Shown: positions 1 through 37,201 of the stretch, in pieces
How the letters are laid out: each line of letters opens with the position of its first letter
Position numbering within the stretch: position 1 is the stretch's first letter
Source of the DNA: a virus
IMG/VR virus record: IMGVR_UViG_3300023174_000367
Span: 1-37,201 of that record
DNA: 37,201 nt
Direction: 5' to 3' (one strand)
Made by a program: the position numbers and the translations under genes
The notes under the pieces: generated by a model
What the model saw: only the letters and a program-made list of their open reading frames with translations
Databases searched by the model: none
Told to the model about the DNA's origin: nothing

Positions 1-146
1 AACGTAAAGCCGATAGCAAGAAAGTATACCAATTGGTCGGTTGGTGTCGTTTCAATAAGAAATATCAACTACAAGATGTCGAAGACATCAGCCGTTGTTT
101 ATACCTGAAAGGTATGACTAAAGTATTTACTGGTTTCACCTATTAA
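1..146 (+). CDS. 3' end of a hypothetical early gene (partial)
   Basis: The frame is open from the window edge (first full codon at base 3) to TAA at 144-146, giving the last 47 residues of a basic protein. No family is recognised. It contains the pentapeptide DVEDI, encoded by the same palindromic 15 bases that encode DVEDI in the gene at 2174-2380. The next gene follows through a hairpin-type ribosome-binding cassette. The 5' part lies outside the window, so function cannot be judged. Confidence 0.7.
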   Translation, partial: RKADSKKVYQLVGWCRFNKKYQLQDVEDISRCLYLKGMTKVFTGFTY

Positions 147-167
147 TTCCTGAAAGGAAACAACATG
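147..167 (+). promoter_or_regulatory. Hairpin Shine-Dalgarno cassette, copy 1
   Basis: TTCCT (147-151), loop GAA (152-154) and AGGAA (155-159) form a five-pair inverted repeat. The right arm is the Shine-Dalgarno of the ATG at 165. Here the upstream stop (TAA, 144-146) lies just before the hairpin. This is the most complete form of a cassette repeated through the first 3.3 kb. Confidence 0.75.
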
Positions 168-323
168 ACAGATGATGAAATCATCCATTACTATGACACC
201 CACTTAAACTTAACTCTTAAAGAGTTATCGCTAATGACTGGCAAGTCAGTAGCGGAGCTAAAGAAATTGCTCTTGTCCGATTGGACAAAGAATGCAAAGA
301 AAATTGTTAAACAACTTTCCTGA
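165..323 (+). CDS. Small hypothetical early protein, 52 aa
   Basis: Starts at the ATG after cassette 1 and ends at TGA 321-323, which lies inside the next cassette hairpin. The 52-residue product (MTDDEIIHYY...) is helical in character. A stretch reading LTLKELSLMTGKSVAELKKL resembles a small helix-turn-helix, suggesting a DNA-binding or adaptor role; this is inference only. It belongs to the tightly packed early gene string and is too short for a firm family call. Confidence 0.7.
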   Translation: MTDDEIIHYYDTHLNLTLKELSLMTGKSVAELKKLLLSDWTKNAKKIVKQLS

Positions 324-337
324 AAGGAAACAAAATG
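317..337 (+). promoter_or_regulatory. Hairpin Shine-Dalgarno cassette, copy 2
   Basis: TTCCT (317-321), GAA loop and AGGAA (325-329) precede ATG 335. The stop codon TGA (321-323) of the upstream gene sits at the top of the left arm and in the loop, so a terminating ribosome would cover and open the hairpin and expose the SD. This suggests translational coupling. Confidence 0.75.
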
Positions 338-520
338 CGTAAACGAATGATAGCTAAATGGGTTGGCAAAGATGCCAACACTGGAATGCCCATAAGAGTG
401 GGTGATGAAATTGTGTATGACACTGAGACACGTAAAGCCTATCATGATGATAGGGAACATGGCGATGACAATCTAAAGATTGATGGCAAGCCTTTGTTAA
501 CACTTAAGGAAAAAGTATGA
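335..520 (+). CDS. Hypothetical early protein, 61 aa
   Basis: Starts at the ATG after cassette 2; its TGA (518-520) overlaps the next ATG (517) as ATGA. The product is short and hydrophilic, with a central segment GMPIRVGDEIVYDTETRKAY that looks like a small beta-barrel strand pair. No family is recognised and no signal peptide or membrane segment is seen. Confidence 0.7.
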   Translation: MRKRMIAKWVGKDANTGMPIRVGDEIVYDTETRKAYHDDREHGDDNLKIDGKPLLTLKEKV

Positions 521-750
521 ATGACAGAGATAAAATGATGTATGGCTGTGACATTGAAGCTTTCAAGGAAAGCGTCAAAGACAGCTTCACTTACAGGACA
601 ACAGGTGGTTACATGATAATAGCTTCGCTATTGTCTGATGCTCAGGAACAGCTAGCACATGGCGATGACTTCGGTGCTAGGCAAACGCTGAACAAAGCGA
701 AAGCTTTGATCTTTGATATGGCTGATGGGAATATGACGTTCACTTCCTGA
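517..750 (+). CDS. Hypothetical early protein, 77 aa
   Basis: Begins at ATG 517 overlapping the previous stop, with AAGGA about ten bases upstream. Ends at TGA 748-750, which lies inside cassette copy 3, so its C-terminus (FTS) is set by the cassette sequence. The C-terminal half (SDAQEQLAHGDDFGARQTLNKAKALI) is alpha-helical and resembles a tetratricopeptide-like hairpin. Function is unknown. Confidence 0.7.
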   Translation: MNDRDKMMYGCDIEAFKESVKDSFTYRTTGGYMIIASLLSDAQEQLAHGDDFGARQTLNKAKALIFDMADGNMTFTS

Positions 751-764
751 AAGGAAACAAAATG
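744..764 (+). promoter_or_regulatory. Hairpin Shine-Dalgarno cassette, copy 3
   Basis: TTCCT (744-748), GAA loop and AGGAA (752-756) before ATG 762. The upstream TGA (748-750) is embedded in the hairpin exactly as in copy 2. Confidence 0.75.
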
Positions 765-1154
765 AAAGTGTTTGTATACTTTAATCTACACAAGAAATGC
801 TTTAGCATTAAGGCTCTTGAGGGTGCTATGAAGGGGCGAGTGGTTGCCCACAGAGATAACGTGTTGCTCTTCCACACCACGTTCAAGGTGTCACAAGCTG
901 GTAGAGAGCGTGTCCTGCGAGAGAAGCGCAAGAATGTCCATGCTGGTGTCTGTGGCACTTGGTATGACAGTGGCAACGATCATGGCACGTTGTCCTCTGT
1001 GAAAGAACGTGGCGAATTAGTTACCTACAATCCCTACAAGTATAACACTTTTGTATACAAAGAGGATGAGAGCACAGCAGACACTGCTTGGTGTGCTGGT
1101 CTGTTTACAGACACTGAAACCCGCAGAGCTAGCATTTATGCTTGGTCTTCCTAA
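762..1154 (+). CDS. Conserved phage hypothetical protein, 130 aa
   Basis: The N-terminus (MKVFVYFNLHKKCFSIKALE) and the stretch RVLREKRKNVHAG are of a type I recognise from phage genomes of Gram-negative hosts, where it has no assigned function. The protein is basic, with no membrane segment or obvious catalytic motif. It starts after cassette copy 3 and ends at TAA 1152-1154, inside cassette copy 4. It is one of the longer members of the early string. Confidence 0.75.
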   Translation: MKVFVYFNLHKKCFSIKALEGAMKGRVVAHRDNVLLFHTTFKVSQAGRERVLREKRKNVHAGVCGTWYDSGNDHGTLSSVKERGELVTYNPYKYNTFVYKEDESTADTAWCAGLFTDTETRRASIYAWSS

Positions 1155-1166
1155 AGGAAACACATG
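1148..1166 (+). promoter_or_regulatory. Hairpin Shine-Dalgarno cassette, copy 4 (AA-loop variant)
   Basis: TTCCT (1148-1152), two-base gap and AGGAA (1155-1159) before ATG 1164. The embedded stop is TAA (1152-1154) instead of TGA, so the loop has changed with the stop codon while both arms are kept. Confidence 0.7.
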
Positions 1167-1361
1167 GAAATTATCATTGAAATCAAGAACGTCTACGGAG
1201 TAGAAAAGTTCTATCCAATCTGCGATAAAGCAAAGCTTTTTGCTCACATCGCTAACACCAAGACACTGACACCTGAAGTGTTGGTGGATATCACAAAGCT
1301 AGGTTACCAAGTAACCTTACATCAGCAAGATATGCTCTCTTTCCTAAAGGAAACACAATGA
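1164..1361 (+). CDS. Conserved early hypothetical protein, 65 aa
   Basis: The product begins MEIIIEIKNVYGVEKFYPIC and includes FAHIANTKTLTPEVL, a pattern I associate with small unassigned phage proteins. The C-terminus reads LKETQ, the in-frame translation of the next gene's AAGGAAACACAA Shine-Dalgarno region. TGA (1359-1361) overlaps ATG 1358 as ATGA. No functional motif is seen. Confidence 0.7.
   Translation: MEIIIEIKNVYGVEKFYPICDKAKLFAHIANTKTLTPEVLVDITKLGYQVTLHQQDMLSFLKETQ
1341..1360 (+). promoter_or_regulatory. Hairpin Shine-Dalgarno cassette, copy 5 (read through in frame)
   Basis: TTCCT, AA and AGGAA (1341-1352) lie wholly inside the upstream coding frame and encode FLKET. The start is ATG 1358, with the stop overlapping it. 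The same cassette is thus used without its internal stop. Confidence 0.65.
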
Positions 1362-1732
1362 TTGGCATCAATGTAAGGAACACTGATGTTCCTTTTGCTG
1401 ACCTGATTGTGGATGGTTTAAAAACCATTGAAACAAGGGAAAGCAAGAGCTTACATCCCTATGTAGGTAAGAGAGTGGCGATTGTCAGGACAGGGCAAGG
1501 CAAAGCCTTTGCCATTGGTGAAGTCACCATCACTGGTTACATTTGGACAAACAACAAAGTTGTTTTTAATCGCTTCTTAAGTAAGCATTTTGTACCGAAA
1601 GGCTCTGCCTTTTATATCAAGGAAGGCAAAGGAAAATATTTATATTGTCTGAAAGATGCTGTGAGGTATGAGACACCGATTGCCGTAGGCAAAGGTATTG
1701 TGGCTAGACAACTCCTAAAGGAAACAAAATGA
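1358..1732 (+). CDS. ASCH-domain (PUA-like) protein
   Basis: A 124-residue single-domain protein. Residues about 10-30 (FADLIVDGLKTIETRES) match the ASCH signature of an 'I..G.KT.E.R' helix and strand. They are followed by a beta-rich segment (VGKRVAIVRTG, AFAIGEVTITGY) typical of the PUA-like barrel. ASCH domains bind RNA or modified nucleosides, and some members are nucleases or amidohydrolases; which activity applies here cannot be read from the sequence. The C-terminus LLKETK comes from the next gene's ribosome-binding site. Both ends overlap neighbours by ATGA. Confidence 0.75.
   Translation: MIGINVRNTDVPFADLIVDGLKTIETRESKSLHPYVGKRVAIVRTGQGKAFAIGEVTITGYIWTNNKVVFNRFLSKHFVPKGSAFYIKEGKGKYLYCLKDAVRYETPIAVGKGIVARQLLKETK
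1713..1731 (+). promoter_or_regulatory. Hairpin Shine-Dalgarno cassette, copy 6 (four-pair variant)
   Basis: TCCT (1713-1716) and AGGA (1719-1722) flank AA ahead of ATG 1729. The outer T-A pair is lost (CTCCT on the left). It is read in frame by the upstream ASCH gene. Confidence 0.6.
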
Positions 1733-1971
1733 AAGTACGAATGAGAGATGACTTGGCAGAGGATGGCTTAGCCATTCCTGCATCTAGAACATTCAAAGAC
1801 TATGACACTCAGGTTGATGTTGTCTATGTCAATGCAGAAGAACTAGTAGACGCTGTCATTGGTAATGACAGTGCTGACCCTGATGACCATGCCTTTTGTT
1901 ATGTTCAATTAAAAGATGGCAGGGCTTTGTATTTTTTGAGTGTCGATTTAGATTTTGAGGAGACAACATGA
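1729..1971 (+). CDS. Acidic hypothetical protein, 80 aa
   Basis: A very acidic product rich in Asp and Val (DYDTQVDVVYVNAEELVD) that ends FEETT, where the tail is encoded by the next ribosome-binding site. It starts at ATG 1729 overlapping the ASCH stop and ends overlapping ATG 1968. No recognisable domain. Confidence 0.65.
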   Translation: MKVRMRDDLAEDGLAIPASRTFKDYDTQVDVVYVNAEELVDAVIGNDSADPDDHAFCYVQLKDGRALYFLSVDLDFEETT

Positions 1972-2177
1972 CCTATGCTGACTATGTCACCACCTACTTC
2001 ACTGAGGACAACATCAAGTTGTTCTACAACGAAGTTGTGTTAGGTGGTGAAGACGATTTCTATAAGAACGAAGTGAGTATGTTTATTGGTTGGCTGACAG
2101 GGTTGTCAGTTGACCATCGCTTCTTTGACCCCTTGTGTAACAAGTTTTTGAAAGCAACATATAAGGAAACAACATGA
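1968..2177 (+). CDS. Hypothetical early protein, 69 aa
   Basis: Starts at ATG 1968 with GAGGAG five bases upstream, and ends YKETT with TGA overlapping ATG 2174. The composition is aromatic and acidic (MTYADYVTTYFTEDNIKLFY). No domain is recognised. Translation is probably coupled on both sides through the four-base ATGA overlaps. Confidence 0.65.
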   Translation: MTYADYVTTYFTEDNIKLFYNEVVLGGEDDFYKNEVSMFIGWLTGLSVDHRFFDPLCNKFLKATYKETT

Positions 2178-2380
2178 GCACAGTGATAGCAAACATCGAA
2201 GATGATAACAACCTAAACTATTCCTACCAATTGTGTATGGAAGATGATGGTACATACTACCTATGGAGAAGCTCAGGCTTCTTGAATGGTAGGGTTGTGT
2301 TCAAGGATGTCGAAGACATCAAGGATGCCCTGCGTTTGATGATGGACTATGTGTTTGAATATGAGGGAGTGATAGCATGA
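2174..2380 (+). CDS. Hypothetical early protein with DVEDI palindrome, 68 aa
   Basis: Starts after AAGGAAACAAC. The product is acidic. Its KDVEDIK segment is encoded by GATGTC-GAA-GACATC (2306-2320), identical to the palindrome in the partial gene at the window start. No family is recognised. TGA overlaps ATG 2377. Confidence 0.65.
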   Translation: MSTVIANIEDDNNLNYSYQLCMEDDGTYYLWRSSGFLNGRVVFKDVEDIKDALRLMMDYVFEYEGVIA

Positions 2381-2571
2381 AACTTTACTACTGCGTTGGG
2401 TACTGGAAAGACAGCAATGATCCTTTCCACTACATGGTAGTGGCTGATGGTGTGTGGGACGGCATCGAAGATGCAAAGGATGAGCGCATTTTTTATTACA
2501 CCGATGGTGTTCTTCCTGTCATCGGTGATCATGGGGATTTTGTGATAACAAGTGCAGAGGAAACAGAATGA
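2377..2571 (+). CDS. Hypothetical early protein, 64 aa
   Basis: A small product, MKLYYCVGYWKDSNDPFHYM..., with strongly beta-like spacing of aromatics. It ends AEETE, read from the following ribosome-binding region. A GCATC-GAA-GATGC inverted repeat (2462-2474) lies within it. Function unknown. Confidence 0.65.
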   Translation: MKLYYCVGYWKDSNDPFHYMVVADGVWDGIEDAKDERIFYYTDGVLPVIGDHGDFVITSAEETE

Positions 2572-2834
2572 AAACATTCACCATCATTGTTTACAATGAC
2601 CCCTCCCATGCATGGGGTAAAGTGAAACGTAAAGTGCTGGACAACTTAGGCTTAAGCCAAGAGATATCAAGCTACAGCTACCAGTACAAGGACAACGTGT
2701 ACCTAGAAGAGGATGCTGACTTGTCATTGGTATGTCGGCACTTGCTGTTTAATTCCGATGTACAAATTAAATTTGTAGAGAAGCACACCAACAGAGACAG
2801 TCGCATTCGTTCTTATGAAAGGTATGTAGCATGA
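2568..2834 (+). CDS. Hypothetical early protein, 88 aa
   Basis: Begins at ATG 2568 with GAGGAAAC upstream, overlapping the preceding stop. The predicted product is mixed alpha/beta (MKTFTIIVYNDPSHAWGKVK) with a basic C-terminus (SRIRSYERYVA). No known domain is recognised. It ends by ATGA overlap with the next gene. Confidence 0.65.
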   Translation: MKTFTIIVYNDPSHAWGKVKRKVLDNLGLSQEISSYSYQYKDNVYLEEDADLSLVCRHLLFNSDVQIKFVEKHTNRDSRIRSYERYVA

Positions 2835-3013
2835 CACGTTACCAACTACGTTGGAAGTTTACAAACGATCATGAATGGGTGAAGACCTTTGACTCTGAAG
2901 AAGAGGCAATGACTCATGCTCTGATTTTTGGCTTGTACACCCACCCATCTGTTGTGGAAGTGGAGATTAGGGTTTGTCCCTATTCACAATCTCTTGTAAG
3001 CACAGATAATTGA
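2831..3013 (+). CDS. Hypothetical early protein, 60 aa
   Basis: The product MTRYQLRWKFTNDHEWVKTF followed by DSEEEAMTHA has the strand-helix pattern of small phage proteins that repeat this layout across the early region (compare the gene at 4115). It ends at TGA 3011-3013; the next gene is 31 bases downstream behind a hairpin cassette. No function is assigned. Confidence 0.65.
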   Translation: MTRYQLRWKFTNDHEWVKTFDSEEEAMTHALIFGLYTHPSVVEVEIRVCPYSQSLVSTDN

Positions 3014-3028
3014 AAGCCTCAACACCCC

Positions 3029-3047
3029 TCCTGAAAGGAAACACATG
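3029..3047 (+). promoter_or_regulatory. Hairpin Shine-Dalgarno cassette, copy 7
   Basis: TCCT (3029-3032), GAA and AGGA (3036-3039) precede ATG 3045. The upstream stop lies 16 bases before the hairpin, so here the cassette is free-standing. Confidence 0.65.
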
Positions 3048-3227
3048 AACTACACCGACATGATGAAACTCTTTGCCAACAAGGTGAAGCAGTACACACC
3101 AACACAATGTAGGTTTGCTCTCAAAGACATTGAAGAATGTCTCTCCATCCACAAAGATGACAGCAACTATGTTGCTAAGCTGAACTGTGAACGTGATGCT
3201 CTGTTAGATAAACTTTACCTCTCCTGA
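3045..3227 (+). CDS. Hypothetical early protein, 60 aa
   Basis: An almost entirely helical, charged product (MNYTDMMKLFANKVKQYTPT..., with two Cys in QCRFALKDIEEC). It ends LYLS at TGA 3225-3227, inside the next cassette. It resembles small phage helical-bundle proteins, but no family is identified. Confidence 0.65.
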   Translation: MNYTDMMKLFANKVKQYTPTQCRFALKDIEECLSIHKDDSNYVAKLNCERDALLDKLYLS

Positions 3228-3241
3228 AAGGAAACAAAATG
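3222..3241 (+). promoter_or_regulatory. Hairpin Shine-Dalgarno cassette, copy 8
   Basis: TCCT (3222-3225), GAA and AGGA (3229-3232) before ATG 3239, with the upstream TGA (3225-3227) embedded. This is the last clear full copy in the early region. Confidence 0.7.
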
Positions 3242-3475
3242 ATACTCTATTTTTATCGACAAGATATGTATGGCTCATATGCTGAAGCCAATGCAAAGGA
3301 TGCACTTAGGGAAATCAGTGGACTCACCACTGAATATCGTAGTCTTTATGACGTAGGTGGTGACTTGGCTGACACATTGGAAGCCATCCATAAAACATCG
3401 AAGATGATGGATGAAAAGTCTGTCATTCGGTATGTGCTGTTAGATGATGATGGCACATTCTTAGATGCCTGTTAA
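3239..3475 (+). CDS. Hypothetical early protein, 78 aa
   Basis: Starts after cassette copy 8. The product MILYFYRQDMYGSYAEANAK has a strand-then-helix pattern with an acidic C-terminal half. It carries a CATC-GAA-GATG inverted repeat near 3393-3403, in a different reading frame from the similar repeats upstream. No function is recognised. TAA 3473-3475 is followed by AAGGAG for the next gene. Confidence 0.65.
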   Translation: MILYFYRQDMYGSYAEANAKDALREISGLTTEYRSLYDVGGDLADTLEAIHKTSKMMDEKSVIRYVLLDDDGTFLDAC

Positions 3476-3484
3476 GGAGACAGT

Positions 3485-3664
3485 ATGAAAAAGTTTAAAG
3501 TGTTTGCCTGTTACACAACCTATTGCACAGTGGAGGTGGAAGCAGAAGATTCTGACCACGCTGAAGCTTTAGCTAAGGAGATTGACGGAGGTCAATTCAT
3601 TCCCTCAAAGGAATGTTTTGATTGGCACATCAACCATGCACAAGAGATTAAGGAAACACCATGA
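3485..3664 (+). CDS. Small hypothetical early protein, 59 aa
   Basis: ATG 3485 is preceded by TTAAGGAGAC, a good Shine-Dalgarno. The product begins MKKFKVFACYTTYCTVEVEA and continues SDHAEALAKEI, a beta-beta-alpha layout common in phage accessory proteins. It ends IKETP, again the in-frame reading of the next AAGGAAACACC ribosome-binding site, with TGA overlapping ATG 3661. Confidence 0.65.
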   Translation: MKKFKVFACYTTYCTVEVEAEDSDHAEALAKEIDGGQFIPSKECFDWHINHAQEIKETP

Positions 3665-4104
3665 ACGGACATTACGAAATCAAACCTGTTGATGTGGGCT
3701 ACATACCTACAGACTTTGGCATCAAAGACAAGAACGACTGTGCCATCAGAGCACTAGCCAATGTGTCCACTATGACATACCCCGAAGCCCATGCAAGGAT
3801 GACACAATTGGGTAGACGTAAGAACAGAGGCACACCTTGGGCAGCTTTACACACTGCCTATACAGAGGCTGGTGCTAAGGACGTTGCCTACTATGGTAGC
3901 AAGATGGTGCGTTTCTCTACTAAGCACAATGTCAAACACTTTGACAAAGGCTTTACCCTCAAAACCTTTGTGTCTAAAAGACCAAAGGGCAGGCACATTG
4001 TGCTGGTTAAGGGTCATGCCTTAGCTGTGTGTAATGGTGCTGTCATTGATACGTTTGCTAGCAGGGCAGGTAAGCGTGTGATAGCGGTGTATTCTTTTGA
4101 TTAA
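3661..4104 (+). CDS. Possible papain-like cysteine peptidase-fold protein, 147 aa
   Basis: An N-terminal NDCAIRALA motif puts Cys27 at the start of a helix. Downstream are RHIVLVKGHALAV (His119) and GAVIDTF (Asp130). This Cys, then His on a strand, then Asp order is the layout of small papain-like or transglutaminase-like folds, including bacteriocin-processing and phage peptidases. What is seen is the spacing and the local motifs; catalysis is inference. Substrate is unknown, and targets could be host proteins early in infection. It overlaps the upstream gene by ATGA and is followed by a 44-residue gene. Confidence 0.6.
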   Translation: MNGHYEIKPVDVGYIPTDFGIKDKNDCAIRALANVSTMTYPEAHARMTQLGRRKNRGTPWAALHTAYTEAGAKDVAYYGSKMVRFSTKHNVKHFDKGFTLKTFVSKRPKGRHIVLVKGHALAVCNGAVIDTFASRAGKRVIAVYSFD

Positions 4105-4114
4105 GGAGCAGGTT

Positions 4115-4249
4115 ATGTATCAAGTGTTCAACCACAACGACACCTTTTTAGGTGAGTTTGTTACCAAAGAAGAAGCAGAGGCTGAAGCCATGTTTTACAT
4201 GGAGCAGACAGGCAATGTTGCTTATTATGTGTTTGCGAAGATCACATAA
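4115..4249 (+). CDS. Small hypothetical protein, 44 aa
   Basis: ATG 4115 follows TTAAGGAGCAGGTT. The product (MYQVFNHNDTFLGEFVTKEE, ending YYVFAKIT) has the compact beta-alpha-beta pattern of many tiny phage proteins. It lies between the putative cysteine peptidase and the secreted hydrolase gene. Function unknown. Confidence 0.6.
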   Translation: MYQVFNHNDTFLGEFVTKEEAEAEAMFYMEQTGNVAYYVFAKIT

Positions 4250-4265
4250 GCCTTTATAACAGGGT

Positions 4266-4706
4266 ATGATTAAACTCTTATCCACAATAAGCTTAGCTTT
4301 GTTCATGTCCCCAATGGCACAACCTCCCTTATCCACACACAATGAAGCAGACTTTCGTTGTATGGTAGCAACACTTTACCATGAGGCAAGGGGTGAGGGT
4401 GTGGTAGGTATAGAGGCTGTTGCCTCTGTCATCATGAACAGGGCTAAGCAATCACGTAAGTCTGTGTGCTCAATTGTTTACGAAAGAAAACAATTCTCAT
4501 GGACACACGTAACAAAGGACAGACGTATCAAGGGTAACATCATGGACATACTATCCATCACACACAAGGCACTGAGCGGTGTGCTAGTGGATGTAACACA
4601 TGGTGCTACGTTCTATCATGCAACCTACGTCAAGCCCTCATGGGCTAAGCACAAGGTGCTGACAGTGCAGATTAACAAACACATTTTCTATAAGGAAAAA
4701 GCATGA
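4266..4706 (+). CDS. Secreted SleB/CwlJ-type cell-wall hydrolase
   Basis: A 146-residue protein with an N-terminal hydrophobic signal-like segment (MIKLLSTISLALFMSPMA). A single Hydrolase_2 (SleB-like) domain follows. Its hallmark YHEARGEG places the likely catalytic Glu40; then come AVASVIMNRA, KQFSWT, GATFYHATYVKPSW and the C-terminal HIFYK. This family cleaves peptidoglycan glycan strands. The ribosome-binding site before ATG 4266 is weak. It sits in the early strand, far from the M15 endolysin at 31433-31897, so it may be exported early or act as a second lysin. Confidence 0.85.
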   Translation: MIKLLSTISLALFMSPMAQPPLSTHNEADFRCMVATLYHEARGEGVVGIEAVASVIMNRAKQSRKSVCSIVYERKQFSWTHVTKDRRIKGNIMDILSITHKALSGVLVDVTHGATFYHATYVKPSWAKHKVLTVQINKHIFYKEKA

Positions 4707-4900
4707 GCGATGTGCCATATGAAGAGGGCTTTAAGCGTGGCTATTTAGGGCTAGCTTTCATAGAAAGATATGCTGAGTACAGCAAGGAAGATATCAGTTG
4801 TAAGAAGGGCTATACAAATGGCGTTGCTCAGGCAAAGCTTGAGCTTGACAAGTGGAATGGCTTTGTAGATAATATGAAACGTGAAAGGCAGACAGCATGA
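4703..4900 (+). CDS. Hypothetical protein, 65 aa
   Basis: Begins by ATGA overlap with the SleB-type gene after AAGGAAAAAGC. It contains a repeated G-[FY]-x-[RN]-G pattern (EGFKRGYLG, KKGYTNGVA) like that in ribosome-modulation-factor-like phage proteins. No function is assigned. Confidence 0.65.
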   Translation: MSDVPYEEGFKRGYLGLAFIERYAEYSKEDISCKKGYTNGVAQAKLELDKWNGFVDNMKRERQTA

Positions 4901-5109
4901 TTAGTGAAATTGATATCAACGATTGGGACAAGCAAGATCCCATCCCTCTGTACAGTGTACCTAACAAAAGCTATGTACAAGTGGGGGATGAGACGCTGTT
5001 CTTTGATCACATTGATGGCATGTATAGCTTTTGTATGAATGCAGCCAACGAAGTTGTACACATAGCAGCATTTACTGTAGTCGTTCCACTTAAACGAAAG
5101 GATATATGA
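4897..5109 (+). CDS. Hypothetical protein, 70 aa
   Basis: Overlaps both neighbours by ATGA. A small soluble product (MISEIDINDWDKQDPIPLYS), predicted mostly beta, with no recognised motif. It is part of the same polycistronic early string. Confidence 0.65.
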   Translation: MISEIDINDWDKQDPIPLYSVPNKSYVQVGDETLFFDHIDGMYSFCMNAANEVVHIAAFTVVVPLKRKDI

Positions 5110-5294
5110 AGTATTTTGAAAAGCGTTTTAAGCTTTTTGGTAGGGCATACCTACTGCGAAAGCGTGTCTATAAGACTAGACCCATTGAACTCATCCGTGG
5201 CGAGTGCTTCAATGCACTGCACATAGGTAAACTCACTCTCCTGTGGGCAAGAGACAATCCAGCAAGACCAATCCCGACAAGTTTTGTCAGGTAA
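5106..5294 (+). CDS. Basic hypothetical protein, 62 aa
   Basis: The last gene of the early string. ATG 5106 follows AAAGGATAT. The product is strongly basic (MKYFEKRFKLFGRAYLLRKR...), consistent with nucleic-acid or membrane-surface contact, but no family is recognised. It ends at TAA just before a promoter/hairpin region. Confidence 0.6.
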   Translation: MKYFEKRFKLFGRAYLLRKRVYKTRPIELIRGECFNALHIGKLTLLWARDNPARPIPTSFVR

Positions 5295-5301
5295 TTTCAA
5301 C

Positions 5302-5319
5302 AGGGGTTTGACAGCCCCT
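5302..5319 (+). repeat. Inverted repeat AGGGG/CCCCT around the -35 box
   Basis: Arms 5302-5306 and 5315-5319 flank an eight-base centre that contains TTGACA. The repeat is followed by TTTCT, so it could form a weak transcript-end hairpin for the upstream genes. As DNA, it could be an operator over the -35 box. The sequence does not decide between the two. Confidence 0.5.
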
Positions 5320-5337
5320 TTCTAACATGGCTATAAT
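5308..5337 (+). promoter_or_regulatory. Strong sigma70-type promoter
   Basis: TTGACA (5308-5313) and TATAAT (5332-5337) are both perfect consensus hexamers, separated by 18 bases. It lies in the only sizeable gap of the left half and points at the DUF932 gene, whose ATG is at 5410. The leader contains an ACAAC/GTTGT inverted repeat near 5347-5363. Host RNA polymerase recognition is the natural reading. Confidence 0.8.
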
Positions 5338-5409
5338 TTGTAGCCACAACAGCATCAGTTGTTGTTCACCCCCTCACTTCCCACCACCGTTCATATAAGG
5401 AGCATCCAC

Positions 5410-6255
5410 ATGAACACAATCCCCTCCCTCCCCGCTGACCTTGACTTCCAACCCATCCGTGAACAAGCAACCCGCAATGGCATGCCTGTTGAAGGACGCT
5501 ATTGGGTGGTCAATCCCTTGAATGACTCTGTCATTGGCGATGGTAAGCGTGTCCACAACCCACAGAACTACCGCACCATGTGGGATAGCTTATGGCAAGG
5601 CTTGTCAGAATCTGTGCTTGACCTTTCCACAGTGGAAGTGAAGGCACGTAGCATTGACAATGGTGCTGCCATGCGAGCAGAAATTATTCTGCCCAACCAT
5701 GACTTCACTGGTCAGCTTGGTGAAGCTGCCAAGATGAAGATTGTTATTGGCGACAGCCATGACCAGTCTGTGAAGCGCAGTGTGCAAGCAATGATCTTGC
5801 GTTTGGCTTGCTTGAATGGCATGATTGCAGTGCGAGAGAACATTGGCTTCTCACAGAAGCACACTACATTCAGTGACCCACAGATGATTGGTCAAGTGGC
5901 TAGCAACTGGATACCACAACTTGAGAATGAGGTTGATCTCATGAAGCAGATGACTGTGGTGAAGGTGGATGTAGACACTGCTGTGCATTTCTACCGTGAA
6001 CATGTTACCAAGTACCGCACCTCAACAGGGTGGAAGTTCAATGAGAAAATGCTGGAGCGTGTCATGCAGATACACAACAGCTATGACATGGGACACAATG
6101 CCTACCGTGTTTACAACACACTGACACACATCTCCACCCACGTAGAGACAAGCCGTGAAGGTGCTGATGTAGGACGTAAGCAACTACGTATTGAGCAAGA
6201 CATTGATGCTGTGCTCAAGGGTGCATTCAACGATCTGCTTTTACAAGCAGCTTAA
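5410..6255 (+). CDS. DUF932 family phage/plasmid-type protein
   Basis: The start ATG 5410 is chosen because AAGGAG lies ten bases upstream; an upstream in-frame start would lack one. The 281-residue product has the DUF932 pattern: an N-terminal GRYWVVNP... segment, RAEIILPNHDF, then a central helix with ILRLACLNGMIAVRE, where the 'C.NG' core is characteristic. A helical C-terminal half follows. DUF932 proteins are widespread on phages and plasmids, and their biochemical role is not established. The gene has its own consensus promoter and a hairpin after it, so it may be a highly expressed single-gene unit. Confidence 0.8.
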   Translation: MNTIPSLPADLDFQPIREQATRNGMPVEGRYWVVNPLNDSVIGDGKRVHNPQNYRTMWDSLWQGLSESVLDLSTVEVKARSIDNGAAMRAEIILPNHDFTGQLGEAAKMKIVIGDSHDQSVKRSVQAMILRLACLNGMIAVRENIGFSQKHTTFSDPQMIGQVASNWIPQLENEVDLMKQMTVVKVDVDTAVHFYREHVTKYRTSTGWKFNEKMLERVMQIHNSYDMGHNAYRVYNTLTHISTHVETSREGADVGRKQLRIEQDIDAVLKGAFNDLLLQAA

Positions 6256-6261
6256 TCAACA

Positions 6262-6285
6262 AGAGGGGCTTAGTCCCCTCTCTTT
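6262..6285 (+). terminator. Hairpin after DUF932 gene, probable weak terminator
   Basis: AGAGGGG (6262-6268) and CCCCTCT (6275-6281) form a perfect seven-pair stem with a six-base loop, followed by CTTT. The U-tract is short, so it may be a partial terminator or an mRNA-stabilising end between this gene and the next at 6295. Confidence 0.55.
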
Positions 6286-6294
6286 AGGTAACAC

Positions 6295-7128
6295 ATGGAA
6301 AAAGATAAAGCAATTGGTATGTTCATGGGACTGTTCGTTGGCGATGCATTGGGAGCGCCTTTGGAATTCATGCGTCCCCCTGAGTTTGACAAAGTGACAG
6401 ACATGATTGGTGGTGGTGTTCACTCTGCTGAGATAGGCGAGTGGACAGATGATGGTGCTATGGCAATGTGCATTGCAGATGCATATGCTACAAGAGGTAA
6501 GTTTGCTCCGCAAGAAATTGCACTCAACTTCAAGACATGGGCAAAGACAGGACACTTTGGCACAAGGGATTATCGGTTTGACATTGGACGCACTTGCTTT
6601 GAAGCCATTGAAGGCATGACAACAGAGCAACCATATCAGGGCAGGACAGATGGTAGAGCAAGTGGTAATGGCTCCATCATGCGTATTGCTCCTGTTGTAT
6701 TAGCCAACCACAACAAACCCAACATTGGTTTAGGTGAAGCCATTGCTGTGTCTCTCATGACACACGGCAACACTGACACTGTCCATTACATGGCAGCTTT
6801 TGTGGCTGAGCTGTATGCTGGTAAACAGCTTGATGAGTTTACTCATTTGATAGATGATGAGTATGACATTCGCAAAGGCAAAGGTTCTATTATGCATGCA
6901 TACAATGCAGCATGGGAATGTGTCGATGTCACCTTTAGCTTCCAAGATGCACTGGTCAGGGCAGTTAACAAAGGCTATGACGCTGACACCGTAGGTGCAG
7001 TGACAGGTATGCTAGCTGGTAGACACTATGGATACAGTGCTATACCAAAGCGTTGGCTTAACAAGCTGATGAAGCATGATGAACTATTGCAGATGGCAGA
7101 AACACTTTATGAAATGGGTGGGCAATGA
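6295..7128 (+). CDS. ADP-ribosylglycohydrolase (ARH/DraG family)
   Basis: A 277-residue protein with the family's metal-binding blocks in order: GDALGAPLEF (16-25), WTDDGAMA (TDDG at 51-54), GNGSIMRIAP (124-133), THGNTDT near 157 and GYDADTVGAVTGMLAG (227-242, with the DADT core). ARH/DraG enzymes use two Mg ions to remove ADP-ribose from arginine or other acceptors, or act on related ADP-ribose conjugates. All the key acidic motifs are present, so an active enzyme is expected. It lies early in the genome after a strong promoter. It may erase host or phage ADP-ribosylation marks, or serve NAD metabolism; the target is unknown. Confidence 0.88.
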   Translation: MEKDKAIGMFMGLFVGDALGAPLEFMRPPEFDKVTDMIGGGVHSAEIGEWTDDGAMAMCIADAYATRGKFAPQEIALNFKTWAKTGHFGTRDYRFDIGRTCFEAIEGMTTEQPYQGRTDGRASGNGSIMRIAPVVLANHNKPNIGLGEAIAVSLMTHGNTDTVHYMAAFVAELYAGKQLDEFTHLIDDEYDIRKGKGSIMHAYNAAWECVDVTFSFQDALVRAVNKGYDADTVGAVTGMLAGRHYGYSAIPKRWLNKLMKHDELLQMAETLYEMGGQ

Positions 7129-7304
7129 ATTTCAAAGACGACAAAGGCATTGAGTGGAAGCCATTCGTTGCTGGTTACATCACTGACGAAGGGTTGCGTA
7201 CTTGCATTGTCTATGCCATATCAGCAGAGCATGCTGAGCTTGTCATAGAAGACTTACGTAGAACAGCAAGGCTTGTTGGCTACATTGGAGAGAAACAAGA
7301 ATGA
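7125..7304 (+). CDS. Hypothetical protein, 59 aa
   Basis: Starts by ATGA overlap with the ADP-ribosylglycohydrolase stop and ends by ATGA overlap with the integrase gene. The product begins MNFKDDKGIEWKPFVAGYIT and has a small alpha/beta layout with EHAELVIEDLRR. No family is recognised. Its tight position between the two genes suggests coupled translation, and a recombination-directionality role is conceivable but unsupported. Confidence 0.6.
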   Translation: MNFKDDKGIEWKPFVAGYITDEGLRTCIVYAISAEHAELVIEDLRRTARLVGYIGEKQE

Positions 7305-8398
7305 GCATGCCTCGCTATGTCATGCGCTTTAAAGTGGCAGGTAAGACCAAGTGGAGGTACAACCCACCACAAGATGCCATTGATGCTGGTGTTGTCAAGC
7401 GTATGGAACTTGGGAGCATCTATCAAACAGCCTATGCTATGGCTGAAGAGCAGAACAAAATATTGGATGGGTGGAGACAAGAGCGAAAGCATTTGAAAAA
7501 TCTATCCACTAATGCGAAGCTTAGTGAAGTGATCAAGAGCTATGAAAATAGCTTGAGCTTTGCTAAGCTTGCTCCTCAAACAAGACAAGACTATCTTTAT
7601 TATCTGAAGATGTGGTATCAAAGCAGGATAGGTGGTGTGCCGTTGTTGTGGGCTAAGCTTGAAGACATACAGACACCCATGTGTCAACGTGTCTATGAAG
7701 AGCATGCTGCTCACAGTGTTAGCTTAGCTAACCACACCTTAGCTGTCTATCGTTTGTTGTTTAACTATGCCATAAGACAGGGCTACACCAACTACAATCC
7801 ATTCAGCAAGGTGCAGAGAAGGATTGAGAAGGCACGTAAAATTGTTTGGACAAGGGAAGATGTCAAAGCATTCCTTGATGTGGCTTACAGCCAGTTTAAA
7901 TGGCGTAATGTAGGACTCATTGTGCAGATGGCATACGAATGGGGACAGCGTATGGGAGACATGCGTATGTTGAAGTGGGTAGATTACAACATGGAGACTG
8001 GTGTTCTAACCCTTGAGCAGAGCAAACGTAGAGCACGTATCACTTTGCCTACATCTGAAGGGTTGCAAGCAATGCTTAAGCAACAACATGAAGAGTATGG
8101 TTGGCAACAATATGTTGCACCAAGTAATATGTCAGATAGAAAAGGTGGGTTAGTGCCTTACTCACTAGAAAACTTATCAAGAGTTGGTGATGTAATAAAA
8201 ACTGAAGCAAATATATCTGAGGATATAAAGCTTATGGATTTACGTAGGACAGCAGTGACTGAGATGATTGAGGCAGAAGTACCACTGCCTAACATCATGG
8301 CTATGACGGGGCATGCCACTCCCCAAAGTGTTGCACCATACTTGAAGCATACGCTGAAGGGTGCTACAGTGGCAGCAAGGATGAGAGGATTTGTATGA
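7301..8398 (+). CDS. int: Tyrosine recombinase / integrase with atypical HxxR box
   Basis: A 365-residue protein. An N-terminal arm-type segment (1-70) is followed by a SAM-like core-binding domain (about 72-170) and a catalytic domain (about 180-355). Catalytic positions seen are Arg217 in WGQRMGDMR, Lys242 in EQSKRRARI, Arg315 in DLRRT, His338 in TGHAT and Tyr347 in APYLKH. The usual HxxR histidine is replaced by Met312 (MDLR). That position varies in some families, but its loss is unusual. The gene implies a temperate or formerly temperate history. No repressor gene is seen nearby. Confidence 0.85.
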   Translation: MSMPRYVMRFKVAGKTKWRYNPPQDAIDAGVVKRMELGSIYQTAYAMAEEQNKILDGWRQERKHLKNLSTNAKLSEVIKSYENSLSFAKLAPQTRQDYLYYLKMWYQSRIGGVPLLWAKLEDIQTPMCQRVYEEHAAHSVSLANHTLAVYRLLFNYAIRQGYTNYNPFSKVQRRIEKARKIVWTREDVKAFLDVAYSQFKWRNVGLIVQMAYEWGQRMGDMRMLKWVDYNMETGVLTLEQSKRRARITLPTSEGLQAMLKQQHEEYGWQQYVAPSNMSDRKGGLVPYSLENLSRVGDVIKTEANISEDIKLMDLRRTAVTEMIEAEVPLPNIMAMTGHATPQSVAPYLKHTLKGATVAARMRGFV

Positions 8399-8502
8399 TT
8401 GAATCTATGATGACTTTCCTAGCACTGAGTGCATTAGGGGCTTTTGTTGGTGGTGTTGTGTTTGTAGCTGTTGTTATGTTCTTGGAGAACCTAGATGACT
8501 AG
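8395..8502 (+). CDS. Tiny single-pass membrane protein, 35 aa
   Basis: Starts by ATGA overlap with the integrase stop. Residues 7-28 (TFLALSALGAFVGG then VVFVAVVMF) form one continuous hydrophobic helix with small residues, and a short acidic tail ENLDD follows. Such mini-proteins can modulate membrane proteins, but no function can be assigned. Confidence 0.55.
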   Translation: MIESMMTFLALSALGAFVGGVVFVAVVMFLENLDD

Positions 8503-8641
8503 AGAAGAAATTGAAGCAGTTGTTATTGATGAGCTTGAGTTTTTAATTAAGTGGGAACAAGATCTTGCTGATGATGTTAAAGACAAAGAGTTGCTTGCTG
8601 CTTTGCAGCTTGTGCGTACACAGTTTGGGGTGAAGCAATGA
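8495..8641 (+). CDS. Hypothetical helical protein, 48 aa
   Basis: ATG 8495 overlaps the end of the upstream membrane-protein gene by eight bases. The product is charged and helical (MTREEIEAVVIDELEFLIKW) and ends FGVKQ, overlapping ATG 8638 as ATGA. No homolog is recognised, so it is supported mainly by gene packing. Confidence 0.55.
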   Translation: MTREEIEAVVIDELEFLIKWEQDLADDVKDKELLAALQLVRTQFGVKQ

Positions 8642-8790
8642 GTGCTTGGCTCATAGCAATTATTGGTGTTGTCTATTTAGTGGTGGCTGTAGATTTGCTA
8701 TTGAAAGGGAACATGGGAATGGGCATAGCCTTTGTTGGTTATAGCTTAGGTAATGTTGGTTTATATTTAGCAGCAAGGGGACAAGCATGA
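8638..8790 (+). CDS. Small two-helix membrane protein, 50 aa
   Basis: Two hydrophobic stretches are seen (residues 3-21, AWLIAIIGVVYLVVAV, and 28-46, GMGIAFVGYSLGNVGLYLA), suggesting a hairpin in the inner membrane. It ends ARGQA, encoded by an 18-base junction that is repeated at the end of the next gene. A holin-like or superinfection-exclusion role is possible but not shown. Confidence 0.6.
   Translation: MSAWLIAIIGVVYLVVAVDLLLKGNMGMGIAFVGYSLGNVGLYLAARGQA
8773..8790 (+). repeat. 18-bp junction repeat, copy 1
   Basis: GCAAGGGGACAAGCATGA encodes the tail ARGQA and stop of the upstream gene. The same bases supply the AAGGGG Shine-Dalgarno and ATG of the downstream gene. It is identical to 9009-9026. 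Confidence 0.8.
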
Positions 8791-9026
8791 CACAAGATGA
8801 AATTATTGATATGGCTGAAAAGGCTAAGTTAGACAAAGAACTAGCTGATGATTATTGCCGTGTTGAGTACTGGACTGCAACTGAGGATGAACTTATAGCC
8901 TTTGCCAAACTGGTAGCCGCCAAAGAACGTGAAGCCTGTGCAAAGGTGTGTGAGGAAGTTGGTGAACATCCATCACTGACTCCGCTTCATTGTGCTGAAT
9001 CCATCAGAGCAAGGGGACAAGCATGA
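8787..9026 (+). CDS. Hypothetical protein, 79 aa
   Basis: Starts MTQDEIIDMAEKAKL and contains AFAKLVAAKEREACAKVCEE, a composition I recognise from a common class of small phage proteins without known function. It is helical and ends in the same ARGQA tail as the preceding gene. It is coupled to both neighbours by ATGA overlaps. Confidence 0.7.
   Translation: MTQDEIIDMAEKAKLDKELADDYCRVEYWTATEDELIAFAKLVAAKEREACAKVCEEVGEHPSLTPLHCAESIRARGQA
9009..9026 (+). repeat. 18-bp junction repeat, copy 2
   Basis: An exact second copy of the junction at 8773-8790, again serving as C-terminal codons, Shine-Dalgarno and start codon. Confidence 0.8.
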
Positions 9027-9295
9027 GTGATTACGACATGAAAATTCATAGCAACCCAGACGCACAAGCGTGGGCAAAGTTTTTCATTCAGACAAAAGAA
9101 AAGGCAAGCTGGCAGATTGAAGATATTGATGAGTCATTGATGCTGGGTTGGTTTGCGAACGCAATGATGGCAATGCACGATTCACAGCGCACATGGGTAG
9201 GGCTGACGGATGAGGAAATACAAGAAATTACATTGGAATTGCCAATGGATGCTGTGCGTATAACCGAAGCCAAACTCAAGGAGAAGAACGCATGA
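9023..9295 (+). CDS. Hypothetical protein, 90 aa
   Basis: The N-terminal half (MSDYDMKIHSNPDAQAWAKF then MLGWFANAMMAM) resembles small phage proteins. A C-terminal segment TWVGLTDEEIQEI matches a recurrent 'GLTDEEI' phage tail sequence. Function unknown. Overlaps the next ATG at 9292. Confidence 0.7.
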   Translation: MSDYDMKIHSNPDAQAWAKFFIQTKEKASWQIEDIDESLMLGWFANAMMAMHDSQRTWVGLTDEEIQEITLELPMDAVRITEAKLKEKNA

Positions 9296-9465
9296 TTGAA
9301 AAAATAAGAACACTCTTTGGAAAGATGCGTGGTGTCTATGGAAGAAAACAAACTATAATGGTAGAGAGTATTGCTTGGCGTTGTCGCAAATGCTCAACAG
9401 TATTTCTTGTTGAAGAAGAAGCTAAGCAGCATTCATGTAAAGGAAAACCAAATGCAATTTCATAA
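9292..9465 (+). CDS. Putative zinc-binding mini protein, 57 aa
   Basis: A basic N-terminus (MIEKIRTLFGKMRGVYGRKQ) is followed by WRCRKCSTVF and KQHSC, giving a C-x2-C ... H-x2-C array that can bind one zinc. This is a small zinc-ribbon or C2HC layout. It could be a nucleic-acid adaptor near the primase-helicase gene. The family is not identified. Confidence 0.6.
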   Translation: MIEKIRTLFGKMRGVYGRKQTIMVESIAWRCRKCSTVFLVEEEAKQHSCKGKPNAIS

Positions 9466-9697
9466 ACTTGAAGACCTCATCATGCAAGCATGGAGCACAT
9501 CAGAAGACCTTGAGCTTTTGTTGTGGGCATTGATGGACAGACCAACACCAATGACAGAGGATGAACAAGCCAATATGATTATTGGCATCACAGCCTTACA
9601 CAACAGTAGGATGCACAGGCTTTTAGAAACTTATTCTGCTGTGTTAAAAACAAACGATATCAATTACAAAGGAGTGGAGTGGGAACTAAATTTATAA
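9452..9697 (+). CDS. Hypothetical helical protein, 81 aa
   Basis: The start ATG 9452 is preferred because TAAAGGAAAACCAA lies directly upstream; a longer in-frame version starts inside the preceding gene. The product (MQFHKLEDLIMQAWSTSEDL) is helical and acidic, like phage regulatory mini-proteins placed before replication genes. The stop is followed by overlap with the GTG of the primase-helicase gene. Confidence 0.65.
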   Translation: MQFHKLEDLIMQAWSTSEDLELLLWALMDRPTPMTEDEQANMIIGITALHNSRMHRLLETYSAVLKTNDINYKGVEWELNL

Positions 9698-11298
9698 AAA
9701 CACATCAACCTTGTCACACTTGTGGTAGCTCAGATGGGCTATCAATAAATGATGACATGTCAACCAAGTGCTTTGTATGTAATACATTCACTCCCACCAC
9801 CATAGCCTCAGAGGAAACAATCCCAATGCTTACAGAAGAAACAGAAGTGAAGGACATCTCCTTTCTTAAACAATATAGAGAAGGCATGTCAGTGTCTATC
9901 TCTGACAGACGCATCACTAAAGCAACAATGGAAAAGTTTGGTGTTGTTAAATGTGACAACAATTTATATTTTCCTTATCACGACAAGGACAACCAGCTTG
10001 TAGCTGCTAAGGTTAGAAGCACAAAAGAAAAATCTTTCTCCACTGCTGGTGCATGGGGTAAGGGTACATTGTTTGGGCAACACTTGTTTCCCATTGGTGG
10101 ACGCTACCTCACGCTGGTGGAGGGTGAGTTTGATGCACTGGCTGCATACCAAATGACAGGATCTAAGTATCCTGTTGTGTCTATACGTAATGGCGCTGGC
10201 TCTGCATTGAAAGATTGCAAGCAACATTATGAATACATCAACAGCTTTGAAAACATCATAGTGTGTTTTGATGGTGATGAACATGGGGTGAAGGCAGCTA
10301 AGGAAGTGGCTGAGCTTTTTGGCAGCAAGTGCAAAGTGTTCAAGCCTTTGCCTGACTACAAGGACGCATGTGATTGGCTCTCTGAAAGCAAAGAAGCTGC
10401 CTTTGTAGACAGATGGTGGAGAGCTGAGCAATTTGTACCAGATGGTATTGTCTCTGGCTCTACACTATGGGATGAAATGTCTAAGCCTTTGGCTCCAGCA
10501 GATTGCTTCTACCCTTGGCAAGGACTGAATGAACTTACCTATGGTATGCGCTTTGGTGAACTAGTAACTATCACTGCTGGTAGTGGATTGGGTAAGAGTC
10601 AAGTGCTTAGAGAAATTGTGTGGCACATTGTGCAGAAGACAGAGGACAACATTGGTCTTATGTTCTTGGAAGAAAGCATTCGTAAGACAGGCTTATCCAT
10701 CATGTCTCTTGCAGCTAATGTTCCATTGCACTTGCCTGACCATGAAGTTGGTGAGGAAGAACGCAAGAGAGCTTTTGATAATACGTTAGGTACTGGTAGA
10801 TTGTTTTTGTTTGACCACTTCGGAAGCACATCAACAGATAACATTATCAATCGTGTTCGTTACATGGCTAAAGGTCTTAGCTGTAAGTACATCTTCCTTG
10901 ATCACGTATCAATCATTGTGTCTGCACAAGAGAGTGGTGATGAACGTAAAGCCATTGATGAAATAATGACCAAGCTTCGTATGCTTGTACAAGAAACAAA
11001 CATAGCTCTTGTTATTGTCAGCCACTTGAAGCGCCCCTCTGATAAGGGACATGAAGAAGGTGCTGTCACTTCATTGGCACAGCTTAGAGGCAGTGGCTCC
11101 ATTGCTCAGCTTAGTGACATGGTGATTGGTCTTGAACGTAATGGTCAAGCAGAAGAAGAACAGGTACGCAACATGACTAAGGTTCGTGTACTTAAGAACA
11201 GGTTCAGTGGAACTACAGGCCCTGCTGGAAACTTGCTTTACAATAAGCATACTGGTAGGATGTTGGAATATATTGAAGAGGAAGGTGAAGCGTTATGA
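9679..11298 (+). CDS. T7 gp4-like primase-helicase
   Basis: A 539-residue bifunctional replisome protein. The GTG start at 9679 is supported by AAAGGAG upstream. An N-terminal zinc finger (Cys12, Cys15, Cys31, Cys34) reads the primase site. The Toprim segment has VEGEFDA (147-153) and DGDEHG (198-203). The DnaB-type helicase has Walker A GSGLGKS (301-307), LEES near 330, Walker B FLDH (Asp408), then VSHLKRP and an arginine-rich C-terminal block. Domain order and length match the T7-type single-chain primase-helicase. It lies directly upstream of DNA polymerase. Confidence 0.93.
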   Translation: MGTKFIKTHQPCHTCGSSDGLSINDDMSTKCFVCNTFTPTTIASEETIPMLTEETEVKDISFLKQYREGMSVSISDRRITKATMEKFGVVKCDNNLYFPYHDKDNQLVAAKVRSTKEKSFSTAGAWGKGTLFGQHLFPIGGRYLTLVEGEFDALAAYQMTGSKYPVVSIRNGAGSALKDCKQHYEYINSFENIIVCFDGDEHGVKAAKEVAELFGSKCKVFKPLPDYKDACDWLSESKEAAFVDRWWRAEQFVPDGIVSGSTLWDEMSKPLAPADCFYPWQGLNELTYGMRFGELVTITAGSGLGKSQVLREIVWHIVQKTEDNIGLMFLEESIRKTGLSIMSLAANVPLHLPDHEVGEEERKRAFDNTLGTGRLFLFDHFGSTSTDNIINRVRYMAKGLSCKYIFLDHVSIIVSAQESGDERKAIDEIMTKLRMLVQETNIALVIVSHLKRPSDKGHEEGAVTSLAQLRGSGSIAQLSDMVIGLERNGQAEEEQVRNMTKVRVLKNRFSGTTGPAGNLLYNKHTGRMLEYIEEEGEAL

Positions 11299-11537
11299 AA
11301 CAGAAACCAATTGTCTCCTTTACAGGAGAGGCAGAATTTTTCAGTGTCTTCATTAGAGATGAGGATAAGGAAGAATTAAATCTAGACACTAACGAAGTGA
11401 TAGTGGCTGGTGTCTATGCCATCAACCATCCTAAACTTGGAAACAACAAGGTTAGAACAAGTGTTGTGGTTAAGAAGAACCACGATGGCAGCTTTGAAAC
11501 ACTGAACACAATCTACGTTCCTCATGATCTATCTTGA
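11295..11537 (+). CDS. Hypothetical protein between helicase and polymerase, 80 aa
   Basis: Overlaps the helicase stop (ATGA) and runs 14 bases into the polymerase gene. The product is beta-rich (FFSVFIRDEDKEELNL, RTSVVVKKNHDGSFETLNTI), compatible with a small OB- or SH3-like fold. Its constant position in the replisome operon suggests an accessory role; no family is recognised. Confidence 0.65.
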   Translation: MKQKPIVSFTGEAEFFSVFIRDEDKEELNLDTNEVIVAGVYAINHPKLGNNKVRTSVVVKKNHDGSFETLNTIYVPHDLS

Positions 11538-13233
11538 CATAGAAACAAACACAAGCCATGACACCATATGGCTTTGTGTAACTATGCAAGACGGTGTGCT
11601 TACACATTGGAGAAACCCTGAAGGGCTGCTTCAATACTTAGGCGAGGATGAAGTGTGTGGACACAACATCATTGGCTTTGATGCATCAGTGTTAGAGAAG
11701 GTGTGGGGCATAACGATACAACCAAACAAGCTGGTTGATACTCTCATCCTGTCTAGACTATACAAGCCTGACATTGAAATGGTTTGTATTGAAGGACAGA
11801 GAGCACCATCATTGCACAGTCTTGAAGCATGGGGCATTCGTTTGGGTGAACACAAGATTGGTTTCACAGACTTTGATGGCGGGTGGTCTGAAGAGATGGC
11901 TCAGTATTGTGAGCAAGATGTGTTGCTGCTTAGAAGACTCCACAAACACTTAGTTAAAGTGATGTTTGATGAGGGCTTCAGTGCTAAGAGCATACAGCTT
12001 GAACATGAAGTAGCTCTTGTCTGTAAGAAGATGGAAGAGACAGGCTTCATGCTTGATGAACGCAAGGCTATGCTGTTACAAGCTGAGCTTAGTGGACGCA
12101 TGGCTGACATTGAAGGACAGATGCAAGAAGTGTTTAAGCCTATTGTTGAACAACGCTGGTCTGATAAGACAGGCAAGCAATTGAAAGACAAAACTACCAT
12201 CTTTAATCCGGGCAGCAGACAGCAAATAGCTGAGCGTCTACAAGGCTTAGGTGTTGTGTTCAATAAGAAGACAGAGAAGGGCAACATCATTGTGGATGAG
12301 ACAGTGCTTGAAGGCATTGATCTTCCTGAAGCAAAGCTTGTTGCTGAATATCTCATGTTACAGAAACGTGTAGCACAGATTAGTAGTTGGCTTGAACTTG
12401 TACAACCTGATGGCAGGGTGCATGGCAGAGTGATTACCAACGGTGCAGTGACAGGTAGGTGTACACACAGCAGCCCTAACATGGCACAGGTTCCAGCCGT
12501 AGGTAATCCTTACGGTGCTGAGTGTAGAGAGATGTGGACTGTGCCTAAAGGAAAGGTGCAGGTGGGGGTAGACTTGAGTGGTATTGAACTGCGCTGTCTA
12601 GCCCACTACATGCGTGATCTAGAGTGGCAAGAAGAACTCTTGAAGGGCGATATCCATTGGAAGAACTGCCAAGCTTTTGGGCTTGTTCCTAAAGGCACAG
12701 TGAAAGATGATAGTAATAGTGAGCACAAGAAGTTTCGTAATCAAACGAAGACCATGACATATGCAATGTTGTATGGTGCTGGTGCTGCTAAGATTGGAAT
12801 CACTGCTGGTGTGTCTCCAACAAAGGGTAAGAAACTTATTGAAAACTTTCTTGAGAATACTCCAGCTTTAAAGAAGCTGAAGGACAAGATAAATAAGATA
12901 GGTGGTAATGGAAAGTTGCCCGGCCTTGATGGTAGAATATTGTGGATAAGATCACAGCATGCTGCCCTAAACACTTTGCTTCAGTGCGCTGGTGCAGTGG
13001 TAGCTAAGCAATGGCTTATAGAATCTACGAAGGCTTTGAACGAAGCTAACATAGATGCAAAGCTGGTAGCTTTTGTACATGATGAAACACAATGGGAAGT
13101 AGATGTATCTCAGGCACAACAGGCTGTAGATATTATTGAAAAAGCTGCAACAAAAGCAGGAGAAGTGTTACAATTTAGATGTCCTGTTGATGCCGAAGGA
13201 AAGATTGGCAACAACTGGCGTGATTGCCACTGA
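11524..13233 (+). CDS. Family A DNA polymerase (T7-like) with 3'-5' exonuclease
   Basis: 569 residues, shorter than T7 gp5 (about 700). Exonuclease (DEDDy): DIET (5-8, Asp5 and Glu7), HNIIGFD (Asp53) and YCEQD (Tyr128 and Asp132). Polymerase: motif A VGVDLSGIELR (Asp350), motif B RNQTKTMTYAMLYGAG (Arg405, Lys409, Tyr413, Tyr417) and motif C VHDE (518-521). Tyr413 aligns with T7 Tyr526 / E. coli Phe762. No 5' nuclease domain is fused; that activity is in the separate FEN-like gene downstream. A thioredoxin-binding insertion is not evident. The start overlaps the upstream gene and has no good Shine-Dalgarno, implying translational coupling. Confidence 0.95.
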   Translation: MIYLDIETNTSHDTIWLCVTMQDGVLTHWRNPEGLLQYLGEDEVCGHNIIGFDASVLEKVWGITIQPNKLVDTLILSRLYKPDIEMVCIEGQRAPSLHSLEAWGIRLGEHKIGFTDFDGGWSEEMAQYCEQDVLLLRRLHKHLVKVMFDEGFSAKSIQLEHEVALVCKKMEETGFMLDERKAMLLQAELSGRMADIEGQMQEVFKPIVEQRWSDKTGKQLKDKTTIFNPGSRQQIAERLQGLGVVFNKKTEKGNIIVDETVLEGIDLPEAKLVAEYLMLQKRVAQISSWLELVQPDGRVHGRVITNGAVTGRCTHSSPNMAQVPAVGNPYGAECREMWTVPKGKVQVGVDLSGIELRCLAHYMRDLEWQEELLKGDIHWKNCQAFGLVPKGTVKDDSNSEHKKFRNQTKTMTYAMLYGAGAAKIGITAGVSPTKGKKLIENFLENTPALKKLKDKINKIGGNGKLPGLDGRILWIRSQHAALNTLLQCAGAVVAKQWLIESTKALNEANIDAKLVAFVHDETQWEVDVSQAQQAVDIIEKAATKAGEVLQFRCPVDAEGKIGNNWRDCH

Positions 13234-13266
13234 CGTTACTGGTGGGTTTTGATAAAGGAAATTGAA

Positions 13267-13689
13267 ATGGCTGATGAAAAAAAGAAGTTGAAGATTAAGT
13301 GCGACATTTATTGGGCGCAATTGAACAAGATGAATGAGATGAGCGGTGCTTATCAAGTTAACTTGTGTAACTTGTCTGATGCAGCAGCAGAAGCATTGGA
13401 AGAAATGGGTCTGTCTGTTAATCAAGACAGTGAAAAGAAAGCTGACATGGGTAAGTATATTACCTGTAAATCTAAGAACAAACCAATGAAAGCATTCGAT
13501 GTTGATGGTGATGAAATCACTGAAGACATTGGTAATGGTAGCAAGGCTAAGGCTTTGGTTGGTACATATAATTGGACATACAAAAATAAAAAAGGCGTTA
13601 GCGCATCATTGATCAAGCTGGTTGTCACTGACTTGGTTGAATACTCAGGTGGTGGTGGTATCTCTGCTGATGACGAAGACGTTCTGTAA
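13267..13689 (+). CDS. Putative single-stranded DNA-binding protein
   Basis: The start ATG 13267 is chosen after ATAAAGGAAATTGAA. The 140-residue product has a basic beta-rich body (KKKLKIKCDIYWAQLNKMN, YQVNLCNLSD, GKYITCKSKN, LVGTYNWTYKN) and a glycine-rich linker. It ends in an acidic tail, SADDEDVL, like the interaction tails of T7 gp2.5 and SSB. The position between polymerase and exonuclease is where T7-like phages keep this gene. The OB-fold assignment is inferred from composition and context, not a signature motif. Confidence 0.75.
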   Translation: MADEKKKLKIKCDIYWAQLNKMNEMSGAYQVNLCNLSDAAAEALEEMGLSVNQDSEKKADMGKYITCKSKNKPMKAFDVDGDEITEDIGNGSKAKALVGTYNWTYKNKKGVSASLIKLVVTDLVEYSGGGGISADDEDVL

Positions 13690-13700
13690 AGGAAAACAAA

Positions 13701-13898
13701 ATGCAGATTAAACTTGATCTCCATGTTGATGATGTTAACATTATTATGGGTGCTTTAGGTAAAGTTCCCTATGATATGGTCTTTAAACTGGTCAACACCA
13801 TTCAACAACAAGCTGCACCACAAGTGCAGGCTGCTCAGCAAGAAGCTAAAGCTAAGGAAGCACAGCTTTCCCTGCCCTTTGAACAGCCTGTCGCCTGA
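13701..13898 (+). CDS. Conserved small phage protein, 65 aa
   Basis: ATG 13701 follows TAAAGGAAAACAAA, a relative of the early cassette. The N-terminus MQIKLDLHVDDVNIIMGALG, then VPYDMVFKLVNTIQQQ, fits a family of short phage proteins built from a strand and two helices. A 19-residue ORF at 33903-33962 resembles its N-terminus. The Gln/Ala-rich tail is low complexity. Function unknown. Its TGA overlaps the next ATG (TGATG). Confidence 0.7.
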   Translation: MQIKLDLHVDDVNIIMGALGKVPYDMVFKLVNTIQQQAAPQVQAAQQEAKAKEAQLSLPFEQPVA

Positions 13899-14611
13899 TG
13901 ATAGCCTTAGTTGATGCTGATATCATAGGGTATCGCATCGCTTTTGCATGTAAGAATGAAAGCATAACCACTGCTAAGTTTACTCTTAACAGTTACATTG
14001 CTGACATTCTTATGTGCGGTGTAGATAACACCTTTGATGGTTGCTATGTAAGCCAGTGGAAACTCTTTCTCACAGGAAAGAATAACTTCAGGAACAACAT
14101 AGCAACCACTGCTGTTTATAAAGGCAACAGAACAGTGCCTAAACCAGAACATCTCCCTGCCCTACGCCAGCACATGGTGAAGGAGTGGGGTGCTGTCGTT
14201 ATTGAAGGACAAGAAGCAGACGATGCTATAGCTATTGAGGCAACTCTTCTTAAAGAAGAATGTGTGATAGCTTCTGTAGATAAAGACTTAGATCAGATAG
14301 CAGGCTGGCACTACAACTTTGTTAAGAAGATTGGATATCATGTTACCCATGAGGCAGGCATGCATTCTTTTTACAAACAAATATTGACAGGCGATGCTGC
14401 TGATAATATCATTGGACTACGTGGCATTGGCCCTGCTAAAGCAGAGACGCTCTTATCTGAGACAACATCTGAAGAAGATATGTATGCTGCTTGTGTTCTT
14501 GCTTATGATGGAAATGAAGCAAGAGTTTTAGAAAATGCTAGACTGCTTTGGCTTCGTAGATATGAAGGGCAGGAGTGGCAACCACCAATGAAAGAAGAAC
14601 ATGGAAAATAA
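13898..14611 (+). CDS. FEN/T7 gp6-like 5'-3' exonuclease
   Basis: 237 residues. Metal-binding acidic clusters are present: VDADII (Asp6, Asp8), YKGNR (74-78, the flap-nuclease arch), EADD (106-109), DKDLD (129-132) and GDAADN (165-170). The helix-3-turn-helix GIGPAKA (176-182) binds duplex DNA. The enzyme would remove RNA primers and flaps and degrade host DNA for nucleotides, as gp6 does in T7. It completes the replication set with the polymerase, which lacks a 5' nuclease. Confidence 0.92.
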   Translation: MIALVDADIIGYRIAFACKNESITTAKFTLNSYIADILMCGVDNTFDGCYVSQWKLFLTGKNNFRNNIATTAVYKGNRTVPKPEHLPALRQHMVKEWGAVVIEGQEADDAIAIEATLLKEECVIASVDKDLDQIAGWHYNFVKKIGYHVTHEAGMHSFYKQILTGDAADNIIGLRGIGPAKAETLLSETTSEEDMYAACVLAYDGNEARVLENARLLWLRRYEGQEWQPPMKEEHGK

Positions 14612-14942
14612 ATCAGACTTAAGACCTAACGATGTAGCTGTAATCTTACGACCCACTTTTGAAAACGATGAGTGGATAGGTGGGTTTGAGGTATTAGTTA
14701 GTGGCTTTGGCCCTATCACTATTACTAAAGAAAACATGGACGACATGATTGGAATGGGTGTTCTTCTTGCGTCCGTCATACCTTTTATGGAAGAGCATGA
14801 AGAAATTGCTAAACAGATTATGGAATACTGTAGTAAATTTTATGGTGATGTTGGTGAGTTTGAATACGATCCCAACCACGATAGTTTTGGGGACAGTCTT
14901 GTTCTAACAGAAGCAACTAAAACTGTAGGTGGAAAGCATTAA
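14601..14942 (+). CDS. Hypothetical protein, 113 aa
   Basis: Starts inside the end of the exonuclease gene (11-base overlap). The N-terminal half is beta-rich (VAVILRPTFENDEWIGGFEV) and the middle is helical (DDMIGMGVLLASVIPFMEEH). A moderately hydrophobic helix could be amphipathic but is not a clear membrane span. No family is recognised. Confidence 0.65.
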   Translation: MENKSDLRPNDVAVILRPTFENDEWIGGFEVLVSGFGPITITKENMDDMIGMGVLLASVIPFMEEHEEIAKQIMEYCSKFYGDVGEFEYDPNHDSFGDSLVLTEATKTVGGKH

Positions 14943-14943
14943 T

Positions 14944-15207
14944 ATGAACATAGAAGAAACCTTAGATAGAAGAGCCAGACATTATGGAGAATTTGTGAAT
15001 ATTGCTGCCACTGCCCAAGATTTAAAGGCTGTCCTGAAATACGGAGTTAACTATCATATGTTAGAACCGGATATGGCAGAAGCTCTGGATATGATTGCTC
15101 ACAAAATGTCACGACTTGTTAACGGAGATTGTTATCATCGTGATAGTTGGCATGACATCATGGGATATGCCAAGCTAATTGATGTACGTTTGGAGGCTAT
15201 GGAATGA
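14944..15207 (+). CDS. DUF6378-like phage protein, 87 aa
   Basis: The start ATG 14944 follows GGTGGAAAGC. The sequence shows the pattern RRARHYGEFVNIAATAQDLK, then MAEALDMIAHKMSRLVNGD and a terminal DSWHDIMGYAKL. This RxxxYG ... alDmIa.KmsRL..Gd ... DsW.DI.GY.. signature is shared by a widespread phage family, DUF6378 as I recall it. Such proteins are all-helical and of unknown function, sometimes compared with MazG-like folds. The assignment rests on motif memory. Confidence 0.7.
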   Translation: MNIEETLDRRARHYGEFVNIAATAQDLKAVLKYGVNYHMLEPDMAEALDMIAHKMSRLVNGDCYHRDSWHDIMGYAKLIDVRLEAME

Positions 15208-15380
15208 TTAAGATAACTGTATCGGTCACTGTTTTTGTAGACCCTGAAGACTTACTCTCAATCTACTTAGATGAAGATTCTTTATCTGAGTTTGTTGCAG
15301 AGTGTGTGACTGATGGACTAGAAACATTGTATCCAAGCGAAACTATTTTCAATCACATAGACATCGAAGGTCTAACGTGA
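15204..15380 (+). CDS. Small acidic hypothetical protein, 58 aa
   Basis: ATGA overlap with the upstream gene. The product MIKITVSVTVFVDPEDLLSI continues as acidic helix and ends HIDIEGLT. No motif is recognised. The stop overlaps the GTG start of the next gene as GTGA. Confidence 0.6.
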   Translation: MIKITVSVTVFVDPEDLLSIYLDEDSLSEFVAECVTDGLETLYPSETIFNHIDIEGLT

Positions 15381-15586
15381 TACAAGATAGTTCAATTGAA
15401 TTAAGACCAGTGGCTAATGGCTATGTTGTCTTTTACACAGAAATAAAAAACAACACTGAGGTATGTGCTGAGTTTGTTGCTGTGTCTCTTGATGAAGCGT
15501 TGAGCATTGCTCATGATCTCTTCTCACAGGAAGAGTCTGCTGCCAATATGTCTAACATCCTTGACGAAACTATCCCCAAAGAATAG
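15377..15586 (+). CDS. Hypothetical protein, 69 aa, GTG start
   Basis: GTG 15377 overlaps the preceding TGA and has GAAGG at a proper distance. The product (MIQDSSIELRPVANGYVVFY then EVCAEFVAVSLDEALSIAHD) has the beta-strand/helix layout common in small phage proteins that carry a '...A.sleEAl.ia...' segment. The 3' part overlaps the HNH gene in another frame by about 74 bases. Confidence 0.6.
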   Translation: MIQDSSIELRPVANGYVVFYTEIKNNTEVCAEFVAVSLDEALSIAHDLFSQEESAANMSNILDETIPKE

Positions 15587-15950
15587 AAACGGCGGTCAGT
15601 GGACTGATGCTAGATTCAGAAGCTTCATTACGTCTGCTTTAAGAGCAGCGTCACGTAAGTGGCCTCCGAAATATACAGCTCTTAAGGCTGCATTGATTGG
15701 TAGAAAGACTAATAAGAAGACAGGACTAATGGCACAGCATTACAAGTGTGCTATGTGTAAGGAAGAGTTTGTAGCAGCAGATGTACAAGTAGACCATATA
15801 CATCCAGTAGTTGATCCCTCTGTAGGGTTTATTAGTTGGGATGTATATATTGATAGAATGTTTTGTGAGTTGCCTGATTTGCAGGTATTGTGTAAGCCTT
15901 GTCATAAATTAAAAACTGATGAGGAAAAATCTGAAAGGAAAAAGAAATGA
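15513..15950 (+). CDS. HNH endonuclease
   Basis: The core reads HYKCAMCKEEFV, then VQVDHIHPVVDP and a terminal LQVLCKPCHKLKT: an HNH beta-beta-alpha metal site (DH..HP) with two Cys pairs holding structural zinc. The middle RNGGQWTDARFRSFITSALR is typical of small phage HNH proteins. ATG 15513 gives 145 aa, but it lies inside the preceding gene with no clear Shine-Dalgarno. A later non-ATG start near TTG 15561 would give a product closer to the core, so the N-terminus is uncertain. A role in DNA processing, packaging or host DNA breakdown is possible. Confidence 0.8.
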   Translation: MISSHRKSLLPICLTSLTKLSPKNRNGGQWTDARFRSFITSALRAASRKWPPKYTALKAALIGRKTNKKTGLMAQHYKCAMCKEEFVAADVQVDHIHPVVDPSVGFISWDVYIDRMFCELPDLQVLCKPCHKLKTDEEKSERKKK

Positions 15951-16495
15951 AGATTGAACTGACCCAATATGAAGAGAACGAAGATGGAAGTGTCAATTGC
16001 CATGTAGACATGGATAAAGAAGCCACACATCATTTAATCAACTACGCTTTAGTGAACATGTTAACTAAGGCTGTGGAAGAAGGTAAGCTGTACACCCCTG
16101 ATACCTATGTAGCTGAAGTTGAGGCTGAAGAAGAAGACGCTAACTACTTCTATGATGAAGATGGAGACGTTGAATACTACTATGTAGAAGACGAAGACGC
16201 TTGGTATTACTACGATGAACATGACGATGATTGGTTCATTGTAGAAGACGAAGAAGAGGAAGAGGACGGTAAAGTTTGGGTGGCTCTTGAATCAGAACAA
16301 CTGGAATCCCTCCTTGTGGCTGAGTTGAAAAACTGTTTAGTAAATACCTATAACAATTCATACCTCATCTTCCCAGAGGATGTTGATCACAATATTCATG
16401 TACGCAATGCATGTAAAACTTTGCTTGGTCATTATATGATTTCCAGTGAAGCAGATGCTTATCTAGATGAGGTGGCTGCTACCTATGAGTGTTAA
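15947..16495 (+). CDS. Acidic protein with four decapeptide aromatic/acidic repeats
   Basis: 182 residues. The N-terminal body (MKIELTQYEENEDGSVNCHV) and C-terminal body (VWVALESEQLESLLVAELKN...) are ordinary. Residues 57-108 form an extremely acidic insertion. Within it a ten-residue unit repeats about four times: YFYDEDGDVE, YYYVEDEDAW, YYYDEHDDDW and FIVEDEEEEE (67-106). Acidic proteins of this kind can mimic DNA or bind basic proteins, but here that is only a hypothesis. It overlaps the HNH stop by ATGA and the ThyX start by 11 bases. Confidence 0.75.
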   Translation: MKIELTQYEENEDGSVNCHVDMDKEATHHLINYALVNMLTKAVEEGKLYTPDTYVAEVEAEEEDANYFYDEDGDVEYYYVEDEDAWYYYDEHDDDWFIVEDEEEEEDGKVWVALESEQLESLLVAELKNCLVNTYNNSYLIFPEDVDHNIHVRNACKTLLGHYMISSEADAYLDEVAATYEC

Positions 16496-17105
16496 ACTCA
16501 TTTGGTCTACGCCACATGGGGAGGAACTCGTTGCTTATATGGCACGGGTTTCTAACCAAGACAACCAAGACAACAAGAACACAGCGCCTAAGCTTCTTAA
16601 ATATTTAATGAAGCACAAGCACTGGAGTCCTTTTGAAATGGTGAATATCTGTATGGAAATTAATACCACTAGAGATATTGCTAGACAAATCTTACGTCAC
16701 AGAAGCTTTAGCTTTCAAGAGTTTAGTCAACGCTATGCAGAGGTAGTTGATTGGAGCAGAGGAGAAGCGAGGCTTCAAGATGATAAGAATAGACAGAACA
16801 GTATACCTACACAGGACAGAGAGCTTCAGCGTTGGTGGGATGAACAACAGACAGCCACATGGAAGCTTTCTACCAATGCATACAAGATTGCTTTAAGCTT
16901 AGGCATAGCAAAGGAAGTGGCTAGGAAGGTGTTGCCTGAAGGACTAACTACGTCACGCATGTACATGAATGGTACATTGCGTAGCTGGTTACACTATGTA
17001 GATATTCGTTGTGAAGAGTCTACACAAAAAGAACATAGAGAGATTGCAGAGCAATGTAAAGCTGTGCTATCATCTTTGTACCCTAGTTTATTTGAAGGAG
17101 TTTGA
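16485..17105 (+). CDS. thyX: Flavin-dependent thymidylate synthase ThyX
   Basis: The start ATG 16485 (MSVKLIWSTP) is preferred over an upstream ATG because it matches the family N-terminus and has GAGGTGG upstream. The 206-residue protein carries the ThyX signature RHRSFSFQEFSQRY (71-84), with the usual Asn replaced by Gln78, plus ARQIL before it and LPEGLTTSRMYMNGTLRSWLHY downstream. It methylates dUMP to dTMP using methylene-tetrahydrofolate and FADH2, supplying dTTP for phage replication together with the RNR at 17500. Confidence 0.92.
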   Translation: MSVKLIWSTPHGEELVAYMARVSNQDNQDNKNTAPKLLKYLMKHKHWSPFEMVNICMEINTTRDIARQILRHRSFSFQEFSQRYAEVVDWSRGEARLQDDKNRQNSIPTQDRELQRWWDEQQTATWKLSTNAYKIALSLGIAKEVARKVLPEGLTTSRMYMNGTLRSWLHYVDIRCEESTQKEHREIAEQCKAVLSSLYPSLFEGV

Positions 17106-17106
17106 C

Positions 17107-17418
17107 ATGAATTATATTCAAGAAAATTATCGCCAAGCGCAGTTAGGCCTATCTCCTGCTCGCTTTAATTTTAGACACACTACACCTGATGGAAAAACCA
17201 CTGAGCTTTCCCATGAAGTGGACGATGCTACTAGTTGGCCTAACGCTGTAGAAGCTTTCCTTTCTTTTCTAGAAATTGTCTATGGCTATCCCATCAAGCA
17301 AGATGTTTTGTATGATGTGGATATTTATACGCATGATTTACTCACCACAAATAGATTGGTATACACAAACTGGAAACTAAAAGACGAAGACAAAGAAGAA
17401 GATTTTTCTGAAGAATAG
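17107..17418 (+). CDS. Hypothetical protein, 103 aa
   Basis: The start ATG 17107 is chosen after GAAGGAGTTTGAC; longer in-frame versions begin inside thyX. Sequence: MNYIQENYRQAQLGLSPARF, a central DDATSWPNAVEAFLSFLEIV, and an acidic tail. No family is recognised. It is the last gene before the strong terminator at 17446. Confidence 0.65.
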   Translation: MNYIQENYRQAQLGLSPARFNFRHTTPDGKTTELSHEVDDATSWPNAVEAFLSFLEIVYGYPIKQDVLYDVDIYTHDLLTTNRLVYTNWKLKDEDKEEDFSEE

Positions 17419-17445
17419 TTTTGGTGTATAACTGCATCCCCATCT

Positions 17446-17469
17446 AGGAGCAACTCTGCTCCTTTTTTT
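17446..17469 (+). terminator. Strong rho-independent terminator
   Basis: AGGAGCA (17446-17452) and TGCTCCT (17457-17463) form a perfect seven-pair stem with an ACTC loop, directly followed by a run of seven T. It separates the replication/nucleotide operon from the RNR gene, which starts 31 bases later. No clear promoter is seen between terminator and RNR, so transcription of the RNR may come from read-through. Confidence 0.88.
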
Positions 17470-17499
17470 CACCTCAACATTCATACACACTGGAGAAAC

Positions 17500-19416
17500 A
17501 TGAATACTAATGTAGTAACGCCTTGGTCAACTGTTGGCTATTTAACAATGAAAAGAACATATGCACGAAGACTTAATGAGACAGATTTAAACAGTAAGAC
17601 GGAGGAGTTTACAGACGTAGTAGACAGGGTTGTAAGAGCCACTAACGATCAGCTAGGGTGTGGCTTCACCGAAGCAGAACAAGAGCGTTTAAGGGGCTAT
17701 CTGTTGGGTTTAAAAGGCATTGTTGCAGGACGCTTCCTATGGCAATTGGGTACTCCCACTGTCTCTAAGCTTGGCTTAGCTAGCCTACAAAACTGTGCAT
17801 TCACTGTCATTGATAAACCTGTTGAGCCTTTCACATGGGCTATGGATTTGTTGATGTTAGGCAGTGGTGTTGGCTATAACATTCAAAGGAATAATGTTGA
17901 TAAACTTCCGCTCGTTAATTCTAGATTTGTTCGTCCTACTCGCCTTGATACCGCTGACGCTTCTTTTATTGTGCCAGATAGCCGTGAAGGGTGGGTTAAA
18001 CTTTTGGGCAAAACACTTAAGGCAGCGTTCTTAAGCGACTCAGAGAATGGCTGCACCTTTACCTACAGCACACAGCTTATTCGTGGTAAGGGAGCACCCA
18101 TCAAAGGCTTTGGTGGTACAGCTAGTGGCCCTGAAGATCTGTGTAATGGTATCAATAACATCTCTGATGTGCTGGAGAAGCGCAAAGGAAAGCAGCTACG
18201 CCCCATTGATTGCTTAGACATTATGAACATCATCGGCTCCATTGTTGTTGCTGGTAATGTACGTAGGTCAGCACAGATTGCTATTGGTGACGCAGACGAT
18301 GTTGAATATCTGTTAGCTAAACGATGGGACATGGGAAACATCCCGTCATGGAGAGCAATGTCAAACAACTCTGTTGTCTGTGATGACATCAGTGACTTGC
18401 ATGAATTCTTTTGGGATGGCTATGAGGGTAAGGGAGAACCTTATGGACTCATCAACCTAAAGCTGTCCCGCAAAGTTGGACGCTTAGGTGAGACAGAATA
18501 TCCTGATCCAAAAGTGCAGGGCTATAACCCATGTGCTGAGCAAAGCTTAGCTGATAAAGAAACATGTTGCTTAGCAGAAATCTATCTGCCCAACATTGAA
18601 AGTGAAGAAGAGTTTAATGATGTGGCTACACTGCTTTATCGGATTAATAAACACAGCCTTGCTCTGCCTTGCCATCTACCGCAAACAGAGGCCATTGTTC
18701 ATGAGAACATGCGTATGGGTATTGGCATCACTGGTTTGCTTCAATCCAACGAAGAACAAAAAAGCTGGTTAGCTTTGGCTTATAAGAAGCTGCGTAACTA
18801 CGATGCTTTCTACAGCCAAAAGCATGGCTTTAATAAGTCTGTGAAGCTCACCACTGTTAAGCCATCAGGCACATTGTCTTTGTTGCCCGGTGTTACCAGT
18901 GGCTGTCATCCAGCCTATGCTAGATTTATGATTAGACGTATTCGTATTGCTTCTAATCATTCATTGGTGCAGGTGTGCCGTGATCATGGCTACCCTGTAG
19001 AGTATCAGCGTAACTTCGATGGTAGTGAAGACCATTCAACTATGGTTGTATCATTCCCATTCCGTCATCCTGATCATGCAGTGTTGGCTAAAGACATGAC
19101 TGCCATCCAGCAATTGGAAACAGTTAAGTGGCTACAAGAAGTGTGGAGTGATAACAGTGTGTCTTGCACTGTCTACTACCGCAAGGAAGAGCTTCCAGAG
19201 ATTCGTAAGTATCTGAAGAAGCACTACAAGCACAGCCATAAGAGCTTGTCTTTCCTGCTGCACTCAGAGCATGGCTTCCATCAAGCACCGCTGGAAGAGA
19301 TTAGTGAAGACCAATACAATGCATTGGTTGCAAGCACTAAGCTCATCACCACTATTGATGAAGCTAACATTGGACTTGATGACGACTGTGCCTCTGGTGC
19401 TTGTCCTGTCCGATGA
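17500..19416 (+). CDS. nrdJ: Adenosylcobalamin-dependent (class II) ribonucleotide reductase
   Basis: 638 residues, a little shorter than the monomeric Lactobacillus-type enzyme. Expected elements are seen: LQNCAF (Cys99) and NPCAEQ (Cys345 and Glu347, the thiyl-radical site), with Cys356 eleven residues on as the reducible partner of Cys99. LGSGVGYN is at 120-127, TVKPSGTLSLLPG is late, and the C-terminal tail has a CASGAC pair for re-reduction. It makes deoxyribonucleotides aerobically or anaerobically but needs host vitamin B12. GGAG lies before ATG 17500. No cobalamin riboswitch is seen upstream. Confidence 0.93.
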   Translation: MNTNVVTPWSTVGYLTMKRTYARRLNETDLNSKTEEFTDVVDRVVRATNDQLGCGFTEAEQERLRGYLLGLKGIVAGRFLWQLGTPTVSKLGLASLQNCAFTVIDKPVEPFTWAMDLLMLGSGVGYNIQRNNVDKLPLVNSRFVRPTRLDTADASFIVPDSREGWVKLLGKTLKAAFLSDSENGCTFTYSTQLIRGKGAPIKGFGGTASGPEDLCNGINNISDVLEKRKGKQLRPIDCLDIMNIIGSIVVAGNVRRSAQIAIGDADDVEYLLAKRWDMGNIPSWRAMSNNSVVCDDISDLHEFFWDGYEGKGEPYGLINLKLSRKVGRLGETEYPDPKVQGYNPCAEQSLADKETCCLAEIYLPNIESEEEFNDVATLLYRINKHSLALPCHLPQTEAIVHENMRMGIGITGLLQSNEEQKSWLALAYKKLRNYDAFYSQKHGFNKSVKLTTVKPSGTLSLLPGVTSGCHPAYARFMIRRIRIASNHSLVQVCRDHGYPVEYQRNFDGSEDHSTMVVSFPFRHPDHAVLAKDMTAIQQLETVKWLQEVWSDNSVSCTVYYRKEELPEIRKYLKKHYKHSHKSLSFLLHSEHGFHQAPLEEISEDQYNALVASTKLITTIDEANIGLDDDCASGACPVR

Positions 19417-19889
19417 TTGAAGTAGTCATCACTCCTACTATGTTAGTGGAAGCGAGAGATAAAGCTGCTGAGATGGGGCAGCTTTACAATAGCATCATCA
19501 GAGGGGCTGGCAATATGGCTGGCTTCATTGGTGAAGCTATTGCTCAACAGGTATTAGGTGGTAAGTTGGATAACACTTACGACTATGACTTGGTTCTAGA
19601 TGATGGCACTAAGATTGATGTCAAGACAAAGCAGACAGGCTATGTCCCATTAGAAACATATGATTGCAGCATTGCTAATTTAAATATTAAACAAGACTGT
19701 GACTACTATGCTTTCTGTAGGGTGAAGAATGACTTCTCTATTGGATGGTATCTTGGTGTGTATGAAAAACATCAATATTTTAAAGATGCTGTGTTCATGA
19801 AGAAGGGGGATGTTGACCCTACGAATGGATATGTGGTAAAGTCAGACTGTTGGAACTTAAAAATATCTCAGCTAATGGAGAAGATATGA
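19413..19889 (+). CDS. PD-(D/E)XK nuclease-like protein, 158 aa
   Basis: ATG 19413 overlaps the RNR stop. The N-terminal half contains FIGEAIAQQVLGG (Glu41), YDYDLVL (Asp57/Asp59) and DGTKIDVKTKQTG, with the D-x-K core Asp69-Lys71. This E ... D ... (D)xK order on a strand-turn-strand is the restriction-endonuclease fold. Small phage members may act on branched DNA or on host DNA. Substrate is unknown, and the C-terminal half (CDYYAFCRVK, DFSIGWYLGVY) continues the usual beta core. Confidence 0.72.
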   Translation: MIEVVITPTMLVEARDKAAEMGQLYNSIIRGAGNMAGFIGEAIAQQVLGGKLDNTYDYDLVLDDGTKIDVKTKQTGYVPLETYDCSIANLNIKQDCDYYAFCRVKNDFSIGWYLGVYEKHQYFKDAVFMKKGDVDPTNGYVVKSDCWNLKISQLMEKI

Positions 19890-20071
19890 TTGTAATTAAA
19901 GCAGAACGCACAGCACCCTTGCGTATTCAGTTTGAGCAAGGCTACTTTGCCTTTACAAAGGGATGGTTGAATAACCAATACAATCCTTACACCGTTCAAG
20001 GAAAGGAATGGCAGAGAGGATTTGATAGGGGTTATTTTGATAACTTAAGGAAGCTTAAAGAAGCTGCTTAA
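19886..20071 (+). CDS. Small protein with NPY..W..GF..G motif, 61 aa
   Basis: The start ATG 19886 overlaps the previous stop as ATGA. The C-terminal NPYTVQGKEWQRGFDRGYFD matches a motif shared with ribosome-modulation-factor-like phage proteins (NPy....W..Gf..G). A role in binding ribosomes or RNA is possible but unproven. It is the last rightward protein gene; the tRNA starts eight bases after its stop. Confidence 0.68.
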   Translation: MIVIKAERTAPLRIQFEQGYFAFTKGWLNNQYNPYTVQGKEWQRGFDRGYFDNLRKLKEAA

Positions 20072-20078
20072 GAGAGAC

Positions 20079-20153
20079 AGGGCATTAGTATAATGGATAA
20101 TACAATGGTCTTCTACACCATGAATATGGGTTCAATTCCTGTATGCCCTACCA
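20079..20153 (+). tRNA. tRNA-Arg (anticodon UCU), CCA encoded
   Basis: A full cloverleaf can be drawn. Acceptor AGGGCAT pairs with ATGCCCT (20143-20149). D stem is GTAT/ATAC with GG in the loop. Anticodon stem is ATGGT/ACCAT with loop CTTCTAC (anticodon TCT at 20112-20114). T arm has loop TTCAATT. Discriminator A and encoded CCA are at 20150-20153. It decodes AGA, which is common in the phage genes. The sequence is AT-rich, unlike a copied host tRNA, but the structure is intact. It sits exactly where rightward and leftward gene blocks meet. Confidence 0.93.
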
Positions 20154-20154
20154 T

Positions 20155-20186
20155 AAGTATACAATGTATGTTTTTAAGTATACAAT
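20155..20186 (+). repeat. Direct repeat AAGTATACAAT next to tRNA 3' end
   Basis: Two perfect 11-base copies (20155-20165 and 20176-20186), 21 bases apart or two helical turns, each centred on palindromic GTATAC. They start one base after the tRNA CCA and end at the stop of the 1852-residue gene. Between them ATAC-AAT-GTAT followed by TTTTT may act as a weak terminator or tRNA processing signal. An attachment or protein-binding site is also possible. Confidence 0.6.
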
Positions 20187-23100
20187 TACTTCCTAGAAGC
20201 TAGTCCCTTTTGATCAGGTGTTGGATAGCGCATCTCTGTAGGCTCAGCAAACACACTCTTACCCTCATCTATTCTTTTCTTTGCAAAGGCTTGTGCCTTT
20301 GAATAGATGGCATCAGTTGCTTCCTTACCCGCCAATAAATGATTAAGCTCAGCTTTATTTAATGTAGGCACAATGAGTGGATGCTCTACATTCTTTCCTT
20401 TGTATGTAAACTCAGAAGATATTTCTGTAGACACACCGCCTTCTTTATTTGGAAGCGCACCAAGATATCCCTTACCTTTAGCACCTTCACCACTATTGCG
20501 TAAACCGTATGGGGCTAGTCCTTCTTCTGTACTATCTTTTTTCAAACCTAAGCCACCACCTTTATTAAGCTTGGGTGTAATATCTCTGATAGTCTCAATG
20601 GCTTTCTTTTGTTCTCCTGCTGAGTACAAAATCGGATCTGTTTTCTGTAAAGCTTTCTTAAGCTCCAACAACATAGCAGGTTTAGGACTAGTGTTAAAAG
20701 CTTCTTGGCTCATCTCATCCCTATAAATATTTAGCAGCTTGTTAATACTTGAATTAAGTTCGCTTTGGTACTTCTCTAAAGCAGAATAATAGTTTTGACC
20801 ATAGCCTGTTTTAGTTGATGTCACCTCTGAAGACTTAGCAATTTCATTAAACACAGTGCGAATATCTTTGTATGCTTGATAGGCATTAGGTGCAGTTTTG
20901 CTAGCCAGTCCTTTAGTAGAGCTGTAATTAAAGTCATTAAGCCTAGCTAACGCATCATTTATTTTTGTTTCTCTAGCACTTATCTTCCCATACTTCTCAC
21001 TAACACCAGCTATGTCTTGTGTCACCTTAAGCTTATCTGCTTCAACAAAAACATCTTCTGTTTCTTTAAATAGCTGTGAGCGGGGCAAGCTCAATGGTCT
21101 AGCCACATTAGGACTACCAGTGATTGTTCTTGCTAGATAGTTTAAATCCTGTTTATCATATGCATCAAGAGGCATGTTCACTCTTCTGAATTCATATTCA
21201 GCATATGGTATTTCCACTTGAGAAATATTCTTAGGATTTTTGCCACCAAACTTTTCAATGTAATAGTTTAAGTTGGGATCTTTGGTAAAGGAGATGGCTC
21301 CAGCATTCAATTCAAAGTGAGACATCTTGTTTGTCTGAGGATTGTAGAAACCTCTAGCAAGTTTTTCAGGAGTGCGCTCTGATCTATTACCATGATAAAG
21401 AATAACAGGAGGTGTATCTTTATATTTAACACGCAAAGCATCAAGCTTGTCTTGGTATTTAGAAGCAAAAGAAGCAAAGTCTTCTAAAGAAGCAGCATCA
21501 TCTGCCTCTACTTCTTTTCCTTTAGCTGCTCTGTATTCACCTTGTGCAACAGCTATAACATCTTCATCCAAAGGTTTAGCTCCCTTAGTAAAGGAAAGCT
21601 CATCAAGCTTGTCAACTAAAACAGGGAAAGTGTTCTGTCTAATTTCTCTGATATTTTGTAATACTTCTTTTCTTCTGAATGTATCACCGCTTACCAAAGG
21701 AAGCTTGTTAAAATCTGGTGCTCTAGATAAAGCTCTTTTTTCTAAATCATTAATTGGTGTGAACACAATATCAGGACTAACAAGGGTTAAGTCTTTTAGT
21801 GTTGGCGGTGTAGCTGTACCTTCAGGTGCAATCTCTTTCAGCTTATTTAAGAAACTCTTTTGATAATCATCAGGGAAATCAGTTTTAAATTTATCTAGCT
21901 GGTACTGCGATCCCATGCTAGTCTTTAACAAAGACTCAGCTTGGTTAAGTTGCTCTGTGGAATATTTATTAATCTCATCCACAAAGCTTGGCTGCACTGT
22001 TTCTTCAGTCTTACTGACAACAGGAGCAGGCTCCATTGGTGTAGCAGGAACAATGACTTCTTTCTTTGGGGCAGTCTTTGTAACAGAAGGAGGCACAGAT
22101 ACAGGAGTTCCTTGTTGCTTCAACAAGTCTTCTGTTTGCTTCACAGCAGGAGCAACTTCCACCCCTGCTTTGGTAGCCATGTCTGTCACCTTCTTAAGCA
22201 AGTCATCAGCAGACTCAGTGATAGACTTTTTAGCCACCTTAGTTGCACTCTTACCAATAAGAGTTTCAGCCATCTGTGTAGCCACACCACCAACACCAAA
22301 TGCTGGTTGTTTCTTTAGAGCAGCAGCAATAGAAAGAGCAGACACATAGTCCTTAGTTTCTGCTAAGTCTTTCTTCATGTTCTGTTTATAAAACTCTGCC
22401 GTAGCTCTCTTAACTTCAGGAGCAAGTTTGCTATATTTAATTTCAAACAAACGTGCTTGTTCACCACGATTAAAGGCATCAGCCTCTGCTTGTTTACTAG
22501 CAATATCTTTAGCATTTGTTTGCGCCCAAGTAAGAAGATTTTGCATAGCAATTTTTCTAACGTCAGGGCCAGCTTGCTTGTAGAAGTCTGTTTCTTTTAA
22601 CACATCAAATGTATCAAGCAACAGAGGAGCCATCACCTTACGAGCACTAGCATCTACAATCTTATCTCCAGTGGAGGTAAAGATTTTATTGTTTGGTATT
22701 TTAAGTTTAAGTATCTCTTCTTCTAAAGGCTGTGGTGCTCCCTTGATAGTGATACCAGTGAATATCTTCAAAGGCCCTGCATCATTAAACGCAGCTTCTT
22801 TTCTTGTAGCTGGTTGATATACAGGAAGCTCTTGTTTAAGAACAGGTGTCTTCTTAATAAGCTGATTCTTCATAGAAGAAAGAAAGCCTTCTTCACCAGC
22901 AGGAATCTGATAAGCATCTCTTGGTAGATTTTCATCTCTATCAATAGCACCAATCAAGTCACTGATCTGTTGAACAGGAATTAATGCTCTACCAAAGTAT
23001 TGACCTGCCCACTCACCAAAGAATGTAGCCACCTTCTGATCAGCACTTCCCTCACCTGTTTGCATATTAGACACTGACTCAGCAAACTTATCTCCCAACC

Positions 23101-25744
23101 ACGCAGAAGTACCGGCAGGGGCTTTGAAACCTGTCATTGCTTCTAAGAATTCTTTAGTGCTGAATTCATCTGTTCTAGCTTTCTCAAGCTTAACCAAGTA
23201 GTCACCCATAGCTAAGAAAGGAGCCATAGGAAACAACGCTCTAGTGTCTACTAAACTTCCATCAGGATTCTTTATATCGTACCAATTAGTGTCTTGGTTT
23301 TCTTGTCTGTATTTATAAGCTGCATAGATGGCAGCAGTACCTACAGCACCCTTAGATGTGTTCTCTAAGCCCTTCATTAAATATCTCTGACCTTCTTCAT
23401 TGCCTGCTCTTAACATAGAAGAGCCTTTAGCTATGTCAGCAGCACCAGAAAAGACACCCATAGGGCTATGCTTGTATGTCCACGACATGGCATTAGCCAT
23501 AAAGCGAGGGAAAGGAACGAGGGTAGAACCAACAGGGCCTAATGATTCCACAAACTTAACTGCATGGAACATTACACCTTGTGTTGGCATCTTGCTAAAT
23601 GTAGCAGCCAATGCTTCATCTGTAGCATTCTTTAGCACATCAAAAGGAATATTCTTTCCTTGTGACATGATGTCATACATATCAATACCAACACGGCTAA
23701 GTTGTTTCTCAACAGAAGCAGTGAAGATGGCTTTTCTAAAGAAAGCATCTTGAGCTACGTTCAATGTGTTAGCCATCTGTGCCACTTTAGAAAGTTCAGT
23801 GGCTTCGTTCTCACCCACTGTGCGTAAGATACGACCACGCAGAGTAGGAGAACCAGCAAGAAGTCTTTCAGCTACATCAGAAGATAGGTTGCTTTGTCCT
23901 AAATAGAAAGCTGTTCTAACGGCATCATCATAGACACCTTTAAGACCACCAGTAAAACTACCTGTCAATGGTTTACCGCTGCCAAGTTCATAGGCTGTTT
24001 TACCCATACGATATAGAGAAGACTCAATGGCTTCTGATGCTGCACCAAAAGTTACAACCATACCACCTGAAAAAGCATTGCGTACAGTGGTAGCAACTTG
24101 CGACACCATCAAGGCCTTAAGCTCTCTATCTAGTCTCATTGATAGATCATACAGACCAGTGAATGCAGATGTCAGTGTGTTACGTTTACCATACATCAAA
24201 TCCACTTCTTTAGCAGCAGCAGGATCAATGTTCTTAAGTTTGTTTTGTAAACGAGCAAGAACAGAATAGGCTTGCAATGTACGACCAGCGTCCCCTGCTG
24301 TTGTTCTATTCATACGAGCAAACTCTTCTGGTGTAACTCCAGCATTAGCTAGAGCATCACGAAGAATAACATCATCAATGTTCTCAATGTTCATGAAAAC
24401 ATTCTTAACAGCATCACTAATCTTCTGATCAGCTTTAGGAGCAAGCTCAGGAACTTGTGACCAAACATTGCTTGCAATCTGTGCAGCCTTCTTGTTCACA
24501 TCATTTCTTATTTGCATCTCAGCAATAGATGTAGGATCTCCTTCTTTATTAAGAAGCTTCCTACCTTCAAAGATGTCATAAGCATCTTCAAGCTGTGTCT
24601 CTGTTGCTGCTTTAGGAGCCACCTTTACTTCAGGCGGTGGTGTAGATACATCCATCTTAGGCTCTATACGGCCTCTAGCAGCCTGTTGACGCTCTGCTAA
24701 TATGGCATCTAACTCTCCCACCTTTGTCTTACCTCTAGCAAGCCTAGCGGCTGTTAACAAGCCACTTGTTTCTAGTGTTCCACCAATAGCACCGATAGCT
24801 CCAGCAGTGCCTGCCTCAGTGAGGTTGATTCCTTCAGCAACTTTCTTTTCTTCTGCCACTAAGTTTGCTTCAATTTCCTTAATTTGATCAGCCACTTCTT
24901 GCTGCTGTTCTGGTGGAAGCTGTGCCACCACTTGCTTAGCTTGTTCAACCTTGGCTCTTGTGTTTTTGTTAGCAGCGTCTTGTGTTACAAGTTTTCTACG
25001 CTGTTCTTGTACGTTACCTAAAGCAGCGCCTGTTCCTTCAACAGTGGGAACAGTGAGTGCAGCAGTAGTACCAAGCCTACTAGCTAGTGCTGCTCTAATT
25101 CCTTTTGTGGCAGCTTCTTTAACAAAGACATTCTTAGCTACAGTACCAGCACCTAAAGAGATGGCTGTAGTTGGATCACTAATAACACTACCCAATGCAT
25201 CAAGAACAGGGGTAAATCCTTTCTGTCCTTTATCACTGAAATAGCTTGCAGTGTTGTCAAAGATGTCATAAGCTTTCTTAGCTTTTAACAAGTCTTCTTT
25301 ACTAGCATTGTTTAAATATTGTATCTCTTGTGTGCCTGAAATAAGGTTACCAAAAGATAGCATACGCATGTGGCTAGCCCACCGCTTAACATAATCATCT
25401 TTGGTTTCATTAGGAAGCATAACTCCCTCTTTACCAAACCTAGCTGTGGCGTAGTCATTAATGGCTTTAAAGTTGTCTGGATTTTCAGATAAGTCTTTGA
25501 AAGAAAATTGACTCTCCTTAATCTTCTTTTCTCTTTCTAGATTGCTAGCAGCAGCTTGAATGCTACTTTGTTTAGCTGTCTCTACTAGAGAAAGCTTAGG
25601 TGCGGGAACAGGAGCAACTTCTGCTACAACAGCATCAGCAGGTGGTGTCCAGCTACTTGTTACAGCATCAGCAGGAGGCTTCCATCCACCAGTGGAGGGA
25701 GCAACAGTGGCTTCTACAGCGTCAGAAGGAGGAGTCCATGCCAT
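20186..25744 (-). CDS. Giant putative internal virion / polyvalent protein, 1852 aa
   Basis: Start ATG 25744 follows AAGGGTAAGAAATAAAC. Residues 1-45 hold three WxPPxDAV repeats. A helical, partly hydrophobic region (about 180-350 and 520-1000, e.g. GLLTAARLARG and STLVPFPRFMANAM) suits a protein ejected into the host. A linker (1200-1250) is Pro/Val rich. Residues about 1445-1575 look ADP-ribosyltransferase-like: LYHGN (1449-1453), SFTKDPNLNYY (1485-1495) and EDVFVEADKLKV (1563-1574). The C-terminus (1728-1852) has GLGLKKDSTEEG, GKGYLGALPNKEGG and LIVPTLNKAEL, a module I recognise at the ends of other phage proteins. It is the last gene of the leftward block, the expected place for internal virion proteins. 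Not an N4-type RNA polymerase. Confidence 0.75.
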   Translation of the reverse strand: MAWTPPSDAVEATVAPSTGGWKPPADAVTSSWTPPADAVVAEVAPVPAPKLSLVETAKQSSIQAAASNLEREKKIKESQFSFKDLSENPDNFKAINDYATARFGKEGVMLPNETKDDYVKRWASHMRMLSFGNLISGTQEIQYLNNASKEDLLKAKKAYDIFDNTASYFSDKGQKGFTPVLDALGSVISDPTTAISLGAGTVAKNVFVKEAATKGIRAALASRLGTTAALTVPTVEGTGAALGNVQEQRRKLVTQDAANKNTRAKVEQAKQVVAQLPPEQQQEVADQIKEIEANLVAEEKKVAEGINLTEAGTAGAIGAIGGTLETSGLLTAARLARGKTKVGELDAILAERQQAARGRIEPKMDVSTPPPEVKVAPKAATETQLEDAYDIFEGRKLLNKEGDPTSIAEMQIRNDVNKKAAQIASNVWSQVPELAPKADQKISDAVKNVFMNIENIDDVILRDALANAGVTPEEFARMNRTTAGDAGRTLQAYSVLARLQNKLKNIDPAAAKEVDLMYGKRNTLTSAFTGLYDLSMRLDRELKALMVSQVATTVRNAFSGGMVVTFGAASEAIESSLYRMGKTAYELGSGKPLTGSFTGGLKGVYDDAVRTAFYLGQSNLSSDVAERLLAGSPTLRGRILRTVGENEATELSKVAQMANTLNVAQDAFFRKAIFTASVEKQLSRVGIDMYDIMSQGKNIPFDVLKNATDEALAATFSKMPTQGVMFHAVKFVESLGPVGSTLVPFPRFMANAMSWTYKHSPMGVFSGAADIAKGSSMLRAGNEEGQRYLMKGLENTSKGAVGTAAIYAAYKYRQENQDTNWYDIKNPDGSLVDTRALFPMAPFLAMGDYLVKLEKARTDEFSTKEFLEAMTGFKAPAGTSAWLGDKFAESVSNMQTGEGSADQKVATFFGEWAGQYFGRALIPVQQISDLIGAIDRDENLPRDAYQIPAGEEGFLSSMKNQLIKKTPVLKQELPVYQPATRKEAAFNDAGPLKIFTGITIKGAPQPLEEEILKLKIPNNKIFTSTGDKIVDASARKVMAPLLLDTFDVLKETDFYKQAGPDVRKIAMQNLLTWAQTNAKDIASKQAEADAFNRGEQARLFEIKYSKLAPEVKRATAEFYKQNMKKDLAETKDYVSALSIAAALKKQPAFGVGGVATQMAETLIGKSATKVAKKSITESADDLLKKVTDMATKAGVEVAPAVKQTEDLLKQQGTPVSVPPSVTKTAPKKEVIVPATPMEPAPVVSKTEETVQPSFVDEINKYSTEQLNQAESLLKTSMGSQYQLDKFKTDFPDDYQKSFLNKLKEIAPEGTATPPTLKDLTLVSPDIVFTPINDLEKRALSRAPDFNKLPLVSGDTFRRKEVLQNIREIRQNTFPVLVDKLDELSFTKGAKPLDEDVIAVAQGEYRAAKGKEVEADDAASLEDFASFASKYQDKLDALRVKYKDTPPVILYHGNRSERTPEKLARGFYNPQTNKMSHFELNAGAISFTKDPNLNYYIEKFGGKNPKNISQVEIPYAEYEFRRVNMPLDAYDKQDLNYLARTITGSPNVARPLSLPRSQLFKETEDVFVEADKLKVTQDIAGVSEKYGKISARETKINDALARLNDFNYSSTKGLASKTAPNAYQAYKDIRTVFNEIAKSSEVTSTKTGYGQNYYSALEKYQSELNSSINKLLNIYRDEMSQEAFNTSPKPAMLLELKKALQKTDPILYSAGEQKKAIETIRDITPKLNKGGGLGLKKDSTEEGLAPYGLRNSGEGAKGKGYLGALPNKEGGVSTEISSEFTYKGKNVEHPLIVPTLNKAELNHLLAGKEATDAIYSKAQAFAKKRIDEGKSVFAEPTEMRYPTPDQKGLASRK

Positions 25745-25746
25745 GT

Positions 25747-27261
25747 TTATTTCTTACCCTTAGTGTAGGGCTTACCATCAGGGCCGGTTGTTGTTTCACC
25801 CGGTTGCAGAGTGGCCCACTTAGCATCAAACTGTGCTGGTGTAGGCAGCTTCTGTGGAGCAGCCGCAGGCTGTCTAGCAGGGGCAGGAGTAGGCGCTGCT
25901 GGCGTTGCTGCTGTAGGCGTTGCTGCTGGCGCTGGTGGGGGAGGAAGTGGTGTTCCTCCGACAGTGGGCAATCTAGCTACACCATTCTGATCAAACACAA
26001 CACCAATAGAAATCAAAGCTGTCTTATGAAGTTCAGACTTAGGCTTGCCATCAGAGTTTGTCATCTGAGCAATAACAGCGTTTCTTCCGTTATTTATGCC
26101 TTGTCTATAAAGCTTCTCAGAAGCCAAGTCTTTAGGCTGTACAGAAGTTGATCCATCAGGATTAGTAATGGTGATGAATGAGCCGGGAGGCATAGAGTCT
26201 TGAACAGCAGAAGCAACACCTTTAGTGGCTGCTGAAATGTAATTAGCTGCTGATATTTTCTCTACGTTAGTTTCTTGTTTATCGAGCAACAACTCACGTT
26301 GTTTCAATTCACCAGTTAAGAGAGCCACTTGTTTGGTGTCACCAGCTTTTTTTGCTTCAATAATCTTATTAGCAAGGTCTGTTCTAATATCAGCTTCTGT
26401 AACTTTCTTATCAGTGGCTAAAAGTTTCTGTCTATTCTTCAATTCTAATTCAAGCTTAGCTTTAACTTCTGGGTCTTTTTCTGCTTGAATCTTTGTAACA
26501 AGATTAGACTGTATCTGTTCATTGCTTAATGACTCAGTGCGAGTAAGGGTTTCAGCCACAACAAAAGCAGCCACCTTAGCAGAAGCCGCTTGAAGAGCCA
26601 CAGGATCTTTATCTTCCTGTGCCTTAACTACAGCAAGCTTTGCTTGTTTAAATTGTGCATCATAATTAGAAGAAGACAAAATACCTAAGTTAAACTTAAC
26701 TTCACCTTCAGGCATTTTAGGTTTGAAGTTCATTGCTCTTCTTAACTGTTCTGGATCAAGACCTAAAGGAGCCACAATACGTTTAAGTTCTTGTTCTTGT
26801 GTGCCTGCTGTAATTTTTTGAATGAGGGACATGTTCTTATTAGCTTCAACAGGAGCAGCCTTAGCAGCAGACATGTCATACATGTTGTTAACAAGATCAT
26901 CTACTGACTTACCAGTATTGGTAGAAGCAAGCTGTGCAAAGTCTGTAAACTTAACTACAGAAGGATCCCAATCAGCCTGCGCTGCTCTGGCTTTTAAAGC
27001 AGCAATGGCAGCAGGGTTTGTAGCAGCAGTGACTAAATCATCATTAGACACTGTAGGAAATTGAGACTTAAGAAAGAGAACATCCTCTTTCATTTTATTA
27101 GCTTGCTTATCTCTAGCATCTTTTACTTTATTGTGGTTATCAATAAGCATAGACGCTTGAGCAGCAGCTAGTTCTCTAGCATTCTTTTCTTCTTTTTTAA
27201 TATTCTCAGTGATGGTGGTAGCAGCACCAGTTGCAAACGCTTGAAAGAAATTACCAGCCAT
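25747..27261 (-). CDS. Putative internal virion / structural protein, 504 aa
   Basis: ATG 27261 overlaps the upstream stop (TAATG). The protein is mostly charged helix, probably coiled coil. It has an internal duplication of about 40 residues (LSNEQIQSNLVTKIQAEKDP... and VTEADIRTDLANKIIEAKKA...). A C-terminal Pro/Ala-rich linker (about 430-475) leads to a short end module, WATLQPGETTTGPDGKPYTK. No enzyme motif is seen. Its place between the 166-residue and 1852-residue genes suggests part of an ejection or internal-core set. Confidence 0.68.
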   Translation of the reverse strand: MAGNFFQAFATGAATTITENIKKEEKNARELAAAQASMLIDNHNKVKDARDKQANKMKEDVLFLKSQFPTVSNDDLVTAATNPAAIAALKARAAQADWDPSVVKFTDFAQLASTNTGKSVDDLVNNMYDMSAAKAAPVEANKNMSLIQKITAGTQEQELKRIVAPLGLDPEQLRRAMNFKPKMPEGEVKFNLGILSSSNYDAQFKQAKLAVVKAQEDKDPVALQAASAKVAAFVVAETLTRTESLSNEQIQSNLVTKIQAEKDPEVKAKLELELKNRQKLLATDKKVTEADIRTDLANKIIEAKKAGDTKQVALLTGELKQRELLLDKQETNVEKISAANYISAATKGVASAVQDSMPPGSFITITNPDGSTSVQPKDLASEKLYRQGINNGRNAVIAQMTNSDGKPKSELHKTALISIGVVFDQNGVARLPTVGGTPLPPPPAPAATPTAATPAAPTPAPARQPAAAPQKLPTPAQFDAKWATLQPGETTTGPDGKPYTKGKK

Positions 27262-27761
27262 TACATCACCTCTTTCTGTTTACGTGCCATAAGACCTGCT
27301 GGCTTTGTTTCTTGTACTTGTTCAACAGTTTTCTCCATGCTCTCTAAAGCTTTCTTCATAGCAAGCTTAGCAATACCAACAGGAACAATGTTTTGTTTTT
27401 CTATCTCATCAGGATAAACAATGTAGTCTACGTCACTAAGCTCAGCAAATGTAACTAACAATTCAATAATGACAGGCATAATAAGTATGCCCATGTCCAG
27501 TGTATGAACACCTTCACTCACATGGTTAAGCATGATTGATTGTGCCATCACAGACAGAGGCACTTTAGTTTCTATGGCATCAATGGCATTAGACATTACT
27601 TCTGGATCAGAAAAACTATCCATATATCTTTGAACAACCTCACCAATATTAACTAGTTGAGGAGGCTGTTGCCAAGGTCTACTCTTCTCAGGAGCAGTCC
27701 AAGAAATGCCCGGAGCTACGGGCTGTAGTACATCAAGAGGGCTTGATTTATTTGGTTGCAT
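27261..27761 (-). CDS. Putative virion-associated protein, 166 aa
   Basis: ATG 27761 lies inside the end of the preceding gene, with AGGGA upstream. The N-terminus is Pro-rich (DVLQPVAPGISWTAPE). The middle is helical with a hydrophobic stretch (LDMGILIMPVIIELLVTFAE). The C-terminus is basic. The family is not recognised with confidence. Clustered with large putative internal virion genes. Confidence 0.62.
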   Translation of the reverse strand: MQPNKSSPLDVLQPVAPGISWTAPEKSRPWQQPPQLVNIGEVVQRYMDSFSDPEVMSNAIDAIETKVPLSVMAQSIMLNHVSEGVHTLDMGILIMPVIIELLVTFAELSDVDYIVYPDEIEKQNIVPVGIAKLAMKKALESMEKTVEQVQETKPAGLMARKQKEVM

Positions 27762-27960
27762 TTAGCATTCCCTTTCTAGCTTCTCTAATACCCTGTACTG
27801 TGTCAGCAACAATCTTCATATTCATATTTTCTTTTTTAGTTTCTTCTGTTTGTTTCTCTTTGGTAGGAGCAAAGCCCATAGGCTTTTTCTTAGAAGCAAA
27901 AGGTTTATTAGAAGCAATGATGCCTTCTATTTTGTTCATGTATGATTTAATGTGTTGCAT
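27748..27960 (-). CDS. Basic hypothetical protein, 70 aa
   Basis: ATG 27960 with AGGA about ten bases upstream. The product is Lys-rich and helical (MQHIKSYMNKIEGIIASNKP...), ending ARKGMLNATK. The last 14 bases overlap the next gene. It could be a small virion or chaperone component; no homolog is recognised. Confidence 0.6.
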   Translation of the reverse strand: MQHIKSYMNKIEGIIASNKPFASKKKPMGFAPTKEKQTEETKKENMNMKIVADTVQGIREARKGMLNATK

Positions 27961-27973
27961 TTTTAAAATCCTA

Positions 27974-30559
27974 TTATCCTAATAACCACTTAGATAGTTT
28001 CTCACCTAAAGTATCAGCTATTTTACTACCACCACTGGAGGTCAACAGCGCAGCACTCAAACTACCTAAAGCTGCATAGTAAGCAGCGTCTGCTGCTGCA
28101 TCTCCAGCATACTTAGTTGCATTAGAAGTAATAGTCACTTTAGAAATTTCATTAGCTCTCATTAAAGCATTATCAGAAGTCTTCCATGCTGTCTCAAGCT
28201 GATCTCTGTATGTCTGAGAAAGCTGAGCATATGTAGAGGCAGACAAATCTGTGGCATTCTTAGCATTGACAGCAGCCATTGCATTTATTTCTCTAGTGTT
28301 TGCTGTAGAAACATCTGCCAACAATTTAGCGTTGGCTATATTAATCTGCCCACTCAAGTTTGCATTAAACTCTGCTCTATCATTTGCTTCCTGTGCATTA
28401 AACTTAGAAAGCTCATCAGCAGCCGACTTATTAAACATAGACACTTTGTTCTTTTCTGCTGCATTATATTGTGAAGCAGAAAGAGCAAGCTGTGCATTTA
28501 TTTTATCAGCTTCTAGTGCATTAGCAGCATTAGTTGCCTTAGCTGCATTAGCAGCAGCGGTGTCTGAGATAATTGAATCAGCAATTTCTTTAGCTTTAAA
28601 CAAAGCTGTTTGTTGTCTGTTGTCTAAGTTCTTAACATCTAAAGTTAGGAAAGCCTTAGCATTTTCTACAGCCACTTGTTGTCTATTGTTTAGATTGGTT
28701 GTTTCTAAGTTAGCAATCTGTGCTGTCTTAGCTAACACCAATGCTTGTCTATTAGACAAGTTCTGTAAGTCCATTGTGCCTGTTAAACGTGCGTTCTCTA
28801 AAGCAATGGTTACATCAGCAGTGAAGTTTTTATCAGCAATGTCAGCAATACGAGCAGCGTTCAATACTTTAGTCTGGAAGTTTTGATCAAATTCTTGTCC
28901 TAAAAATTTAGCTCTTTGTTCTCCCAACACCATTGCTGTTTGTTGTCTGTTAGACAGGTTCTGTAAGCCCATCTGTTCAAACACTTTGGCATCAGTGGCA
29001 GCAATAGGAAGAGCAGCTTCTAATGTGGCTTGAACAATGGCCTGTCCTGCCATGCTGCTAGCACCAAGTCCTCTAGCGGCAAGCTGTGCTGTAACACCAC
29101 GCATAGAAGCAGCAGCCCAAGGTGGTGGGTTTCCTGCGTCAAAGTTTGTTAACAGTTTATTAAGCTGACCTTGTGTGGTCATCTCTTCTGTCACTACACC
29201 TTGAGCAGCTTGTGTCTTAGCTAGAGCAGTTTCCACTGCTGTTTGATCTACAGCAGATCCACTAACAATTTCTCCAGCCTGTAGGGTTCTTTTTTCAGGC
29301 GCTTTCACAAGCGTTGTTGTTCCTTGAGCAGCTTGTTCCTTACCCACTGCTGTCTCAGTTGGGATAGCGGTGGCAGCTTGTGCCTGTGCTCCTTGAGAGA
29401 CAGTGCCTTGTTCTGCATTCACTCCAGTAAGGCTAGCAGCAAGTTTTGCTTGTGCAGCATCTGTTGTTATTTTTTCTGCTGCTGTTTTTGGAGGAGCAAC
29501 CACTTCGGTAGAAATGACATTAGTTGAGGGAGCAGCTTGTTGTGTAGCGGGTGCTTGTGGTGTTGCAGACACCATTCCGGGAGTGATTGCTGTAGTTGTC
29601 GCAGCACCCATAGTGGCTGATGGATTAGAGGGTTCTACAGCACCGCCAACGGCATAACTTCTTTCACCTCTAGTAGATTTAGTACGCTCACTTAAAAGAT
29701 CAATGAGGAGAGAAACAGCAGAAGTTACATCCTTACCTTCTTTTTCTTTTTCTGTTGGTGGCTGTTGATCCCTACTGCCTAAATTAAAGGGGTTTGTGCC
29801 GCTAGGAGTGACTGCATTGGCTGTACCGAATGTTCCAGCAGCAGACACAACGCCTTGACCAGTAGCAGAAGGGACAGTGAGTCCTTGTGCTCCACCCATG
29901 CCGGTGGGAGCAAATGGGTTTATAGAAGAAGTTAAATTAGGAGTGGCTCCTTTTACAATTCCTTCTGTTGCAGGCGCTGCAAGATCAAAACTAATAGGTG
30001 TTCCACCTGCTGGTAGAGGAGTTGCAGATGGTGCTGCTGTAAAGGAGGGTGCTCCAGAAGCGCCAGACCCAAAGCTGTAATCAAGCTGTGTAGGAAGACT
30101 ACTAGCTGTTACACCAGTGTAAGCACCAGCAGGTACAGAATTTAGAGCAGCAGTTTCAAGACCAGCATATGCGGTGGTATTGCCTGCTGCTAGTGCATTA
30201 GCCGCAGTAGCTTCTTTGGCTGCTAAAGCAGCGGCCTCTGCTTCTGTTAATGTAGCGCCTGTGCCAACTGCATCAGCAGCAAGCATTTCAGTCCCATAGA
30301 GATAACCACCAGTAACAACAGCAATAGTTACCCAACCTCCGGGAATTTCTTCATTTACAAAATCATCAACCTGTGATCCAAGTTCTTTAACAGTGCCGCC
30401 AATACCACCACTATCATCTAAGCCTACAACATCATCAAGAGCTTTACTGATGGGATCATTACCACCATACAGTTTAATCTGCCTATTACCTACGTGTTTA
30501 AACGCATTACTTGGTAATGAAGGTATTCCTAAAAGAGCTAAACTATTACTATATCTCAT
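27974..30559 (-). CDS. Repeat-rich putative structural protein, 861 aa
   Basis: Start ATG 30559 (MRYSNSLALL) is chosen over an upstream in-frame TTG because GGAAGG precedes it and it overlaps the previous stop as ATGA. The N-terminal third is Ala/Gly/Thr-rich with a hydrophobic segment (WVTIAVVTGGYLYG). The middle is low complexity. From 28960 down to 28565 a 22-residue unit with NLxNRQQ consensus repeats six times, suggesting a long coiled coil or solenoid. Such NLSNRQ-repeat proteins occur in phage virion regions; I infer an internal or tail-tube-associated role. Confidence 0.72.
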   Translation of the reverse strand: MRYSNSLALLGIPSLPSNAFKHVGNRQIKLYGGNDPISKALDDVVGLDDSGGIGGTVKELGSQVDDFVNEEIPGGWVTIAVVTGGYLYGTEMLAADAVGTGATLTEAEAAALAAKEATAANALAAGNTTAYAGLETAALNSVPAGAYTGVTASSLPTQLDYSFGSGASGAPSFTAAPSATPLPAGGTPISFDLAAPATEGIVKGATPNLTSSINPFAPTGMGGAQGLTVPSATGQGVVSAAGTFGTANAVTPSGTNPFNLGSRDQQPPTEKEKEGKDVTSAVSLLIDLLSERTKSTRGERSYAVGGAVEPSNPSATMGAATTTAITPGMVSATPQAPATQQAAPSTNVISTEVVAPPKTAAEKITTDAAQAKLAASLTGVNAEQGTVSQGAQAQAATAIPTETAVGKEQAAQGTTTLVKAPEKRTLQAGEIVSGSAVDQTAVETALAKTQAAQGVVTEEMTTQGQLNKLLTNFDAGNPPPWAAASMRGVTAQLAARGLGASSMAGQAIVQATLEAALPIAATDAKVFEQMGLQNLSNRQQTAMVLGEQRAKFLGQEFDQNFQTKVLNAARIADIADKNFTADVTIALENARLTGTMDLQNLSNRQALVLAKTAQIANLETTNLNNRQQVAVENAKAFLTLDVKNLDNRQQTALFKAKEIADSIISDTAAANAAKATNAANALEADKINAQLALSASQYNAAEKNKVSMFNKSAADELSKFNAQEANDRAEFNANLSGQINIANAKLLADVSTANTREINAMAAVNAKNATDLSASTYAQLSQTYRDQLETAWKTSDNALMRANEISKVTITSNATKYAGDAAADAAYYAALGSLSAALLTSSGGSKIADTLGEKLSKWLLG
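28565..28960 (-). repeat. Six 66-bp / 22-residue coding repeats (NLxNRQQ)
   Basis: Unit boundaries fall every 66 bases. Units 1, 4, 5 and 6 start NLSNRQQ, NLSNRQ, NLNNRQQ and NLDNRQQ; units 2 and 3 are degenerate (EFDQNFQTKV, NFTADVTIAL). Twenty-two residues equals two hendecads, consistent with a straight coiled coil. Confidence 0.75.
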
Positions 30560-31128
30560 ACTGTGGCCTTCCAATAAAATTCAGGAATATCTGACTTAGT
30601 TACAGGAACACCTAAACTTTCTAACAACGGAACAATCTGATTATTGTCTGGCGTTGGGCCATATATTACTTTAATATCAGATTGTTTTATTTTTTGAATA
30701 AACTTAGTAAGTGATTTAACTAGTGTCATTGGTTTATCCAAAGAATATAAATGACAATACACGACACCCGGCTTAATCTTTCTAAGCTCTAAGACAGACT
30801 CATTCTCTTGTAACAAGATAGAGTCCCCCGACTTAACAAGTCTATAAATAGCATTAAGTCTTTTAGTTGGGTCTTGTCCTATTGATCTCATATATTGTTC
30901 AATGATATAAGAGGCTTTACTTTTAGGAGCAGCTACAGCACCACCTTGTGCATATCCAACCATCCCACCCTTAGCCATGTTCTCAGCAAACTTAGAAGTG
31001 ATGAAAGCATATCGCTGTGCATCTGATGGTCTAGACATTAAGAACTCATCAAACATTTGCATAGGGCCTTCATAGCCCATCTTTCTAGCTACAACTTCTT
31101 TTTGTGTTGCTGTGAAATTTTCTTTCAT
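30556..31128 (-). CDS. Putative virion-associated protein with acetyltransferase-like C-terminus, 190 aa
   Basis: Overlaps the upstream gene by ATGA. The N-terminal helix (KEVVARKMGYEGPMQMFDEF) is followed by a Gly-rich linker (AKGGMVGYAQGG). The C-terminal half (SILLQENESVLELRKIKPGV through YGPTPDNNQIVPLLESLGVP) looks like a reduced GNAT-type fold, without a clear acetyl-CoA loop. It may be structural only. It lies immediately upstream of the repeat-rich virion protein. Confidence 0.58.
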   Translation of the reverse strand: MKENFTATQKEVVARKMGYEGPMQMFDEFLMSRPSDAQRYAFITSKFAENMAKGGMVGYAQGGAVAAPKSKASYIIEQYMRSIGQDPTKRLNAIYRLVKSGDSILLQENESVLELRKIKPGVVYCHLYSLDKPMTLVKSLTKFIQKIKQSDIKVIYGPTPDNNQIVPLLESLGVPVTKSDIPEFYWKATV

Positions 31129-31421
31129 TTTTTTACTACCCTATACAAATATTCTAAAAAATGTTGATTATCTTTTAACACTGATATCAATCCTGTAGTT
31201 AAACAATACACTTGTCTTTCGTTCATATTAAGTTGCATGGCATTATCTATTGCGTGTACAGTTTCATGTAACACTGTATCCACTTCTAGTGGCAGGGGCT
31301 GACCGTTCTTTATTTTTATTTTTAAATTATCCCAGTCACACTCACCAACAGCGTCTTTTAATTCATCTAAGTAAACAATCTCATATTCCCTACCAATTAT
31401 GTTTAGGTGGTTTGGAGACAT
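31125..31421 (-). CDS. Mini zincin-like protein with HExxH motif, 98 aa
   Basis: The product has HETVHAID (52-59): His52, Glu53 and His56 of a zinc-metallopeptidase helix, preceded by a hydrophobic strand-type stretch (PLEVDTVL). A downstream acidic residue in MNERQVYCLTTGL (Glu68) could be the third ligand. Size and layout fit small phage zincin-like proteins. It could process virion proteins or cleave a host factor. Active-site residues are seen; activity and target are inference. It sits between the M15 lysin and the virion genes. Confidence 0.7.
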   Translation of the reverse strand: MSPNHLNIIGREYEIVYLDELKDAVGECDWDNLKIKIKNGQPLPLEVDTVLHETVHAIDNAMQLNMNERQVYCLTTGLISVLKDNQHFLEYLYRVVKK

Positions 31422-31432
31422 TATATCACCGC

Positions 31433-31897
31433 TTAAGCAACAAGTCCATTTAAATACACTGTCTTACCATTTTGTTTAGTTGCTGTCAACTCTTGTTTCT
31501 TAAGGTTGTTTGGGTCATAGGAAACATGAACCCACCCACTGTCAGGAATGCCGGGAGTGTAGAATTCAAGGATGAGTTGTGTATATTCTAAATTGTCCAT
31601 AATCCATTGAGCCAACTCAGCATTAGCAACACCGGGTATTTCTATATCGGCTGCTTGGCCCTTGCAATGGTCTGAGGTACGAGATCCTCCCACAGCAGCA
31701 TTACTTTCCGCACTGCGAAATGCACTATTACACTTTACACCTTTTTGATAATGGTCTCTAATAGGTTGTAATACTTTCTCACACAAGAGTTTAAGGCTAG
31801 CAACGGCTGCTTCATCAGGTGTATTATCCAGACCTAAACGCAAAGCAGTCTCAGACTTAGTAAGTTCATGTAAAGAGAAGTTGGCTGTTAAATTCAT
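31433..31897 (-). CDS. M15-type peptidoglycan peptidase (endolysin)
   Basis: 154 residues with the Peptidase_M15_3 pattern: FSLHELTKSETALR at the N-terminus, CNSAFRSAESNAAVGG, SDHCKGQAADIEI (His77 and Asp84 zinc ligands) and a terminal GWVHVSY (His124 ligand). It would cleave peptide cross-links of peptidoglycan. It has no signal peptide, so it fits a holin-dependent endolysin. AAGGAATATGAA precedes ATG 31897, and the start overlaps the Rz stop as ATGA. Confidence 0.88.
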   Translation of the reverse strand: MNLTANFSLHELTKSETALRLGLDNTPDEAAVASLKLLCEKVLQPIRDHYQKGVKCNSAFRSAESNAAVGGSRTSDHCKGQAADIEIPGVANAELAQWIMDNLEYTQLILEFYTPGIPDSGWVHVSYDPNNLKKQELTATKQNGKTVYLNGLVA

Positions 31898-32358
31898 TTC
31901 ATATTCCTTAAAGTGTTATAAGTTTCAATACAAGCATTAAGCTTTCTTATGGCTGTGTCGCCTTCGGCTGTGATGGCGATAAGAGATTCAGCAACCGATC
32001 TGTCAAGTTCGGTTCGTGTTTCTCCGCTGTTATCTCCAGCGGCAGTGGTGGCATCTGAGGAGGGACATACGGAGCCTTGGGTGGGGATTGACAAGCGCAG
32101 ATCACCAGTGGCAATGTTAGCCCTAAGAGTAGTGATTTTCTTTTCAGCATCTTTGTTAGACTTTCTTAATGTATCTGCATATGTTGTAGCCACAACAGCC
32201 ATCTGCTTCTCTGTGTCTCTAGCCTTCTCATTCAAAGCAGCAATCTCAGCTTGTTGCTTCATGTGAGCGTCATGACCACCCTTCCAATAACCCCCTCCAA
32301 AACTGCTTAGAACAGCCAGCAAGACGGTTAAAAGTATGTAAGGGTTAAGGATGCTCAT
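31894..32358 (-). CDS. Rz: Rz-like inner-membrane spanin
   Basis: 154 residues. One N-terminal membrane helix (5-24, NPYILLTVLLAVLSSFGGGY) is followed by a long periplasmic charged coiled coil (KQQAEIAALNEKARDTEKQM...), and the C-terminus is helical. This is the Rz topology: an inner-membrane spanin that joins an outer-membrane lipoprotein to fuse the membranes at lysis. A complete Rz1-type lipoprotein gene lies inside it in another frame. It sits between the probable holin and the endolysin, as in Gram-negative phage lysis cassettes. Confidence 0.85.
   Translation of the reverse strand: MSILNPYILLTVLLAVLSSFGGGYWKGGHDAHMKQQAEIAALNEKARDTEKQMAVVATTYADTLRKSNKDAEKKITTLRANIATGDLRLSIPTQGSVCPSSDATTAAGDNSGETRTELDRSVAESLIAITAEGDTAIRKLNACIETYNTLRNMK
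31947..32150 (-). CDS. Rz1: Rz1-like outer-membrane spanin nested in Rz
   Basis: 67 residues in an alternative frame wholly inside the Rz gene. The N-terminus MLKRKSLLLGLTLPLVICAC is a lipoprotein signal ending in a lipobox (ICA before Cys20). A Pro-rich segment (SPPKAPYVPPQMPPLPLE) follows, the hallmark of Rz1. The product would be lipidated, sorted to the outer membrane and pair with Rz. The nested arrangement is the same as in lambda. Confidence 0.85.
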   Translation of the reverse strand: MLKRKSLLLGLTLPLVICACQSPPKAPYVPPQMPPLPLEITAEKHEPNLTDRLLNLLSPSQPKATQP

Positions 32359-32675
32359 GGGGCAGGCGGCTCATTGTCGTTGGCTTCTGCCTTAGCACTT
32401 GCATTGGCAATTGCCTTAACACCAGAGCGTCCAGCAACACCACCTAACACACCAGTGATGAATACCATTATTGTTGAGATCTGTTGTGTATACACCTTAT
32501 CAATAGCTGCCATGCTGCCATTCATTGGTTGTGTAACAAAACTCACTGAGTACAGAAACATGCCCATAGAAGCAAGCAAGATTGTCACCAACACCACAAT
32601 GACAAATGCCCATACCCTTACTTCAATCTCATCTGCTGTCAGGCGACTATTTTGTTTATATCCAATTGTTGGCAT
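32355..32675 (-). CDS. Probable holin, 106 aa, two membrane helices
   Basis: A hydrophilic N-terminus is followed by helix 1 (about 21-45, VWAFVIVVLVTILLASMGMF), a loop, and helix 2 (about 66-84, ISTIMVFITGVLGGVAG). The C-terminal tail is charged and Pro/Ala-rich. Two helices, size and position directly upstream of Rz and endolysin fit a class II holin. No sequence signature proves it. ATG overlaps the preceding lipoprotein stop (TAATG) and the stop overlaps the Rz start. Confidence 0.68.
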   Translation of the reverse strand: MPTIGYKQNSRLTADEIEVRVWAFVIVVLVTILLASMGMFLYSVSFVTQPMNGSMAAIDKVYTQQISTIMVFITGVLGGVAGRSGVKAIANASAKAEANDNEPPAP

Positions 32676-32851
32676 TACTTCTTCTCCTCTGGTTTAACAA
32701 GCATTTCAGGACAAGTTCCTGCTGCTGTACAAATTGGTGGCTTACATTCTTCACTATTCCAATTCTTTGGATCTTGGCAAGGATAGCGATAGCGGTCTTC
32801 GCAGCCTGTCAAACACAAGATTGTCACTAATACTAATAGGCTTTTTATCAT
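32675..32851 (-). CDS. Small Cys-rich lipoprotein, 58 aa
   Basis: Start ATG 32851 follows AAAGGAAGGAAA; a longer version from an in-frame TTG lacks such a signal. The signal MIKSLLVLVTILCLTGC ends in a clear lipobox with Cys17 lipidated. The mature part (EDRYRYPCQDPKNWNSEECK...) has five further Cys, a pattern I recognise in a conserved phage lipoprotein. It overlaps the upstream membrane/coiled-coil gene by 98 bases in another frame, which resembles an overlapping spanin pair. Confidence 0.8.
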   Translation of the reverse strand: MIKSLLVLVTILCLTGCEDRYRYPCQDPKNWNSEECKPPICTAAGTCPEMLVKPEEKK

Positions 32852-33008
32852 TTTCCTTCCTTTCAATCTTTCTTCTAAGTCTTTCTATCTGCTCAGTTTG
32901 TTGCTTCACTTCTTGTTTCTGTGCAAGAACATCAAGGTACATCCAAGCTAATAAAGGTAACATAAAAGCTACTAAGACAACGGCAGTGATCCATCCTAAT
33001 ACTCCCAT
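32754..33008 (-). CDS. Membrane/coiled-coil protein overlapping the lipoprotein gene, 84 aa
   Basis: ATG 33008 overlaps the upstream stop (TGATG). Residues 3-27 (VLGWITAVVLVAFMLPLLAWMYL) form a membrane helix. A charged coiled coil (AQKQEVKQQTEQIERLRRKIERKE) follows, then a short tail read through the start of the lipoprotein gene. The N-in membrane anchor plus coiled coil is spanin-like. The last 32 residues may have little constraint because they share DNA with the lipoprotein signal. A longer upstream in-frame extension is rejected. Confidence 0.68.
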   Translation of the reverse strand: MGVLGWITAVVLVAFMLPLLAWMYLDVLAQKQEVKQQTEQIERLRRKIERKENDKKPISISDNLVFDRLRRPLSLSLPRSKELE

Positions 33009-33697
33009 CACATCACTTCCTTGTACTTGTGAAACGACAGAAGAAGAATCCAGAGGTATCCGATAAGCACCAGAGTCATAAGGCTGTAGACGAGCTTTCT
33101 TTGTCTGTCCTGTTCTGTTACCTGACGTTGCCATCTTTTAATTCTTTCACGCTTTTCTTGTACCAGCCTTGCCGCTTCTTGTTCTGCTCCTATAATGTCT
33201 CTCATCTCAAACACTTTGCTATATAAAGCTCCCATCTCTGGAGGGCTTTGATACACCATAGTTTCTCTGATGGTCTTTTCTAATGCTGCCATCTGATCCA
33301 TTGCCATCACCCGCTTCAAAGCGGCTTCCATTAGATTGGCATCTGGATCGTAAACTGTTTGGCTCTTCTCTTCTTCTTCTCTTATGTGTGCAGCTAGTTG
33401 TTCTTGAAGTTTAAAAAACTCAGTGAGTTGGGAAACTACATCCACCATCACCTGAGTTTCATCTACTACTACAAATTGTTCTTTCTTCTTTGTGTTTGAA
33501 ACTAAAGCAATAGGTGTAGGCTTAGCCCCAAATAGCTTGCTCCAAAACCCTCTTACTTCTTTACCTATTCCTACAACTTCATCTACTGTCTTTTTAACTT
33601 CCATGAAGGAAGTTTTGGCTTGTTTATAAAGCTCACAGCCCTCTTTAATTGCAGCTACACAGGCATTGGCAGCAAAGAGTATGGAGATAGGATCAAT
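33008..33697 (-). CDS. C-terminally anchored coiled-coil protein, probable ATT start, 229 aa
   Basis: The frame is open from a TAG at 33706-33708. An N-terminus reading (I)DPISILFAANACVAAIKEG, which fits the MDPIS-type start I associate with this family, lies upstream of the first ATG (33604). The only fitting initiation codon is ATT at 33697-33695, one base after the TGA of the previous gene and with AGG eight bases upstream. ATG 33604 has no Shine-Dalgarno and would cut off the conserved start. The body is charged helix, with a membrane helix near the C-terminus (LVYSLMTLVLIGYLWILLL). It precedes the lysis genes, and its role is unknown. Confidence 0.7.
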   Translation of the reverse strand: MDPISILFAANACVAAIKEGCELYKQAKTSFMEVKKTVDEVVGIGKEVRGFWSKLFGAKPTPIALVSNTKKKEQFVVVDETQVMVDVVSQLTEFFKLQEQLAAHIREEEEKSQTVYDPDANLMEAALKRVMAMDQMAALEKTIRETMVYQSPPEMGALYSKVFEMRDIIGAEQEAARLVQEKRERIKRWQRQVTEQDRQRKLVYSLMTLVLIGYLWILLLSFHKYKEVM

Positions 33698-33698
33698 T

Positions 33699-33899
33699 TC
33701 ACATACCTACTATTTTTTTAAAAAACTCAGCAGCAGCACCCGGCCCTATTAATACAGCCACCATCACTGCATAAAGCAAATATTCAATCTTAGACATACG
33801 TAAAGAGCCCTCAGACAGAGACTTACATATCTGTCCATATCTCTCAGCACACACTGCTTCATGCACGGCTAGTCTTTTGTCTGTTTCATCTTCAAGCAT
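33699..33899 (-). CDS. Small membrane protein, 66 aa
   Basis: AGAGGAATAACAA precedes ATG 33899. The N-terminal half (RLAVHEAVCAERYGQICKSL) has a motif I recognise in small phage proteins near tail and lysis genes. Residues about 40-60 (YLLYAVMVAVLIGPGAAAEF) form one membrane helix. It could be an accessory lysis protein. It ends at TGA 33699-33701, immediately before the ATT start of the next gene. Confidence 0.7.
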   Translation of the reverse strand: MLEDETDKRLAVHEAVCAERYGQICKSLSEGSLRMSKIEYLLYAVMVAVLIGPGAAAEFFKKIVGM

Positions 33900-33902
33900 T
33901 TG

Positions 33903-33962
33903 TTATTCCTCTGGTTGCAGGATGGCGTTTACCAAGTTGGTTGAGAGTTTGATTTCGTTCAT
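33903..33962 (-). CDS. 19-aa mini ORF after the tail fibre, possible truncated gene
   Basis: ATG 33962 overlaps the fibre-gene stop as ATGA, and the TAA lies in the leader of the next gene. The product MNEIKLSTNLVNAILQPEE resembles the first 16 residues of the small-protein family represented by the gene at 13701, then stops. It may be a decayed copy or a coupling mini-ORF. Its size makes coding uncertain. Confidence 0.4.
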   Translation of the reverse strand: MNEIKLSTNLVNAILQPEE

Positions 33963-35131
33963 TTGGATTCCAGTGCAGTGATGCGGTTAGTAAGTTGGGT
34001 GATGGTGCTAACTTGGGTGTCAATGATTGCTTTCATCTCTTGAATGGCGGCTGTCAGAGTGGCAACCAAAAAGGATGTGTCGATGCCTTGGTAAACAGGA
34101 TTGCCATCTGCATCCACAGCATCTTTTTCGCCAGTTACGCAATCAGGAACAATAGCTTGTAACTCATGCGCAATAAAACCTTCACCATCAGAACCATCAA
34201 CATTCCATTTGTAAGTTACTGGTTTAAGCGCAGCAACACGGGTTAACGCATTTACCATCGGTTCAACTGTATTTTTTAGACGATAATCAGATGAAGTTGC
34301 ATAAGTGGTAGCGCTGCCGCTTGTAGATATAACACCAACACGCCCATTGGGATTATAAAATTCAATTTGATAACGGCTACTGGTGTCGTTTGCTTTAGTA
34401 GAAATTGGTGTAACAGAGCCGCTTGGGGAATAGGCTTCTATCTTTGATGTGTATTGACTAAATGCACTTGTAGTCCCCACCAGCAAGTTACCGCTGGTGT
34501 CTATACGCATACGTTCGGTGGATGTTGTTTGGAATACCAAATTTCCAAAACTTGCTTGCGCCGCATTAAGAACTATATTGCCAGTTGCCCCATCTCTGTA
34601 TAACTCTCCATATTGATTGGAAGCAGTTATTCCAATTCTAAAAGTTGCACCGCCAGCGCCTAAATGCAAAGTCGCATTTGGCGAACTTGTACCAATCCCC
34701 ACATTGCCGCCAACTGGATTTAACAAAAGCGAATATGTAGTCGCAAGATTTGTTGTGTCGCAAGATTGCAACCAAGAGCCTGTTCCACCACCTTGACCAA
34801 TATCTAATGTTCCAGTAAATCCGCCGCCAGCTTGGAGTCTTAGCACTGCGCTTGCGGCTTGAGTTGTTCCTGATGATGCCGCAGAGGTATTTGAACCAGC
34901 AGTACCTACGAATTGTGTTCTAAAGTTTGTAGCAACTGAAGCAGTACCAATACCCACATTACCACTTGCATCTTTCACAATGCCTGTCACGCCAACAGTC
35001 AGCGTGTCTGTTGTGGCATCTCCAAGCGTGGTGTTGCCAGTAGTGGTCAGGTTAACCAGTGTCTCTGTGCCTGTGTTGGTGAGGCCGGGGGTGGTGATTC
35101 CCGTTGTGCCGTCAAGGACGATTGGGGGCAT
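33959..35131 (-). CDS. Tail fibre protein with C-terminal S74 chaperone, 390 aa
   Basis: A repetitive beta-structured stem rich in Gly/Thr (GITTPGLTNTGTETLVNLTT) carries 'GNVGIGT.S' units at about 57 and 143. The C-terminal S74 intramolecular chaperone starts near 275, with the self-cleavage Ser281-Asp282 ... Lys286 (SSDYRLKNTVEP) and GFIAHELQ (317-324). A trimerising coiled coil (AAIQEMKAIIDTQVSTITQL) ends it. The protein would bind host receptors as a trimer, with the chaperone cut off after folding. It starts by TAATG overlap with the upstream fibre gene. Confidence 0.88.
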   Translation of the reverse strand: MPPIVLDGTTGITTPGLTNTGTETLVNLTTTGNTTLGDATTDTLTVGVTGIVKDASGNVGIGTASVATNFRTQFVGTAGSNTSAASSGTTQAASAVLRLQAGGGFTGTLDIGQGGGTGSWLQSCDTTNLATTYSLLLNPVGGNVGIGTSSPNATLHLGAGGATFRIGITASNQYGELYRDGATGNIVLNAAQASFGNLVFQTTSTERMRIDTSGNLLVGTTSAFSQYTSKIEAYSPSGSVTPISTKANDTSSRYQIEFYNPNGRVGVISTSGSATTYATSSDYRLKNTVEPMVNALTRVAALKPVTYKWNVDGSDGEGFIAHELQAIVPDCVTGEKDAVDADGNPVYQGIDTSFLVATLTAAIQEMKAIIDTQVSTITQLTNRITALESK

Positions 35132-36513
35132 TATTTATTCTCCTTCAATGCCGCTACATCGGCTTGTAGTTGGGTGATGAGGGCTTGTTGTTCTTGGATA
35201 GCTTTTACCAATGATGGAATTAAGTTTGCGTTAACCGCTTTGTATGGTTCTTCACCCTCTGGTGGCTCATCAATCCAGTTTGAAACCATGTCAGGGAAAA
35301 CCAGTTCAAGTTCTTGAGCAATAAAACCACGAGCATTTTTAATGTTCTCGCCTTTGTTTTCTTTCCAATCAAACTTTCTTGGTTTTAACGCCAATACTTT
35401 TTCTAAACCATCATCTAAATCACGAATATTTTCTTTTAAGCGTTGGTCAGAAATTGCGGTAATGGTTGTGGTTGTAGCGTTTACAACTCCAGCAGTTGTT
35501 ACATAAAATCTATAAGCACTAGCATTGGTTGAATATAAGTTCCATGTTGAATATGCGCCAGAACTGTCTTGTACGACTGTTTTAACAACTGGATTAGATG
35601 CGTCAGCAGAAAATATAAATTTCATGCCTACGCCAGCAGTCGCACTTGTATTTGTAGTCCCCACCAGCAAGTTACCGCCACCAGACTGCAACACCAAGTC
35701 CTGATATGCAGTGCCTACCTTAGTTGCTTGAATAAATGCTTTGTCAGTAGATGTGTTGTATCCAATCAGCAATCTTTGATTTGTGTTTGTTCCAGTTATT
35801 GTTAGCTGTGCAAGGTCATTAACATAAGAGGCTTGGTCTGCAACTACTTGCAGTTTTGATATTACTGAAGTTGCGCCAATCCCCACATTACCAGAGTAGT
35901 CGATGGTCATTGCAGTGTTTGTAATTCCACTGGTGTAATTATTAGATGTGCCGAACTGAAGGTATGAACCACTACCAGAAAAATAAGAGGCTATTCTTGC
36001 TCTTGGAGCGTTTCCATTTTCAGTAAAGTCTATACCTGAGTAATCATTTGTGCTGGTTGCGCCTTGCGTAGTAATCGCCATAGGGCTTGTGCCAGTAAAT
36101 GATGTGATACCAGCCGTACCCCGTACATCCAATTTTGAAACTGGCGAACTTGTACCAATTCCAACATTACCAGAGGACTGAGAATTTAAATACAAAGCCG
36201 CACCATCAATATACTGATTTTTATACGCCGCACCTGTTCTGTCGTAAGTGGCTATGCGACCAAAATCACCTGATGAGTCGTACCATACCTCAACACCTTT
36301 ACCTGATGTTGGGGCAACAGCAGTTGAACTTACAGCACGAAGAGTAGCCGTTACATCTAATTTTGATGCTGGCGAAGCAGTACCAATACCCACATTGGCG
36401 CTGGTGTCCACAGTAAGAGCAGTCGTTCCTGCCGTCTGCAATTGCAACACGCCGCTGGTGTCAGCAGTGTTTACTAAGCCTGCACTGGTGCTGGCATTGA
36501 TTGTTACAGCCAT
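35131..36513 (-). CDS. Tail fibre protein with C-terminal S74 chaperone, 460 aa
   Basis: A beta-helical stem with three GNVGIG-type units followed by SPxSKLDV (about 40, 116, 208) and variable Gly/Ser/Thr segments between. The S74 domain has ISDQRLKENIRD (Ser355, Asp356, Lys360), ALKPRKFDW and GFIAQELELVFPD, where His of the other fibre is Gln400. A coiled-coil end (IQEQQALITQLQADVAALKE) follows. It is a paralog of the downstream fibre with different stem and chaperone. ATG 36513 has GAGGAG upstream and overlaps the preceding gene by ten bases. Confidence 0.88.
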   Translation of the reverse strand: MAVTINASTSAGLVNTADTSGVLQLQTAGTTALTVDTSANVGIGTASPASKLDVTATLRAVSSTAVAPTSGKGVEVWYDSSGDFGRIATYDRTGAAYKNQYIDGAALYLNSQSSGNVGIGTSSPVSKLDVRGTAGITSFTGTSPMAITTQGATSTNDYSGIDFTENGNAPRARIASYFSGSGSYLQFGTSNNYTSGITNTAMTIDYSGNVGIGATSVISKLQVVADQASYVNDLAQLTITGTNTNQRLLIGYNTSTDKAFIQATKVGTAYQDLVLQSGGGNLLVGTTNTSATAGVGMKFIFSADASNPVVKTVVQDSSGAYSTWNLYSTNASAYRFYVTTAGVVNATTTTITAISDQRLKENIRDLDDGLEKVLALKPRKFDWKENKGENIKNARGFIAQELELVFPDMVSNWIDEPPEGEEPYKAVNANLIPSLVKAIQEQQALITQLQADVAALKENK

Positions 36514-36686
36514 TGTGTGTTCTCCTCATCTGCTGGCTCCGGTTCGTTGCCTTTTGTTTTCCAAACCAAAAAAGCTTGGTAGTCTGTGTTGTCTTCACTC
36601 ATTGGAATAGAGGTCATAGAACCATCTCCATTATCACGAACAACAACACTTATTTGACCAAAATTATCTTTGTGTAATTTATACAT
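36504..36686 (-). CDS. Small tail-fibre-associated protein, 60 aa
   Basis: ATG 36686 directly follows the stop of the upstream tail protein. The product has a strand-rich N-terminus (MYKLHKDNFGQISVVVRDNG) and SIPMSEDNTDYQAFLVWKTK, a layout shared by short phage proteins between fibre genes (IP.d..N.dY..Yl.W...GN.pepAd). It ends PADEENTQWL. It may be a fibre-tip or assembly factor; its function is unproven. Confidence 0.72.
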   Translation of the reverse strand: MYKLHKDNFGQISVVVRDNGDGSMTSIPMSEDNTDYQAFLVWKTKGNEPEPADEENTQWL

Positions 36687-37201
36687 TTATAACTCCGCTG
36701 AACAAGAAATTACTGCTGTGTTTACACCATTAGCAATTAACCGTGAATTTGCTCCAGCAGTTAAACCTGAAGCAACAGTAGTGGTTACTTGGCAAGAATT
36801 TATTCCTAAATGCTCAGACACAAGGGCGGTACAAGTTGTTAGAGAATCATCTCCTTTTTGTGTAGAAAACCCTGATGCAGTTGTAAAAGTTACAGATGGA
36901 TAACTACGTTTCTGTACTTGATAGTTGTAAACATATCTAGCTTGTGTTGCGGAATTTGCCCCGCCATTTAAAAAATTGACATAAGTTGATGAACCGCCAA
37001 CTGAGGTTAAAGTTTCAAAGTAGCGTTGACAAAGTTGCAACTCAGTCCCATAAGGTCTGTAATCAAAGCTAGTTGCTGTTGAGCCTTTTTCTAGCTGTAC
37101 GCCTGTGATGTAGAAAGTAGCGCCGTTTGTGCCGACTACTGATGTTGTTCCTGTAACGCCCCAAATATCTGAGCCAACCCAAGAGCCAGATGTAGTTGTA
37201 T
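36687..37201 (-). CDS. C-terminal part of a tail/appendage protein (partial)
   Basis: The frame stays open to the window edge, so the gene starts outside. The first visible part is Thr/Gly-rich. It contains GVQLEKGSTATSFDYRPYG, a motif found in many phage tail and appendage proteins, and then LQLCQRYFETL. The C-terminal third is beta-rich with several Cys. At least 171 residues are present. An internal TTG at 37040 is not the real start. A receptor-binding or baseplate-proximal role is likely. Confidence 0.78.
   Translation of the reverse strand, partial: TTTSGSWVGSDIWGVTGTTSVVGTNGATFYITGVQLEKGSTATSFDYRPYGTELQLCQRYFETLTSVGGSSTYVNFLNGGANSATQARYVYNYQVQKRSYPSVTFTTASGFSTQKGDDSLTTCTALVSEHLGINSCQVTTTVASGLTAGANSRLIANGVNTAVISCSAEL

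Follow-up and report, generated by a model that had tools for sequence, protein, structure and literature searches.

A hairpin element recurs at the Shine-Dalgarno position of early genes in a lineage of uncultured phages and may act as a translation-initiation module

Cluster K mycobacteriophages carry Start-Associated Sequences (SAS; 5'-GGGATAGGAGCCC), repeats of ~13 bp that contain a Shine-Dalgarno core, lie a few nucleotides 5' of the start codon of non-structural genes in one orientation, are limited to a subset of gene families, and sometimes include the upstream stop codon (PMC3203893, PMC12699233). Their authors proposed a role in translation initiation and described SAS as asymmetric; start-associated repeats have been known in phages since 2011, and in 2025 what they do was still called untested (PMC3203893, PMC12699233). 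In the extended SAS, 17-bp inverted repeats lie upstream of about half of the copies (PMC3203893, PMC12699233). The L5-type stoperators of Cluster A mycobacteriophages are likewise short repeats that occur many times near gene joins, in one orientation, and they act on transcription (PMC3203893). Here we describe an element that, like SAS, is a short one-oriented repeat at the Shine-Dalgarno position of a subset of non-structural genes. Its sequence, TTCCT(G)AAAGGAA, is unrelated to SAS and does not match the consensus GGGATAGGAGCCC. Stoperators are DNA sites for a repressor, whereas this element is locked to the Shine-Dalgarno sequence and start codon.

We analyzed a 37.2-kb virus record (the whole stretch is hereafter called the window), which encodes an integrase, a primase-helicase, a PolA-type polymerase and a ribonucleotide reductase as well as small genes in a plus-strand block; its minus strand carries large genes, including tail-fibre-like ones. 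The best matches of the polymerase are to Pelagibacter and Roseobacter phages, and the first genes of HMO-2011 are, in order, a GP88-like gene, an L5 gp82-like gene and an integrase; by gene order and best matches, the window phage probably resembles HMO-2011-type podoviruses. The sole near DNA match to the window is MW202701 from Manatee Spring, with 75% identity over the reductase. Between positions 147 and 3241, eight early-gene starts are preceded by the hairpin element, TTCCT(G)AAAGGAAACA-ATG:

147-164, plus strand: hairpin TTCCT-GAA-AGGAA and ACAAC before ORF 165-323; the TAA (144-146) of a truncated left-end ORF adjoins its 5' side
317-334, plus strand: hairpin TTCCT-GAA-AGGAA before ORF 335-520, with the TGA (321-323) of ORF 165-323 inside
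744-761, plus strand: hairpin TTCCT-GAA-AGGAA before ORF 762-1154 (L5 gp82 family), with the TGA (748-750) of ORF 517-750 inside
1148-1163, plus strand: hairpin TTCC-TAAA-GGAA before ORF 1164-1361, with the TAA (1152-1154) of ORF 762-1154 inside
1341-1357, plus strand: hairpin TTCC-TAAA-GGAA before ORF 1358-1732 (ASCH domain); the preceding ORF ends in an ATGA overlap
1713-1728, plus strand: weak copy TCC-TAAA-GGA (3 bp) before ORF 1729-1971; the preceding ORF ends in an ATGA overlap
2982-3010, plus strand: putative promoter TTCACA-17-GATAAT, a weaker pair than the consensus, feeding the 3029 element, within the 3' end of ORF 2831-3013; a like arrangement occurs in relatives L004, L005 and L059
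3029-3044, plus strand: hairpin TCCT-GAA-AGGA before ORF 3045-3227; the upstream stop (3011-3013) is outside, 15 nt upstream
3222-3238, plus strand: hairpin TCCT-GAA-AGGA before ORF 3239-3475, with the TGA (3225-3227) of ORF 3045-3227 inside

All eight elements that the initial annotation placed at early junctions are present, and the ORF coordinates confirm its observation that the upstream stop codon lies inside the hairpin at 317, 744, 1148 and 3222. The core TTCCT-GAA-AGGAA, which it gave for all eight, is literal at three (the exact 13-mer TTCCTGAAAGGAA at 147, 317 and 744); the other five deviate. The sites at 3028 and 3221 read CTCCTGAAAGGAA with a 4-bp stem (core at 3029 and 3222). Those at 1148 and 1341 read TTCCTAAAGGAA, in which the G is absent and the loop has 4 nt, making the five-pair TTCCT/AGGAA register impossible. 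The suggestion that TGA and TAA versions keep both arms holds only in part at 1713, where the site is TCCTAAAGGA with a stem of just 3 bp. Allowing up to two mismatches, the 13-mer occurs seven times in the window, compared with a mean of 1.24 in shuffled sequence (maximum 4; none of 100 shuffles reached 7), and all five matches with zero or one mismatch lie on the sense strand directly 5' of an ORF start. Two-mismatch matches at 102 and 3601 both fall within coding sequence and were rejected as copies. A search of positions 1-5400 of the window returned no Rfam family above its gathering score.

Using the ASCH-domain ORF as query, we identified 11 relatives whose early blocks bear the element at many starts, and an exact scan of IMG/VR for TTCCTGAAAGGAAACANNATG returned 99 stretches. 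Phages of the element-bearing lineage are all uncultured and come mainly from freshwater; their early and replication genes are HMO-2011-like, and many members are partial contigs with automatic gene calls. BLAST of a 30-mer found no named isolate with the element, giving just short partial matches, many in unrelated phages, and the element is absent from the inspected stretches of Limnohabitans phage DC31, HMO-2011 and HTVC103P. Literature searches found no publications on the motif. As a host clue, the 17 single TTCCTGAAAGGAAACANNATG matches in bacterial and archaeal genomes were set aside as background, scattered as they are over unrelated taxa. The MW202701 variant GTTCTATAGGACACA was likewise dropped as a sign of a wider family, its exact pattern having no match among viral contigs.

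Among the IMG/VR relatives, TTCCTGAAAGGAA lies 2-11 nt 5' of a start codon in 238 of 242 distinct copies, with a mode of 5 nt, a proportion that is partly due to selection in that most contigs were picked by an exact first-class 21-mer. The unselected groups are the TTCCTAAAGGAA class, the TTACC class and inexact first-class copies; TTCCTAAAGGAA occupies the same position in 63 of 64 copies and TTACC[GA]AAGGTAA in 24 of 28, both mostly at 5 nt. After deduplication and trimming to the motif block, 67 contigs have 356 element-bearing starts, 1-10 per contig. The element keeps a single orientation and the Shine-Dalgarno position at a subset of non-structural early genes in these relatives: across the 67 contigs the GP88-family gene start bears it in 41 of 42 copies and family 7 in 22 of 22, while some gene families of the block never do, and it never occurs at the starts of integrase and primase-helicase orthologs. 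Wider GP88 relatives (below ~67% identity over the N-terminal query) lack the module at that start, except for L236. The element is not essential at each gene, because the left arm is missing at some orthologous starts in close relatives (gene 1164 in L004 and L059); the gene 2174 start in the window also lacks it.

The right arm of the hairpin is the Shine-Dalgarno sequence, and in an alignment of junctions across relatives a test that the initial annotation had proposed, the left arm is both conserved and covarying with it. When sites were chosen by their right half alone, AGGAA was matched by TTCCT at 194 of 250 sites and GGTAA by TTACC at 20 of 22. At sites whose right half AAGGAAAC fell outside the search pattern, conservation of the left arm is strong, compared with near-background levels at other Shine-Dalgarno sites. 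The second class, TTACC-GAA-GGTAA, differs from the first in both members of pairs 3 and 5, and relatives also use TTTCC-GAA-GGAAA, with both arms changed together. Double-change cells number 34, against 10.5±2.5 after shuffling (0 of 500 shuffles reached 34) and 2 in the best slid register by paired-position count; as the aligned sites are related sequences, the shuffle counts are not a probability. Scanning IMG/VR with N at pairs 3 and 5, we found that the top three of 256 combinations (CG/TA, 165; AT/CG, 11; TA/CG, 6) are all fully paired and that the rest are background. At the orthologous GP88 start, TTCCTGAAAGGAA, TTTCCTAAAGGAA, TTACC[GA]AAGGTAA and TTTCCTTAAGGAA alternate, and hairpin classes also alternate within single phages. 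The outermost stem pair is looser than the others. Contigs outside the lineage show no preference for pairing at outer pairs 1-2, as expected of chance matches. A conserved, covarying left arm is incompatible with a plain Shine-Dalgarno repeat, which we rejected. Overall, the alignments indicate that hairpin pairing is kept by selection, and pairing is probably part of the element's function because both arms show compensatory changes. Three other palindromes before ATG in these contigs (CAAGTG..CACTTG, ATATG..CATAT and AAGAC..GTCTT) were considered as reused modules and discarded, their near-identical flanks marking them as orthologous coding positions.

We compared this pattern with that of SAS. 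The SAS ends GGG/CCC could pair, with a predicted energy of -3.6 kcal/mol, but among the copies that deviate in five Cluster K genomes, one has a G-U at the outer pair and the rest are broken at one or more pairs; without clear compensation, we rejected SAS as a covarying hairpin. Pairing in our element is instead supported by double changes, and its Shine-Dalgarno sequence lies in a stem arm, not the loop. We therefore file the element as one that works like SAS without being a member, since the sequences are unrelated and the SAS copies lack clear compensation. The element adds compensatory pairing to the kind of start-associated repeat known from SAS (PMC3203893), and this compensation means that two-sided mutation can test its function.

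Covariation by itself cannot separate an RNA stem from a DNA palindrome, and a two-fold symmetric site in many copies, in one orientation, at early genes would suit a dimeric repressor acting on DNA at many starts, as at the L5 stoperators. We consider such a DNA-level operator very improbable: the site is locked to Shine-Dalgarno spacing before ATG, its loop and tail are asymmetric and always in the sense orientation, the arms are 3 or 4 nt apart, and G-U pairs occur (GTTC/GGAC in MW202701). Varying loop length and G-U pairs fit an RNA better than a dimer-bound DNA site.

At the RNA level, the predicted stems range from -1.6 to -3.9 kcal/mol at 37°C and from about -3.0 to -6.4 kcal/mol at 15°C, and the hairpin core forms with a median predicted probability of 0.90 in 120 nt of native context. 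De Smit and van Duin reportedly placed the initiation-blocking threshold in E. coli near -6; the element's stem is predicted to be weaker than structures known to block initiation there. The predicted cost of opening the Shine-Dalgarno sequence is 4.2±1.1 kcal/mol with the native left arm compared with 2.4±1.4 kcal/mol with a random one. These predicted strengths suit a uniform site that ribosomes can open better than they suit a tight block.

Our preferred reading, held tentatively and at somewhat less than even confidence, is that the element is a self-folded, modular, start-associated translation-initiation module for early genes. It would form a 4-5-bp mRNA stem-loop, with the 3' arm and loop making up the Shine-Dalgarno sequence and an A-rich spacer (ACANN) leading to ATG, and would be reused at ~3-10 early small-gene starts per sampled contig. 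By folding on itself at the RNA level, the ribosome-binding site may give each early gene an equal, modest initiation cost regardless of upstream sequence, with a stem weak enough for the ribosome to open unaided. A gene and its module could thus move between operon positions and still be translated. Weighing against this module reading, the drop in predicted spread of opening cost on which passive 'insulation' rests is small, from 1.43 to 1.06 with the native arm, and is accompanied by a higher mean cost.

Also counting against such a module, the main class is tight in sequence, which could instead mean protein recognition. MS2 coat protein and T4 RegA act on start-overlapping RNA targets of a gene or gene set, and our element too overlaps the start region of a gene set, with a hypothetical binder. 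Possibly, though less probably than a self-sufficient module, the stem-loop is a translational operator that an RNA-binding protein of phage or host clamps, switching the early gene set off (or on) together. Such an operator would account for a common start-overlapping hairpin on a defined gene set; the invariant loop end, Shine-Dalgarno sequence and ACA tail alongside variable paired arms resemble structure-plus-loop recognition, the stem should be weak if it needs a protein to stabilise it, and one protein encoded in the block has an ASCH domain, whose fold has been proposed to bind RNA. However, the ASCH-protein family occurs in just 9 of the 67 sampled contigs (which are partial), and the loop and tail may be conserved only as Shine-Dalgarno sequence and spacer. 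A more specific version, in which a single phage-encoded trans-acting factor switches ~5-10 unrelated early mRNAs jointly by recognising their stem-loops, and the module also serves as a swap point for new early genes, we regard as unlikely.

Coupled intercistronic hairpins and synthetic bicistronic designs place the Shine-Dalgarno sequence in a local hairpin near an upstream stop codon. The initial annotation proposed a comparable unit, in which a ribosome finishing the upstream gene opens the hairpin and licenses the next gene. In keeping with this, the upstream stop falls within the motif at four of the eight sites in the window and at 29% of 396 sites in relatives, ATGA overlaps are rarer at motif starts (4%) than at other starts (18%), and the stem is predicted to be stronger in lake-like cold (about -4 to -6.4 kcal/mol for most copies at 15°C). 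Yet reading frame alone predicts about one third of upstream stops inside the motif, so stop position is phased no further than frame gives; by automatic calling, the stop is >60 nt upstream at 36% of sites, and the stem is weak at 37°C. Moreover, the element occurs in a second context, in which TTGACA-N17/18-TATAAT is followed by a ~30-nt leader containing a small stem-loop whose paired sequence varies, and then by the element and ATG. The -10 box lies 29-31 nt from the element in most promoter-proximal cases, and a consensus promoter stands at this fixed distance, with no gene between, at 30 of 39 TTACC-class and 24 of 222 TTCCTGA-class sites, compared with 0.9% of random positions. The GP88-family gene, whose start so regularly has the motif, is often preceded by a TTGACA/TATAAT promoter of its own with a short leader. 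An upstream ribosome is therefore not required, and a general coupling role is not supported by these observations; we judge coupling improbable as the main function, though it may occur where an upstream stop happens to fall inside the hairpin. Being found directly behind promoters and as a repeated lineage-wide module also distinguishes the element from coupled hairpins and bicistronic designs. The variable leader stem-loop before promoter-proximal copies may be a counterpart of the inverted repeats of the extended SAS, though it is shorter, lies behind a promoter and has no fixed sequence.

The element was also suggested to be a portable unit or homology patch for shuffling small genes. Gene order does change at the motif: L005 lacks the gene between the 147 and 317 elements and has the left flank of the first fused, precisely at the motif, to the right flank of the second, and L076 fuses the 317-left flank to the 744-right flank in the same way. 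These exact joins support portability and lend some weight to the patch idea. Adjacency is broken at 50% of motif junctions compared with 35% of others (0 of 100 label permutations), in counts where contig pairs are not independent. The within-block part of this picture is unclear, with a motif excess in adjacency breaks of 0.100 against 0.029±0.045 permuted (not significant), and reordering alone is equal, at 12.6% of motif junctions and 11.8% of others. Joins at gene boundaries could also result from selection for intact genes. That the repeat is kept mainly as a recombination patch, its homology at gene joins allowing small-gene exchange, is in our view very unlikely; selection for exchange would not keep pairing through double changes, which lower homology between classes. 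With a translation-initiation module, recombination at the common 16-21 nt would be a consequence that aids cassette turnover. The phage lineage could then swap small early genes, likely host-takeover genes, without rebuilding expression signals. Gene 1164 is relocated in L006, and genes 335-517 are relocated in L004.

The hairpin ribosome-binding site also forms part of a larger repeated cassette, found in the compared contigs or genomes L393:3491, L394, L398 and L017:5942, among others. In it, a consensus promoter is followed by a leader stem-loop, the hairpin and the ATG. The stem of the leader stem-loop covaries, and the cassette precedes several genes within one phage. Several starts in MW202701 (14399-15417), and also in contigs L007 and L012, are preceded by a hairpin of the GTTCTATAGGACACA type that contains a G-U pair; this may be a further variant of the element.

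Two possible, degenerate Shine-Dalgarno hairpins occur in the window:

13677-13700, TTCT-GTAAA-GGAA, before ORF 13701
4678-4702, TTTTCT-ATAA-GGAAAA, before ORF 4703; pairing not kept in relatives

Other window genes include the following:

6295-7128, ADP-ribosylglycohydrolase-family gene, lying between the early block and the integrase gene
15947-16495, highly acidic protein rich in tyrosine and aspartate; no PHROG match
20186-25744, minus strand, very large protein (1852 aa); no PHROG match
27974-30574, minus strand, very large protein (866 aa); no PHROG match

Limnohabitans phage DC31 carries another kind of repeated start cassette (18425-26500, minus strand), which differs from the hairpin element of the window's lineage: upstream of many small genes, a TATAAT-like box is followed by AAGGCTTCAACA, TAGGAG and ATG.
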